From contig DJLT01000101.1 in assembly GCA_002435145.1 (NCBI GenBank), positions 1 to 43,172 of the forward strand: 43,172 nucleotides of DNA, in the 5' to 3' direction. The stretch is from Neptuniibacter sp. UBA6509 (GTDB lineage Bacteria; Pseudomonadota; Gammaproteobacteria; Pseudomonadales; Balneatricaceae). This document shows positions 1 through 43,172 of this stretch, in pieces (the first letter of the stretch is position 1; every line of letters starts with the position of its first letter). Made by a program: the position numbers and the translations under genes. The notes under the pieces were generated by a model that worked only from the letters and a program-made list of their open reading frames with translations, ran no database searches and was not told the DNA's origin.

Positions 1-1427
1 TTTTGTTCTGTGTTTTGTTCTGCGTTTTGTGCTGTATTGTCTGACTCATAGAAGCTCTTTTCTAGTGAGTCCATGCTTTTAGGTAGGTTGGATAGTTCAC
101 GGAAGAAGAGGGTGTAATCAACCGATGTTTGCATCATAAGGGTTATCAGTTCTTTAAACAGCGTTGGTTCAAAGGTGCTGAGTCCAAGTTTGGATGTCCA
201 CATCTTCTCCATTTCTGTCTGCATTAAGTCGGCAAAGCCATTACGAATAGCATCTAGTTGTTCCAGCGCTTTAGGGTGCTGTTCTAATAACGGACGCAGT
301 GCTACCCAAAACATATGAAAGTTACGTTCTGCCGCTGCGGGTTGGTTAAGAAATGAGAAGTGCTGCCCGCCACCGGTCCAAGGTTGAAACTGTGGATCAA
401 AACGGTCACAGAATCCGAATGGGCCGTAGTCGATGGTGAACCCACCGGCTGCGCAGTTATCGCTGTTGAAGTTACCTTGGCAATAACCCACACGAATCCA
501 ACTAGCGACAAGTGATGTCAGTCGGTTACGAAATTCGCTCGCGAGTAGCAGGACTTTCTCTTCAAGAGGAAGGCTGTTGTCGATAACCTGGTTATACTCA
601 CGATCGATCAAGTGTAAAACGATCATCTCAAGCTCTTCCATCGCTTTTGGGTGTTCTTGCTTACGCGCGCGACGGCCAAAGAGTTCTAACTGACCCACGC
701 GAAGGAAAGACGGTGCGACTCTTGTTGATATAGCGACAGGGTCATAAACCATAATGTCTGGATCATGTGAGCGTGATCCTTCAGAGTACCAAGGTCTTCT
801 AACTTTCTCTGTTTTTGAAACGTACAAGCTTAAAGAGCGGGAAGTAGGTACGCCAAGGGCATGCATATGTTCCTGTGCCAGAAATTCACGAACACTGGAG
901 CGTAAAACTGCCCGCCCATCAGCACCACGGCAATAAGGTGTTCTACCGCCGCCTTTTAACTGCATCTCCCAGCGTTTATCGTTGATAACGGCTTCAAGTA
1001 CGGAGACTGCGCGTCCGTCACCGTATCCGTTACCTGTACCAAAAGGGCACTGCTGGTAGTACTCATTACCATAGATCGAGAGAGCATACCCAGTGGCCCA
1101 GCCTACGTTACGCATAGGCGAGGGTACTTGTGAGATATCACCAGAAAACATCCGTATAAAGTCGTTTGACTGTGCCATGCTGTCGGCGAAACCCAGTTCA
1201 TTAAAGAAATTTTTGCTGTGTGTGATGTATTCTGGATCACTGATTTGGGTCGGCTTAACCGGAACATAGTGCCCTGAATAGACTTGCCGTGGCGAGTGGT
1301 CTTCGCCGTTATCTGTAGCATCAGGATCTGGATTGAGTGTATCCATGAGAGAGTAATCTGCCAACGTGGCGAGATCGTCCAGTGTTGTGACGGTTGTCTC
1401 TGTTTCTTTTGTTGGTCGATCGATCAT
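1..1427 (-). CDS. selO: SelO/YdiU-family protein adenylyltransferase (3' end outside window)
   Basis: The frame is open from the ATG at 1427 to the left edge (475 codons, no stop), so the C-terminus is missing. SelO proteins are pseudokinases that transfer AMP from ATP to Ser/Thr/Tyr of target proteins, linked to redox stress. Visible signatures are [10 protein letters not shown], then [20 protein letters not shown] with the nucleotide-binding Lys/Arg, [21 protein letters not shown], and the metal/catalytic block GNFNSDN followed by IDYGPFGF. The [11 protein letters not shown] form, followed by a [14 protein letters not shown] stretch, differs from the FCHGVMNTDN form of E. coli YdiU and resembles the longer SelO clade known from cyanobacteria and eukaryotes. 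The residues at the end of the window are an Asn/Gln/Thr-rich tail ([11 protein letters not shown]), possibly a linker. Transcribed divergently from the GGDEF/EAL gene; no partner gene is visible. Confidence 0.9.
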
Positions 1428-1752
1428 TGTAGTTCCTCATGAATCGGGTTTAGCGCTGGGTCATATACTAGCGGCTTATCATGGCAGGTTTCGTAACGTT
1501 AGACAGTAAGATGTGGGCCTTTATTAGAGTATATTATTTATGGTGATGGTTTGGTTCTGAGTTTACTGAAAGTTAGTAATTATCTACATACCTACATACA
1601 TACAGGGATAAACCTTTGGTTAAATTTTAAGTGTGCCGCTAATCTGGAATGATACTGTGTTTTCACAGTGTTACTTACTTAAATAATGATTTCGCTCATG
1701 ATTATTGATACGAGCAATTGCTAATATAAACAAAATTTTTGTAGTGGTTTTT
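1428..1752. other. Divergent intergenic region between selO and the GGDEF/EAL gene
   Basis: This 325-base AT-rich spacer must hold both divergent promoters. It contains a short CTACATAC-like reiteration near 1582-1602 and the perfect palindrome annotated at 1654-1669. No gene is seen. Confidence 0.6.
1654..1669. promoter_or_regulatory. Perfect palindrome, possible operator
   Basis: ACTGTG-TTTT-CACAGT is a perfect 6-4-6 inverted repeat 84 bases before the preferred GGDEF/EAL start. It could be a dimeric repressor site. It resembles a LexA box but has six instead of eight bases between CTGT and ACAG, so LexA is not proposed. Confidence 0.35.
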
Positions 1753-4281
1753 ATGAAACAGACCGATATCCCGCTTTACGTTAAAGACCTGTCAGAAGCG
1801 ACATCTTCTAAGATCGGACAAGATTATTTTGATGCCCTTGTTACTTTTCTTGGATCTGTGCTGAAGAAGAAATATGTGCTGATTGGGGAATTAACCAATG
1901 ACTCTACAGCTATACGTACAAGGTCCGTTTTTAGCTCAGGAAATATCATTGAAAATGTTACTTATGAGCTTGAAGATACCCCCTGCGAGAGTGTGGTAAC
2001 TAAAAATGCCTGTGTTTTCCGTGAAGGGATTCAAAATCTCTACCCTAGAGATAGTATGTTACAAGAGATGGAAGTTGACAGTTATGTTGGTGCACCTCTG
2101 TTTAATTCTGAGGGTGACGCATTTGGCTTGATTGTCATTCTTGATACAAAACCAATTTCTGATGAGTCTTTTATACAAGTTTATTTTGATCTTGTTGTTG
2201 GACGTATCTCCGCGGAATTAGAACGTGCAACAGCTATGGAGCGTTTACAAGAGCAGGAAGAGAGGTTTAGGGATCTAGTTTACTGTTCTTCGGATCTTAT
2301 TTGGGAAATAAATGAAGAGTTTAAATACACCTATTCAACCAGCACGGTCGACGGCATATTAGGTTACGCTCCGCAGGAACTTATCGGTAAAACCCCTTTT
2401 GATATTATGCCCGAGAAAGAAGCCGAGAGAGTGATGGAGGCGTTTGCTCCTATTGCAGAGGCGAAAGAAGCTTTCTCCGGTTTAGAAAATATAAATATTC
2501 ATAAGAACGACTCGGTGATCTATATCGAGTCGAGTGGAGTTCCTATTTTTGATGCTAATAACCAATTTAGGGGTTACCGAGGGGTTGATCGAGATATAAC
2601 GGAGAGAAAGAAGAAAGAGATCGATCTTAAATTAGCGGCTACGGTTTTAAATACTGCCTCTGAAGCTGTGATGGTGACTGATGTCAGCAATAAAATCATC
2701 AAAGTGAATGAAGCATTTACCCATATTACCGGATACAGCCCTGAAGATGCTTTAGGTCAGACTCCTTCGATACTTAAGTCTGGCCATCATGGTTCCGATT
2801 TCTATATTGAAATGCGTCGGGGTTTAAGAGAGTGCGATAGATGGGAAGGTGAGATTTGGAATCGGAAAAAGTCGGGTGAAGTTTACCCTGAGTGGTTAAC
2901 TATCTCACCGATGACGGGCCCTCAAGGAGAGCCGCAAGGTTATGTTTGTCTTTTTAGTGATATTACAAAAAGAAAACAAGCTGAAGAGCAGATTCAATAT
3001 CAAGCCAACTACGATGCTTTAACCGGATTAGCCAATAGGCATCTATTATTGGAACGCTTTTCTACCGCGTTAGATTACGCCAGTCGTGCGGGTGATAAAG
3101 TTTCTTTATTTTTTATCGATCTAGATCGCTTCAAGCAAGTTAATGATAGTTTGGGCCACTCTTTTGGTGATCGCTTGATTGCTGAAGCTGCCAAACGTCT
3201 TCATGGGTGTATTCGAAAGACCGATACGGCTGCTCGGTTAGGCGGTGATGAGTTTGCGATTGTCTGCTCTGGGATGCCAGGGGTCGCGAATATTGATTCT
3301 GCATTGACTAAAATACTGAAGGTTATGTCGGAGCCTTATTATATAGATAGGCAAAAAATTGTACTTTCGGCGAGTATCGGTGTGACCATCTTCCCTAATG
3401 ATGGTGTATCTATTGAAGAGCTAACTCGCAATGCAGACAGTGCAATGTATAAGGCTAAGGAGAAGGGGGGTAACACTTATCAGTTTTTCACGGAAGAGAT
3501 GCATGCTGAATCTCTTCGACGCCATATTATGGAAGGCTACCTAAGAAGTGCATTGGAGAATCAGGAGTTCGTCTTAAATTATCAACCAATTGTCGAAACG
3601 GTGAGTAAAAAAATAGTTGGTTGTGAGGCTTTAATTCGTTGGCATAGCCCTGAATTAGGGTTAGTAAACCCTGTTGATTTTATTCCTTTAGCGGAAGAAA
3701 CGGGGTTGATAATTCCTATTGGAGAGTGGGTACTACAGGAAGCATGCAAGCAGACCGCTCTGTTTATTAAGCAAGTACCGGACAACTTTTTTATATCCGT
3801 CAATGTTTCAAGCTATCAGTTTAGAAATGTTGATATGTGTGCGGTCGTTAAGAAGACGCTCAGTCAGGTAAGTCTATCCCCCTCTGTTTTAGCTCTTGAG
3901 ATCACTGAGAGTTTAATGATGAACGAGGATGTTGCTGTTAGAGAGCAGTTACAAGAGCTTCGGAATTACGGGGTATCAATATCGATCGATGATTTTGGTA
4001 CAGGTTATTCATCCTTAAGTTATTTGCATAAATACCCTCTATCTACCTTGAAAATTGACAAGGAATTTATCCAAGAGCTTGCTACCAATGAATCTAAAAG
4101 CCTGTTAGTAGATGCCATAATATCAATGTCTAAAAGTCTTGGATTGAAAGTGATTGCTGAAGGTATCGAAGAGGAGGCGCAGGTTGAGATTCTGCGAGAT
4201 AAAGGCTGTGAGTACTTACAGGGCTATCTGTTTAGTCGGCCGATTGAACTAACTGAGTTTAAAGCGCTATTGAAAGCTTGA
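1753..4281 (+). CDS. GAF-PAS-PAS-GGDEF-EAL cyclic-di-GMP signalling protein
   Basis: An 842-residue soluble protein. Order: GAF-like sensor (about 15-170, with the ESVVTKNACVFREG and SYVGAPLFN stretches), PAS/PAC (about 190-300), second PAS/PAC (about 305-420), GGDEF diguanylate cyclase and EAL phosphodiesterase. The cyclase has an intact GGDEF signature (residues 497-501) preceded by RKTD, an RxxD product-inhibition I-site exactly five residues upstream. The EAL domain keeps EAL (625-627), NVS, EITES, DDFGTGYSS, KIDKEFI and EGIEEE, the residues needed for c-di-GMP hydrolysis, so both activities are possible and the net direction cannot be read from sequence. A TTG at 1705 extends the frame by 16 residues, but the ATG at 1753 gives a normal N-terminus; neither has a strong ribosome site. 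It sits alone between selO and the Bat operon. Confidence 0.93.
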   Translation: MKQTDIPLYVKDLSEATSSKIGQDYFDALVTFLGSVLKKKYVLIGELTNDSTAIRTRSVFSSGNIIENVTYELEDTPCESVVTKNACVFREGIQNLYPRDSMLQEMEVDSYVGAPLFNSEGDAFGLIVILDTKPISDESFIQVYFDLVVGRISAELERATAMERLQEQEERFRDLVYCSSDLIWEINEEFKYTYSTSTVDGILGYAPQELIGKTPFDIMPEKEAERVMEAFAPIAEAKEAFSGLENINIHKNDSVIYIESSGVPIFDANNQFRGYRGVDRDITERKKKEIDLKLAATVLNTASEAVMVTDVSNKIIKVNEAFTHITGYSPEDALGQTPSILKSGHHGSDFYIEMRRGLRECDRWEGEIWNRKKSGEVYPEWLTISPMTGPQGEPQGYVCLFSDITKRKQAEEQIQYQANYDALTGLANRHLLLERFSTALDYASRAGDKVSLFFIDLDRFKQVNDSLGHSFGDRLIAEAAKRLHGCIRKTDTAARLGGDEFAIVCSGMPGVANIDSALTKILKVMSEPYYIDRQKIVLSASIGVTIFPNDGVSIEELTRNADSAMYKAKEKGGNTYQFFTEEMHAESLRRHIMEGYLRSALENQEFVLNYQPIVETVSKKIVGCEALIRWHSPELGLVNPVDFIPLAEETGLIIPIGEWVLQEACKQTALFIKQVPDNFFISVNVSSYQFRNVDMCAVVKKTLSQVSLSPSVLALEITESLMMNEDVAVREQLQELRNYGVSISIDDFGTGYSSLSYLHKYPLSTLKIDKEFIQELATNESKSLLVDAIISMSKSLGLKVIAEGIEEEAQVEILRDKGCEYLQGYLFSRPIELTEFKALLKA

Positions 4282-4407
4282 GTACGTTAATGCTATCTCT
4301 TAAAGACGCTGCATTACCTTTTTTTAGGTTTCCCTAAATTAATTTTCATCATATGTATTCATCCTTCTGAGTTTGGGCTCTGTTCCTATTTTTAATCTGA
4401 GTTTTAG

Positions 4408-4443
4408 AGAACAGTTGAAAAAAACAGTTCTGACCTAATATAT
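4408..4443 (+). promoter_or_regulatory. Candidate promoter and overlapping palindrome of the MoxR/Bat operon
   Basis: AGAACaGTT-gaaaaaa-AACaGTTCT (4408-4431) is an inverted repeat with one A/A mismatch per arm. It overlaps a possible -35 (TTGAAA, 4415-4420), with a TAATATAT -10-like tract at 4436-4443. The start codon at 4498 follows about 55 bases later. An operator over the -35 would suit stress-controlled expression, but this is inferred only from position and symmetry. Confidence 0.35.
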
Positions 4444-4497
4444 CCCTGATAAGCCTTTGAATTAGCATATGTAAACCAGATTCGGGAGTAATTAAGG

Positions 4498-5505
4498 ATG
4501 ACGGCAGAAGTAACTGCTCAGGTTGATGCTGCTACAGCACTGCAAACAAAATTAGTGAGTCTTTCTGAGGCGCTAAAAAAACGTGTTGTTGCTCAGGATG
4601 AGCTGATCGAATACTTACTGATTGCCCTGTTAACTGATGGTCATGTTTTACTGGAAGGGCCTCCAGGTTTAGCCAAAACCCGAACGGTTCAAGCATTAAG
4701 TGATCTATTAGAGGGTGTATTTCACCGCGCACAATTTACACCTGATCTGTTACCGAGTGATATTACGGGTACTGAGATCTATAACACCCAGAAAGGTGAA
4801 TTTACCTTTAGGCCTGGGCCTCTGTTTTGTAACTTATTACTTGCGGATGAGATCAATCGTGCCCCCGCAAAGGTTCAGTCTGCTTTACTAGAAGCGATGG
4901 CTGAACGTCAGGTGACAGTGGCCGGTAAAACCTATCCTTTAGCTAAGTTCTTTATGGTGATGGCAACGCAGAACCCATTAGAGCAGGAGGGAACCTACCC
5001 ACTACCTGAAGCTCAACTAGACCGTTTTATGCTGCATATTCGGGTTGATTATCCGCAGCATGATCAAGAGAAAGATATTCTTCGCTTGGTTCGTGATGAA
5101 CATACCTCTAGCCTTGATGGGGAAACATCTACAGCAGATATCGCACTGACGGAAGAGGAACTTTTTGCTGCACGCTCGGCCATTATGCAGACCTATATGG
5201 CGCCTAATCTTGAAGATTATTTAATCGCCTTGATCATGGCGACACGTCACCCAGAACGCTATGGCGACGATTTGAAAGACAGTCTTGTTTTTGGTGCCAG
5301 TCCGCGTGCAACCATTGCGTTAGATCGCGCAGTTCGAGCAAAAGCTTGGCTAGCCGGTCGCGACTTTGTGACGCCGGATGATATTCAAGAGATCGCCCCA
5401 AGCGTTTTACGCCATCGTATCGGATTAAGTTATGTGGCCGAGGCGAAAGGGATGGATAAAGATCAGATGATTGCAGAACTGATCTCACGTGTAGCTGTTC
5501 CATAG
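4498..5505 (+). CDS. MoxR-family AAA+ ATPase
   Basis: A 335-residue AAA+ ATPase of the MoxR class, which acts with VWA-domain partners in chaperone-like assembly or envelope stress functions. Walker A is GPPGLAKT (residues 54-61). Walker B is LLADEINRAP with D117/E118, followed by the MoxR-typical KVQSALLEAMAERQVTV, the sensor-1 ATQNP and the EGTYPLPEAQLDRF motif. A GGGAG ribosome site precedes the ATG. Length matches the family. It is the first gene of a six-gene run on the same strand with DUF58, DUF4381, two VWA proteins and BatD, the standard MoxR/Bat arrangement. Confidence 0.95.
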   Translation: MTAEVTAQVDAATALQTKLVSLSEALKKRVVAQDELIEYLLIALLTDGHVLLEGPPGLAKTRTVQALSDLLEGVFHRAQFTPDLLPSDITGTEIYNTQKGEFTFRPGPLFCNLLLADEINRAPAKVQSALLEAMAERQVTVAGKTYPLAKFFMVMATQNPLEQEGTYPLPEAQLDRFMLHIRVDYPQHDQEKDILRLVRDEHTSSLDGETSTADIALTEEELFAARSAIMQTYMAPNLEDYLIALIMATRHPERYGDDLKDSLVFGASPRATIALDRAVRAKAWLAGRDFVTPDDIQEIAPSVLRHRIGLSYVAEAKGMDKDQMIAELISRVAVP

Positions 5506-5568
5506 TTGAATGGTCCTCATGTGCTCCAAATAAATTCGATAACACGTTGATTTTAGGCCGTTATTTAT

Positions 5569-6549
5569 ATGTTCTATGGCGATAGTAGTCCCAGACCTAT
5601 ACCTGCAGCGCGCAACCTAATTACATTGGATGAGCTTGTCAGCTTACGCCTTTGGCCGCCTGCACGCGGTAATAAGCGTGAACGGATGGCCATACGAGAA
5701 GGGCATCATTTAAGTCATATCCGTGGTCGCGGTATGGAATATGATGATGTGCGAGAGTATCAGCCTGGTGATGATATTCGCCATCTTGATTGGCGTTTAA
5801 TGGCGCGTACTGGAGAAGCACATACAAAACTCTACCGTGAGGAACGAGAACGCCCCGTTTTTGTTTTAACGGATCTACGTTCTCCTATGCATTTTGCAAC
5901 GCGAGGCCATTTTAAATCGGTTCTAGCTGCTTATGCTTCAGCGATGGTGATGTGGACGACGTTAGCGAATGGTGACCGTGTAGGGGGGAGTATTTTACAG
6001 CCCCATACTGAAGTGTTGTGCAAACCAAGTAATAACCGTCAGAAGGTTATGCAGATGATTGCTGCGCTTTATGCAGGGTTCAATGCGCAAGGGGCAGATG
6101 GCTCTCAATCACATGGTTCCCAATCTAAGAGCTCTGGTATCGATAAAAGTACAGCGGTGCTATCCCAAATACCTACTTTAGCTGATCAGCTTATTCAGGT
6201 GGAATCTTTACTGAGCAGTGGAACGATCGTTTATATATTTAGTGATTTTCACGATGTTGATGAAATATTGCAGCAGCACTTAATGCGCTTAGCGCAGCGC
6301 TGTGAACTGAAATTAGTCCTTATCTCTGACCCATTAGAGAGTCAGCTTCCAGAAGGGCATACCTATCGTTTTAGTGGTCATGGCCGTGAGGTTGCGGTTG
6401 ATGGAAATCGCAAACAACAAGAAACTTATAAATCGGCCTTTAAAGAGCGTTTAGATCTGTTAGAGCAGCTGCATAATCTGCGAGGTGTGGAGTTTGCTCA
6501 CTGGGAAAGTCATCACCACCCTCTATTTTCTATAGCGAACAAAAACTGA
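5569..6549 (+). CDS. DUF58 domain protein of the MoxR/Bat operon
   Basis: A 326-residue protein with the DUF58 hallmark around residues 45-95 (HIRGRGMEYDDVREYQPGDD, then RHLDWRLMARTGEAHTKLY, then EERERPVFVLTDLRSPM). The remainder has a VWA-like fold (VYIFSDFHDV, LVLISDP). There is no membrane segment, so it is probably cytosolic and may link the MoxR ATPase to the membrane VWA proteins; the exact role is not established for the family. A Ser/Gln/Gly insert (QSHGSQSKSSG, about 180-192) is probably a flexible loop. The start at 5569 lacks a clear ribosome site. The stop overlaps the next ATG in TGATG, suggesting translational coupling. Confidence 0.92.
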   Translation: MFYGDSSPRPIPAARNLITLDELVSLRLWPPARGNKRERMAIREGHHLSHIRGRGMEYDDVREYQPGDDIRHLDWRLMARTGEAHTKLYREERERPVFVLTDLRSPMHFATRGHFKSVLAAYASAMVMWTTLANGDRVGGSILQPHTEVLCKPSNNRQKVMQMIAALYAGFNAQGADGSQSHGSQSKSSGIDKSTAVLSQIPTLADQLIQVESLLSSGTIVYIFSDFHDVDEILQQHLMRLAQRCELKLVLISDPLESQLPEGHTYRFSGHGREVAVDGNRKQQETYKSAFKERLDLLEQLHNLRGVEFAHWESHHHPLFSIANKN

Positions 6550-7019
6550 TGGATTATAGTCAAATTCCTTTACGTGAAATGCAGATGCCTGATGCGATTG
6601 GCTGGTGGCCTCTAGCGCCAGGCTGGTGGTTATTGCTGTTGCTCGTTGTGTGCGGCATTGCGGCTTTGTTTTTTTATATACGCAAAAAACTTAAAGACCC
6701 TAAGCGGTTTGCTTTAAGGGAATTTAAAATTATTGTTGAGCGTTTTCACTCATCAGAAGACAAGGCTGCTCTGTTGATGGAGTGTAATGGTTTGCTGAAG
6801 CGTTTGGCGATCACGCTCTATCCGCGCAAAAAAGTCGCACATCTGTCAGGCCATGAGTGGCTAGCGTTTTTAGCGGGCTCTTCGGCTGTTTCTAGGGCTG
6901 AGTTACCGGAAATTATTCAAGCAGGGCCCTATCAGCAAAATGTAGATTTCGATGCGGATGAGTTAATGCTTTTCTGTAAGCGATGGTTAAAAACCGTCAA
7001 AGGTGGTGCGAATGTTTGA
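6549..7019 (+). CDS. DUF4381 membrane protein of the MoxR/Bat operon
   Basis: A 156-residue protein with one N-terminal transmembrane helix (WWLLLLLVVCGIAALFFYI, about 26-44) after the typical PDAIGWWPLAPGWW motif, and a basic soluble C-terminal part (HLSGHEWLAFLAG). Placement between the DUF58 and first VWA gene is the family norm. It overlaps the upstream stop by one base and the downstream start by eight bases, so it is part of a coupled operon. Its biochemical role is unknown; by context it is a membrane component of the MoxR-VWA complex. Confidence 0.88.
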   Translation: MDYSQIPLREMQMPDAIGWWPLAPGWWLLLLLVVCGIAALFFYIRKKLKDPKRFALREFKIIVERFHSSEDKAALLMECNGLLKRLAITLYPRKKVAHLSGHEWLAFLAGSSAVSRAELPEIIQAGPYQQNVDFDADELMLFCKRWLKTVKGGANV

Positions 7020-7995
7020 GTTTGCATGGCCTTGGTTGTGGTTGTTAGCGCCTTTACCTCTATTGGTAAGATTGTATGCGCCAGCTACCTCTACACCTCA
7101 ATCTAACGCATTGAATGTCCCTTTTATTGAGCAGATGGAACGGGCTGTGGGTGCTGAATCCACACGCGTTGGAACGCCACATATAAGCGGGTTTATTTTA
7201 GCGCTTATTATCTGGCTGTTGTTTCTTGGGGCTGCCGCTAAACCGCAATGGTTAGGGGAGCCTGTGCCGCAACAGCTAGAAGGGCGAGATCTCGTTTTGG
7301 CGGTAGACCTTTCTGAAAGTATGTTTGAGAAAGATTTCCAGCTTCAAGGGCGATTGATTAATCGTTTAGATGCCACACGCATTGTCGCGGGAGACTTTAT
7401 CGAGCGTCGGCAGGGTGATCGGGTTGGTTTAATTCTTTTTGGTGAACAAGCTTATGTCCAAGCGCCTTTAACCCACGACCGTAAAACCGTAAAAGCGCTT
7501 TTAAATGAAGCTGAGGTCGGTTTAGCCGGTAAATCTACTGCGATAGGTGATGCAATTGGTCTTGCGGTGAAGCGCTTTAATACAATGAAGAGCAAGCAGC
7601 GAATTTTAATCTTACTGACAGATGGTGCTAATACCGCGGGTGTTTTAACACCGAAAGAGGCTGCTGAACTTGCAAAGTCCGAAGGTTTGAAAATCTATAC
7701 CATTGGAGTGGGACGTGAAGAGGAACGTGGTTTATTAGATTCTTTGTTTGCTGGCCGCCCGCCTGCAATTGATGAGAAAACATTAACCGCGATAGCTGAG
7801 CTGACAGGTGGGCAGTACTTTCGAGCCCAAGATATCCAGCAGTTAGCGGAAGTATACGAACTGCTGGATGAGCTAGAACCGGTTGAGCAAGATACTGACT
7901 TTTATCGCCCTGTTGAGTCGTTGTTCCTTTGGCCGTTGCTTTTAGGAATCTTTTTTAGCTTTCTGTTGATCGGTTTTCAGCGGAGGAACGTCTAA
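7012..7995 (+). CDS. VWA-domain membrane protein, BatA-like
   Basis: A 327-residue protein. It has two N-terminal membrane segments (about 5-20 and 62-80), a von Willebrand A domain with the MIDAS motif DLSES at 99-103, ILFGEQAYVQAPLT and LLTDGANTAG, and a C-terminal membrane segment (LFLWPLLLGIFFSFLLIGF), so the VWA domain is membrane-anchored. It is likely the metal-binding partner of the MoxR ATPase. The ATG at 7012 was chosen over GTG codons at 7003/7006 because AGGTGG (7001-7006) sits five bases before it and the protein then begins MFEFAWPW, typical of BatA. It overlaps the DUF4381 gene by eight bases. Confidence 0.92.
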   Translation: MFEFAWPWLWLLAPLPLLVRLYAPATSTPQSNALNVPFIEQMERAVGAESTRVGTPHISGFILALIIWLLFLGAAAKPQWLGEPVPQQLEGRDLVLAVDLSESMFEKDFQLQGRLINRLDATRIVAGDFIERRQGDRVGLILFGEQAYVQAPLTHDRKTVKALLNEAEVGLAGKSTAIGDAIGLAVKRFNTMKSKQRILILLTDGANTAGVLTPKEAAELAKSEGLKIYTIGVGREEERGLLDSLFAGRPPAIDEKTLTAIAELTGGQYFRAQDIQQLAEVYELLDELEPVEQDTDFYRPVESLFLWPLLLGIFFSFLLIGFQRRNV

Positions 7996-9996
7996 ATGTT
8001 CGGCAATTTTCATTTTCTAACACCAGGATGGCTTCTACTTTTCCCATGCTTTTTGCTGTTGGCGAGTATTTTATATAGGCGCCAGCTGAATCGCTCCCAT
8101 TGGGGAGAGGTGTGTGACCCAGAACTACTACCGTTCTTAGAGCAAAAGAATAATGAGCAACGTCGTTCTATTTGGTTGCCTATTGCACTGTTAATAGCCG
8201 GTTTGCTTCTTTCTATTGCAGCTGCCCAGCCTGTTTGGAAGCAACAACCTCAACCGGTATTTAAACAGGGGGATGCAGTTGTTATCGCACTGGATCTGTC
8301 TGCTTCTATGAATGCGACAGATATCAAACCTAGCCGAATTCAACGTGCACATTTTAAAATTAAAGACCTGTTAGCGCGCTTGCCTGATACCCAAATTGCA
8401 CTGCTTGTATATGCGGCTGGTTCCTTCAGTGTCACGCCGTTAACCGAAGATGCCGATACGATTTTGGCTCAGCTTTCAGCGATGACGCCAGACATTATGC
8501 CGTTGCAGGGCAGTCGGGCAGATCGGGCATTAGTACGAGCGGATCGCCTCTTAATGCAAGCAGGTATTACCCAAGGAAATATTCTGTTTGTTAGTGATGA
8601 GATATCTCCTGCACAGATTGCCAAGGATGCGACCCGTCTTCGGATTGCAGGTCGACAGCTATCGATACTTGCTATAGGTACCGAAGAGGGGGCGCCTATT
8701 CCCACTAATGCCGGTTTGATCAAGGATTCTCAGGGCCAAGTAGTGATTGCAACGACTGAGATGGGTTTAATGCAGGAGGCCGCTAATCTCGGTGGAGGAT
8801 ATGCCGCTCTGATTACAGCAGATGATAGTGATATTGATTATCTAGTGTCTCGCTTTCAGGAAAATGAAGTGACACCTGCTGTGTTAGATGAAAAAGTTCA
8901 GCGCTGGATTGCTGAAGGGCCTTTGTTTATTTTAGCTGCGTTGCCCTTTCTCTTAGTGATCTTCCGCAGAGGTTTTGTAACTTTACTTATTCCGATGATC
9001 TTTATGCTAGGTGTGGCTAAATCAAATGATGCAGAAGCGGGTATTTGGGACGATCTATGGAAAACATCTGATCAGCAGGCACGTGAACTATATGAGCAGG
9101 GTGATATTACTCAAGCCGCTGAAAAGTTTAGCGATCCACGGTGGAAACAACGGTCTCACTATGAAAATGGTGATTATGAACAAGCACTGTCTGCCATAGA
9201 AACACCAGAAAGTGCAGCAGATTGGTACAACCGAGGGAATGTCTTAACCCGTCAGGGGGCGCTTGAAAAAGCGCTAGAAGCTTATGATAAGGCGTTATCA
9301 CGACAGCCTGATTTTGAGGATGCAAAGTTTAACCGTGACTTAGTGCAAGAAACGTTGGATCAGCAACAATCTGAGAAAGACCAAGAGGGTAAAGGCTCGG
9401 ATCAAAAGGGCGACAAGCAAAAAGGCTCAGATCAGGATAAGTCGAAGAATTCCGAGCAGCAAAACTCTCAGCATAGTGACGCTCAAGAAAATGGTTCCGA
9501 AGGTCAGGATGCTCAAAACAGCAATTCCCAAAGCAGTAACTCTCAAGAGAACAGCTCCCAAGAAGAGCAATCAGGTAAAGACGGTTCAAACGATCAAAAC
9601 AGCCCAAGTGAAGATTCGAAGTCGAAGGGGGAGTCGTCCCTAGATTCATCTAAGGATGATACTAAGCGAACGCAATCTAATAGCTCGTCTCAGGATATGC
9701 AGAATGAATCCCAAAAGTCATCTAATCGTGAGCAGGACAAGCAGATGGCTGAGGCGCTGAAGCAGCAGCTTAATCAGCAACTCGATAAAAAGGCTGATGC
9801 GGACCCATCCAAACCGACATTGGCGCGCTCTGATGGCGAAGAGCATCAACCCCTTGATGAGGAGGCAGAGGCCAGACAGCAGATGCTTAATCGTATTGAA
9901 GATGATCCTGCAGGATTATGGCGAAGGAAATTTCACTATCAATACCGTCAGCAGTTACAAGGTCAAGGACAAAACACAGAGGAGAAAGCGTGGTGA
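7996..9996 (+). CDS. VWA-TPR fusion membrane protein, BatB/BatC-like
   Basis: A 666-residue protein that starts one base after the previous stop, with GGAGG nine bases upstream. It has N-terminal membrane segments (about 9-25 and 58-75) and a VWA domain with MIDAS DLSAS at 100-104, then SVTPLTEDADTIL and LFVSDEISP. A membrane segment follows at about 310-335, then one clear TPR unit (about 410-443, WYNRGNVLTRQGALEKALEAY). After that comes a long Ser/Gln/Asn/Asp/Lys-rich stretch (about 453-590), and a final conserved-looking block ending near DDPAGLWRRKFHYQY. It thus combines what are BatB and BatC in other bacteria. Probably an envelope scaffold of the MoxR complex. The low-complexity tract may be a disordered tether. 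Confidence 0.92.
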   Translation: MFGNFHFLTPGWLLLFPCFLLLASILYRRQLNRSHWGEVCDPELLPFLEQKNNEQRRSIWLPIALLIAGLLLSIAAAQPVWKQQPQPVFKQGDAVVIALDLSASMNATDIKPSRIQRAHFKIKDLLARLPDTQIALLVYAAGSFSVTPLTEDADTILAQLSAMTPDIMPLQGSRADRALVRADRLLMQAGITQGNILFVSDEISPAQIAKDATRLRIAGRQLSILAIGTEEGAPIPTNAGLIKDSQGQVVIATTEMGLMQEAANLGGGYAALITADDSDIDYLVSRFQENEVTPAVLDEKVQRWIAEGPLFILAALPFLLVIFRRGFVTLLIPMIFMLGVAKSNDAEAGIWDDLWKTSDQQARELYEQGDITQAAEKFSDPRWKQRSHYENGDYEQALSAIETPESAADWYNRGNVLTRQGALEKALEAYDKALSRQPDFEDAKFNRDLVQETLDQQQSEKDQEGKGSDQKGDKQKGSDQDKSKNSEQQNSQHSDAQENGSEGQDAQNSNSQSSNSQENSSQEEQSGKDGSNDQNSPSEDSKSKGESSLDSSKDDTKRTQSNSSSQDMQNESQKSSNREQDKQMAEALKQQLNQQLDKKADADPSKPTLARSDGEEHQPLDEEAEARQQMLNRIEDDPAGLWRRKFHYQYRQQLQGQGQNTEEKAW

Positions 9997-11777
9997 GTAT
10001 ATTTAGGTTAAGTACTCATAGGTTAGGGGCTTTTAGATTAAGTGCTCTGGTGTTTTTATTATCAATAAGCGGGCTATTGCATGCGGGTATTAGCAGTCAA
10101 ATTGATAGGCAAGTGATCTCACAAGGTGAAACTTTTCGTTTGATGTTGAGTATCACCAAGAATGATGCGAGCCAAATAGATCTTTCGCCCCTTGATGATA
10201 ATTTTGAGGTGGTCAGCCGTAGTCATCAGTCGAGCACTAGAATCATTAATGGTTCTATTGAGAGCAGTACAAAGCTGGTTCTCACTTTAGCGCCAAAGAA
10301 AGCAGGTATTTTAAGTATTCCTGTGCTAAACCTAGCGGGTGAAAAGAGTGAACCGCTACAAATTGAGGTTAAAAAAGTAGAACAGCCCTCTGCTGTTGAT
10401 GGTGGTGTAGAGCTCTTATCAACTTTGTCGGATGAGTCACCGAATGTTCAGCAACCCGTTATCTATCAAATGAATCTAGTGTTGGGGCAGCGCATTTTTA
10501 ATGCAGCCTTTCAGGAACCAAAGATAAAGCAGGGCAAAGCGCTAATAGAGGCGCTAGGTGAGCAGAAGCAGTACCGTCAGACCCTCAATGGTCGTGAAAT
10601 GCTAGTGGTAGAGCAATCGTGGATGATCACGCCTCAGCAAAGTGGTGTTTTAGAGATAGAGGGTGCGCAGCTAAGTGCTGAAGTACCGAGCCGTCAATCC
10701 GGCCGGGACCCTTATCGTAGGTATAATGATCCTCGTGCTATGCGCCGTATATTTGTTTCGGCGGATAGCTACACTCTAGAGGTCGCCTCAATTCCAGCTG
10801 AATTTTCAGGAGAACAATGGTTAACGGCGAGTGAGCTTAAATTGACCAGTCATTTGAGCTCAGAGAAATGGAAGCAGGGTGAGCCTGTGACGCGTACTAT
10901 CACTTTGCAAGCAGAAGGGATGAGTGAAGCTCAACTCCCGACAATTAAACTGGCTGATGTTGACGGTTTGAAACAATATGCGGCAAAGCCTGTAAAAGAA
11001 CAGTTCTATATTGATAACCAGCTTGCTTCGAAGATGGAGATAGAACTTACCCTGATACCTAGTAAGTCTGGTGTGTTAGATCTGCCTGAGTTTCGCCTAC
11101 CTTGGTGGGACAATACTACAAATAGCCAAAAAGTAGCCATCATACCTGCGCAATCGGTGGAGGTACTGCCCACTGAAGGTGCAAATTTAGCGCATCTAAA
11201 TAGTGATTCTTCCTCTAGCAATGATCAGGATTTACCGCCAGTTTTGAAGGGGAATGTTGAAAAGGAAAGATCTACACAGGAGCCAGATATAGCAAGCTTC
11301 AATAAGACAACGGACACTGCTGATCGTTATGCTGAAGCGAAAGGGGTCTCTTGGTTATGGTTTATGTTAGGTTGTCTCGTTAGTTTAGTCATTGGCGTGA
11401 TTATCTCTGTGGTGGTTATGAAAAAGCGAATAGGGATGGTGACTGTATCGGATTCAGGGAGAGGTCTGAAACACTCATCTTTTTCTATTAATGCGCTGAA
11501 GAAGGCGTGTACAAACAATGATCCACAGATAGCGAGAGCAGAATTATTAAAATGGTTGCAGCACTCCGATCCTTCAATAAAACATTTGAATAATTTAGAT
11601 GGTGTGGTTCCAGCCGAATTATTAGATCAAATTACTCAGTTAAATCGTTGTAATTTCTCTTCAGAAACAATTACTTGGAGTGGTAAAGAACTTTTAAGTA
11701 TTGTTTCTCATATGAAGGAAATCAGTCCTAGTAGTTCTAAATCAGAGGATGTTTTAGAGCCTCTGTATACTAATTGA
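9993..11777 (+). CDS. BatD-family protein with signal peptide and C-terminal membrane anchor
   Basis: A 594-residue protein. The start is a GTG in a GTGA overlap with the previous stop, with GGAG at 9981-9984; a second GTG at 9990 is possible. An upstream in-frame ATG at 9918 would lie deep inside the previous gene and put 25 hydrophilic residues before the signal peptide. The signal sequence FRLSALVFLLSISGLLHAG is followed by a long extracytoplasmic Ig-like region typical of BatD (SSQIDRQVISQGETFRL; LTLAPKKAGILSIP; WMITPQQSGVLEIEG). A membrane helix lies near 453-476 (WLWFMLGCLVSLVIGVIIS), then a cytoplasmic tail. It closes the operon. Role inferred from the family: periplasmic arm of the MoxR/Bat system. 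Confidence 0.9.
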   Translation: MSIFRLSTHRLGAFRLSALVFLLSISGLLHAGISSQIDRQVISQGETFRLMLSITKNDASQIDLSPLDDNFEVVSRSHQSSTRIINGSIESSTKLVLTLAPKKAGILSIPVLNLAGEKSEPLQIEVKKVEQPSAVDGGVELLSTLSDESPNVQQPVIYQMNLVLGQRIFNAAFQEPKIKQGKALIEALGEQKQYRQTLNGREMLVVEQSWMITPQQSGVLEIEGAQLSAEVPSRQSGRDPYRRYNDPRAMRRIFVSADSYTLEVASIPAEFSGEQWLTASELKLTSHLSSEKWKQGEPVTRTITLQAEGMSEAQLPTIKLADVDGLKQYAAKPVKEQFYIDNQLASKMEIELTLIPSKSGVLDLPEFRLPWWDNTTNSQKVAIIPAQSVEVLPTEGANLAHLNSDSSSSNDQDLPPVLKGNVEKERSTQEPDIASFNKTTDTADRYAEAKGVSWLWFMLGCLVSLVIGVIISVVVMKKRIGMVTVSDSGRGLKHSSFSINALKKACTNNDPQIARAELLKWLQHSDPSIKHLNNLDGVVPAELLDQITQLNRCNFSSETITWSGKELLSIVSHMKEISPSSSKSEDVLEPLYTN

Positions 11778-11950
11778 TTATATGTTGCTTTGTTATGTAA
11801 GGGTTTTTTATTGTACGCTGGGTGATTGTTTTATATGACAGTGGCGCAGATCAATATTTTTTTGTGCAGTGCGATAATAGAATCTTCAAAAGTACCCCTG
11901 CTTACTGTATGGTCTAAACAGGACAGTCGGTTGGTTATTATGGATGGGTT

Positions 11951-13492
11951 ATGGACAGCACAGGCAATGAGAAGAAATATTCGGCAGATGTTAGATTAAT
12001 TTCGACAACGAATCTAAAGGGTGAAATTACGTATGCGAATGCGGAGTTTTGCCAAGTTGCAGGTTACAGTGTCGATGAATTAGTTGGCAGACCTCATAGT
12101 GTTGTTCGCCATAAAGATATGCCCGCTGCTGCTTTTGCAGATTTATGGGAGCATGCGAATAACGATAAACCCTGGATGGGGATGGTTAAAAATGCCTGTA
12201 AGAATGGTGATTATTACTGGGTTCAAGCCTATGTAACCCCACTGTTTGATAAGGATGGCATTAAAATCGGCTATCAATCGGTCAGAACTAGACCAACGGA
12301 AGAACAAATAGCGCTTGCTGAATCTAGCTATGCCCGTTTACAACGCAAATCTGTTTCTATTAAGCCTAAAAGTTTATCGATACGAATTTTATTAACATCT
12401 CTGTTTTTTTGCATTGCCATACTGGCTTCTACATTTCTACCAATCAATGATCTATTAAAAACTGCCTTAATCGCTTTTTTTTGCGTAGGGATGATTATTG
12501 TTAATCAATCTCAGCTTTTATCTCTTAAACGTATTAAAGAATACAGCAGTGGAATTTATGATAATTCCCTTGCGCAGTATGTTATGACAAATAACATGAG
12601 TGAGGTTGGCGCGGCTGAACTCTCGAATTATATGATGCAATCTCGGTTGCGGACGGTCATAGGTCGTGTAGAAGATAGCATCGATATGCTGAATCATTTC
12701 ATGTCGCAAACACACAGCTCTATGCAGCAAACCTCTGCCGGTATCGAGCAGCAAAACTTAGAAAGCGACATGCTTGCCAGTGCTGCAACACAGATGTCAG
12801 CAACCGCACATGAGATAGCTGAGAATACCTCACAAACCTCTCAAGCAACCCAGAGTACGGCAGCTCTTGCTAATAATGGTAAAGAGATTGTTTCGGGCAT
12901 GATTAATGGTATTCATGACTTAGTTCAAGAAGTCGAAAATGCGAGCCAATCATCTGAAGAATTGAATATAAAAGCAACTGCTGTTGAGCAGGTTGTTAAC
13001 ATTATTAATGGCATTGCTGAGCAAACCAATCTATTAGCACTTAATGCTGCAATTGAAGCTGCACGAGCTGGCGATCAAGGGCGAGGTTTTTCTGTTGTTG
13101 CAGATGAAGTTCGAGTTTTAGCTCAAAGAACACAAGAATCAACGGGTGAAATTCGAGCCACGATTGACGCGATCCAGAAACAAGTAGCAACAACAGTCGA
13201 CATGATGACCCGTTGTAATGAGCATGCCCACTTAAATATTGAAAGAGCTGAGAATGCAGGCCGTTCTTTCGATGATGTGAATCTTGCAATGAATAACATC
13301 ACTGATCAAAGCTCTCAAGTGGCAGCGGCTTCAGAACAGCAAAGCGCTGTTGCAGAAGAGGTTTCACGTAATGTTGAGAATATCAGAGCTGTGGCTGAAG
13401 GGAACAGTGATATCTCTAAGCAGATGATGCAGTCCTCTGAAGAACTTTCATCTCTGATTGTTGAGCTTAAATCTATGTTGAAGGCGATCTAA
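11951..13492 (+). CDS. PAS-containing methyl-accepting chemotaxis protein, Aer-like
   Basis: A 513-residue chemoreceptor. An N-terminal PAS domain (about 10-115; [48 protein letters not shown]) matches the energy-sensing PAS of Aer proteins, which bind FAD in characterised members. Two adjacent membrane segments (about 140-180) form a hairpin with almost no periplasmic loop, so it senses from the cytoplasm. The signalling domain includes the conserved hairpin tip [24 protein letters not shown] (about 357-380) and [13 protein letters not shown]. There is no obvious HAMP domain. GGATGGG lies just before the ATG. No che genes are nearby, so it would use a CheA/CheW system encoded elsewhere. Immediately downstream is a wrecked HD-GYP gene. 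Confidence 0.93.
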
Positions 13493-13547
13493 TTTGTCTT
13501 GATCTAGACTAAAAACATCTTACGCATAAAATTGAGCGGTTAGATGA

Positions 13548-14635
13548 ATGTGTTTAGGCAGGGAGTTTAAACCTATATTGAAGAAAGAGATTGCTTCAAG
13601 TGAGTTGACGACAGGTATGTATGTTGAGCTCGGGGATGGTTGGTTAAATCATCCTTTCCTTAGACGCTCTTTTCTTGTTAAAACCGCGAAAAATGTAAAG
13701 GAAATACAAGGCTACTTGAAAACAGTTGTTGATTTTAGTCGTAGCGAAGTCCAGCTAGAAAAGAAATCAATAGAAACAAAATCAATAGAAATAAGCGCAT
13801 CTGAATGTCCTGAAGAGTTAAGTGATGAGCGATATTCTGTCATAGAACAGCAGTCTGAGACTCCTACTGATTGGGCAGAAAACATGTTCATCGCTAGCTT
13901 TAGCCTCCGATATATACAGCGATATTCCTGCGGCTGAAAAAGCGCGAGAGAACTTTCTTCATAGTAGTGATCTAATGGGTTCACTGTTATCTCAGGAGCC
14001 AGCAAGAGAACTGATAAACGAGACGGGAAAGTCCATCCAAGAGCTAGCAGAATCTATTATCACGGATGATGAAGTTGCGAGTAAGCCCCTATCAATTACC
14101 TCCATGTTTTTCACACTCATACTCACAGCGTTAATGTGGGGATTAAATCGCTTTTAATCGCTAAAAAGTTTTGAATACAAATGACACTCAGCTTCTAAAG
14201 AAGCTGGGCGTTGGTTTTTTTTCTGCATGATATCGGCAAGTCTGAAATTGATCCGGGTATTCTAAATAAACCGGGTAAGTTGAATGATGAAGAGATGCGG
14301 ATCATGAGAACGCATCCGCAACGGGGCGTGGATCTATTACGTGCAGCGGATTCATTAACGAATACAGCGCAGGTTATAACCCAGCAGGATCATGAAAAGG
14401 TCGATGTGGCTCTGGTTATCCTTATAAATTAAAGGGAAGTCAGGTTCATGAACTCGCCCAGATGTGCGCATTAGGTGATATTTATGATGCGCTAACCGCT
14501 GAGCGCTCTTACAAAAAGGGTATGAGTATCTTTGATGCATTGCTGCTTATGACAAAGCAGATGAACCATCACTTTGAAGAAGAGCTTTTTAATCGTTTTA
14601 TCTTATTGTTTACTGAAGAAGCGCAGAAAGCATAA
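13548..14635 (+). pseudogene. HD-GYP cyclic-di-GMP phosphodiesterase, pseudogene with five frame breaks
   Basis: Read across frames, this is a recognisable DUF3391-HD-GYP protein. The first frame holds the DUF3391 motif (SSELTTGMYVELGDGWLNHPF, then RSFLV). It shifts at about 13865-13905 to a frame reading SDIPAAEKARENFLHSSDLM. It shifts again near 14085-14095 to NYLHVFHTHTHSVNVG, meets a TGA at 14172 and resumes as NTNDTQLLKKLGVG. It then breaks in a run of eight T at 14215-14222 before the HD motif HDIGKSEIDPGILNKPGKL, and breaks once more at about 14405 inside HEKVD/GSGYPYKL, the GYP signature. The last frame ends at TAA 14633-14635. All domain landmarks survive, so decay is recent. Five independent breaks in one kilobase while both neighbours are intact argue for gene loss rather than random sequencing error. 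Confidence 0.85.
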
Positions 14636-14643
14636 AGTGCTTT
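14627..14643. terminator. Small convergent hairpin between the HD-GYP remnant and the TauE gene
   Basis: AAAGCA-taaag-TGCTTT forms a six-pair stem spanning the remnant's stop codon, followed by ATTAACT. It is short and AT-rich, so only a weak terminator candidate, but it lies between convergent genes. Confidence 0.3.
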
Positions 14644-14648
14644 ATTAA

Positions 14649-15419
14649 CTAGCTGTAAATGTCATAAAAGAAGTAAGCCGTAATTCCACAGCTGGCTAAG
14701 ATAACAAAAAGACGTACAGCTTGTTGTGGCAGCTTTCTAGAAACGTGAGCGGCTATATAACCGCCCCCTAGTGAACCTACTAGCACTACAACGCCTGAAT
14801 ACCAATCGATTGCTCCATCAATCACAAACACCACGATCGCAATTAAAGAAACAACCGAAGAGATGAGCAGCTTAAGCCCGTTCATCGTATTAATATTAGT
14901 GTGACCGGCCAGCGCTAAATAACTTAGCGTGATAATGCCTAGTCCTGCATTAAAGAAACCTCCATAGACCGAAACCCCAAGTAACACGACTGCTAATAAC
15001 AGAGCGCCTAGGGAGGATGCATGGCGGTGCACGGAGCTCAGTTTCTTTATTGCATCATTTAATTGCCCCCCAAATATGAAGAGTAGGGTCGCAAAAAGGA
15101 GTAGCCAAGGAACCGCTTCTAGAAAAAGTGCTTCTGGGGTTTGCAGTAGCAACCATGCACCACCAATACCGCCAATAAGGCTAATTATTATAATTTTAAA
15201 CAGCTCGTGCTTGTGCTTAAGGATATCTTTTCGAAAAGCATAAGCCCCGCTCATATAGCCGGCACAGGATGAAAATGTATTAGTGGCGTTGGCGCTAATC
15301 GGTGGCACACCTGCAAATAGGAGCGCTGGAAAGGTGATGAAGCTTCCTCCGCCGGCTATGGAGTTGAGAACTCCTCCAAACACACCGGCTGTAAATAAAA
15401 TAAAGAGTTCGAAAAGCAT
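14649..15419 (-). CDS. TauE/SafE-family sulfite exporter-like membrane permease
   Basis: A 256-residue polytopic inner membrane protein with about eight hydrophobic helices. The N-terminal repeat carries the family signature (FGGVLNSIAGGGSFITFPAL, then ANATNTF), and the second half has a matching repeat (GGFFNAGLGIITLSYLALAG, then NTMNGLKLLISSVVSLI). The family exports or imports small organosulfur or sulfonate-type anions; the substrate here cannot be read from sequence, and no sulfur-metabolism gene is adjacent. It is a single gene on the minus strand with its own upstream region. Confidence 0.9.
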   Translation of the reverse strand: MLFELFILFTAGVFGGVLNSIAGGGSFITFPALLFAGVPPISANATNTFSSCAGYMSGAYAFRKDILKHKHELFKIIIISLIGGIGGAWLLLQTPEALFLEAVPWLLLFATLLFIFGGQLNDAIKKLSSVHRHASSLGALLLAVVLLGVSVYGGFFNAGLGIITLSYLALAGHTNINTMNGLKLLISSVVSLIAIVVFVIDGAIDWYSGVVVLVGSLGGGYIAAHVSRKLPQQAVRLFVILASCGITAYFFYDIYS

Positions 15420-15545
15420 ATGGAGACCGATTGCTCATAATAGGTGTCGTGCAATTTTAATGCGCAGACAATGGGTAATTACAGAGTATTGTGACATCTC
15501 ATGAGTAATCATTAACCCGTATTTTTACGTAGAGCCGAGATTTTC

Positions 15546-15608
15546 TCGGTCGTTAAAATGTCGGCCGCTTAAGATATCGGCCGCTTAAGATATCGGTCGC
15601 TTAAGAAT
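15546..15608. repeat. Short tandem repeat, 16-bp unit, about four copies
   Basis: Two identical copies of TCGGCCGCTTAAGATA (15561-15576 and 15577-15592) are followed by a diverged copy (15593-15608) and preceded by a 15-base degenerate copy (15546-15560). The units lie in the gap between the methyltransferase and permease genes. Each contains CTTAAG and CGGCCG palindromes. No coding function is visible. Confidence 0.8.
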
Positions 15609-15657
15609 AGTGGCTATAAGGTAGCTGCTTTAAGCTAAGGGCTTTCCTTGAATGATT

Positions 15658-16299
15658 TTAGGATTGAGTGCTTTTAAGTGGTTTTTGAGAAATAACAAAA
15701 AGAGTCATTTTGTTATTCTCTGTGATCCACTCGTATTTTGTGGTGAACCCGGCTTCAGTCAGATAAGCCATCAATGTTGTTTGCTTAAATACATGCAGTT
15801 TTGGTAATAGCCTTAATGAGTGACCTAGAGGTGCAATATATTTAAACCAAGGCATAGAATCCGCGATACAGGCAGTATTGCTGATAAAGAGTCCTCCGGG
15901 TTTAAGTTTCGTGAATGCATGAGCGATTGCTGATTGTGGTTCATTCATTAAATGTAGAACGCTCATGGCAATAATGGCATCTAAGCTATTGTTTTGAATA
16001 GGATGCTCTTCTAAGGCAGACTGTAGGAAATCGAGTTGGGGGATCGGAGTATCGCGCAGCTTTCCTTGTGCGATAGCGATCATTTTCTCAGAAAAGTCTA
16101 TAGCCTGATAACTAGCAACTAAAGGCGCAAGTTTAAGGGCTGTGCTGCCTGTTCCACAGCCAAATTCAAAAACATTCATATCCGGATTAAGCTCGCCTCG
16201 AATTTTATCTAATTTAAATTCATAGGCTTCTACGTCTGCGACTGGTTTATTGGCATAGCTTTTTGCTATTCGATTCCAAAAAACTGTTGAGTAAGTCAT
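15658..16299 (-). CDS. Class I SAM-dependent methyltransferase
   Basis: A 213-residue cytosolic protein with a complete small-molecule methyltransferase core: motif I VFEFGCGTG (43-51) for S-adenosylmethionine, an acidic post-I motif (YQAIDFSEKMI), motif II-like LDAIIAMSVLHLM and post-motif LKPGGLFIS. It resembles the UbiE/Methyltransf_11 type. The substrate is unknown. It is divergent from a LysR regulator, with an inverted repeat in the shared promoter region, so that regulator probably controls it. Confidence 0.88.
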   Translation of the reverse strand: MTYSTVFWNRIAKSYANKPVADVEAYEFKLDKIRGELNPDMNVFEFGCGTGSTALKLAPLVASYQAIDFSEKMIAIAQGKLRDTPIPQLDFLQSALEEHPIQNNSLDAIIAMSVLHLMNEPQSAIAHAFTKLKPGGLFISNTACIADSMPWFKYIAPLGHSLRLLPKLHVFKQTTLMAYLTEAGFTTKYEWITENNKMTLFVISQKPLKSTQS

Positions 16300-16336
16300 G
16301 GCGATGTTTCGTTTATCAAGAATGAAAACAAACTAT

Positions 16337-16400
16337 ACCAATACAAATATTAAGCTAAAATAGTTAAAATTGTATTTTTGATATGCATATTTGTATAGGT
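16337..16400. promoter_or_regulatory. Long spaced inverted repeat in a divergent promoter, likely LysR operator
   Basis: ACCAATACAAATAT (16337-16350) and ATATTTGTATAGGT (16387-16400) are inverted copies with one mismatch in 14, centres 50 bp apart, or about five helical turns. They lie between the divergent methyltransferase and LysR genes, as expected for an autoregulatory LysR tetramer site. The right arm would fall inside the coding region if the LysR gene began at 16383, which supports the later start. Confidence 0.5.
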
Positions 16401-16430
16401 GTGGGCATAGGTATAGGTTTAGGTGTTTGT
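16395..16430. repeat. Degenerate hexanucleotide repeat before the LysR start
   Basis: Six consecutive hexamers read ATAGGT, GTGGGC, ATAGGT, ATAGGT, TTAGGT, GTTTGT, directly before the ATG at 16431. If translated they would give a Gly/Val/Ile run that does not belong to LysR proteins. Slippage here could alter the promoter-to-start spacing. Confidence 0.6.
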
Positions 16431-17318
16431 ATGGGGTGGCGGTCGATAGATTTTGATTGGAATAGAGCGCGTGCTTTTTTAGTGACTGCAGAGGAGGGTT
16501 CCCTGTCTGCGGCAGCCAGAGCATTAGGAATGACGCAACCAACGTTAGGGCGGCAAGTCTCAGCTCTCGAGGCCGAATTAGGTGTAGCGTTGTTTGAGCG
16601 AGGAAATCGAGGGCTCGAATTGACACCCAGTGGTCTTGAATTGTTGGAATATGTGCGCAAGATGGGGGATGCGGCAAGCGGTTTCTCATTGTCAGCTAAA
16701 GGTCATTCAGACTCTATTGAAGGGGATATCTGTATCTCTGCGACAGAGGCGATGGCGGTTTATCAACTCCCTGCGGTTATACGTGAGCTTAGGTGTGCTT
16801 ACCCTGGTATTAACGTTGAGGTTATCGCCACGAACAGCACCAGCGATCTAAAGCGTCGTGAAGCTGATATTGCCATACGTGCATTTCAACCTACTCAACC
16901 TGAGCTGATTGCCCGTAAACTTTGTGCTGTTAAAGCCCACCTTTATGCATGCCCGGATTATCTATCCTCTATTGGAGGCGTTTCAGTTGTTGAGGATTTA
17001 GAGGTTGCCCAAATTATCGGGTTTGATACTGAACACTCCTTAATGAAGGAATTGAATAAGCAAGGTTGTGAACTGAGCATTGAGAATTTTCGTGTGCTGA
17101 CTGAGAATCACATTGTTCACTGGGAGATGGTTAAGCAAGGTGTGGGAATCGGTATTATGGTGGAGCAGGTGGGTGATGCTGAGTCTAATGTGGTCAGAGT
17201 GCTACCTGATTTAGAACCATATAATGGTGGGCTGTGGTTAGTCGCGCATCGTGAGTTGAGAACTAATCGTCGAGTCAGGGCGGTGTTTGATTTTCTAGTC
17301 GATGCGTTGGCTGAGTAG
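16431..17318 (+). CDS. LysR-family transcriptional regulator
   Basis: A 295-residue regulator. The N-terminal winged helix-turn-helix is clear (FLVTAEEGSLSAAARALGMT, then QPTLGRQVSALEAELG, then LFERGNRGLELTPSGLELL). The substrate-binding region has two lobes (DICISATEAMAVYQLP; DIAIRAF). The ATG at 16431 is preferred to 16383 because the extra 16 residues are a repeat-encoded Gly/Val/Ile run and an operator-like inverted repeat overlaps that region. It is divergent from the methyltransferase, its likely target. The effector is unknown. Confidence 0.88.
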   Translation: MGWRSIDFDWNRARAFLVTAEEGSLSAAARALGMTQPTLGRQVSALEAELGVALFERGNRGLELTPSGLELLEYVRKMGDAASGFSLSAKGHSDSIEGDICISATEAMAVYQLPAVIRELRCAYPGINVEVIATNSTSDLKRREADIAIRAFQPTQPELIARKLCAVKAHLYACPDYLSSIGGVSVVEDLEVAQIIGFDTEHSLMKELNKQGCELSIENFRVLTENHIVHWEMVKQGVGIGIMVEQVGDAESNVVRVLPDLEPYNGGLWLVAHRELRTNRRVRAVFDFLVDALAE

Positions 17319-17321
17319 GTG

Positions 17322-17339
17322 GAGAAAGTTCGTTTTCTC
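17322..17339. terminator. Weak hairpin between convergent genes
   Basis: GAGAAA-gttcgtt-TTTCTC sits between the LysR stop and the convergent hypothetical gene at 17360. The six-pair stem without a strong T run makes it a tentative terminator. Confidence 0.3.
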
Positions 17340-17359
17340 GTATTGATAATAGAGTGATC

Positions 17360-17761
17360 TTAATCCTCTGTTTCAACTAAGATCTGTCTCGCTAGTTTCT
17401 CAATTTTTTCGAGGCCTACATCTGCTTTCTCTAGAAAGGTGTGATCGAATTGAGCTGGATTGGACCAATAGCGACCTTTGATGTCGCAGCGTTTAGCTAA
17501 TTTTGTTAATCCTATATCTGATAAGCGGAAACTAAGTTTAGTCCATATGGTAGAGAGCCTTGCTTCTTCTTGGTGGTCTTGCAGTCCAGTTTCGTTTAAA
17601 TGTCTGACATAAACGGTGGTTTCACGTGATGCAACGATCACTGATCTTAAGGCGTCGGTAGATTCCTTTTTGCGGTTGGCTCCAGCCCGCCGCAAGTTAG
17701 TGAGCCATTGGCCTAAATGCCTAAAGAGCTCTCTAAGGCCAATCTCAGTGATCGCTACCAT
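17360..17761 (-). CDS. Hypothetical protein, 133 residues
   Basis: No family is recognised. The product is a soluble, largely helical, Arg/Lys/Leu-rich protein (FRHLGQWLTNLRRAGANRKK near the N-terminus; WTKLSFRLSDIGLTKLAKRC; LEKIEKLARQIL at the C-terminus) with no signal peptide or membrane segment. Amphipathic helices suggest a helical bundle or protein-protein interaction role, but no function is assigned. It lies 48 bases from the SEC-C gene on the same strand and may be cotranscribed with it. Confidence 0.65.
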   Translation of the reverse strand: MVAITEIGLRELFRHLGQWLTNLRRAGANRKKESTDALRSVIVASRETTVYVRHLNETGLQDHQEEARLSTIWTKLSFRLSDIGLTKLAKRCDIKGRYWSNPAQFDHTFLEKADVGLEKIEKLARQILVETED

Positions 17762-17809
17762 GTATCGATTCTCCGTATTCCATTACAGTGAAGAGTAAAA
17801 TTTAGAGGA

Positions 17810-18151
17810 TTAACCGCAACATTTTTTGTACTTTTTACCGCTTCCGCAACTACAAGGTTCATTACGCGCAGGCGTCTTTTCTAGTTTAACGGTTCCTGCC
17901 GTTTGAAGTAGCGCGGTTAATTCACTAATCGATTCAACGGCCTTATTATCAGTATCAACGGTGATAACTGCATATAAGTTGGCTTCGGTAAGCATTTTTT
18001 CAACTTCTTGCTTACGTTCTTCCGATGTCACTGTCAGTGTTAGAGGGTATTTTTTGCTCCCCTTTTTTTGTGCCGCATTTGTCGAGTAACCCTCTTTAAC
18101 ATGGTTTTGACGTGCGTCTTGGCGACCTTTGAAGAAAAACTTATCAGACAT
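17810..18151 (-). CDS. SEC-C motif protein, PBPRA1643-like
   Basis: A 113-residue protein ending in a SEC-C zinc-binding motif (ARNEPCSCGSGKKYKKCCG, Cys100, 102, 111 and 112). It begins MSDKFFFKGRQDARQNHV and has a central ACT-like stretch (YPLTLTVTSEERKQEVEKML). This matches the small SWIM/SEC-C family named after Photobacterium PBPRA1643. SEC-C motifs bind zinc and in SecA contact SecB and ribosomes; the role of this small family is not known. The next upstream gene on the strand is phnN, about 150 bases away. Confidence 0.88.
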   Translation of the reverse strand: MSDKFFFKGRQDARQNHVKEGYSTNAAQKKGSKKYPLTLTVTSEERKQEVEKMLTEANLYAVITVDTDNKAVESISELTALLQTAGTVKLEKTPARNEPCSCGSGKKYKKCCG

Positions 18152-18304
18152 TTCAGAACCTTTTAAAGCGAGTAGTTTAAAGCGTAAATAGGGGATGATC
18201 GCTGCCTAAGTTAAGTAGCAGTGATTTTCAGGGGGAGTGTAACACGTTGGAACTAGCTGTTGAGGTTCACCTTGATGTCACTTTGCTTCTTAGGCGCTAT
18301 CTGT

Positions 18305-18865
18305 TTATGCAGTTGTGCGACCGTGGGTGATAATATCCATTAATGTCTCAATTCCTTGCTCAAGCGCGCCGCTGTTATCTATAAAGAGTGTGCTATCCGG
18401 CATTTGGTGTAAAAGCTCTGCATGACGTTGAAGGCGTTTATCTATCTCTTTAGCGGATTCTCGGCCTCGATTTTCAAGGCGGTGGCGAAGTTGGTCGCTA
18501 TCAATCGTTATCATGATGGGAGTAATGGCGCTGAAGTTATTGAGAGCTTTTGGTAGATACTCCCTAGAACCGTTCATGATGACATTCAAGCCGTGGTTCA
18601 CCCATACTTCCACCTCTTTACCAATTCCGTACAGGTGGCCATGTGACGCCCAATGCATACAGAACATTCCAGTGTCACGCCTTAGCTCGAATTCTGATTC
18701 TGTCAGGTGAATATGGTTTTCACCACCGGCATCTGCGGCGCGGGTAATATAGCGGTGTGCAATAAAGGCTTTATGGCTATGTTCAAGCCGATGGCGGCAG
18801 CCCTGTAATAGAGAGTCTTTGCCCGAGCCTGAAGCCCCCATCAAATAGTACAAATGTCCGCTCAT
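18305..18865 (-). CDS. phnN: Ribose 1,5-bisphosphate phosphokinase (PhnN)
   Basis: A 186-residue P-loop kinase of the guanylate-kinase-like PhnN family, which makes PRPP from ribose 1,5-bisphosphate and ATP in the C-P lyase pathway. Walker A is GASGSGKD (residues 10-17). Family stretches include HRYITRAADAGGENHIHLTE, FCMHWASHGHLYGIG and the lid-like RGRESAKEIDKRLQR. No other phn gene is nearby, so it is stand-alone and may serve as an alternative PRPP source or work with a phn operon elsewhere. Confidence 0.9.
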   Translation of the reverse strand: MSGHLYYLMGASGSGKDSLLQGCRHRLEHSHKAFIAHRYITRAADAGGENHIHLTESEFELRRDTGMFCMHWASHGHLYGIGKEVEVWVNHGLNVIMNGSREYLPKALNNFSAITPIMITIDSDQLRHRLENRGRESAKEIDKRLQRHAELLHQMPDSTLFIDNSGALEQGIETLMDIITHGRTTA

Positions 18866-19089
18866 TAGTTTTTATCATCCACTGAAAATTCAAGCTTTTC
18901 ATTTTAGCGTTAATAGATCGCGCTATAAGAGAAAGCATGAATAGATATGCTTGGCGCACTATTTTATAACATGCTTCCTCATGATAGGAAGGAGGTCGAT
19001 ATTTTTAAAAGGTTTAATTGACAATCTCTGTTGGGTGACTGCTTATAAGCGTAAAGTGCTTGTAAACGTATAGGTAAGCGTACTTAAGA

Positions 19090-19311
19090 TTACTTGAGCC
19101 AAAATGGCTTAGCGGCTTCATGCTTGGCTTGTTTATTTGTTTTTCCTATATCCATTAATTGTTCAGGGGAGAGTTGAGCTAACTCTCTTCTTGAAATGTA
19201 GTTTTGTCGCCATAAATGTACCTTCTGCTTAACTTTATCAGTTAAGTTATAGATGCTCTGAAAGGCGAGCTGTAAAGGTGAATTATTTTTCAGTAAAAGA
19301 GTAAGTTGCAT
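19090..19311 (-). CDS. DUF1127 small protein
   Basis: A 73-residue basic protein whose second half is a DUF1127 (YjiS-like) domain: WRQNYISRRELAQLSPEQLM, then DIGKTNKQAKHEAAKPFW. Small DUF1127 proteins in other bacteria affect phosphate/carbon metabolism or RNA turnover; the role here is unknown. It is divergent from a GcvA-type LysR gene, a common pairing that suggests the regulator controls it. Confidence 0.85.
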   Translation of the reverse strand: MQLTLLLKNNSPLQLAFQSIYNLTDKVKQKVHLWRQNYISRRELAQLSPEQLMDIGKTNKQAKHEAAKPFWLK

Positions 19312-19349
19312 AGTTACGCCCCAATTTAGTTACGTTTTCATCATTTTGT

Positions 19350-19373
19350 CGCCAATTTTTCTATATTTTGGTG
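19350..19373. promoter_or_regulatory. Candidate LysR operator between the DUF1127 and LysR genes
   Basis: CGCCAA-N12-TTGGTG is an interrupted inverted repeat (one mismatch) in the 137-base divergent spacer. Size and placement suit a LysR regulator site controlling both genes. The evidence is symmetry and position only. Confidence 0.3.
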
Positions 19374-19448
19374 TTTTTCTTGCTATGCTGACAAACGATA
19401 TATTTTTAAGATCAATTAAGAAAAACTTAACCATTAGGCGGTGCAATT

Positions 19449-20390
19449 ATGGAAAGGCTCCCACCTCTTAACGCACTGCGTGTCTTTCAGATTGCGGCTG
19501 AGCAGGAAAGCTTTAAGCATGCATCTGAAAAGCTGCATGTCACACAAGCAGCCATTAGCCAGCAGATAAAACTGTTAGAAAAGTTTTTTGGTGAAAAGCT
19601 GTTTGTCCGCTTGAATCGCGAAGTTAAATTAACACCTTCCGCTGAGAGGTTATTACCTTATGTGCAGAAGGCCTTTCTGTTGCTAGAGGAGGGAAGTAAG
19701 AGTTTTGAGCAGGATCCATTTCCCCACCAATTAAAAATAACTTCGGTTCCTTCTTTTGCTGCACGTTGGTTAATCCCTCGGCTGGGTGATTTTCAAGCGT
19801 TACATCCTGATTTGACTAGTTTTGTTTCGACATCCTGCGATCTACATGATTTCTCCGATGATTCGCAAGATATAGCAATTCGTTTTAGTTCAGGTGGGTT
19901 TCCTGGATTAGAGGAAGAGGTGATCTGTAAAGATTATATAATGCCTCTATGCCATCCTATGCTTTTAGATAAAGTGACATCTATGAGATCAGGTTTGGCA
20001 ACAGAGTTACAAGAGCTTCCCCTATTAATCGATGAATCACCCGAGTTAGCGAGTGTTAGTCAGGCGTTTAAAGAGCTCTTTGGTCCGAAGAGTTCCATCG
20101 CTTTGCAGGTTGTTGATGCCAACCTGCTCATGGATGCTGCGCTAAATGGCCAAGGAATTGCCCCTATACGTTATAGTCTTGCATTTGAATTGATACAGCG
20201 TGGCCAATTGGTTTGCCCTTTAAATGTGTATTGGGATTCACCTTACACATACTTCCTTGTAGCGCCTGAACAACATTTTAGCCGCCCTAAGGTCGCTGCA
20301 TTTACCCACTGGCTTAAAGGTCAAATTGCGATTATTGAAGAGCAATGGTCGGAGTTTTCTAGTCAGACTAAGCTACGTAACATCAGTTAG
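19449..20390 (+). CDS. LysR-family transcriptional regulator, GcvA-like
   Basis: A 313-residue regulator beginning MERLPPLNALRVFQIAAEQES, the GcvA/AmpR/TrpI-type N-terminus. The helix-turn-helix is SFKHASEKLHVTQAAISQQI, followed by LLEKFFGEKLFVRLNREVKL. The effector domain shows the subgroup pattern SVPSFAARWLIPRLGDFQ, DIAIRFSSG and DANLLMDAALNGQGIA. The likely target is the divergent DUF1127 gene. The downstream neighbour is the transporter-like sensor kinase 295 bases away, but it has its own promoter-like elements. Confidence 0.92.
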   Translation: MERLPPLNALRVFQIAAEQESFKHASEKLHVTQAAISQQIKLLEKFFGEKLFVRLNREVKLTPSAERLLPYVQKAFLLLEEGSKSFEQDPFPHQLKITSVPSFAARWLIPRLGDFQALHPDLTSFVSTSCDLHDFSDDSQDIAIRFSSGGFPGLEEEVICKDYIMPLCHPMLLDKVTSMRSGLATELQELPLLIDESPELASVSQAFKELFGPKSSIALQVVDANLLMDAALNGQGIAPIRYSLAFELIQRGQLVCPLNVYWDSPYTYFLVAPEQHFSRPKVAAFTHWLKGQIAIIEEQWSEFSSQTKLRNIS

Positions 20391-20453
20391 CTTAAGTCTT
20401 TGCATCAAGTACACCACATTATTCATCTTGTTATATAGTCCCCTTACTCTTTA

Positions 20454-20469
20454 TGGCATGAACACTGCA
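20454..20469 (+). promoter_or_regulatory. Sigma-54-like -24/-12 element upstream of the hybrid kinase gene
   Basis: TGGCATGAACACTGCA has GG and GC in the exact spacing of the sigma-54 consensus TGGCAC-N5-TTGCA, with two mismatches. A start near 20481 would leave a leader of about 200 bases before the ATG at 20686. The NtrC-like sites lie downstream of this element, an unusual but possible arrangement. Confidence 0.35.
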
Positions 20470-20505
20470 CTGAATAAATGCAATTAATTTTGCTGAGCGG
20501 TTGTT

Positions 20506-20528
20506 TTGATTTTTTTCAATAAAATCAA
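20506..20528. other. AT-rich perfect hairpin upstream of the hybrid kinase gene
   Basis: TTGATTTT-tttcaat-AAAATCAA is an eight-pair inverted repeat 116 bases after the LysR stop. It could be an operator or part of the leader. No T run follows, so it is not a convincing terminator. Confidence 0.3.
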
Positions 20529-20579
20529 CAGTATTTAATCTGATTGAGCTAAACGGCTTTAACCTCTCTATAGGTTGAG

Positions 20580-20617
20580 TGCACCGTTATGTTCCTTTTG
20601 TGCGCCTTTCTGGTGCG
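20580..20617. promoter_or_regulatory. Two tandem NtrC-like sites upstream of the hybrid kinase gene
   Basis: The stronger site, TGCGCC-TTTCT-GGTGCG (20601-20617), matches the NtrC pattern TGCACC-N5-GGTGCA with one mismatch per half. The other begins with a perfect TGCACC (20580-20585) and has a poor right half (GTTCCT at 20591-20596). The two start exactly 21 bp apart, two helical turns, as for cooperative NtrC dimers. This would place the kinase gene under general nitrogen control. Confidence 0.45.
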
Positions 20618-20685
20618 GATTGCGTGTGCGTATTAAGAATAAGCATGTATAGGAATGGATCGTGTTACCAGGGTGAGTGTAAACA

Positions 20686-23600
20686 ATGAGTGCTTCTCAA
20701 CGTATCTTAAAAGAACGCCGACACTACAATAAGTGGGTTGCAAACCAAACTTTAGAAGACTATGCGTTGCGATTTACCGCTGTGAACGGGCGTCATATGA
20801 GTATCGCTAAAGTAGGTATCACTGCACTAGGTGCGACCTCCTTTTTAGCGCTTGAAGGTTTAGCCGCAGTGGCAACACTGAGTTATGGTTTTACAAACAC
20901 TCTTTGGGCCATGTTGGCCGTTTGTTTAGTACTATTTTTCACTGGATTTCCAATTGCTTACCATTGCGCTAAGCATGGCTTGGATATAGATCTGCTGACA
21001 AGGGGGGCTGGCTTTGGTTATCTTGGTTCAACCATTACGTCTCTTATCTACGCCTCTTTTACGTTCATTTTCTTTGCTATTGAAGCCGCTATTTTGGCAT
21101 CGGCTTTCCATCTATTATTGGGTATTCCTCTTTTCATTGGTTATATCATTTGTGCTGTTGCCGTTATTCCTATTGTGACTCATGGTATTACCGCAATAAG
21201 TAAATTTCAGGTAAGTACACAGTTTGTTTGGTTGTTACTGCAGTGTTCTGCGTTGGCTGTAGTTTTAGTTTATGAATATGACAATTTAGCGGGCTGGACT
21301 AACTTTGTGTCCCCGCAGGCGCCAGCAGGTGGTGAATTTAATTTGGTACTGTTTGGTTCTGCGGTATCTATATTAATTGCGTTAGTCGCACAAATTGGAG
21401 AGCAGGCGGATTATTTGCGGTTTATGCCGCCTAAAACTGAACAGAATAAAAAGCGGTGGTGGTTTTGGTTGGTATTGTCTGGGCCCGGATGGGTTTGGGT
21501 GGGGCTGATCAAAATGTTGCTAGGCTCCTTTTTGGCCTACCTCGCTTTTACTCAGTTGATGCCGTTTGAACAAGCGACTAATCCAACGTATATGTATCAA
21601 CGCGTTTTTATGCAGTTAACTGAATCACCTGCATTCGCCTTAATATTGGCTGCGATTATGGTCATTCTGTGCCAGATGAAAATTAATGTAACTAACGCTT
21701 ATGCAGGTTCTATTGCGTGGTCTAATTTTTTCTCTAGATTGACGCATAGCCATCCAGGGCGTGTTGTCTGGTTGGTATTTAATGTGTCTATAGCGCTATT
21801 GTTAATGGAGCTTGGAATCTATCAGGCTTTGGAAGCAATATTGGGAAGCTTCGCTATTTTAGCTTTGGCTTGGCTAGGTTCTTTATCTGCTGATCTATTA
21901 ATTAATAAACCCTTGGGTTTAAGCCCTAAATTCATTGAATTTAAACGTGCACACCTTTATGACATTAATCCTGTTGGTTTAGGCTCAATGTTGATCTCGA
22001 CTGTACTTGGTATTTTGGCCTACCTAGGGGTAATGGGGGAAAGTGCCCAATACTTGTGCCACTTTGTTACATTACTGAGTTGTTTTATTTGTGTACCCGT
22101 GATCGCGTTACTAACAAAAGGGCGCTATTACATAGCAAGAGCGGCGTCAGATTTAAGCCCCTATTATCATGATTGTGACAATTCAACTCCATGCTCAAAA
22201 CCTTCGGTAACCTGTGGTATTTGTGAAAATGATTTTGAGCAAGAAGATATGAGTTATTGCCCTGCTTACCAGCAGCCAATCTGTTCTTTATGTTGCTCTT
22301 TAGATGTTCGCTGTCTTGATGGGTGCAAACCTAAGTCTGGAATATCGAGGCATTTTTTAAAGTTTTTATACGGTTTTCTTTCCAAAGGTTTTGTCCGTGG
22401 TCTTTATTCAAGGTTTGGCCGGTTTGTCGCTTTAGTTATAAGTGTTAATGGGCTGCTAGGTGCACTTTTACTGTTGATTTATACTCAAATGCAGCCAGCG
22501 AATATGTCAGAAGTTCTGTTGCTGGAAAAAACATTTATATCGCTTTTCGTTACGCTGTTTATTGCCTCAGGAATTGTTATTTGGGTTTTTCTTTTGGCCC
22601 ATGAGAGTCGAATTACTGCGCAGAAAGAGTCAAATAGGCAAAGTTTAAAGTTGATACGTGAGATTGATGCTCATGAGCAAACAGACCAAGAGTTACAGCA
22701 AGCAAAGGAATATGCGGAACGGGCCAATGAAGCTAAAAGCCGATATCTCACAGGCATCAGTCATGAACTTCGAACGCCATTGCAATCTATTTTGGGCTAC
22801 GCGCAATTACTCGGCGATAAGGAAAGCATGGCCGATGAACACAAACGAGGATTAAACATTATCCATCGTAGTGGTCAGTATTTAACGGATCTTATCGAAG
22901 GTCTGTTAGACATCTCTAAAATAGAAGCGGGTCGCTTAGACCTATATCGTAATCAGGTTCGGTTACCTGAGTTGATTGACCAGTTATCACAAATGTTCAC
23001 CGTACAAGCGAATCAAAAGCACTTGGTTTTAAATTGCCGGATTCATAATCCATTACCTGATGTTGTTATCGCTGATGAGAAAAGGTTGCGTCAAATCTTG
23101 ATAAACCTCTTATCTAATGCGGTTAAGTATACTCCTTCAGGCACGATTGATTTTGAGATATTTTATCGTAATCAGGTGGCAGAGTTTCGAATTACTGATA
23201 CGGGCCCGGGTATAGAAAAATCACAATTAGAACGTATTTTTGATCCATTTGAACGTGTCAGAAATAGAGACACTGCCAATCTCCCCGGTACGGGTTTGGG
23301 GCTAACCATTGTGAAACTATTAACCGAAATCATGGGGGGAGATTTACAGGTTGAGAGTGAATTAGGCAGTGGTTCAGAATTTAAAGTGAGTCTTTTACTT
23401 CCTTGGGTCGACGTTAGCACCATTGAAGAACCAAAGTTAAAAAGGGTCATAGGGTACGAGGGGCTGCAGCGGACAGTATGTATCGTTGATGATGATCCTG
23501 TGTTACGTGGTTTGTTGTCTGACCTATTAATACCTATCGGATTTAATACTGTTGAAGCGCATGATGCTCCAAGATGCCTGGAACTCGTTGAGCAAGTTCA

Positions 23601-24150
23601 TATAGATCTCTTTTTAATGGATATTTCGATGCCTGGAATGAGTGGGCTGGAATTAGTCCATAAGCTTCGAGAGCAGGGGAATGTAAAACCCGTCATTATG
23701 TTGTCAGCAGATGCCCATGAGTATAATAGGAAGGATGACTATCAAGCTGATTATGATGACTATTTAGTAAAACCTGTAAGTAATCATCAGCTTTTCGACA
23801 AAATTTCACAGTACTTAGAGCTGGAATGGATCTATCGGAATGAGATGAAAGGAGGGTTAAGTCAGCAGGGGCATTTAAGTAATGGTGTTCCGTCTATTCC
23901 TGTAATTGAGGCTAGTTCCTCTAATATGACTCCAAATCAATCCTTAGATTCCACGTTACCTAAGCACGCTCTTCTATTGGAATTAAAAGCCTATGCGCAA
24001 ATGGGATACCAAAAAGGGGTAAATGCGACCTTAAAACAGATTTTAAATGAGAACCTCTTGGATGAAAGCTCTTTCAGACAATTGGAACAATTGAGCCAAG
24101 GGTTTCAGTTTGAAAAATTAGCGCTACATATTGAGGCATATTCTGTATGA
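20686..24150 (+). CDS. Transporter-domain hybrid sensor histidine kinase with a Cys-rich linker and receiver
   Basis: A 1154-residue membrane receptor. Residues 1-490 form a complete transporter-like domain of about 12 helices (N-terminal NKWVANQTLEDYALRFT, then LLTRGAGFGYLGSTITSLIY), best read as NCS1/purine-cytosine permease-like and distinct from the SSS domain of CbrA/CrbS. Residues 497-547 carry a cysteine cluster (C503, 510, 513, 525, 533, 536, 537, 543, 547) with CxxC and CxxCC pairs, likely metal-binding. Two more helices (about 575-640) precede a linker helix, the H-box SHELRTPLQ with phospho-accepting H693, the N-box LINLLSNAVKYTPSG, G1 DTGPGIE and G2 GTGLGLTIVK. A receiver follows (VDDDP, phosphorylatable D979, KPVS), then a helical tail without an obvious HPt histidine. 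It overlaps the next gene in ATGA. The ligand is unknown; downstream urea genes suggest a nitrogenous solute. Confidence 0.9.
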   Translation: MSASQRILKERRHYNKWVANQTLEDYALRFTAVNGRHMSIAKVGITALGATSFLALEGLAAVATLSYGFTNTLWAMLAVCLVLFFTGFPIAYHCAKHGLDIDLLTRGAGFGYLGSTITSLIYASFTFIFFAIEAAILASAFHLLLGIPLFIGYIICAVAVIPIVTHGITAISKFQVSTQFVWLLLQCSALAVVLVYEYDNLAGWTNFVSPQAPAGGEFNLVLFGSAVSILIALVAQIGEQADYLRFMPPKTEQNKKRWWFWLVLSGPGWVWVGLIKMLLGSFLAYLAFTQLMPFEQATNPTYMYQRVFMQLTESPAFALILAAIMVILCQMKINVTNAYAGSIAWSNFFSRLTHSHPGRVVWLVFNVSIALLLMELGIYQALEAILGSFAILALAWLGSLSADLLINKPLGLSPKFIEFKRAHLYDINPVGLGSMLISTVLGILAYLGVMGESAQYLCHFVTLLSCFICVPVIALLTKGRYYIARAASDLSPYYHDCDNSTPCSKPSVTCGICENDFEQEDMSYCPAYQQPICSLCCSLDVRCLDGCKPKSGISRHFLKFLYGFLSKGFVRGLYSRFGRFVALVISVNGLLGALLLLIYTQMQPANMSEVLLLEKTFISLFVTLFIASGIVIWVFLLAHESRITAQKESNRQSLKLIREIDAHEQTDQELQQAKEYAERANEAKSRYLTGISHELRTPLQSILGYAQLLGDKESMADEHKRGLNIIHRSGQYLTDLIEGLLDISKIEAGRLDLYRNQVRLPELIDQLSQMFTVQANQKHLVLNCRIHNPLPDVVIADEKRLRQILINLLSNAVKYTPSGTIDFEIFYRNQVAEFRITDTGPGIEKSQLERIFDPFERVRNRDTANLPGTGLGLTIVKLLTEIMGGDLQVESELGSGSEFKVSLLLPWVDVSTIEEPKLKRVIGYEGLQRTVCIVDDDPVLRGLLSDLLIPIGFNTVEAHDAPRCLELVEQVHIDLFLMDISMPGMSGLELVHKLREQGNVKPVIMLSADAHEYNRKDDYQADYDDYLVKPVSNHQLFDKISQYLELEWIYRNEMKGGLSQQGHLSNGVPSIPVIEASSSNMTPNQSLDSTLPKHALLLELKAYAQMGYQKGVNATLKQILNENLLDESSFRQLEQLSQGFQFEKLALHIEAYSV

Positions 24151-25058
24151 ATACGGTTTTGGGTAAAGAGATTGTTTTAGTGGTTGATGACTCACCTGAT
24201 GCCCTTAGTTTGATTAATGATGCGCTTGAAGATGCGGGTATGGATGTATTGGTCGCGTTGGAAGGTAGGCAGGCTTTAACCATTGCCAAGCGTATAAGAC
24301 CTGACATTATTTTATTAGATGCCATCATGCCCAATATGGATGGTTTTGAAACTTGTCATGCACTTAAATCTGATCCTGCTTTAGCAACCATTCCAGTTAT
24401 TTTCATGACGGGGTTAACAGATACTGAGGATGTGGTTAAAGGTTTAGAGGTGGGTGGAGTTGATTATCTTACAAAACCGATTAACCCAAGTGAACTGCTT
24501 GCACGTATGAAAGTGCATCTCTCTAATGCACGTCAAGCTGTCAGTGTTGAGTCTGCTCTTGATAGTAGTGGTCAGCACTTAATTACTGTCAGTGCTGAAG
24601 GTCAGCTTTTATGGGGGACACCTCAAGCGTATGCGTTACTGGCAAAGGCCGAGATTGATCCTGAAACTCAAAAAACATTTCTTGCGCCTCAAATACATGC
24701 TTGGTTGTCTAGCTCGGGATTCATGCAAGATTCAAATTTAAAGCTTGTTCATCTCGATTATCCAATTGAATTGAAATTGGTAGATAAGCAGATGAATGGT
24801 GAGTATCTTATTCGCTTAATCGATGGCAATCGCTTATCGGGTGCTGCTTTGTTAAAAGTAAAGTTAGCGATAACAGATAGAGAATCTGAAGTGCTGCATT
24901 GGATTGCCAACGGAAAAACAAATCGTGAAATTGCAGAGATTCTAGAAATGAGCCCTCGTACCGTAAATAAACACCTAGAGCAGATTTTTCCTAAGCTTGG
25001 AGTCGAGAATAGGACCGCAGCAGCAGGGGTTGCGTTAAGAGTCATTACCTCTGATTGA
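24147..25058 (+). CDS. Response regulator: receiver plus LuxR-type DNA-binding domain
   Basis: A 303-residue regulator. The N-terminal receiver has the acidic pocket DD (14-15), phospho-acceptor D58 in LLDAIMPNMDGFE, the switch Thr in IFMTGL and Lys in LTKPINP. A middle region (about 125-230) resembles a helper domain found in other REC-LuxR proteins. The C-terminal LuxR helix-turn-helix is intact (ITDRESEVLHWIANGKTNRE, then IAEILEMSPRTVNKHLEQIF). It starts inside the stop of the kinase gene (ATGA), so the two are translationally coupled and form a two-component pair. The predicted output is transcription of the urea gene block. Confidence 0.93.
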   Translation: MNTVLGKEIVLVVDDSPDALSLINDALEDAGMDVLVALEGRQALTIAKRIRPDIILLDAIMPNMDGFETCHALKSDPALATIPVIFMTGLTDTEDVVKGLEVGGVDYLTKPINPSELLARMKVHLSNARQAVSVESALDSSGQHLITVSAEGQLLWGTPQAYALLAKAEIDPETQKTFLAPQIHAWLSSSGFMQDSNLKLVHLDYPIELKLVDKQMNGEYLIRLIDGNRLSGAALLKVKLAITDRESEVLHWIANGKTNREIAEILEMSPRTVNKHLEQIFPKLGVENRTAAAGVALRVITSD

Positions 25059-25115
25059 ATAACCATTCGGCTCGGTGCTCTTCAATTGGATTCATAAAAG
25101 GTTGATGAAAAGTTA

Positions 25116-25487
25116 ATGCGAAAAAGTGATAAGAAGATTGAAAATAAATTGCGAGAACAGCTGACAAAAGTATGTGATAAAGCGTTAGCAGAGATAGAGG
25201 GTTTCGAGTGGTTAACGCATGATGTGAACTATGCGAATTTCCCTGATTCTTTAAGAGTTATCTGTATTTTTAAATGTCGCGAAGATATAGAACAAATGAT
25301 CAAATCTGGTCTAGACCTAGAGCTTTATTCTTGTGTTAAAGCCCAGTTGGCTGCTGTACAAATAGATCTTAAAAAGGTGTCAGCTCATACGGTATTTGAT
25401 TCTGAAGAGATGTGTGATTTAGAGCATGGAGGGCAGTGGGCTGAACGGATTAAACAGCGTCATCTAGGCCAACGTAAACTTCATTAG
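25116..25487 (+). CDS. Small conserved-looking hypothetical protein
   Basis: A 123-residue soluble protein of unknown function. It begins with a charged helix (KSDKKIENKLREQLTKVCDK), followed by a mixed alpha/beta core (GFEWLTHDVNYANFPDSLRV, then ICIFKC), and ends EHGGQWAERIKQRH. It contains four cysteines but no paired metal motif. It lies 57 bases after the response regulator on the same strand and may be cotranscribed. A strong hairpin spans its stop codon. Codon use and composition match its neighbours. Confidence 0.75.
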   Translation: MRKSDKKIENKLREQLTKVCDKALAEIEGFEWLTHDVNYANFPDSLRVICIFKCREDIEQMIKSGLDLELYSCVKAQLAAVQIDLKKVSAHTVFDSEEMCDLEHGGQWAERIKQRHLGQRKLH

Positions 25488-25499
25488 TGTACGTTGGCC
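25467..25499. terminator. Ten-pair hairpin between convergent genes
   Basis: GGCCAACGTA (25467-25476) and TACGTTGGCC (25490-25499) form a perfect ten-pair stem with a 13-base loop containing the stop codon of the small hypothetical gene. It lies between convergent genes, so bidirectional termination is likely, although neither side has a long T tract. Confidence 0.5.
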
Positions 25500-25511
25500 A
25501 CAACAAACTAA

Positions 25512-26936
25512 TTAGCTTGGTTTTGAGGCAGGTCGTTTACGGACACGTCTTACCGGCTTGCTTGCTGGTGATTGGTTTTGGCTTTGGCTTGTTTTCTTAG
25601 TTCGAGAACCATTTCCACCTGAAGCTGCTCGGCTACCACCACCTGATTTACTTGCTGAACGGTGAGATTTGTTTTTGCCTTGAGGCTTATGCCCACGGGC
25701 ATTATCTCCAGAGCGCTGGCCATCTTTATGACCAGAGCGTTGGTTTCTCTGTTTGGTCTTAATCTTACCCGGTTTACGGCTCAAGTCAGATGCTGGCAGT
25801 GTATGTACCGGCGTAAAACCTTCTAACTCCACTCGTTCAATAATTTTCCCGGTTAGGTATTCCACCGCCGCTAAATGTTCAAACTCATCAGCACAGACGA
25901 GAGAAACGGCTTCTCCGGTGGCGCCTGCACGACCAGTACGGCCAATGCGGTGTACATAATCTTCAGGGATGTTAGGTAGGTCAAAATTCACAACGTAAGG
26001 CAGCTGATCAATGTCGATACCGCGTGCTGCAATATCTGTCGCCACGAGTACTTTCACTGCACCGCTTTTAAAATCAGCTAACGCTTTAGTTCGTGCGCCT
26101 TGGCTTTTATTGCCATGAATAGCTGCCGCTGTAATCTTTGCCGCAGTAAGCTGTTTAGCGAGTCGATTGGCACCATGCTTAGTACGTGAGAATACAAGTA
26201 CCTGTTCCCAGCTATTATCTTTAATTAGCTTGATCAATGCCGCTGGCTTTTGGCCCTTATCAACGGGAGATATCCATTGTTTAACCGTGGTTGCAGTTGA
26301 GTTAACTGGGGTGACTGAAATTTCTACTGGGTTATTAACTAAGCCTTTAGCTAATGTGCGAATCTGCGGCGAAAATGTGGCAGAAAAAAGTAGGTTCTGA
26401 CGCTGCTTAGGCAGTACCTTGAGAATTTTCTTAATGTCATGAATAAAGCCCATATCTAACATACGATCGGCTTCATCGAGAACAAGTACTTCAAGTTGTG
26501 AAAATTTAACAACGCGCTGGTTGTATAGATCAAGCAAACGACCTGGCGTGGCTACTAGAATATCAACGCCACCACGCAGTTTGGCAATTTGTGGGTTGAT
26601 TTTCACTCCACCAAATACCACAGCTGAGCGTAGAGGTAGATTTGTAGAATAGTCACTTACACTTTCAGCGACTTGAGCGGCAAGTTCACGGGTCGGTGTA
26701 AGGATAAGAGCTCTAACTTGTCCGCCTTTTGATGGCGTACCGCCACTCAGACGTTCAAGTAGTGGTAGCGTAAAGCCCGCTGTTTTACCTGTGCCTGTTT
26801 GTGCTGCGGCCATTAAATCCTTGCCTTGGATAACGGCAGGAATTGCTTCTGCTTGGATCGGAGACGGTGTGTCGTAGCCTTTAGCGGTAATAGCGTCCAA
26901 TATTGGGCGAGATAAGCCCAGATCAGCGAAACTCAT
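25512..26936 (-). CDS. rhlE: RhlE-type DEAD-box RNA helicase
   Basis: A 474-residue ATP-dependent RNA helicase. Motifs in order: Q motif ([19 protein letters not shown], then PSPIQ), Walker A AQTGTGKT (45-52), PTRELA, GG, TPGRLLD, DEAD in [26 protein letters not shown] and [10 protein letters not shown]. The C-terminal 100 residues are a Lys/Arg/Ser/Gly/Gln-rich tail, typical of RhlE and probably RNA-binding. The start at 26936 begins MSFADLGL; an in-frame ATG 48 bases upstream adds an atypical extension. A long, hairpin-rich upstream stretch suggests post-transcriptional control. A diverged paralogue lies at 41350-42651. Confidence 0.93.
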
Positions 26937-27240
26937 GTGTTGTTCTCTATGTGGTGTATTTAGAAATACGATTAAAGCGCACACTTAGTTTAGCTAAGGT
27001 ACCGCTTATGAAGTACGTAATATCGATGTGAGGGAGGCCTGCACTCAGATTTAAGTCACGTAGGTAAATTTAGTTCCCTGAAGGCCTCTGTAAGAAATAG
27101 AGATTGCGCTTTGCACAACGCCAACAGGTCTACCTAGAGAATCATGAGAGTATCTATGGCTATTTGACTCGTTCGCCTAATCTTCGGAACGGGCCGATTG
27201 TATCATCGTTAACCTTAGAGGCCTAATAAGGATTACTTAA
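26937..27240 (-). other. Long, hairpin-prone upstream region of the RhlE gene
   Basis: Together with 27241-27440 this is a 504-base gene-free gap. On the minus strand a TACAAT -10-like box lies near 27208, giving a possible leader of about 260 bases. The leader would contain TTGTGC-AAA-GCGCAA, a six-pair stem with a three-base loop near 27103-27117, and a CTCT/AGAG stem beside it. AGGCCT occurs three times. Long leaders are common for cold-inducible helicase mRNAs; no named RNA family was recognised. Confidence 0.35.
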
Positions 27241-27294
27241 AACCAAATATTAGCGTCTAAATTTTCATAATTATTAAGTAATTGGATACGCGTG

Positions 27295-27310
27295 TACGTC
27301 AAATGACGTA
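27295..27310. promoter_or_regulatory. Perfect 7-2-7 palindrome upstream of urtA, likely response-regulator site
   Basis: TACGTCA-AA-TGACGTA is a perfect inverted repeat in the 7-2-7 arrangement used by NarL/LuxR-type response regulators. A third half-like TGCGTCA lies at 27317-27323. A TAATAG -10-like box at 27353-27358 has no good -35, and its start point near 27365 would place the palindrome centre at about -62, a classic activator position. The REC-LuxR protein encoded at 24147-25058 is the obvious candidate to bind it. Confidence 0.55.
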
Positions 27311-27440
27311 TATGACTGCGTCAATCACCGAATACCTGTCCCCCTTGAAATCTAATAGCCTTATTGCAACGCATGAACAAAGTAATTTGGTTCCAATAAG
27401 TTTGTTCCGGCGATTCATTCAAATAAGGGGAAGGGCAGTT

Positions 27441-28721
27441 ATGAAACTTAAAAGTATCGCGGCAGGTGTTGCACTCTCATTAGGTGCTTCAGTTATCAGC
27501 ATCAGTGCAATGGCAGCTGAAACAATAAAAGTAGGTGTTCTACATTCACTATCTGGAACAATGGCGATCAGTGAAACAACGCTTAAAGATACTGTCCTTA
27601 TGATGGTTGAAGAACAGAATAAAAAAGGTGGACTACTAGGTAAACAGTTAGAAGCGGTTGTTGTTGACCCCGCGTCAAATTGGCCATTATTTGCTGAAAA
27701 AACACGAGAGCTACTTACCAAAGAAGAAGTGGATGTCATTTTTGGCTGCTGGACATCAGTATCACGTAAATCTGCGCTTCCTGTTTTAGAAGAGCTTAAT
27801 GGTTTGATGTTCTACCCAGTGCAGTATGAAGGTGAAGAGTCATCTAAAAACGTTTTCTATACAGGCGCAGCGCCAAACCAGCAGGCGATTCCTGCAGTTG
27901 ATTACTTAGCGAACGATCTAGAAGTTGAGCGTTGGGTTCTTGCCGGTACTGATTATGTTTACCCACGTACCACTAACAAGATTCTTGAAGCTTACCTTAA
28001 ATCAAAAGGTGTAGCTGCTGAAGATATCATGATCAACTATACGCCTTTTGGTCATTCTGATTGGCAGTCAATTGTTTCAGATATTAAAAAGTTTGGTAGT
28101 GAAGGTAAGAAGACTGCCGTTGTTTCTACAATCAACGGTGATGCAAACGTTCCTTTCTATAAAGAACTGGGTAACCAAGGTATCTCTTCTGAAGATATTC
28201 CAGTTGTTGCATTCTCTGTAGGTGAAGAAGAACTGTCAGGTCTAGATACTAAGCCACTTGTTGGTCATCTTGCTGCTTGGAACTATTTCCAGAGTGTTGA
28301 AAATGACGCTAACTCTGCATTTATCAAACAGTGGAAAGCTCATACTAGTGAAGAGCGTGTAACGAATGACCCAATGGAAGCCACTTATATTGGTTTTAAC
28401 ATGTGGGCTAATGCAGTAACTAAAGCGGGTACTACAGAGGTTGACGCTGTAGAACAGGCGATGATTGGACAGAAAACGCCTAACTTAACTGGCGGTGTTG
28501 CTGTGATGAATAAAAACCACCACTTGAGCAAGCCAGTTTTGATTGGTGAGATTCAAGATAACGGTCAGTTTGAGGTTGTTTGGGAAACCGATGGTGTTGT
28601 TGCAGGTGATGCGTGGTCTGATTTCTTACCAGGTTCTAAGAGCCTTGTTTCTGACTGGACGTCACCAACCAAGTGCGGCAACTACAATACTGAAACTAAA
28701 GAGTGTATCGCTGCTAAATAA
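27441..28721 (+). CDS. urtA: Urea ABC transporter substrate-binding protein UrtA
   Basis: A 426-residue periplasmic binding protein of the branched-chain amino acid/amide family specialised for urea. A signal peptide (MKLKSIAAGVALSLGASVIS, cleavage near AMAA) is followed by ETIKVGVLHSLSGTMAISE, the UrtA-typical FGCWTSVSRKSALPVLEE, LMFYPVQYEGEESSKNVFYT and GTDYVYPRTTNK. The ATG at 27441 has AGGGGAAGGG just upstream; the frame stays open another 53 codons upstream but that stretch is not UrtA-like. It heads urtABCDE. Two hairpins separate it from urtB, consistent with overproduction of the binding protein. Confidence 0.96.
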   Translation: MKLKSIAAGVALSLGASVISISAMAAETIKVGVLHSLSGTMAISETTLKDTVLMMVEEQNKKGGLLGKQLEAVVVDPASNWPLFAEKTRELLTKEEVDVIFGCWTSVSRKSALPVLEELNGLMFYPVQYEGEESSKNVFYTGAAPNQQAIPAVDYLANDLEVERWVLAGTDYVYPRTTNKILEAYLKSKGVAAEDIMINYTPFGHSDWQSIVSDIKKFGSEGKKTAVVSTINGDANVPFYKELGNQGISSEDIPVVAFSVGEEELSGLDTKPLVGHLAAWNYFQSVENDANSAFIKQWKAHTSEERVTNDPMEATYIGFNMWANAVTKAGTTEVDAVEQAMIGQKTPNLTGGVAVMNKNHHLSKPVLIGEIQDNGQFEVVWETDGVVAGDAWSDFLPGSKSLVSDWTSPTKCGNYNTETKECIAAK

Positions 28722-28737
28722 GTTAAGTGGTTACTGG

Positions 28738-28766
28738 CTGGGCGACCCAATTTTAAGGTCGCTCAG
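28738..28766 (+). other. Intercistronic stem-loop after urtA (first of two)
   Basis: CTGGGCGACC-caattttaa-GGTCGCTCAG makes a ten-pair stem with one G-U wobble, 17 bases after the urtA stop. It is well placed to protect the urtA message from 3' exonucleases. Confidence 0.6.
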
Positions 28767-28838
28767 TTAATCCTTAAGCAATATATATTTGTTGTCTAAA
28801 TTATAAGTAAATCCAACGCGGAGTTACTCACATAGTGT

Positions 28839-28876
28839 GTGGCTTGCTTCAGAGAAGTGAGCCACCTTTCTTTATT
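28839..28876 (+). terminator. Strong hairpin with T-rich tail between urtA and urtB, partial terminator
   Basis: GTGGCTTGCTTC-aga-GAAGTGAGCCAC (28839-28865) forms a 12-pair stem with two wobble pairs and a three-base loop. It is followed by a pyrimidine/T-rich CTTTCTTTATT. It has the form of an intrinsic terminator inside an operon, so it probably attenuates read-through into urtBCDE. Confidence 0.6.
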
Positions 28877-28944
28877 CCTGATTCGTTGGCGAATTGAAGC
28901 ATCTTCATTCATATATACCCAGCGGTCTACACAGGAGAATTCAC

Positions 28945-30621
28945 GTGAGACGTTTGTTAGCCATACTGTGCTGCTATGTTGTCGCGTCTATGGTTTCAGT
29001 TCAGGCCAACGAGCCTGTTGCTGCTATCAACGATAACAACGTTACACCTACGGTGCCGGCCTCGACCGAAATTACTCAGACTGAAGCTGATACGGTCTCA
29101 GTCGAAGGCCTTTTAGTAACCTTAACTAAGGTGAAACTGAGTAAGGCGCTACCGGTACTTAAACAGCTTGAAAAAGTCGGTGGAGCTCAGATCTTGCCAA
29201 TGTTTGAGAGCATGCTCGCCGGTGATCTTTACTTCGTTAAGTCGAGTAAAGAGGTCGTAGCAGTCACAAAAGTAAATGGTGAAATTACGGCTCAAGCGAT
29301 CTTAACTCAGCAGAGTTTAGGACAGCTGGATTCTTCACTTGTAAAAAAGATTCGTGTTAATAACAAACTACGTGGTTATTTAAGACAAGCGATTGCTCGT
29401 CTTCAGATCTCTAATAGCGATCCGGCAATACGCTTAGATGCGGTGAAAGCGTTACTTAAAAACCTAAGTGATGAGACCGTTGCGACGTTAACATCGGTGC
29501 GCCCGAATGAGGGTGATGAAGATGTCCTTTCGATGATTGATCTTGCATTAGCACTGAATCAATCTAATTCCGCTATAGCCCATGAACGATTGGCGGCTGT
29601 AAAAGTCCTTGCTGATAGTTTAGAAAACGAGGCACGTAACAAATTAACCAAACTAGCTGATAATGACAGTGATGCAAAAGTTAAGGCGGCTGCGAGTAAG
29701 GCGCTCAAAAGTATAAATCAGCGTATTGAATTTTATGGCTTCATAGATCAACTTTTTTTCGGCTTGAGCTTAGGCTCTGTGCTCCTTCTGGCGGCGATAG
29801 GTCTTGCGATTACTTTTGGTGTGATGGGGGTTATTAACATGGCCCACGGTGAGATGATCATGCTAGGAGCTTACACCACTTATGTTGTGCAGCTGATGAT
29901 GCCTAATGCAATCGAATACTCCTTATGGGTTGCGATTCCGATGGCTTTTCTTGTTTCTGGTTTAGTAGGCGTTCTTATTGAACGAGGTGTAATTCGACAC
30001 CTTCACGGGCGACCTTTAGAAACCTTGCTGGCTACATTTGGTATTAGTTTGATTCTTCAGCAACTAGTAAGAACCGTCTTTTCCCCGTTGAATCGTCAAG
30101 TAGCTTCTCCTGAATGGATCAGTGGCTCGTTAGAAATTAATCCTATTTTAAGTTTAACGTTGAACCGACTTTATATTTTAGCATTCGCACTTCTTGTGTT
30201 TGGTTTACTACTAATCGTTTTACGCAAAACCTCTTTAGGACTAAATGTACGTGCGGTGTCGCAGAACCGTGACATGGCTAAAGCAATGGGTATTAAAACC
30301 GATTGGGTTGATGCCATGACTTTTGGTTTGGGCTCGGGTATCGCGGGTATCGCGGGTGTTGCTTTAAGTCAGTTGACGAACGTGGGGCCTAACCTCGGCC
30401 AGGCATATATTATTGATTCCTTTATGGTTGTTGTTTTTGGTGGGGTCGGCAACCTTTGGGGAACTTTAGTTGCTGCGTTTTCTTTGGGGATCGCTAACAA
30501 ATTCCTTGAACCTGTTACCGGGGCTGTGCTGGCGAGTATTATTGTTCTTGTCTTTATTATCTTATTTATACAGAAACGTCCTAAGGGCTTATTCCCACAG
30601 AAAGGGAGGGCTGCAGAATGA
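28945..30621 (+). CDS. urtB: Urea ABC transporter permease UrtB with N-terminal extracytoplasmic domain
   Basis: A 558-residue protein. The start is a GTG at 28945 with AGGAG seven bases upstream; in-frame ATG 28894 lacks a ribosome site and would bury the signal sequence RRLLAILCCYVVASMVSVQA. Residues about 25-265 form a helical, HEAT-like region outside the membrane, characteristic of proteobacterial UrtB. The LivH-like permease follows: QLFFGLSLGSVLLLAAIGLA, VINMAHGEMIMLGAYTTY, ETLLATFGISLILQQL, the ATPase-contact loop VRAVSQNRDMAKAMGI, and VVFGGVGNLWGTLVAA. It ends in an ATGA overlap with urtC. Confidence 0.94.
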   Translation: MRRLLAILCCYVVASMVSVQANEPVAAINDNNVTPTVPASTEITQTEADTVSVEGLLVTLTKVKLSKALPVLKQLEKVGGAQILPMFESMLAGDLYFVKSSKEVVAVTKVNGEITAQAILTQQSLGQLDSSLVKKIRVNNKLRGYLRQAIARLQISNSDPAIRLDAVKALLKNLSDETVATLTSVRPNEGDEDVLSMIDLALALNQSNSAIAHERLAAVKVLADSLENEARNKLTKLADNDSDAKVKAAASKALKSINQRIEFYGFIDQLFFGLSLGSVLLLAAIGLAITFGVMGVINMAHGEMIMLGAYTTYVVQLMMPNAIEYSLWVAIPMAFLVSGLVGVLIERGVIRHLHGRPLETLLATFGISLILQQLVRTVFSPLNRQVASPEWISGSLEINPILSLTLNRLYILAFALLVFGLLLIVLRKTSLGLNVRAVSQNRDMAKAMGIKTDWVDAMTFGLGSGIAGIAGVALSQLTNVGPNLGQAYIIDSFMVVVFGGVGNLWGTLVAAFSLGIANKFLEPVTGAVLASIIVLVFIILFIQKRPKGLFPQKGRAAE

Positions 30622-31778
30622 ACCAGTTAATGCGTTTTAGCCGTTTACATGGCGACAGTAAAGTAGCGCCATTTGTTGCCATTTTGGTATTGGTGACGCT
30701 TCTTGCATCGATGGGTAATTTGTTGATGCCTCAAGACTCTATCTTTTATGTCAGTACTTATACGATCACGTTGTTAGGTAAGTACTTATGTTATGCAATG
30801 TTGGCGTTAGCTGTTGATGTGATTTGGGGTTACTGCGGAATATTAAGCCTAGGTCATGGTGCCTTCTTCGCACTGGGTGGCTATGCGATGGGCATGTACT
30901 TAATGCGCCAAATTGGAGATCGAGGCGTATATGGCAATCCAGATCTACCAGACTTTATGGTGTTCCTAAACTGGTCAGAACTTCCTTGGTTTTGGCAAGG
31001 GATGGATCAGTTTTGGTTTGCGATGATTATGGTATTACTGGTGCCTGGGATTTTAGCTTATGTTTTTGGTTGGTTAGCCTTTCGCTCTCGCGTAACAGGC
31101 GTCTACCTTTCAATCATGACTCAGGCACTCACTTATGCATTGATGCTCGCTTTTTTCCGTAATGAAATGGGGTTTGGTGGCAACAATGGTTTGACTGATT
31201 TTAAGGATATTGTTGGTTTTGATCTGCAAGCAGATACTACACGCGTTACCTTATTTGCCATCACTGCTTTGTTGTTGGCCGTGATACTCGTTGTCAGTCA
31301 TAAGATTTTGCAATCACGTACAGGTAAGGTGATTGTCGCTATTCGCGATGGTGAAAGCCGCGCACGTTTTATCGGTTATCGAACAGAACGTTTTAAAGTT
31401 TGGCTCTTTGTATACTCCGCGCTGATAGCCGGTATCGCTGGGGCTCTTTATGTTCCTCAAGTTGGCATTATTAACCCAGGTGAATTCTCTCCGTTAAATT
31501 CAATCGAGATGGTGATTTGGGTGGCTGTTGGAGGCCGTGGCACTCTGATAGGGGCCATAGTCGGTGCATTGTTAGTGAACTATGCGAAAACAAAATTCAC
31601 AGCGATTATGCCGGATGGTTGGTTGTTCGCATTAGGAGCGCTCTTTGTTTTTGTAACCCTGTATCTACCGCAAGGACTGATGGGGTTGTATAAAAACATT
31701 ATGGATAAGCGATGTGGGGGGAGCAGTGGTGATAAACCAAATGATGACGAACCTGCCTTGAAAGGAGGTGACGCATGA
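30618..31778 (+). CDS. urtC: Urea ABC transporter permease UrtC
   Basis: A 386-residue inner membrane protein of the LivM family and the second half of the urea channel with UrtB. Typical stretches are LSLGHGAFFALGGYAMGMYL, FRSRVTGVYLSIMTQALTYA, MGFGGNNGLTDF, the ATPase-contact segment VIVAIRDGESRARFIGY, and IEMVIWVAVGGRGTLIGAIV. The tail is a hydrophilic Asp/Gly/Lys-rich stretch. It is joined to both neighbours by ATGA overlaps, implying coupled translation. Confidence 0.95.
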   Translation: MNQLMRFSRLHGDSKVAPFVAILVLVTLLASMGNLLMPQDSIFYVSTYTITLLGKYLCYAMLALAVDVIWGYCGILSLGHGAFFALGGYAMGMYLMRQIGDRGVYGNPDLPDFMVFLNWSELPWFWQGMDQFWFAMIMVLLVPGILAYVFGWLAFRSRVTGVYLSIMTQALTYALMLAFFRNEMGFGGNNGLTDFKDIVGFDLQADTTRVTLFAITALLLAVILVVSHKILQSRTGKVIVAIRDGESRARFIGYRTERFKVWLFVYSALIAGIAGALYVPQVGIINPGEFSPLNSIEMVIWVAVGGRGTLIGAIVGALLVNYAKTKFTAIMPDGWLFALGALFVFVTLYLPQGLMGLYKNIMDKRCGGSSGDKPNDDEPALKGGDA

Positions 31779-32608
31779 GTACGTTAACTGATGTACGTGA
31801 AGTCATGCGAAGAGACCAAGTATGGTCGTTTTTAAAAAATGAACAGAAACAGGTCGATGTATCGCATGATGTGATTCTATATGTGGAAGGTCTTGATTTA
31901 AGCTTTGATGGGTTCAAAGCCTTAAATGATCTTAACCTTTATGTAAATGATGGCGAACTTAGGTGTTTAATCGGTGCTAACGGCGCGGGCAAAACAACCT
32001 TGATGGATGTTATTACGGGTAAGACTACGCCCGATTCTGGCAGTGTTTATTTTGGACAAAGTATCAACCTTTTAAAACATGATGAGGCGGCTATCGCTGA
32101 GTTGGGTATCGGCCGTAAATTTCAGAAACCAACAGTGTTTGAAGCGCATAGTGTGTTTGACAATTTGGAGCTTTCTCTTAAGCAGCAAAAAAGTGTCGTA
32201 CCTATGTTGTTTGCTCGTTTGACTCCGACAGAGATCGATAGGATTGATGAAGTGCTTAATATTATCGGTCTAAAAGAGCAGTGTTTTATGCAAGCGGGTG
32301 CGCTTTCTCATGGTCAGAAACAGTGGTTAGAGATAGGTATGCTGTTGGTAGCAGAGCCAAGACTACTGTTGATTGATGAACCTGTAGCAGGTATGACGGC
32401 TCAAGAAACTGAGCGTACAGCAGAGCTATTAACATCACTTGCTGGTGAACGTACGGTTATTGTCGTTGAACATGATATGGAGTTTGTTCGCAGCATTGCC
32501 CGAACGGTGACTGTTTTACACCAAGGATCAGTATTGGCTGAAGGCACTATGGATCAAGTTCAGAATAACCCTGATGTGATAGAAGTTTACTTGGGAGAAG
32601 CACCATGA
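31775..32608 (+). CDS. urtD: Urea ABC transporter ATPase UrtD
   Basis: A 277-residue LivG-like ATPase. Walker A is GANGAGKT (67-74), Walker B LLLIDEP, the signature is LSHGQ (His for Gly, usual in UrtD), and the switch His is in VVEHDME. An N-terminal extension of about 35 residues precedes the nucleotide-binding domain, as often in UrtD. It energises urea import with UrtE. It overlaps urtC and urtE by four bases each. Confidence 0.95.
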   Translation: MSTLTDVREVMRRDQVWSFLKNEQKQVDVSHDVILYVEGLDLSFDGFKALNDLNLYVNDGELRCLIGANGAGKTTLMDVITGKTTPDSGSVYFGQSINLLKHDEAAIAELGIGRKFQKPTVFEAHSVFDNLELSLKQQKSVVPMLFARLTPTEIDRIDEVLNIIGLKEQCFMQAGALSHGQKQWLEIGMLLVAEPRLLLIDEPVAGMTAQETERTAELLTSLAGERTVIVVEHDMEFVRSIARTVTVLHQGSVLAEGTMDQVQNNPDVIEVYLGEAP

Positions 32609-33300
32609 TCGATATATCAAAAGTTAATCAACGTTATGGTGGTACGCAGATACTTTGGGATCTGGATCTAGAGATAAAACCAGGTTCCTGTACCTGCATC
32701 ATGGGACGAAATGGTGTAGGAAAAACAACACTGCTCAAATGCCTCATGGGTTTACTCCCTGTAGAAAGCGGTGAAATTTTGTTGGAAGGTGAGCCATTGC
32801 ATACCAAAACTGCAGAATTTCGAGCGCCGGCGGGGATCGGTTATGTACCGCAGGGGAGAGATATTTTTCCAACATTAACGGTTGAAGAAAATTTGCGTAT
32901 TGGATTACCTATTCGAAAAGATAAATCCAAACAGATACCGGAGAAAATATTCGAACTATTCCCTGTTCTAAAGGAGATGCTGCATCGTCGCGGGGGAGAT
33001 CTTTCAGGTGGTCAGCAACAGCAGTTAGCAATTGGTCGTGCTTTGGTTATTGATCCGAAGGTTCTGATCTTAGATGAACCTAATGAAGGAATTCAGCCGA
33101 ACATCGTGCAGCAAATCGGGGATGTAATCTTAAAGTTGAATCAGGAAGAGGGTCTTACGGTTATTCTGGTTGAGCAAAAGCTGGGTTTTGCCCGCAGAGT
33201 AGGTAAAGAGTTTCGTTTAATGGAGAAGGGCAGAGTTGTTGCGAGTGATCAGATGGCTAACTTAAGTGAAGATTTGATTAAGCAATATTTAGCCGTCTGA
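32605..33300 (+). CDS. urtE: Urea ABC transporter ATPase UrtE
   Basis: A 231-residue LivF-like ATPase, partner of UrtD. Walker A is GRNGVGKT, the signature LSGGQQQQLAIGRAL, Walker B VLILDEPNEGIQP, and the switch region VILVEQKLGF. It starts in an ATGA overlap with urtD and is the last urt gene; ureD follows after about 120 bases. Confidence 0.95.
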   Translation: MIDISKVNQRYGGTQILWDLDLEIKPGSCTCIMGRNGVGKTTLLKCLMGLLPVESGEILLEGEPLHTKTAEFRAPAGIGYVPQGRDIFPTLTVEENLRIGLPIRKDKSKQIPEKIFELFPVLKEMLHRRGGDLSGGQQQQLAIGRALVIDPKVLILDEPNEGIQPNIVQQIGDVILKLNQEEGLTVILVEQKLGFARRVGKEFRLMEKGRVVASDQMANLSEDLIKQYLAV

Positions 33301-33419
33301 GGTGGTATTAAATATATTTTAATTAAAGGCCTTCTATGTTGCTAAGGAATTTAATAAGTTGGTGACTAGGAGGCTTGGTTGTCCAAGTCAATTAATTGAT
33401 GGTAACTAGTAGGATTGGG

Positions 33420-34346
33420 ATGAACAATCGGGTAACGCCTTTACCGCAAACAGGACCTATGAATACGGTCAAACAAGCGAAATGGGAAGCTGAATTAAGT
33501 TTAGGTCTTTCTAAAACGCTGAGGGGTTCAGTGCTAAAGCAGTGTCGCCATAAAGGCCCTCTTTATGTGCAAAAAGCGTTTTACCCAGAAGGAAAAAATT
33601 TAGCGCATATTTATCTGTTGCATCCTCCAGGTGGAATGGTATCTGGAGATGATCTTAAGATTAATGTCGATATGGAAAATGATGCGCAATCATTGATAAC
33701 TACCCCAGGCGCAGGGCGGGTTTATAAAGCTAGAGCTGACAGAACACTCCAGACCCAGCACATTCAACTGCGATTAGGCCCTGACAGTACTTTAGAGTGG
33801 CTCCCCTTAGAAAATATTATCTATCCCGGTGCAAATACCCAACTCAATACAGATATTCATCTAGAGAAAAATGCCTCAGTTATTGCATGGGAGATTAGTT
33901 GCTTGGGTTTGACTGCCAGCAATCAGCCATTCACTTCGGGTTCCCTCAGGCAGCGACTGCAAGTGTTTAAAGAAGGGCGCTTAACGTTGAGAGAGGCGCT
34001 TGTACTTAAACCAGACGAACATAATTTCATGTTGAGTAAAGCGGGTTTGGCTAATTGCTCCGTCAATGCCTTAATGATAGCGGGGCCATTTGATGTGGCT
34101 GAGCAGGAAAAGTCAGAGATTCTAGTTAAAGATTTACAAACGATTTGTGGTTTTTTAAATAGCCAATACAAAGAGATAGAACAAACTGTACTAGCGGCGA
34201 TTAGCCTAAACGGCGAATTTATACAAATTCGCTATCTGGGCAATTGTTCAGAGCAAGCAAGACTTCTTTTTATAGAATGCTGGGAAAAAATAAGGCCCCA
34301 GCTTATTGAGCGTAGTGCCTGTGAACCAAGAATTTGGGCTACCTAG
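33420..34346 (+). CDS. ureD: Urease accessory protein UreD
   Basis: A 308-residue scaffold for the UreD-UreF-UreG apo-urease activation complex. Family stretches include WEAELSLGLSKT, LLHPPGGMVSGDDLKI, TTPGAGRVYKA and LEWLPLENIIYPGA. The ATG at 33420 is preferred because AGGA (33411-33414) lies five bases before it; in-frame TTG 33396 and ATG 33399 are alternatives adding eight or seven residues. It heads the urease genes. The hairpin-forming TTGGTTGTCCAA upstream (about 33376-33387) has no T tract. Confidence 0.93.
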   Translation: MNNRVTPLPQTGPMNTVKQAKWEAELSLGLSKTLRGSVLKQCRHKGPLYVQKAFYPEGKNLAHIYLLHPPGGMVSGDDLKINVDMENDAQSLITTPGAGRVYKARADRTLQTQHIQLRLGPDSTLEWLPLENIIYPGANTQLNTDIHLEKNASVIAWEISCLGLTASNQPFTSGSLRQRLQVFKEGRLTLREALVLKPDEHNFMLSKAGLANCSVNALMIAGPFDVAEQEKSEILVKDLQTICGFLNSQYKEIEQTVLAAISLNGEFIQIRYLGNCSEQARLLFIECWEKIRPQLIERSACEPRIWAT

Positions 34347-34478
34347 TTTTATGATGCCTTCACAATAGATATAGAGCTCTCATCGGTGAATGAGGTTAAA
34401 GCAAATTATTTCAGCTAGTTAGATTTTAAAATAAACATAATTGAATCGCTTTTTAAAGCGCTAGCTAAGAGGTGAATT
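34347..34478. other. ureD-ureA spacer with stem-loop potential
   Basis: The 132-base gap holds CGCTTT-tt-AAAGCG just before the ureA ribosome site (AAGAGG). It also holds AGCTAG/CTAGCT elements about 45 bases apart that could pair around it. This may be a separate promoter and leader for ureABC. Nothing more specific is seen. Confidence 0.3.
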
Positions 34479-34781
34479 ATGGAATTGTTACCAAGAGAGA
34501 AAGATAAATTACTGGTTTTTACCGCCGCGTTATTAGCAGAAAGGCGTTTGAATCGTGGTTTGAAGCTGAACTATCCAGAAGCGATGGCGTTTATCTCTAT
34601 GGAGATTATCGAAGGCGCACGCGACGGTAAAACAGTTGCTGAGCTGATGAGCTACGGCAAAAACCTTCTCTCTGCAGAGCAGGTAATGGACGGCGTGCCT
34701 GAGCTTATTCATGAGGTACAAGTTGAGGCTACATTTCCTGATGGTACTAAGCTTGTCACTGTACACAACCCAATTAACTAG
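34479..34781 (+). CDS. ureA: Urease gamma subunit UreA
   Basis: A 100-residue small structural subunit. The sequence ([20 protein letters not shown], then [20 protein letters not shown]) is near-canonical and full length. It is preceded by AAGAGG. Together with UreB and UreC it forms the trimeric urease core that hydrolyses urea to ammonia and carbamate. Confidence 0.97.
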
Positions 34782-34809
34782 TCCCTGATATTGCTAAGAG
34801 GATAAGCCA

Positions 34810-35133
34810 ATGATTCCAGGTGAAATACAAGCAGCAGAAGGGGTAATCGAACTCAATGCAGGTCGAAAAATTCATACTCTAAGAGTAGAAAATAGCGGTG
34901 ACCGCCCTATTCAAGTGGGCTCTCATTACCATTTTTACGAAGTTAATCCTGCACTGGTTTTTGATCGTGATTCGACCAAAGGGTATAGGCTTAATATTGC
35001 ATCAGGAACCGCGGTACGTTTTGAGCCCGGTCAAGGCCGTGAGGTTGAGCTGGTGGAGTATGCGGGTAGCAAAACCATCTATGGGTTTCGTGGTGATGTG
35101 ATGGGACCTGTTGATACAGAGGGAGAAGGCTAA
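34810..35133 (+). CDS. ureB: Urease beta subunit UreB
   Basis: A 107-residue structural subunit with the family stretches [36 protein letters not shown] and [28 protein letters not shown] precedes the ATG. The stop overlaps the ureC start by one base (TAATG). Length is normal. Confidence 0.97.
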
Positions 35134-36854
35134 TGAGTGATTCTTCGAATAAAACAATGGATCGCACAAGTTATGCTCAAATGTTTGGGCCCACTACAGG
35201 TGATAAGGTCCGTTTAGGTGATACCGAACTTTGGATTCAAGTAGAAAAAGATTTTACGACCTACGGTGATGAGGTGAAGTTCGGCGGTGGTAAGGTCATT
35301 CGTGATGGTATGGGGCAAAGTCAATTAACCAATGATGTCGCTATGGATTTGGTGATTACTAATGCGCTTATTTTGGATCATTGGGGAATTGTTAAGGCGG
35401 ATATTGGTGTCAAAGAAGGGCGTATTGCCAAAATAGGTAAGGCTGGGAACCCTGATATACAAGACAATGTAGATATCGTGATTGGCCCCGGTACAGAGAT
35501 TATTGCCGGTGAAGGTTCTATTATTACCGCTGGTGGTATAGATGCTCACATTCACTTTATCTGTCCGCAGCAGATTGATGAAGCGCTTATGTCAGGTGTT
35601 ACGACCATGATTGGTGGAGGAACTGGCCCGGCGACAGGCACTAATGCAACAACTTGTACACCTGGCCCTTGGAATATAGGCAAAATGTTGCAAGCTACCG
35701 ATAATATGCCGATGAATCTGGGCTTTTTAGGTAAAGGAAATGCGAGTTTGCCGCAAGCTCTAGAAGAACAGTTAGAAGCGGGTGTGTGCGGTTTAAAATT
35801 ACATGAGGACTGGGGAACAACACCTGCATCGATCGATAACTGCTTAACTGTGGCAGAAAAGTATGACGTACAAGTAGCAATTCATACCGATACATTAAAC
35901 GAATCAGGTTTCGTAGATGACACCATTGGCGCATTTAAAGATCGCGTCATTCATACTTACCATACGGAAGGAGCCGGTGGTGGGCATGCACCCGATATTA
36001 TTCGAGCTTGCTCATATCCTAATGTGATGCCGTCTTCAACAAACCCTACACGTCCATTCACAGTGAATACCGTTGATGAGCATTTGGATATGTTGATGGT
36101 ATGTCATCACTTGGACAGCAATATACCTGAAGATGTTGCTTTTGCTGATTCTCGAATTCGTAAAGAGACAATTGCTGCCGAGGATATCTTTCACGATCGT
36201 GGTGCTTTTAGCATGATCTCATCCGACTCTCAGGCGATGGGACGTGTAGGAGAGGTCGTCACGCGCACATGGCAAACGGCTCATAAAATGAAGATCCAAT
36301 TTGGTTTGCTCGCAGAAGACCTTGAAATTGGAACGGATAACTTTCGAGCGAAGCGTTATATCTCTAAATACACAATCAATCCTGCAATCACGCATGGTAT
36401 CTCACATGAAGTGGGCTCTATCGAGGCGGGTAAACTAGCTGATTTAGTGCTTTGGAAACCTGCTTTCTTTGGTGTTAAGCCTTCGATGATCATCAAGGGA
36501 GGCATGATAGCCGCTGCACCAATGGGTGACCCTAATGCATCCATTCCAACACCACAGCCCGTGCACTACAGACCTATGTTTGGTTCATGCGGTTCGGCCC
36601 CGGCTAAAACGAGTGTCACTTTTGTGAGTCAGGCGGCATTGGACAACAATGTTGCTGAAAATTTAGGCTTACAGCGCCGGTTATCGGCTTGTCGAAATAC
36701 TCGTAATATCAGTAAATCAGATATGGTACTCAATGACTGGATGCCAGATATCACTGTGGACCCGCAAACCTATGAAGTGCGGGCGGATGGTGAAATGCTG
36801 ACTTGCGAACCAGCCGATAAATTGCCACTAGCGCAGTTGTATACCTTATTTTAA
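35133..36854 (+). CDS. ureC: Urease alpha (catalytic) subunit UreC
   Basis: A 573-residue nickel amidohydrolase. All active-site elements are present, offset by five from Klebsiella numbering: nickel ligands H139 and H141 (DAHIHF), bridging carbamylated lysine K222 (GLKLHEDWG), H251 ([12 protein letters not shown]) and H277 ([15 protein letters not shown]). The flap contains the catalytic His and Cys region [20 protein letters not shown], and the metal aspartate is in [12 protein letters not shown]. Nothing suggests inactivity. An alternative start at ATG 35157 would drop eight residues. Activity needs UreDEFG, all encoded here. Confidence 0.98.
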
Positions 36855-36898
36855 TTGGTGCTCTATTTTGATCGGTGCTCTAGGAGATTAAAATTCTC

Positions 36899-37342
36899 AT
36901 GTTAGAAGTTTATGAACGTTTAGGTACACACTGTCACGAAGAATCCGATTGTACGGTGCTTTTAACCCATGAACAGCGCGATCGGGGGCGGTTAAAGTTA
37001 GTGAGTGATCGAGGTGAAGAGGTGCGTGTTTTTCTGGAGAGAGGGAAACCGTTGCAAGTGGGTGAATTTCTAAAAAGTAGTTGTGGCCGTTTTATCAAAG
37101 TTTTAGGTGCTGTTGAATCTGTTGCATTAGCATCAAGCGATGATTGGCATAGGTTCTCACGAGCCTGCTACCACTTAGGGAATCGCCATACAAAAATCGA
37201 AGTCGGTGAGCGTTGGTTACGGATTAAACCTGATCATGTTCTTGAAGAGATGCTTGTTCAGTTGGGGCTTGTTGTGAGTCATGAGGAATCCGTGTTTGTG
37301 CCAGAATCAGGAGCATATAGCCATGGTCACTCACACGATTGA
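36899..37342 (+). CDS. ureE: Urease nickel metallochaperone UreE
   Basis: A 147-residue UreE. It has an N-terminal peptide-binding domain (LLTHEQRDRGRLKLVSDRGE) and a C-terminal nickel-binding domain with the conserved WHRFSRACYHLGNRHTKIEV segment. It ends in a short His-rich tail (YSHGHSHD) that would bind nickel. The ribosome site TAGGAG is about 12 bases upstream. Its last 20 bases overlap ureF. Confidence 0.95.
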   Translation: MLEVYERLGTHCHEESDCTVLLTHEQRDRGRLKLVSDRGEEVRVFLERGKPLQVGEFLKSSCGRFIKVLGAVESVALASSDDWHRFSRACYHLGNRHTKIEVGERWLRIKPDHVLEEMLVQLGLVVSHEESVFVPESGAYSHGHSHD

Positions 37343-38081
37343 CGGAAGGGACCAAGTGGCCGTTGCAGATGAGGGGGCACCGGTAAGCATTGAGCTTAAA
37401 GTAAATGATCGAGCTTTGTTTCGTTTAATGCAGCTCAGTAGTGCTGGCTTACCTGTAGGTGGTTACTCTTTTTCTCAAGGTTTGGAATACGCAATAGACT
37501 GTGGGTGGGTCTGTAAACAGGATGATGTACATGAATGGTTAGAGATGCAGTTACTGCATTCGATTGCTCAAGTTGATTTGCCTGCGCTGCGTTTACTTAT
37601 GATTGAGGCCATGAAGCAGAACTGGACTGAAGTGATCCGTCTTAATGATCTTGTGCTTGCTTGTCGAGAGACAAAAGAGCTAAGGCTAACGGATACAGCG
37701 ATGGGGGAAGCCCTCGTGCGTTTGCTTAATAGTTTGGATATCCCTCAGCCATTTGCTCATGGGCGTGGTACCACACCCGATCAGATTAGTTTTGTGAGTC
37801 TATTCGCAATAGCAGCTTCTCATTGGGAGATAGATAGTCAAACTGCAGCATTGGGTTTTGCATGGTCGTGGTTAGAAAACCAAGTGGCGGCTGCGACCAA
37901 ACTTGTGCCGCTAGGTCAAACCCAATCACAGATTCTATTGGGTGAGCTTCAGCCTGTATTGAGCCACGCGTTGATGCGTGCGCAACACATTGATGAAGAA
38001 CAGATTGGCGCAGGTCTGCCCGCTTTAGCGATCGCAAGTGCCCTGCATGAACAGCAATATTCACGTCTATTTCGCTCATAG
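37323..38081 (+). CDS. ureF: Urease accessory protein UreF
   Basis: A 252-residue helical protein that bridges UreD and UreG during nickel insertion. Hallmarks are LMQLSSAGLPVGGYSFSQGL, EYAID, ALVRLLNSL and FAWSWLENQVAAATKLVPLG. The ATG at 37323 was chosen because AGGAG (37309-37313) precedes it inside ureE; a start at 37281 would give an implausible extension. The first 30 residues are an extra Asp/Val/Glu-rich leader before the UreF core. Confidence 0.94.
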   Translation: MVTHTIDGRDQVAVADEGAPVSIELKVNDRALFRLMQLSSAGLPVGGYSFSQGLEYAIDCGWVCKQDDVHEWLEMQLLHSIAQVDLPALRLLMIEAMKQNWTEVIRLNDLVLACRETKELRLTDTAMGEALVRLLNSLDIPQPFAHGRGTTPDQISFVSLFAIAASHWEIDSQTAALGFAWSWLENQVAAATKLVPLGQTQSQILLGELQPVLSHALMRAQHIDEEQIGAGLPALAIASALHEQQYSRLFRS

Positions 38082-38130
38082 ATGTCAGTTTGACACGGCT
38101 TTAGCGAGATAAAATTGAGGTAAGTAAAAA

Positions 38131-38778
38131 ATGAGTAAACCAAAGCAAACGTTGCGCGTTGGTGTCGGTGGGCCTGTAGGCTCCGGTAAAACAGCACTTT
38201 TAAGGTCCCTCTGTGCTGCTATGAAAGATTATTACGATATCGCGGTGGTTACTAATGATATCTATACACAAGAGGACGCAAAGTTTCTGACAGAGCATGA
38301 AGCGCTGAGTGCAGATCGAATTATAGGGGTAGAAACGGGCGGTTGCCCTCATACGGCTATACGTGAAGATGCTTCCATGAACTTAGCTGCGATTGATCAA
38401 CTGGTTGAGCGTCATGGTGACCTTGATGTTGTATTTGTAGAGAGTGGTGGCGACAATCTGAGTGCAACATTTAGCCCAGAGCTATCCGACCTGACTATCT
38501 ACGTGATTGATGTTTCTGCAGGAGATAAAATCCCTCGTAAAGGAGGTCCCGGTATCACTAAATCAGATCTGTTGATTATAAATAAAATAGATTTAGCGCC
38601 TTTGGTTGGAGCCTCACTTGATGTGATGGATGTTGATGCAAAAAGAATGCGTGTTGAACGTCCGTTTGTTTTTGCTAATTTGAAACAAGCTAAAGGGCTG
38701 GACGATATCATTCAGTTTATTATCAGTGAAGGTATGTTGGCGGCTAAAGCCATCCCACCTGCGCAAGCGGTTGTGTAA
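38131..38778 (+). CDS. ureG: Urease accessory GTPase UreG
   Basis: A 215-residue SIMIBI GTPase that supplies GTP hydrolysis and nickel for urease maturation. The P-loop is GPVGSGKT (14-21). The metal-binding CPH motif is intact in [35 protein letters not shown] and the guanine-specificity NKID are also present. Full length. TTGAGGT precedes the ATG. It ends the ure gene set. Confidence 0.97.
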
Positions 38779-38794
38779 ATAGAAGAAAAACTGC

Positions 38795-38819
38795 AATTTT
38801 AAACTGTAGCTTTAAAATT
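38795..38819. other. AT-only perfect hairpin after ureG
   Basis: AATTTTAAA-ctgtagc-TTTAAAATT is a nine-pair inverted repeat 16 bases after the ureG stop, before the small membrane peptide gene. It is too AT-rich for a strong terminator; it may be an operator or a weak attenuator. Confidence 0.3.
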
Positions 38820-38869
38820 TAAGCGGTTAACTCGACAGATATTCTCGAACGTAGCTAAAGGAAATTTAC

Positions 38870-39067
38870 ATGAAGATGTATACGAAAGCGGCGAATATGG
38901 TGGCAATTATGTCTCTATCTTTACCTGCACTTGCTCATTCCGAACACTCTAATGCGCTCAATGGAATTATTCATTTCATGACAGAGCCTGATCATCTCGC
39001 GCTTTCTGGTTTGGTGGCTGCGGTTGTAATTTTTGCAGTACGTAAAATGACTAAAAATCGCGTTTAG
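38870..39067 (+). CDS. Small single-pass membrane peptide resembling the N-terminus of HupE/UreJ
   Basis: A 65-residue protein. The signal sequence (MKMYTKAANMVAIMSLSLPA, cleavage near ALA-HSE) is followed by HSEHSNALNGIIHFMTEPDH, then one hydrophobic helix (LALSGLVAAVVIFAVRKM) and a basic end. The His-rich mature N-terminus and the H-x-MT-x-PDHL pattern recall the first segment of HupE/UreJ nickel permeases (usual form HPLTGLDHLL), but those have six or seven helices and about 190 residues. No HupE continuation was found in other frames downstream, so this looks like a genuine miniature protein rather than a simple truncation. AAAGGA precedes the ATG. Placement right after ureG suggests a link to nickel or urease. 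Confidence 0.7.
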   Translation: MKMYTKAANMVAIMSLSLPALAHSEHSNALNGIIHFMTEPDHLALSGLVAAVVIFAVRKMTKNRV

Positions 39068-39094
39068 TTCTGATAATTAATCGGTTTTATTTTA

Positions 39095-39127
39095 ATACCT
39101 GCTCGTTAACTTGGGCAGGTATTTTTG
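39095..39127 (+). terminator. Rho-independent terminator at the end of the urease block
   Basis: AATACCTGC (39095-39103 less one) and GCAGGTATT (39115-39123) pair perfectly around a 12-base loop and run into TTTTTG. It lies 28 bases after the small membrane peptide gene and closes the ure transcription unit. Confidence 0.8.
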
Positions 39128-39617
39128 TTTGTTAATGGATCAAGCAAGCATTAAGAATGATTTTATAACGAACTTACTGTACCAGCGTGTAGAGTGCTTC
39201 AGTGGTTATTCGCGAGGGGGGTTGAGTGTTAAATACGATAGAGGAGAGTTTTCTTATATTGAGCTGATGACTATTTTCACCTGAGGGCGACTTGCATATA
39301 TGAAGATGTACCTAATATCTATTCCCTTTATGAAAGTAAGTCTACTGAAAGGAACGTATAAAACAGTTAGTCATAATGTTGATCGAGGGCAGTAAATACC
39401 GACTAATAGCTGCTTCAACAACCTATTTGCTTATATACAGAGCCATACTTTTACTTTATCTTAACTCCGCATTTTTACACTCTTAGTCGATCTCAGACTT
39501 AAGAGAGTAGATATACTATCTGTTGTGTTGTTTTCAGGTAGCATGATCGCCTATAGCAAGATAATAATTTTACTAACATGCTCTTGTAGAGAAGGGTATG
39601 CGTTACTGGAAAAGTGT
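39128..39617. other. Gene-poor spacer before the desaturase gene
   Basis: No convincing gene is seen in about 490 bases; the short frames lack ribosome sites and family resemblance. A hairpin with one bulge, ACTCTTAGTC/GACTTAAGAGAGT at 39479-39508, lies in the likely desaturase promoter region. The last part could be coding if the desaturase starts at 39543. Confidence 0.5.
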
Positions 39618-40445
39618 GTGACTAAAATATCAGAAAAACGAAAAGGCTTGAGCGGTTTTAGATATAAAGAAGATCGCTGGCCTGTCTGTATCGTTCTTGC
39701 CTTAACTGTTCTTGATTTTGTTTTGTACTTTACCGTGAGTAACGTAGGCCTCTTGATTGGATATTATCTTTTGATGATCATTCCTAAGGGGGTTATTTGT
39801 GCATGGAACCATCATCATCAGCATCTATTTACGTTTAGACAGGCTTATCTTAATCGTGGGTTAGAGTTTGTTTATGCTTTGCATACAGGGGTTACTACGC
39901 ACCTCTGGCGTCTTCATCATGTGTTAGGTCATCATCTAAATTTTCTTGACCAGAAAGAAGATGAAAGCCGTTGGAAGCGCAAAGATGGTACTCAAATGGG
40001 GATGATTGAATATACGCTAGATGTTGCACTGACAGCTTACCCAAGGGGTTATCAAGTCGGCAAAAAACACCCTAAGCAACTGCCGACATTCTTACTTTAT
40101 ACAGCTTTAACTTTTGCTGCTGTAGCTGTACTTGTTTGGTTCAATCCCGTTGCCGGTCTACTACTGTTTGTACTGCCGATGATCACTAGCCTTTTATTTA
40201 CGGCTTATGTGACTTACGAGCACCATTCAGGTCTTGATACACAAAATGAGTTTGAAGCCTCTTACAATAATTTGGATCCATTGTTTAACCGTTTAACAGG
40301 TAATTTGGGTTACCATACGGCACATCATCATAAACAAGGCGTACATTGGTCAAAATTGCCCGCTTTGCATGCTAAGATTGAAGATAAAATCCCTGAATAC
40401 CTCTATCAGAAATCGATTCTAACGCGCGTCTTTTTAGGCGGCTAA
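39618..40445 (+). CDS. Membrane fatty acid desaturase-family protein
   Basis: A 275-residue di-iron membrane protein with about four to five hydrophobic segments. The histidine boxes are NHHHQH (near 60), HHVLGHHLNF (near 97) and GYHTAHHHKQG (near 235), with a further YEHHSG. These are the iron ligands of acyl-lipid desaturase or hydroxylase enzymes; the regiochemistry and substrate are unknown. The GTG at 39618 gives MTKISEKRKGL, a normal cytosolic start. In-frame ATG 39543 (with AGG nearby) would add a Cys-rich hydrophobic stretch and cannot be excluded. It is a single gene. A role in membrane fluidity adaptation is likely. Confidence 0.87.
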   Translation: MTKISEKRKGLSGFRYKEDRWPVCIVLALTVLDFVLYFTVSNVGLLIGYYLLMIIPKGVICAWNHHHQHLFTFRQAYLNRGLEFVYALHTGVTTHLWRLHHVLGHHLNFLDQKEDESRWKRKDGTQMGMIEYTLDVALTAYPRGYQVGKKHPKQLPTFLLYTALTFAAVAVLVWFNPVAGLLLFVLPMITSLLFTAYVTYEHHSGLDTQNEFEASYNNLDPLFNRLTGNLGYHTAHHHKQGVHWSKLPALHAKIEDKIPEYLYQKSILTRVFLGG

Positions 40446-40657
40446 ACTGTTTCGTTTCTTCTGCTATATGTAGCTTATAGTGGGTAATCTTATTGATTCG
40501 ATGAGCCCGTAGATAGCTTGTTGGAGAAATAGGGTTATCCCTTTGTTGTTCGTGAAGGGATCTTCTAGCTGTTTGATTGCTGTCATGATATTTCCTGCTC
40601 TATCTCTCGTTTGTATTCATCCTTTTCTAGTGCCCCATAAGTAATTAAGGAGCAGCC

Positions 40658-41299
40658 ATGTTTATCCCTAAAAAGTTTAGGCAAGAGAACACAGAAGAGC
40701 TTATTGCTATGATGCAGAAGTATTCTTTTGCAACCTTGATAACTCAGTCTGAAGAGGAGATTGAAGCAACTCATCTACCCGTCATTATTTCTGGTGAGAC
40801 AGACAAGTTATTTATTAAGGCCCATATAGCTAAGGCCAACCCGCTGTGGAAGTCAGTTAAGGATGGCGCTGATGTTTTAGTTATCTTTAACGGCCCTAAC
40901 TGCTATATATCACCTAATCATTACCCGACAAAAAAAGAGACAGGCAAGGCCGTACCAACTTGGAATTATGTGGTTGTGCACGCGAAAGGTCATGTTTCTT
41001 TTATTCATGATAACGAATGGGTATACGGGCTTATTGATAGTCTAACAACGGTCCATGAAAGGAATTCGGACCAGCCTTGGTCAATCACTGATGCACCGGA
41101 GCCTTATATTCAGAAAATGCTTCCTGCGGTTGTGGGTGTTCAAATAGATGTGGCCTCAATAACAGGTCAGTGGAAACTGAGCCAGAATCAGCCTGAAGTC
41201 AATCAGCGTGGAGTTGTGAATGGCTTGGGTAATTCGCAAGAGAATAACCTGAGTGAGATAGCCTCTCTGATAAGTAGAAATCTGCTGAAAGGCGAATAG
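40658..41299 (+). CDS. PaiB-like FMN-binding negative transcriptional regulator family protein
   Basis: A 213-residue protein with the split-barrel flavin-binding fold of Bacillus PaiB (MFIPKKFRQENTEELIAMMQ; ATLITQSEEEIEATHLPVII; NCYISPNHYPTK; VPTWNYVVVHAKGHVSFI). The strongly conserved YISPNxY and VPTWNY motifs are intact. PaiB is linked to sporulation and protease control in Bacillus; in gammaproteobacteria the role is unclear and may be enzymatic or protective. AAGGAG precedes the ATG. It is convergent with the downstream helicase gene. Confidence 0.9.
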   Translation: MFIPKKFRQENTEELIAMMQKYSFATLITQSEEEIEATHLPVIISGETDKLFIKAHIAKANPLWKSVKDGADVLVIFNGPNCYISPNHYPTKKETGKAVPTWNYVVVHAKGHVSFIHDNEWVYGLIDSLTTVHERNSDQPWSITDAPEPYIQKMLPAVVGVQIDVASITGQWKLSQNQPEVNQRGVVNGLGNSQENNLSEIASLISRNLLKGE

Positions 41300-41323
41300 T
41301 TACTAGGCACTGTCTATAGTGTA

Positions 41324-41342
41324 AAGGGGCGCCACGCCCCTT
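41324..41342. terminator. GC-rich bidirectional terminator
   Basis: AAGGGGCG-cca-CGCCCCTT is a perfect eight-pair stem with a three-base loop, centred between the convergent PaiB-like and helicase genes. On the minus strand it is followed by a short T stretch, so it probably serves the helicase best. Confidence 0.7.
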
Positions 41343-41349
41343 AATGGAG

Positions 41350-42651
41350 TTAGCCCCAAATATCCCTGTTTTGCCTATCCCCATCTTTGGAGTGTTTACT
41401 TTTTTTAGTCGTTTTGTTTTTGTGCTTTTCCGTTTTTGGCCTTGGCTTAGGTGAAGGTGCTTTGCTTTTACGTACATAGTTCAAAATTGAGATAGGTACG
41501 ACCTTTCTTACTGGAAAACCCTCGACCTCTTTGCGGTCAATTAGGTGGTCTAATCGGCTTTCAATGGCGCATAAGTTTTTAAAATCACCCCAAGAAACCA
41601 GTGATATCGCTTCGCCAGTAGCGCCTGCTCGACCGGTTCGACCTATGCGGTGAATATACTCTTCAGGTTTAAAGGGTAGGTCATAATTGACTACGCGGCT
41701 TAATTCACCAATGTCGATCCCGCGAGCAGCAACACCTGTTGCGACAAGGTATTTAAGCTTCCCAGATTTGAAATCTGCAAGGATTTTTTCTCGCATAGCT
41801 TGGCTCTTATCACCATGTATGGCATTAGCTTTAATATCTCTTTTGGCCAACTGGTCGACGAGCTTGGCTGCTCCATGTTTCTTTTCGATGAATATGAGTG
41901 CCTGGTCCCAGTTATACTCTTTGATTAGATGGCTGAGTAGTGCAGATTTAGTATCTTTGTCGACGGTTATTAACCACTGTTTGATGCTTTCGGCCGAGGT
42001 TGCTTTCGGTGAGGTAGATATTTCAACAGCGGGCTTACCGATTTTGCTATCGGTAAATTCATTAGCAATGGCGCGAACAGTGTCATTCATCGTCGCGGAG
42101 AAGAGTAAATTTTGTCTGTTTTCAGGCAGGCGTTCTATGATTTTGTAGATATCGTCTACAAAACCCATATCTACCATTCTGTCAGCTTCATCTAGGACAA
42201 GCACTTCAAGCTCATCGAAATGTAATGCGCGTTGATGGGCGAGATCTAGAAGGCGCCCTGGCGTGGCGACTAAAATATCGACCCCTTCGATTAACCGTTC
42301 CTTTTGATGTTGAATATCGACCCCACCATATACAGCTAAGGAGCAGAGTTTAAGGTGCTGGCTGTACTCTTTTACATGAGCAGCAACTTGTACTGCCAAT
42401 TCACGTGTAGGCGTAATAATCAGTGCGCGTATGCGTTTGCCACGTAATTTTCGTTCTTTGTTGAATGACTCAAGGATAGGCAGTGTAAATGCTGCAGTTT
42501 TGCCTGTGCCTGTTTGAGCTGTAGCAATGAGGTCTTTCCCCGAAAGAATGATGGGAATGGCCTGATTCTGAATGGGGGTGGGGGATGTGAAACCTAGTTG
42601 CTCAGTTGCTTTTACAATGGAATCACATAGGCCAAGGCTTGAGAATGTCAT
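41350..42651 (-). CDS. DEAD-box RNA helicase, second RhlE-like paralogue
   Basis: A 433-residue helicase with all core motifs: PSPIQ-like PTPIQNQAIP, Walker [35 protein letters not shown] in [30 protein letters not shown] and [10 protein letters not shown]. It has a short Lys/Arg-rich tail. It parallels the helicase at 25512-26936 in order and domain content but is clearly diverged, so this is an old duplication rather than a recent copy. The start MTFSSLGL at 42651 matches the family. Its role is probably rRNA or mRNA remodelling. Confidence 0.93.
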   Translation of the reverse strand: MTFSSLGLCDSIVKATEQLGFTSPTPIQNQAIPIILSGKDLIATAQTGTGKTAAFTLPILESFNKERKLRGKRIRALIITPTRELAVQVAAHVKEYSQHLKLCSLAVYGGVDIQHQKERLIEGVDILVATPGRLLDLAHQRALHFDELEVLVLDEADRMVDMGFVDDIYKIIERLPENRQNLLFSATMNDTVRAIANEFTDSKIGKPAVEISTSPKATSAESIKQWLITVDKDTKSALLSHLIKEYNWDQALIFIEKKHGAAKLVDQLAKRDIKANAIHGDKSQAMREKILADFKSGKLKYLVATGVAARGIDIGELSRVVNYDLPFKPEEYIHRIGRTGRAGATGEAISLVSWGDFKNLCAIESRLDHLIDRKEVEGFPVRKVVPISILNYVRKSKAPSPKPRPKTEKHKNKTTKKSKHSKDGDRQNRDIWG

Positions 42652-42998
42652 AGAGGCTCTTTTGGAGTGTAAGTAGGTATTCGGAGATTATAGCAGTATC
42701 ACACTAATTTCTTTGAATAGAATTAGCTGAGTCTTCCGATTCAGCGGCTGCCTATAACTGAGTAAACTGTGGCTTTAACGACTAACTAGTACGGTTACAG
42801 TATATAAATTTTGTTATTTTCAGTGTTTTATTGCGGGCATGTGAGTTTCTCCCGGTTATTTGGGAATATTTCCCGCAAGAAGGTTCGGATAGTTAGGTAG
42901 GAAGTTCTATTATTTTCTGTTTGTCTATATGTTAATGTCCACGTCTGATGTAAGTAAGTTATTAATTTCGTGAAAGTTTTTAATGGAATGGACGTTAA
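42652..42998. other. Divergent intergenic region before the TonB-dependent receptor
   Basis: A 347-base gap containing both divergent promoters. The main visible structure is the nested hairpin listed at 42831-42878. An AGTATATAAAT -10-like stretch lies at about 42799-42809. No gene is seen. Confidence 0.5.
42831..42878 (+). promoter_or_regulatory. Nested stem-loop in the TonB-receptor leader
   Basis: TTGCGGG (42831-42837) pairs perfectly with CCCGCAA (42872-42878), enclosing a second TCCC/GGGA stem (42850-42865). If transcription starts just upstream, this is a structured 5' leader about 120 bases before the ATG. No named riboswitch was recognised; it could instead be an operator. Confidence 0.4.
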
Positions 42999-43172
42999 AT
43001 GAAAGCTACAAAGTATTGGTTACCATTAGTCGCAGGTGCCGCATGTAGTAGTGCTGTTTTCGCTGCTGATGTAACGACACTAGAAGGTGTAACAGTGATC
43101 GGTAATACGCCGATTCATGGTGTAGGCATTGAAAAGAACCGTATAGCTGCAGCCGTACAGTCAGCAAACAGT
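42999..43172 (+). CDS. TonB-dependent receptor, N-terminal fragment (runs off the window)
   Basis: The first 58 codons of an outer membrane receptor. A signal peptide (MKATKYWLPLVAGAACSSAV, cleavage near VFA-AD) is followed by DVTTLEGVTVIGNTPIHGVG and a stretch (IEKNRIAAAVQSANS) typical of the beginning of TonB-receptor plug domains. ATGGA precedes the start as a weak ribosome site. The substrate cannot be inferred from this fragment. Confidence 0.75.
   Translation, partial: MKATKYWLPLVAGAACSSAVFAADVTTLEGVTVIGNTPIHGVGIEKNRIAAAVQSANS

Follow-up and report, generated by a model that had tools for sequence, protein, structure and literature searches.

A hybrid histidine kinase encoded in a 43,172-nucleotide contig of Neptuniibacter sp. 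UBA6509 (DJLT01000101.1, assembly GCA_002435145.1; the window, i.e., the whole stretch analysed) carries a complete transporter domain of the NCS1 type (PF02133, which we take to be TC 2.A.39). We put the probability that this protein is a transporter-derived, transceptor-type receptor for urea or short amides, driving urt or fmd genes, at about 0.72. From the N- to the C-terminus it consists of a 12-helix transporter domain, a cysteine block, a two-helix hairpin, HisKA, HATPase_c and a receiver (Table 1); an initial annotation had proposed this fusion, and the open reading frame, the Pfam matches and a structural model all bear it out. The frame is not a chance one, because at least 590 stretches in genome contigs encode a relative.

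Table 1. Features of the kinase locus in the window (forward-strand positions)
Feature	Position	Strand	Basis or remark
Hybrid histidine kinase ORF	20686..24150	+	1154 aa
NCS1-type (CodB/Mhp1-like) 12-helix transporter domain, residues 1-490	20686..22155	+	Foldseek, hhalign, bridging L039
Cysteine linker, residues 510-547	22213..22326	+	8 invariant Cys, AlphaFold2 model
Second two-helix membrane hairpin, residues ~576-640	22411..22605	+	hydropathy and model helices
HisKA dimerisation/phosphoacceptor domain, H693	22732..22932	+	PF00512, E 1.3e-17
HATPase_c catalytic domain, residues 797-904	23074..23397	+	PF02518, E 7.1e-27
Receiver domain, D979	23476..23805	+	PF00072, E 2.1e-24
Partner response regulator, receiver (D58) and LuxR-type HTH	24147..25058	+	PF00072, PF00196
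Predicted operator TACGTCAAATGACGTA, perfect TACGTCA-NN-TGACGTA	27295..27310	.	motif from 29 other loci
urtA, urea ABC transporter binding protein	27441..28721	+	TIGR03407 over cut-off
urtB, urtC, urtD, urtE	28894..33300	+	UrtB TIGR03409 over cut-off
Urease operon ureD, A, B, C, E, F, G	33396..38778	+	UreC, UreD, UreF by profile

The NCS1 domain and its altered sodium site

The signalling domains matched Pfam well above the cut-offs (HisKA at residues 683-749, HATPase_c at 797-904 and the receiver at 931-1040), the phosphoacceptor H693 and the receiver D979 were confirmed in the kinase sequence, and the N, G1 and G2 box strings are present in HATPase_c. The Pfam scan detected no PAS domain in the kinase. 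The AlphaFold2 model of residues 1-665, built from a 74-row alignment, reached a pLDDT of 83.4 (mostly 63-76 in the cysteine block) and a pTM of 0.85. It shows the transporter helices, a cysteine block of strands and helix, and long helices at 576-602 and 607-664, the hairpin continuing into the helix that connects to the kinase domain.

Of 293 genomes from the source genome's order, 80 contained matches to the family, as did 58 of 398 from the phylum. Conservation was read from three sets that overlap in some species: A1, the window kinase with 44 relatives from the genome search of the order; A2, the window kinase with 73 of 80 loci (L076 and L096 were left out as incomplete and L120, L128, L129, L135 and L137 as near-copies); and a second set of 57 kinase loci, 44 from outside the order and 13 hand-picked within it. 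The second set excludes G712, which is partial, and G724, a fragment; 15 of its kinases are at least 90% identical to an A2 row and 42 are below 90%. L222, L241 and L242 were not counted as they lack a full kinase of this kind; L222 is a shortened relative in which the transporter and the first cysteines are missing together.

The transporter domain is NCS1, the permease type suspected from the start, rather than SSS. With L039, a standalone homologue, left out, hhalign aligned the domain to the NCS1 set at E 1.2e-12 over 387 columns and to the SSS control at E 0.03 over 153 columns; the superfamily background is not nil, since the two sets match each other (E 1.2e-8). The five top PDB matches in Foldseek are CodB and Mhp1 (CodB 7qoa first, TMt 0.75-0.80, then Mhp1). 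Neither PF02133 nor TIGR00800 matched the window kinase (E ≤ 1) or any of 45 N-termini (E ≤ 10), TIGR00800 was also missing from the NCBIfam matches of the window N-terminus, residues 1-655 had no NCBIfam match over the cut-off, and direct Pfam and PDB sequence searches of the N-terminus matched no transporter. The bridge to NCS1 is L039 (28% identity), which scores over the PF02133 cut-off (36.4 vs 23.5) and under that of TIGR00800 (59.4 vs 353.1), and whose single match among PDB sequences is a synthetase. Pfam found no SSS domain (PF00474) in the window kinase, and the kinase is absent from the PF00474 matches in assembly G000.

The transporter domain shares its fold and an alignable profile with CodB and Mhp1, but differs in its fusion to a kinase and in the loss of the Thr278-Thr279 pair with which CodB holds Na+ (Na2, TM8). 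Multiple alignments placed K332-I333 at this pair in 12 of 15 cases, C/S329-Q330 in two and A323-I324 in one. Profile alignments without L039 gave K332-I333 in 6/7, the seventh stopping short of the pair, whereas all 14 with L039 placed C329-Q330 there at the cost of a three-residue gap in a helix that the AlphaFold2 model draws unbroken. We regard the ungapped register, with K332-I333 at the threonine pair, as unsure but likelier. K332-I333 is invariant (74/74 rows), and in the alternative register position 329 is Ser in 53/74 rows; the pair of Na2 hydroxyls is not kept in either register, and the alternative one would leave at most a single hydroxyl.

CodB Arg216 and Tyr285 correspond to R245 and Y339, and CodB Gln105 and Trp108 are replaced by Thr126 and Phe129, in all 15 multiple alignments. 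Upstream of R245 the TM6 mapping may be off by about three residues, so we make no claim on the equivalent of Phe204. A polar core of E57, T126, E133, Q236, E239, Q240, Q330, K332, N334 and N337 is invariant in A2 (74/74) and retained in the second set (57/57). A urea/amide specificity signature at residues 177 and 401 was considered and rejected as lineage-bound. In the first set, both positions were altered in all three urea-linked lineages (177 from Trp to other residues, 401 from Val to Ser, Thr, Ala or Cys), i.e., two positions observed vs 0.033 expected under independence. The second set failed to reproduce this split: Trp177 and Val401 are retained in 12 of 19 urea-linked kinases, including those of L204, L214, L217, L259, L260 and L261, where a true UrtA is present.

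An eight-cysteine linker

Nine cysteines (503, 510, 513, 525, 533, 536, 537, 543 and 547) lie within C503-C547, as annotated initially; the conserved set, however, comprises eight, C503 being the one variable position. The eight follow the pattern C-x2-C-x11-C-x7-C-x2-CC-x5-C-x3-C over residues 510-547 and are invariant in the three sets (45/45, 74/74 and 57/57 rows). In the model the linker forms four short strands and then a helix. This block, with its two C-x2-C knuckles, its strands and eight possible ligands, would fit a treble-clef or RING-like zinc finger and probably binds zinc, and from the topology the module is placed in the cytoplasm.

The linker matched no Pfam or NCBIfam family over the cut-off, in agreement with the early view that it differs from the linkers of known transporter-kinases. 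Weak matches below the cut-off were to CCHC_BCL-11A (0.0015), zf_Tbcl_Rhp7 (0.0044), Prok-RING_1 (0.0087) and Cript (0.026), and weak matches among PDB entries were mainly short zinc-finger knuckles. The linker alignment A3 covers 56 of the 74 linkers. A linker profile search of 143 genomes returned 12 frames, apparently all of this kinase type, one of them a frame of 661 aa.

Gene neighbourhood and predicted operator

The regulator frame overlaps the kinase stop by 4 nt. Among the 73 loci that extend 400 nt or more past the kinase, 72 have a regulator homologue directly 3' of it; in the second set a homologue lies within the fetched stretch at 55 of 57 loci. In the window, the urtA start is the ATG at 27441 (the mechanical ORF begins earlier); urtC-E are named from gene order and homologues (UrtC and UrtD pass cut-offs at other loci, UrtE rests on order), and ureA, B, E and G from order and by eye.

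Urea or amide genes recur at most homologues; representatives of these neighbours were named by NCBIfam cut-offs. Where 3 kb or more of upstream sequence is available, 53 of 69 loci have a divergent FmdD/UrtA-type gene within 3.5 kb upstream; where 9 kb or more is available, FmdA occurs in 44, FmdD in 46 and AmiE in 23 of 62 loci. FmdD, UrtA, UrtB, UreC and FmdA are all missing from the available stretch at 11 of 72 loci with at least 5 kb on one side; one of these, L136, carries AmiE. Across the fetched stretches of the second set (11-20 kb), 38/57 loci have amide genes, 19/57 urea genes and 0/57 neither. The collection of homologues called for at the outset yielded both eight invariant cysteines and recurrent urea or amide neighbours.

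Amide-type loci have the palindrome TACGTCA-NN-TGACGTA in common: 20 of the 29 divergent intergenic regions contain the best half-dyad, vs 6-7 in shuffles. The predicted operator in the window ends 130 bp before the urtA ATG, and no other site in the 3.88-Mb assembly comes within one mismatch of the motif. We looked for urtA-upstream sites (≤2 mismatches) in 90 of the 139 genomes matching at E 1e-140 (60 hand-picked, 30 tool-given), with the urea clade set by us at ≥59% identity to the window kinase. The site was seen in 23 of 38 genomes with a linked kinase or one of the urea clade and not in the other 15, in none of 35 genomes without the kinase, and in none of 17 with only a distant (<59% identical), unlinked kinase (Fisher 1e-11, ignoring relatedness). 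Within the window's own family the figures were 4/4 vs 0/5 (p 0.008). At Bradyrhizobium-type loci the palindrome is reduced to its outer parts. It is absent before the window's own kinase and, at up to 3 mismatches, before the kinase at other urea-clade loci, and no convincing CbrX-like small ORF was seen by eye before the window kinase.

Signalling model, alternatives and known relatives

In the reading that we favour, a hybrid histidine kinase would have recruited an NCS1 transporter fold as its membrane sensor, and the pocket between the bundle and hash domains of this fold would most likely take urea or a short-chain amide. A conformational change may then pass through the eight-cysteine, probably zinc-holding cytoplasmic module and the two-helix hairpin to the DHp helices. 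The adjacent receiver-LuxR regulator would be phosphorylated by the kinase, which has a receiver of its own, and would bind TACGTCA-NN-TGACGTA, before urtA in the window and before fmdD in relatives of the amide type, and, we infer, turn on urea or amide uptake and breakdown. The nitrogenous ligand suggested initially is plausible because urea and amide genes recur and the operator links the system to urtA. The paired receiver-LuxR gene, the operator and the changed sodium site go beyond the initial annotation. A bolder version is tentative: this would be the first class of sensor kinase built on NCS1, a direct urea/short-amide receptor whose eight-cysteine zinc module would be unique to it, and the missing regulator of fmd, ami and urt genes across Pseudomonadota, including on Klebsiella plasmids. 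Under this version the invariant Lys would occupy the place of the driving Na+, so that ligand binding would be spent on signalling rather than transport.

A domain that still transports (proton-coupled or facilitative) while signalling, as CbrA does with histidine, seems to us rather unlikely, although the whole fold and its polar core are retained, L039 stands beside nitrilase and AmiC-like genes, and most rows hold Ser at the Na2 position in one of the two registers. In the portions of the source available, CbrA transports histidine with the proton gradient and its Na2 residues are unconserved, as in the window kinase (PMC7918813). Such an importer would nevertheless be redundant, because the typical kinase locus already includes a dedicated ABC importer, and a fixed Lys at Na2, if the likelier register is right, could lock the transporter into a sensor. 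Urea ABC genes are often nitrogen-controlled, which lends some support to the unlikely alternative that the kinase senses nitrogen status or another metabolite (e.g., ammonia or a nucleobase), with urea and amide genes as its output only. Cytosine or hydantoins are the substrates of the two NCS1 transporters whose structures are solved (PMC9379551), which also fits; the partner genes, however, alternate between urea and amide pathways, both of which involve a small C(=O)NH2 group.

The invariance of the eight cysteines in all rows examined and their restriction to this kinase type among the 143 genomes could mean that the module is the true sensor, responding to zinc, redox or nitrosative state, while the NCS1 domain is a permissive membrane part. 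We consider this quite improbable, as many NCS1 core residues are just as invariant, the neighbours belong to amide and urea metabolism rather than to metals or redox, and L222 has lost the transporter and the first cysteines jointly. Least credible to us is a palindrome that belongs to some other regulator of urea or amide genes, with the kinase-regulator pair merely linked to it. The motif was found by computation and is missing before the window's own kinase, but the urtA site occurs in none of the 52 genomes that either lack the kinase or have just a distant, unlinked one, and it is present in 5/7 genomes in which a urea-clade kinase is unlinked or lies on a different contig. The LuxR-type CrbR also uses an inverted repeat, according to the text of that report available to us (PMC5715377).

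The transporter-derived receptor that we favour resembles the SLC5/STAC kinases (CbrA, CrbS/MxtR and RpuS), in which a whole LeuT-fold transporter is likewise fused to a histidine kinase. Like the window kinase, a transporter fused to a hybrid kinase, CrbS and RpuS are described in the accessible parts of their reports as having a receiver and a LuxR-type partner (PMC5715377, PMC9100948). The SLC5/STAC kinases, in contrast, combine an SSS transporter with STAC and PAS, where the window kinase has NCS1 and, in the model, a cysteine module and a two-helix hairpin; the neighbours of the window type are urea/amide genes. Residues 490-682 have no Pfam domain except the weak Cript match, and STAC is described as a four-helical bundle in the available text (PMC13022988). 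AmiC/AmiR antitermination of amidase operons also controls the use of short-chain amides, but through other proteins and at another level.

At L277 (S. meliloti strain ABS7), the pSymB kinase and regulator genes adjoin dctD and genes for a dicarboxylate symporter and a kinase; the pair, which we take to bear the locus tags SMb20609/SMb20610, very probably belongs to the window family. In the part of the source available, this pair is functionally uncharacterised and SMb20609 is under PhaR control (PMC12542648). The P. veronii cluster, as far as the accessible text describes it, is of the type that adjoins the kinase in other Pseudomonas (PMC13209695). We found no functional description of the NCS1, cysteine linker and kinase architecture in the open literature that we searched; together with the lack of an SSS match and the conserved cysteines, this leaves the initial proposal of a distinct architecture standing.

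Fusions of a transporter to a kinase are rare and their mechanism is still open; the published ones that we found are all SLC5/STAC. With a second transporter fold, joined by a different linker, one can look for common principles in the conversion of a transporter to a receptor. A widespread regulator, whose members are labelled 'ATP-binding protein' and 'response regulator' in plasmid records, gains a ligand class, an operator and a regulon that can be tested, and becomes a candidate regulator for amide and urea clusters where amiC/amiR are not found.

Transporter fold and sodium site

The N-terminal transporter domain of the hybrid kinase (residues 1–490) has an NCS1 fold, as a bridging homologue, profile–profile comparisons and the closest known structures all indicate. 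Pfam and NCBIfam gave no transporter match for residues 1–655, only weak matches such as Cript (E 0.1–0.2) and MreC (0.17). Searching 293 genomes of the order yielded a standalone, 28%-identical protein of 497 residues (locus L039), which lies above the PF02133 (NCS1) cut-off (36.4 vs 23.5 bits). Residues 1–490 of 74 relatives matched nine PF02133 proteins at E 1.2e-12 over 387 columns versus 0.03 over 153 columns for 25 SSS proteins, on a superfamily background in which the NCS1 and SSS sets match each other at 1.2e-8. The five best PDB matches of the AlphaFold2 model (pLDDT 83.4, pTM 0.85) are CodB (7qoa, TMt 0.75–0.80) and Mhp1, with SSS proteins ranking below. The initial annotation had read the domain as an NCS1-like rather than an SSS permease, and these comparisons bear it out.

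The Na2 threonine pair has been lost in the kinase family. In CodB, according to the accessible part of the source (PMC9379551), Na+ is held by hydroxyl groups of the TM8 residues Thr278 and Thr279. The E. coli CodB sequence was compared with the kinase in multiple alignments (n = 15) and in profile alignments with and without L039, across which the equivalences Asn280–N334, Asn282–T336 and Tyr285–Y339 were stable. The threonine pair falls on K332–I333 in 12/15 multiple alignments and 6/7 profile alignments without L039, whereas all 14 profile alignments with L039 chose C329–Q330, a register that demands a three-residue gap within an unbroken helix; neither register keeps the pair. K332 and I333 are invariant in the first set (74/74 rows), where position 329 is occupied by Ser (53 rows), Cys (20) or Ala (1), and the second set of 57 kinases has K332 in 57 and I333 in 56 (Val in L215). 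On these alignments the ungapped register, in which the lysine would replace sodium, is the likelier, though not settled. CbrA, a well-studied transporter-kinase, is likewise described in the accessible part of its source as being without its Na2 residues and running on protons (PMC7918813).

Cysteine linker and modularity

Eight cysteines (C510, C513, C525, C533, C536, C537, C543 and C547) are invariant in three sets of homologues (45/45, 74/74 and 57/57), and C503 varies; the linker does contain nine cysteines, as first described, but the conserved set numbers eight. The AlphaFold2 model, of modest confidence in this region, shows four short strands plus a helix at the second C-x2-C, a predicted layout that resembles a treble clef; two zinc ions would suit the eight predicted ligands. 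The linker profile gave weak matches to zinc-finger families, none over the Pfam cut-off where shown. Across 143 genomes of the class, it matched 12 places in 11 genomes, with 11 of the 12 open frames being of kinase length (1007–1272 aa) and the remaining one 661 aa.

At two loci, L229 (885 aa) and L237, shorter proteins have this NCS1 domain, the eight cysteines and the hairpin, while the L222 relative has the kinase, receiver, hairpin and last cysteines without the transporter domain and first cysteines, and a convergent regulator-like gene adjoins it. Because these proteins show opposite combinations of parts, transporter, linker and hairpin may together act as a sensory unit. FmdA is present in the L229 and L237 stretches, and no homologue of the LuxR partner was found in them. 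The standalone L039 protein is a candidate NCS1-family amide transporter.

Features of the window and of related loci
Feature	Position	Description
Hybrid kinase ORF	20686–24150	Real, complete, 1154 aa
Partner regulator	start 24147	Starts within kinase stop codon; 303 aa; receiver and LuxR-type HTH
Predicted operator	27295–27310	Only perfect copy in window; 130 bp before urtA ATG
LysR regulator	19449–20390	GcvA-like; upstream of kinase
DEAD-box RNA helicase	25512–26984	RhlE-like by profile
UrtB ORF	28894–30621	~280-residue N-terminal extension preceding permease domain; weak HEAT-repeat matches
Second DEAD-box RNA helicase	41350–42651	By eye only
Shorter NCS1 protein	L229:8365–11022 (-)	Kinase core differs, amidohydrolase-like gene adjoins (both by eye)
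Transporter-less relative	L222:6857–8713 (G772)	618 aa
Standalone NCS1 relative	L039:3949–5439 (G043)	Adjoins tandem nitrilase-type gene and AmiC-like binding protein

Partner regulator and predicted operator

The HisKA, HATPase_c and receiver domains far exceed their Pfam cut-offs, and the phosphoacceptors H693 and D979 lie at the expected residues, in agreement with the initial annotation, which left the partner gene unmentioned. A regulator homologue directly follows the kinase in 72 of the 73 loci with at least 400 nt downstream (80 surveyed); in the sole exception, L079, the kinase frame is broken and the regulator lies past it.

Divergent intergenic regions from 29 amide-type loci, chosen where possible to give a single locus per lineage and excluding the window, have the palindrome TACGTCA-NN-TGACGTA in common; the best half-dyad occurs in 20/29 regions vs at most 6–7 in shuffles. 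With up to 3 mismatches the palindrome lies no more than 450 nt from the start of the kinase in 39/75 loci, compared with 32/1600 random 470-nt stretches from the same loci, true sites included. No site in the 3.88-Mb assembly other than the window copy has fewer than 2 mismatches, and the 2-mismatch sites are noise, since the reversed control pattern yields more sites at up to 2 mismatches (21 vs 9). The palindrome upstream of urtA co-occurs with the kinase. Among 90 genomes (up to 2 mismatches), it was present in 18/31 with the kinase within 25.5 kb and 5/7 with a urea-clade kinase (at least 59% identical to that of the window, a line we drew) elsewhere or on another contig, and in 0/35 without the kinase and 0/17 with only a more distant kinase elsewhere; within the window's family, the counts were 4/4 with and 0/5 without it. 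Upstream of FmdD, 59/90 loci have the palindrome with up to 3 mismatches, and Bradyrhizobium-type loci retain TACG-N8-CGTA or near it.

Gene company, distribution and proposed signal

In a 4-Mb genome, well under 5% of genes are estimated to have a urea cluster within 10 kb. The first survey covered 80 loci kept from at least 590 matching stretches in genome_contigs; those kept among the listed matches are gamma-, beta- and alphaproteobacterial. A divergent FmdD/UrtA-type gene lies within 3.5 kb upstream of the kinase in 53/69 loci with at least 3 kb upstream, and at the 62 loci that extend 9 kb or more upstream the genes seen are FmdA (44), FmdB (44), FmdD (46), AmiE (23), UrtB-type (52), true UrtA (6) and UreC (3). 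For formamidase, aliphatic amidase and the UrtA-, B-, C- and D-type subunits, one representative apiece passed its NCBIfam cut-off. FmdD, UrtA, UrtB, UreC and FmdA were all unseen in 11/72 loci with at least 5 kb on a side, one of which (L136) carries AmiE. Urea or amide neighbours, whose recurrence was raised initially as a check, are present at most homologues; in the second set, amide genes (38 loci) or urea genes (19) occur at 57/57 loci (11–20 kb fetched). In the first-set tree, where the long L133 branch is of unsure placement, urea-linked kinases occupy three separate places among amide-linked ones. The kinase thus seems to have changed on more than one occasion which of two classes of C(=O)NH2 compounds its pathway handles. 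A convergent change at residues 177 and 401 in three urea-linked first-set lineages was not upheld in the second set. A 65%-identical GcvA-like LysR regulator holds the same position in L059 as in the window and was unseen just upstream of the kinase in the other loci listed.

Matches occur in 80/293 genomes of the order, including one short remnant (G039), and in 58/398 of the phylum at E 1e-3, of which 52 have a long match and six only a standalone, truncated or fragmentary one. Residues 1–655 match 532 plasmid records, 342 of them from Klebsiella. In two K. pneumoniae plasmid loci (L275 and L276), formamidase-urtEDCBA diverges from the kinase and transposase genes flank both sides; L275 has resistance genes farther along. 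S. meliloti SMb20609/SMb20610, whose position fits locus L277, are very probably members of the family.

In the accessible text of the sources, this pair is uncharacterised as of 2025 (PMC12542648), the P. veronii amiE-fmdA-fmdB-urtABCDE locus is without amiC/amiR (PMC13209695), and the transporter-kinases noticed in open papers are SLC5/STAC proteins only (PMC13022988, PMC9100948, PMC5715377, PMC7918813, PMC7096432). In the proposed mechanism, the NCS1 pocket would bind urea or short amides, the movement would pass via the cysteine module and hairpin, and the regulator would bind the palindrome and activate urt or fmd.
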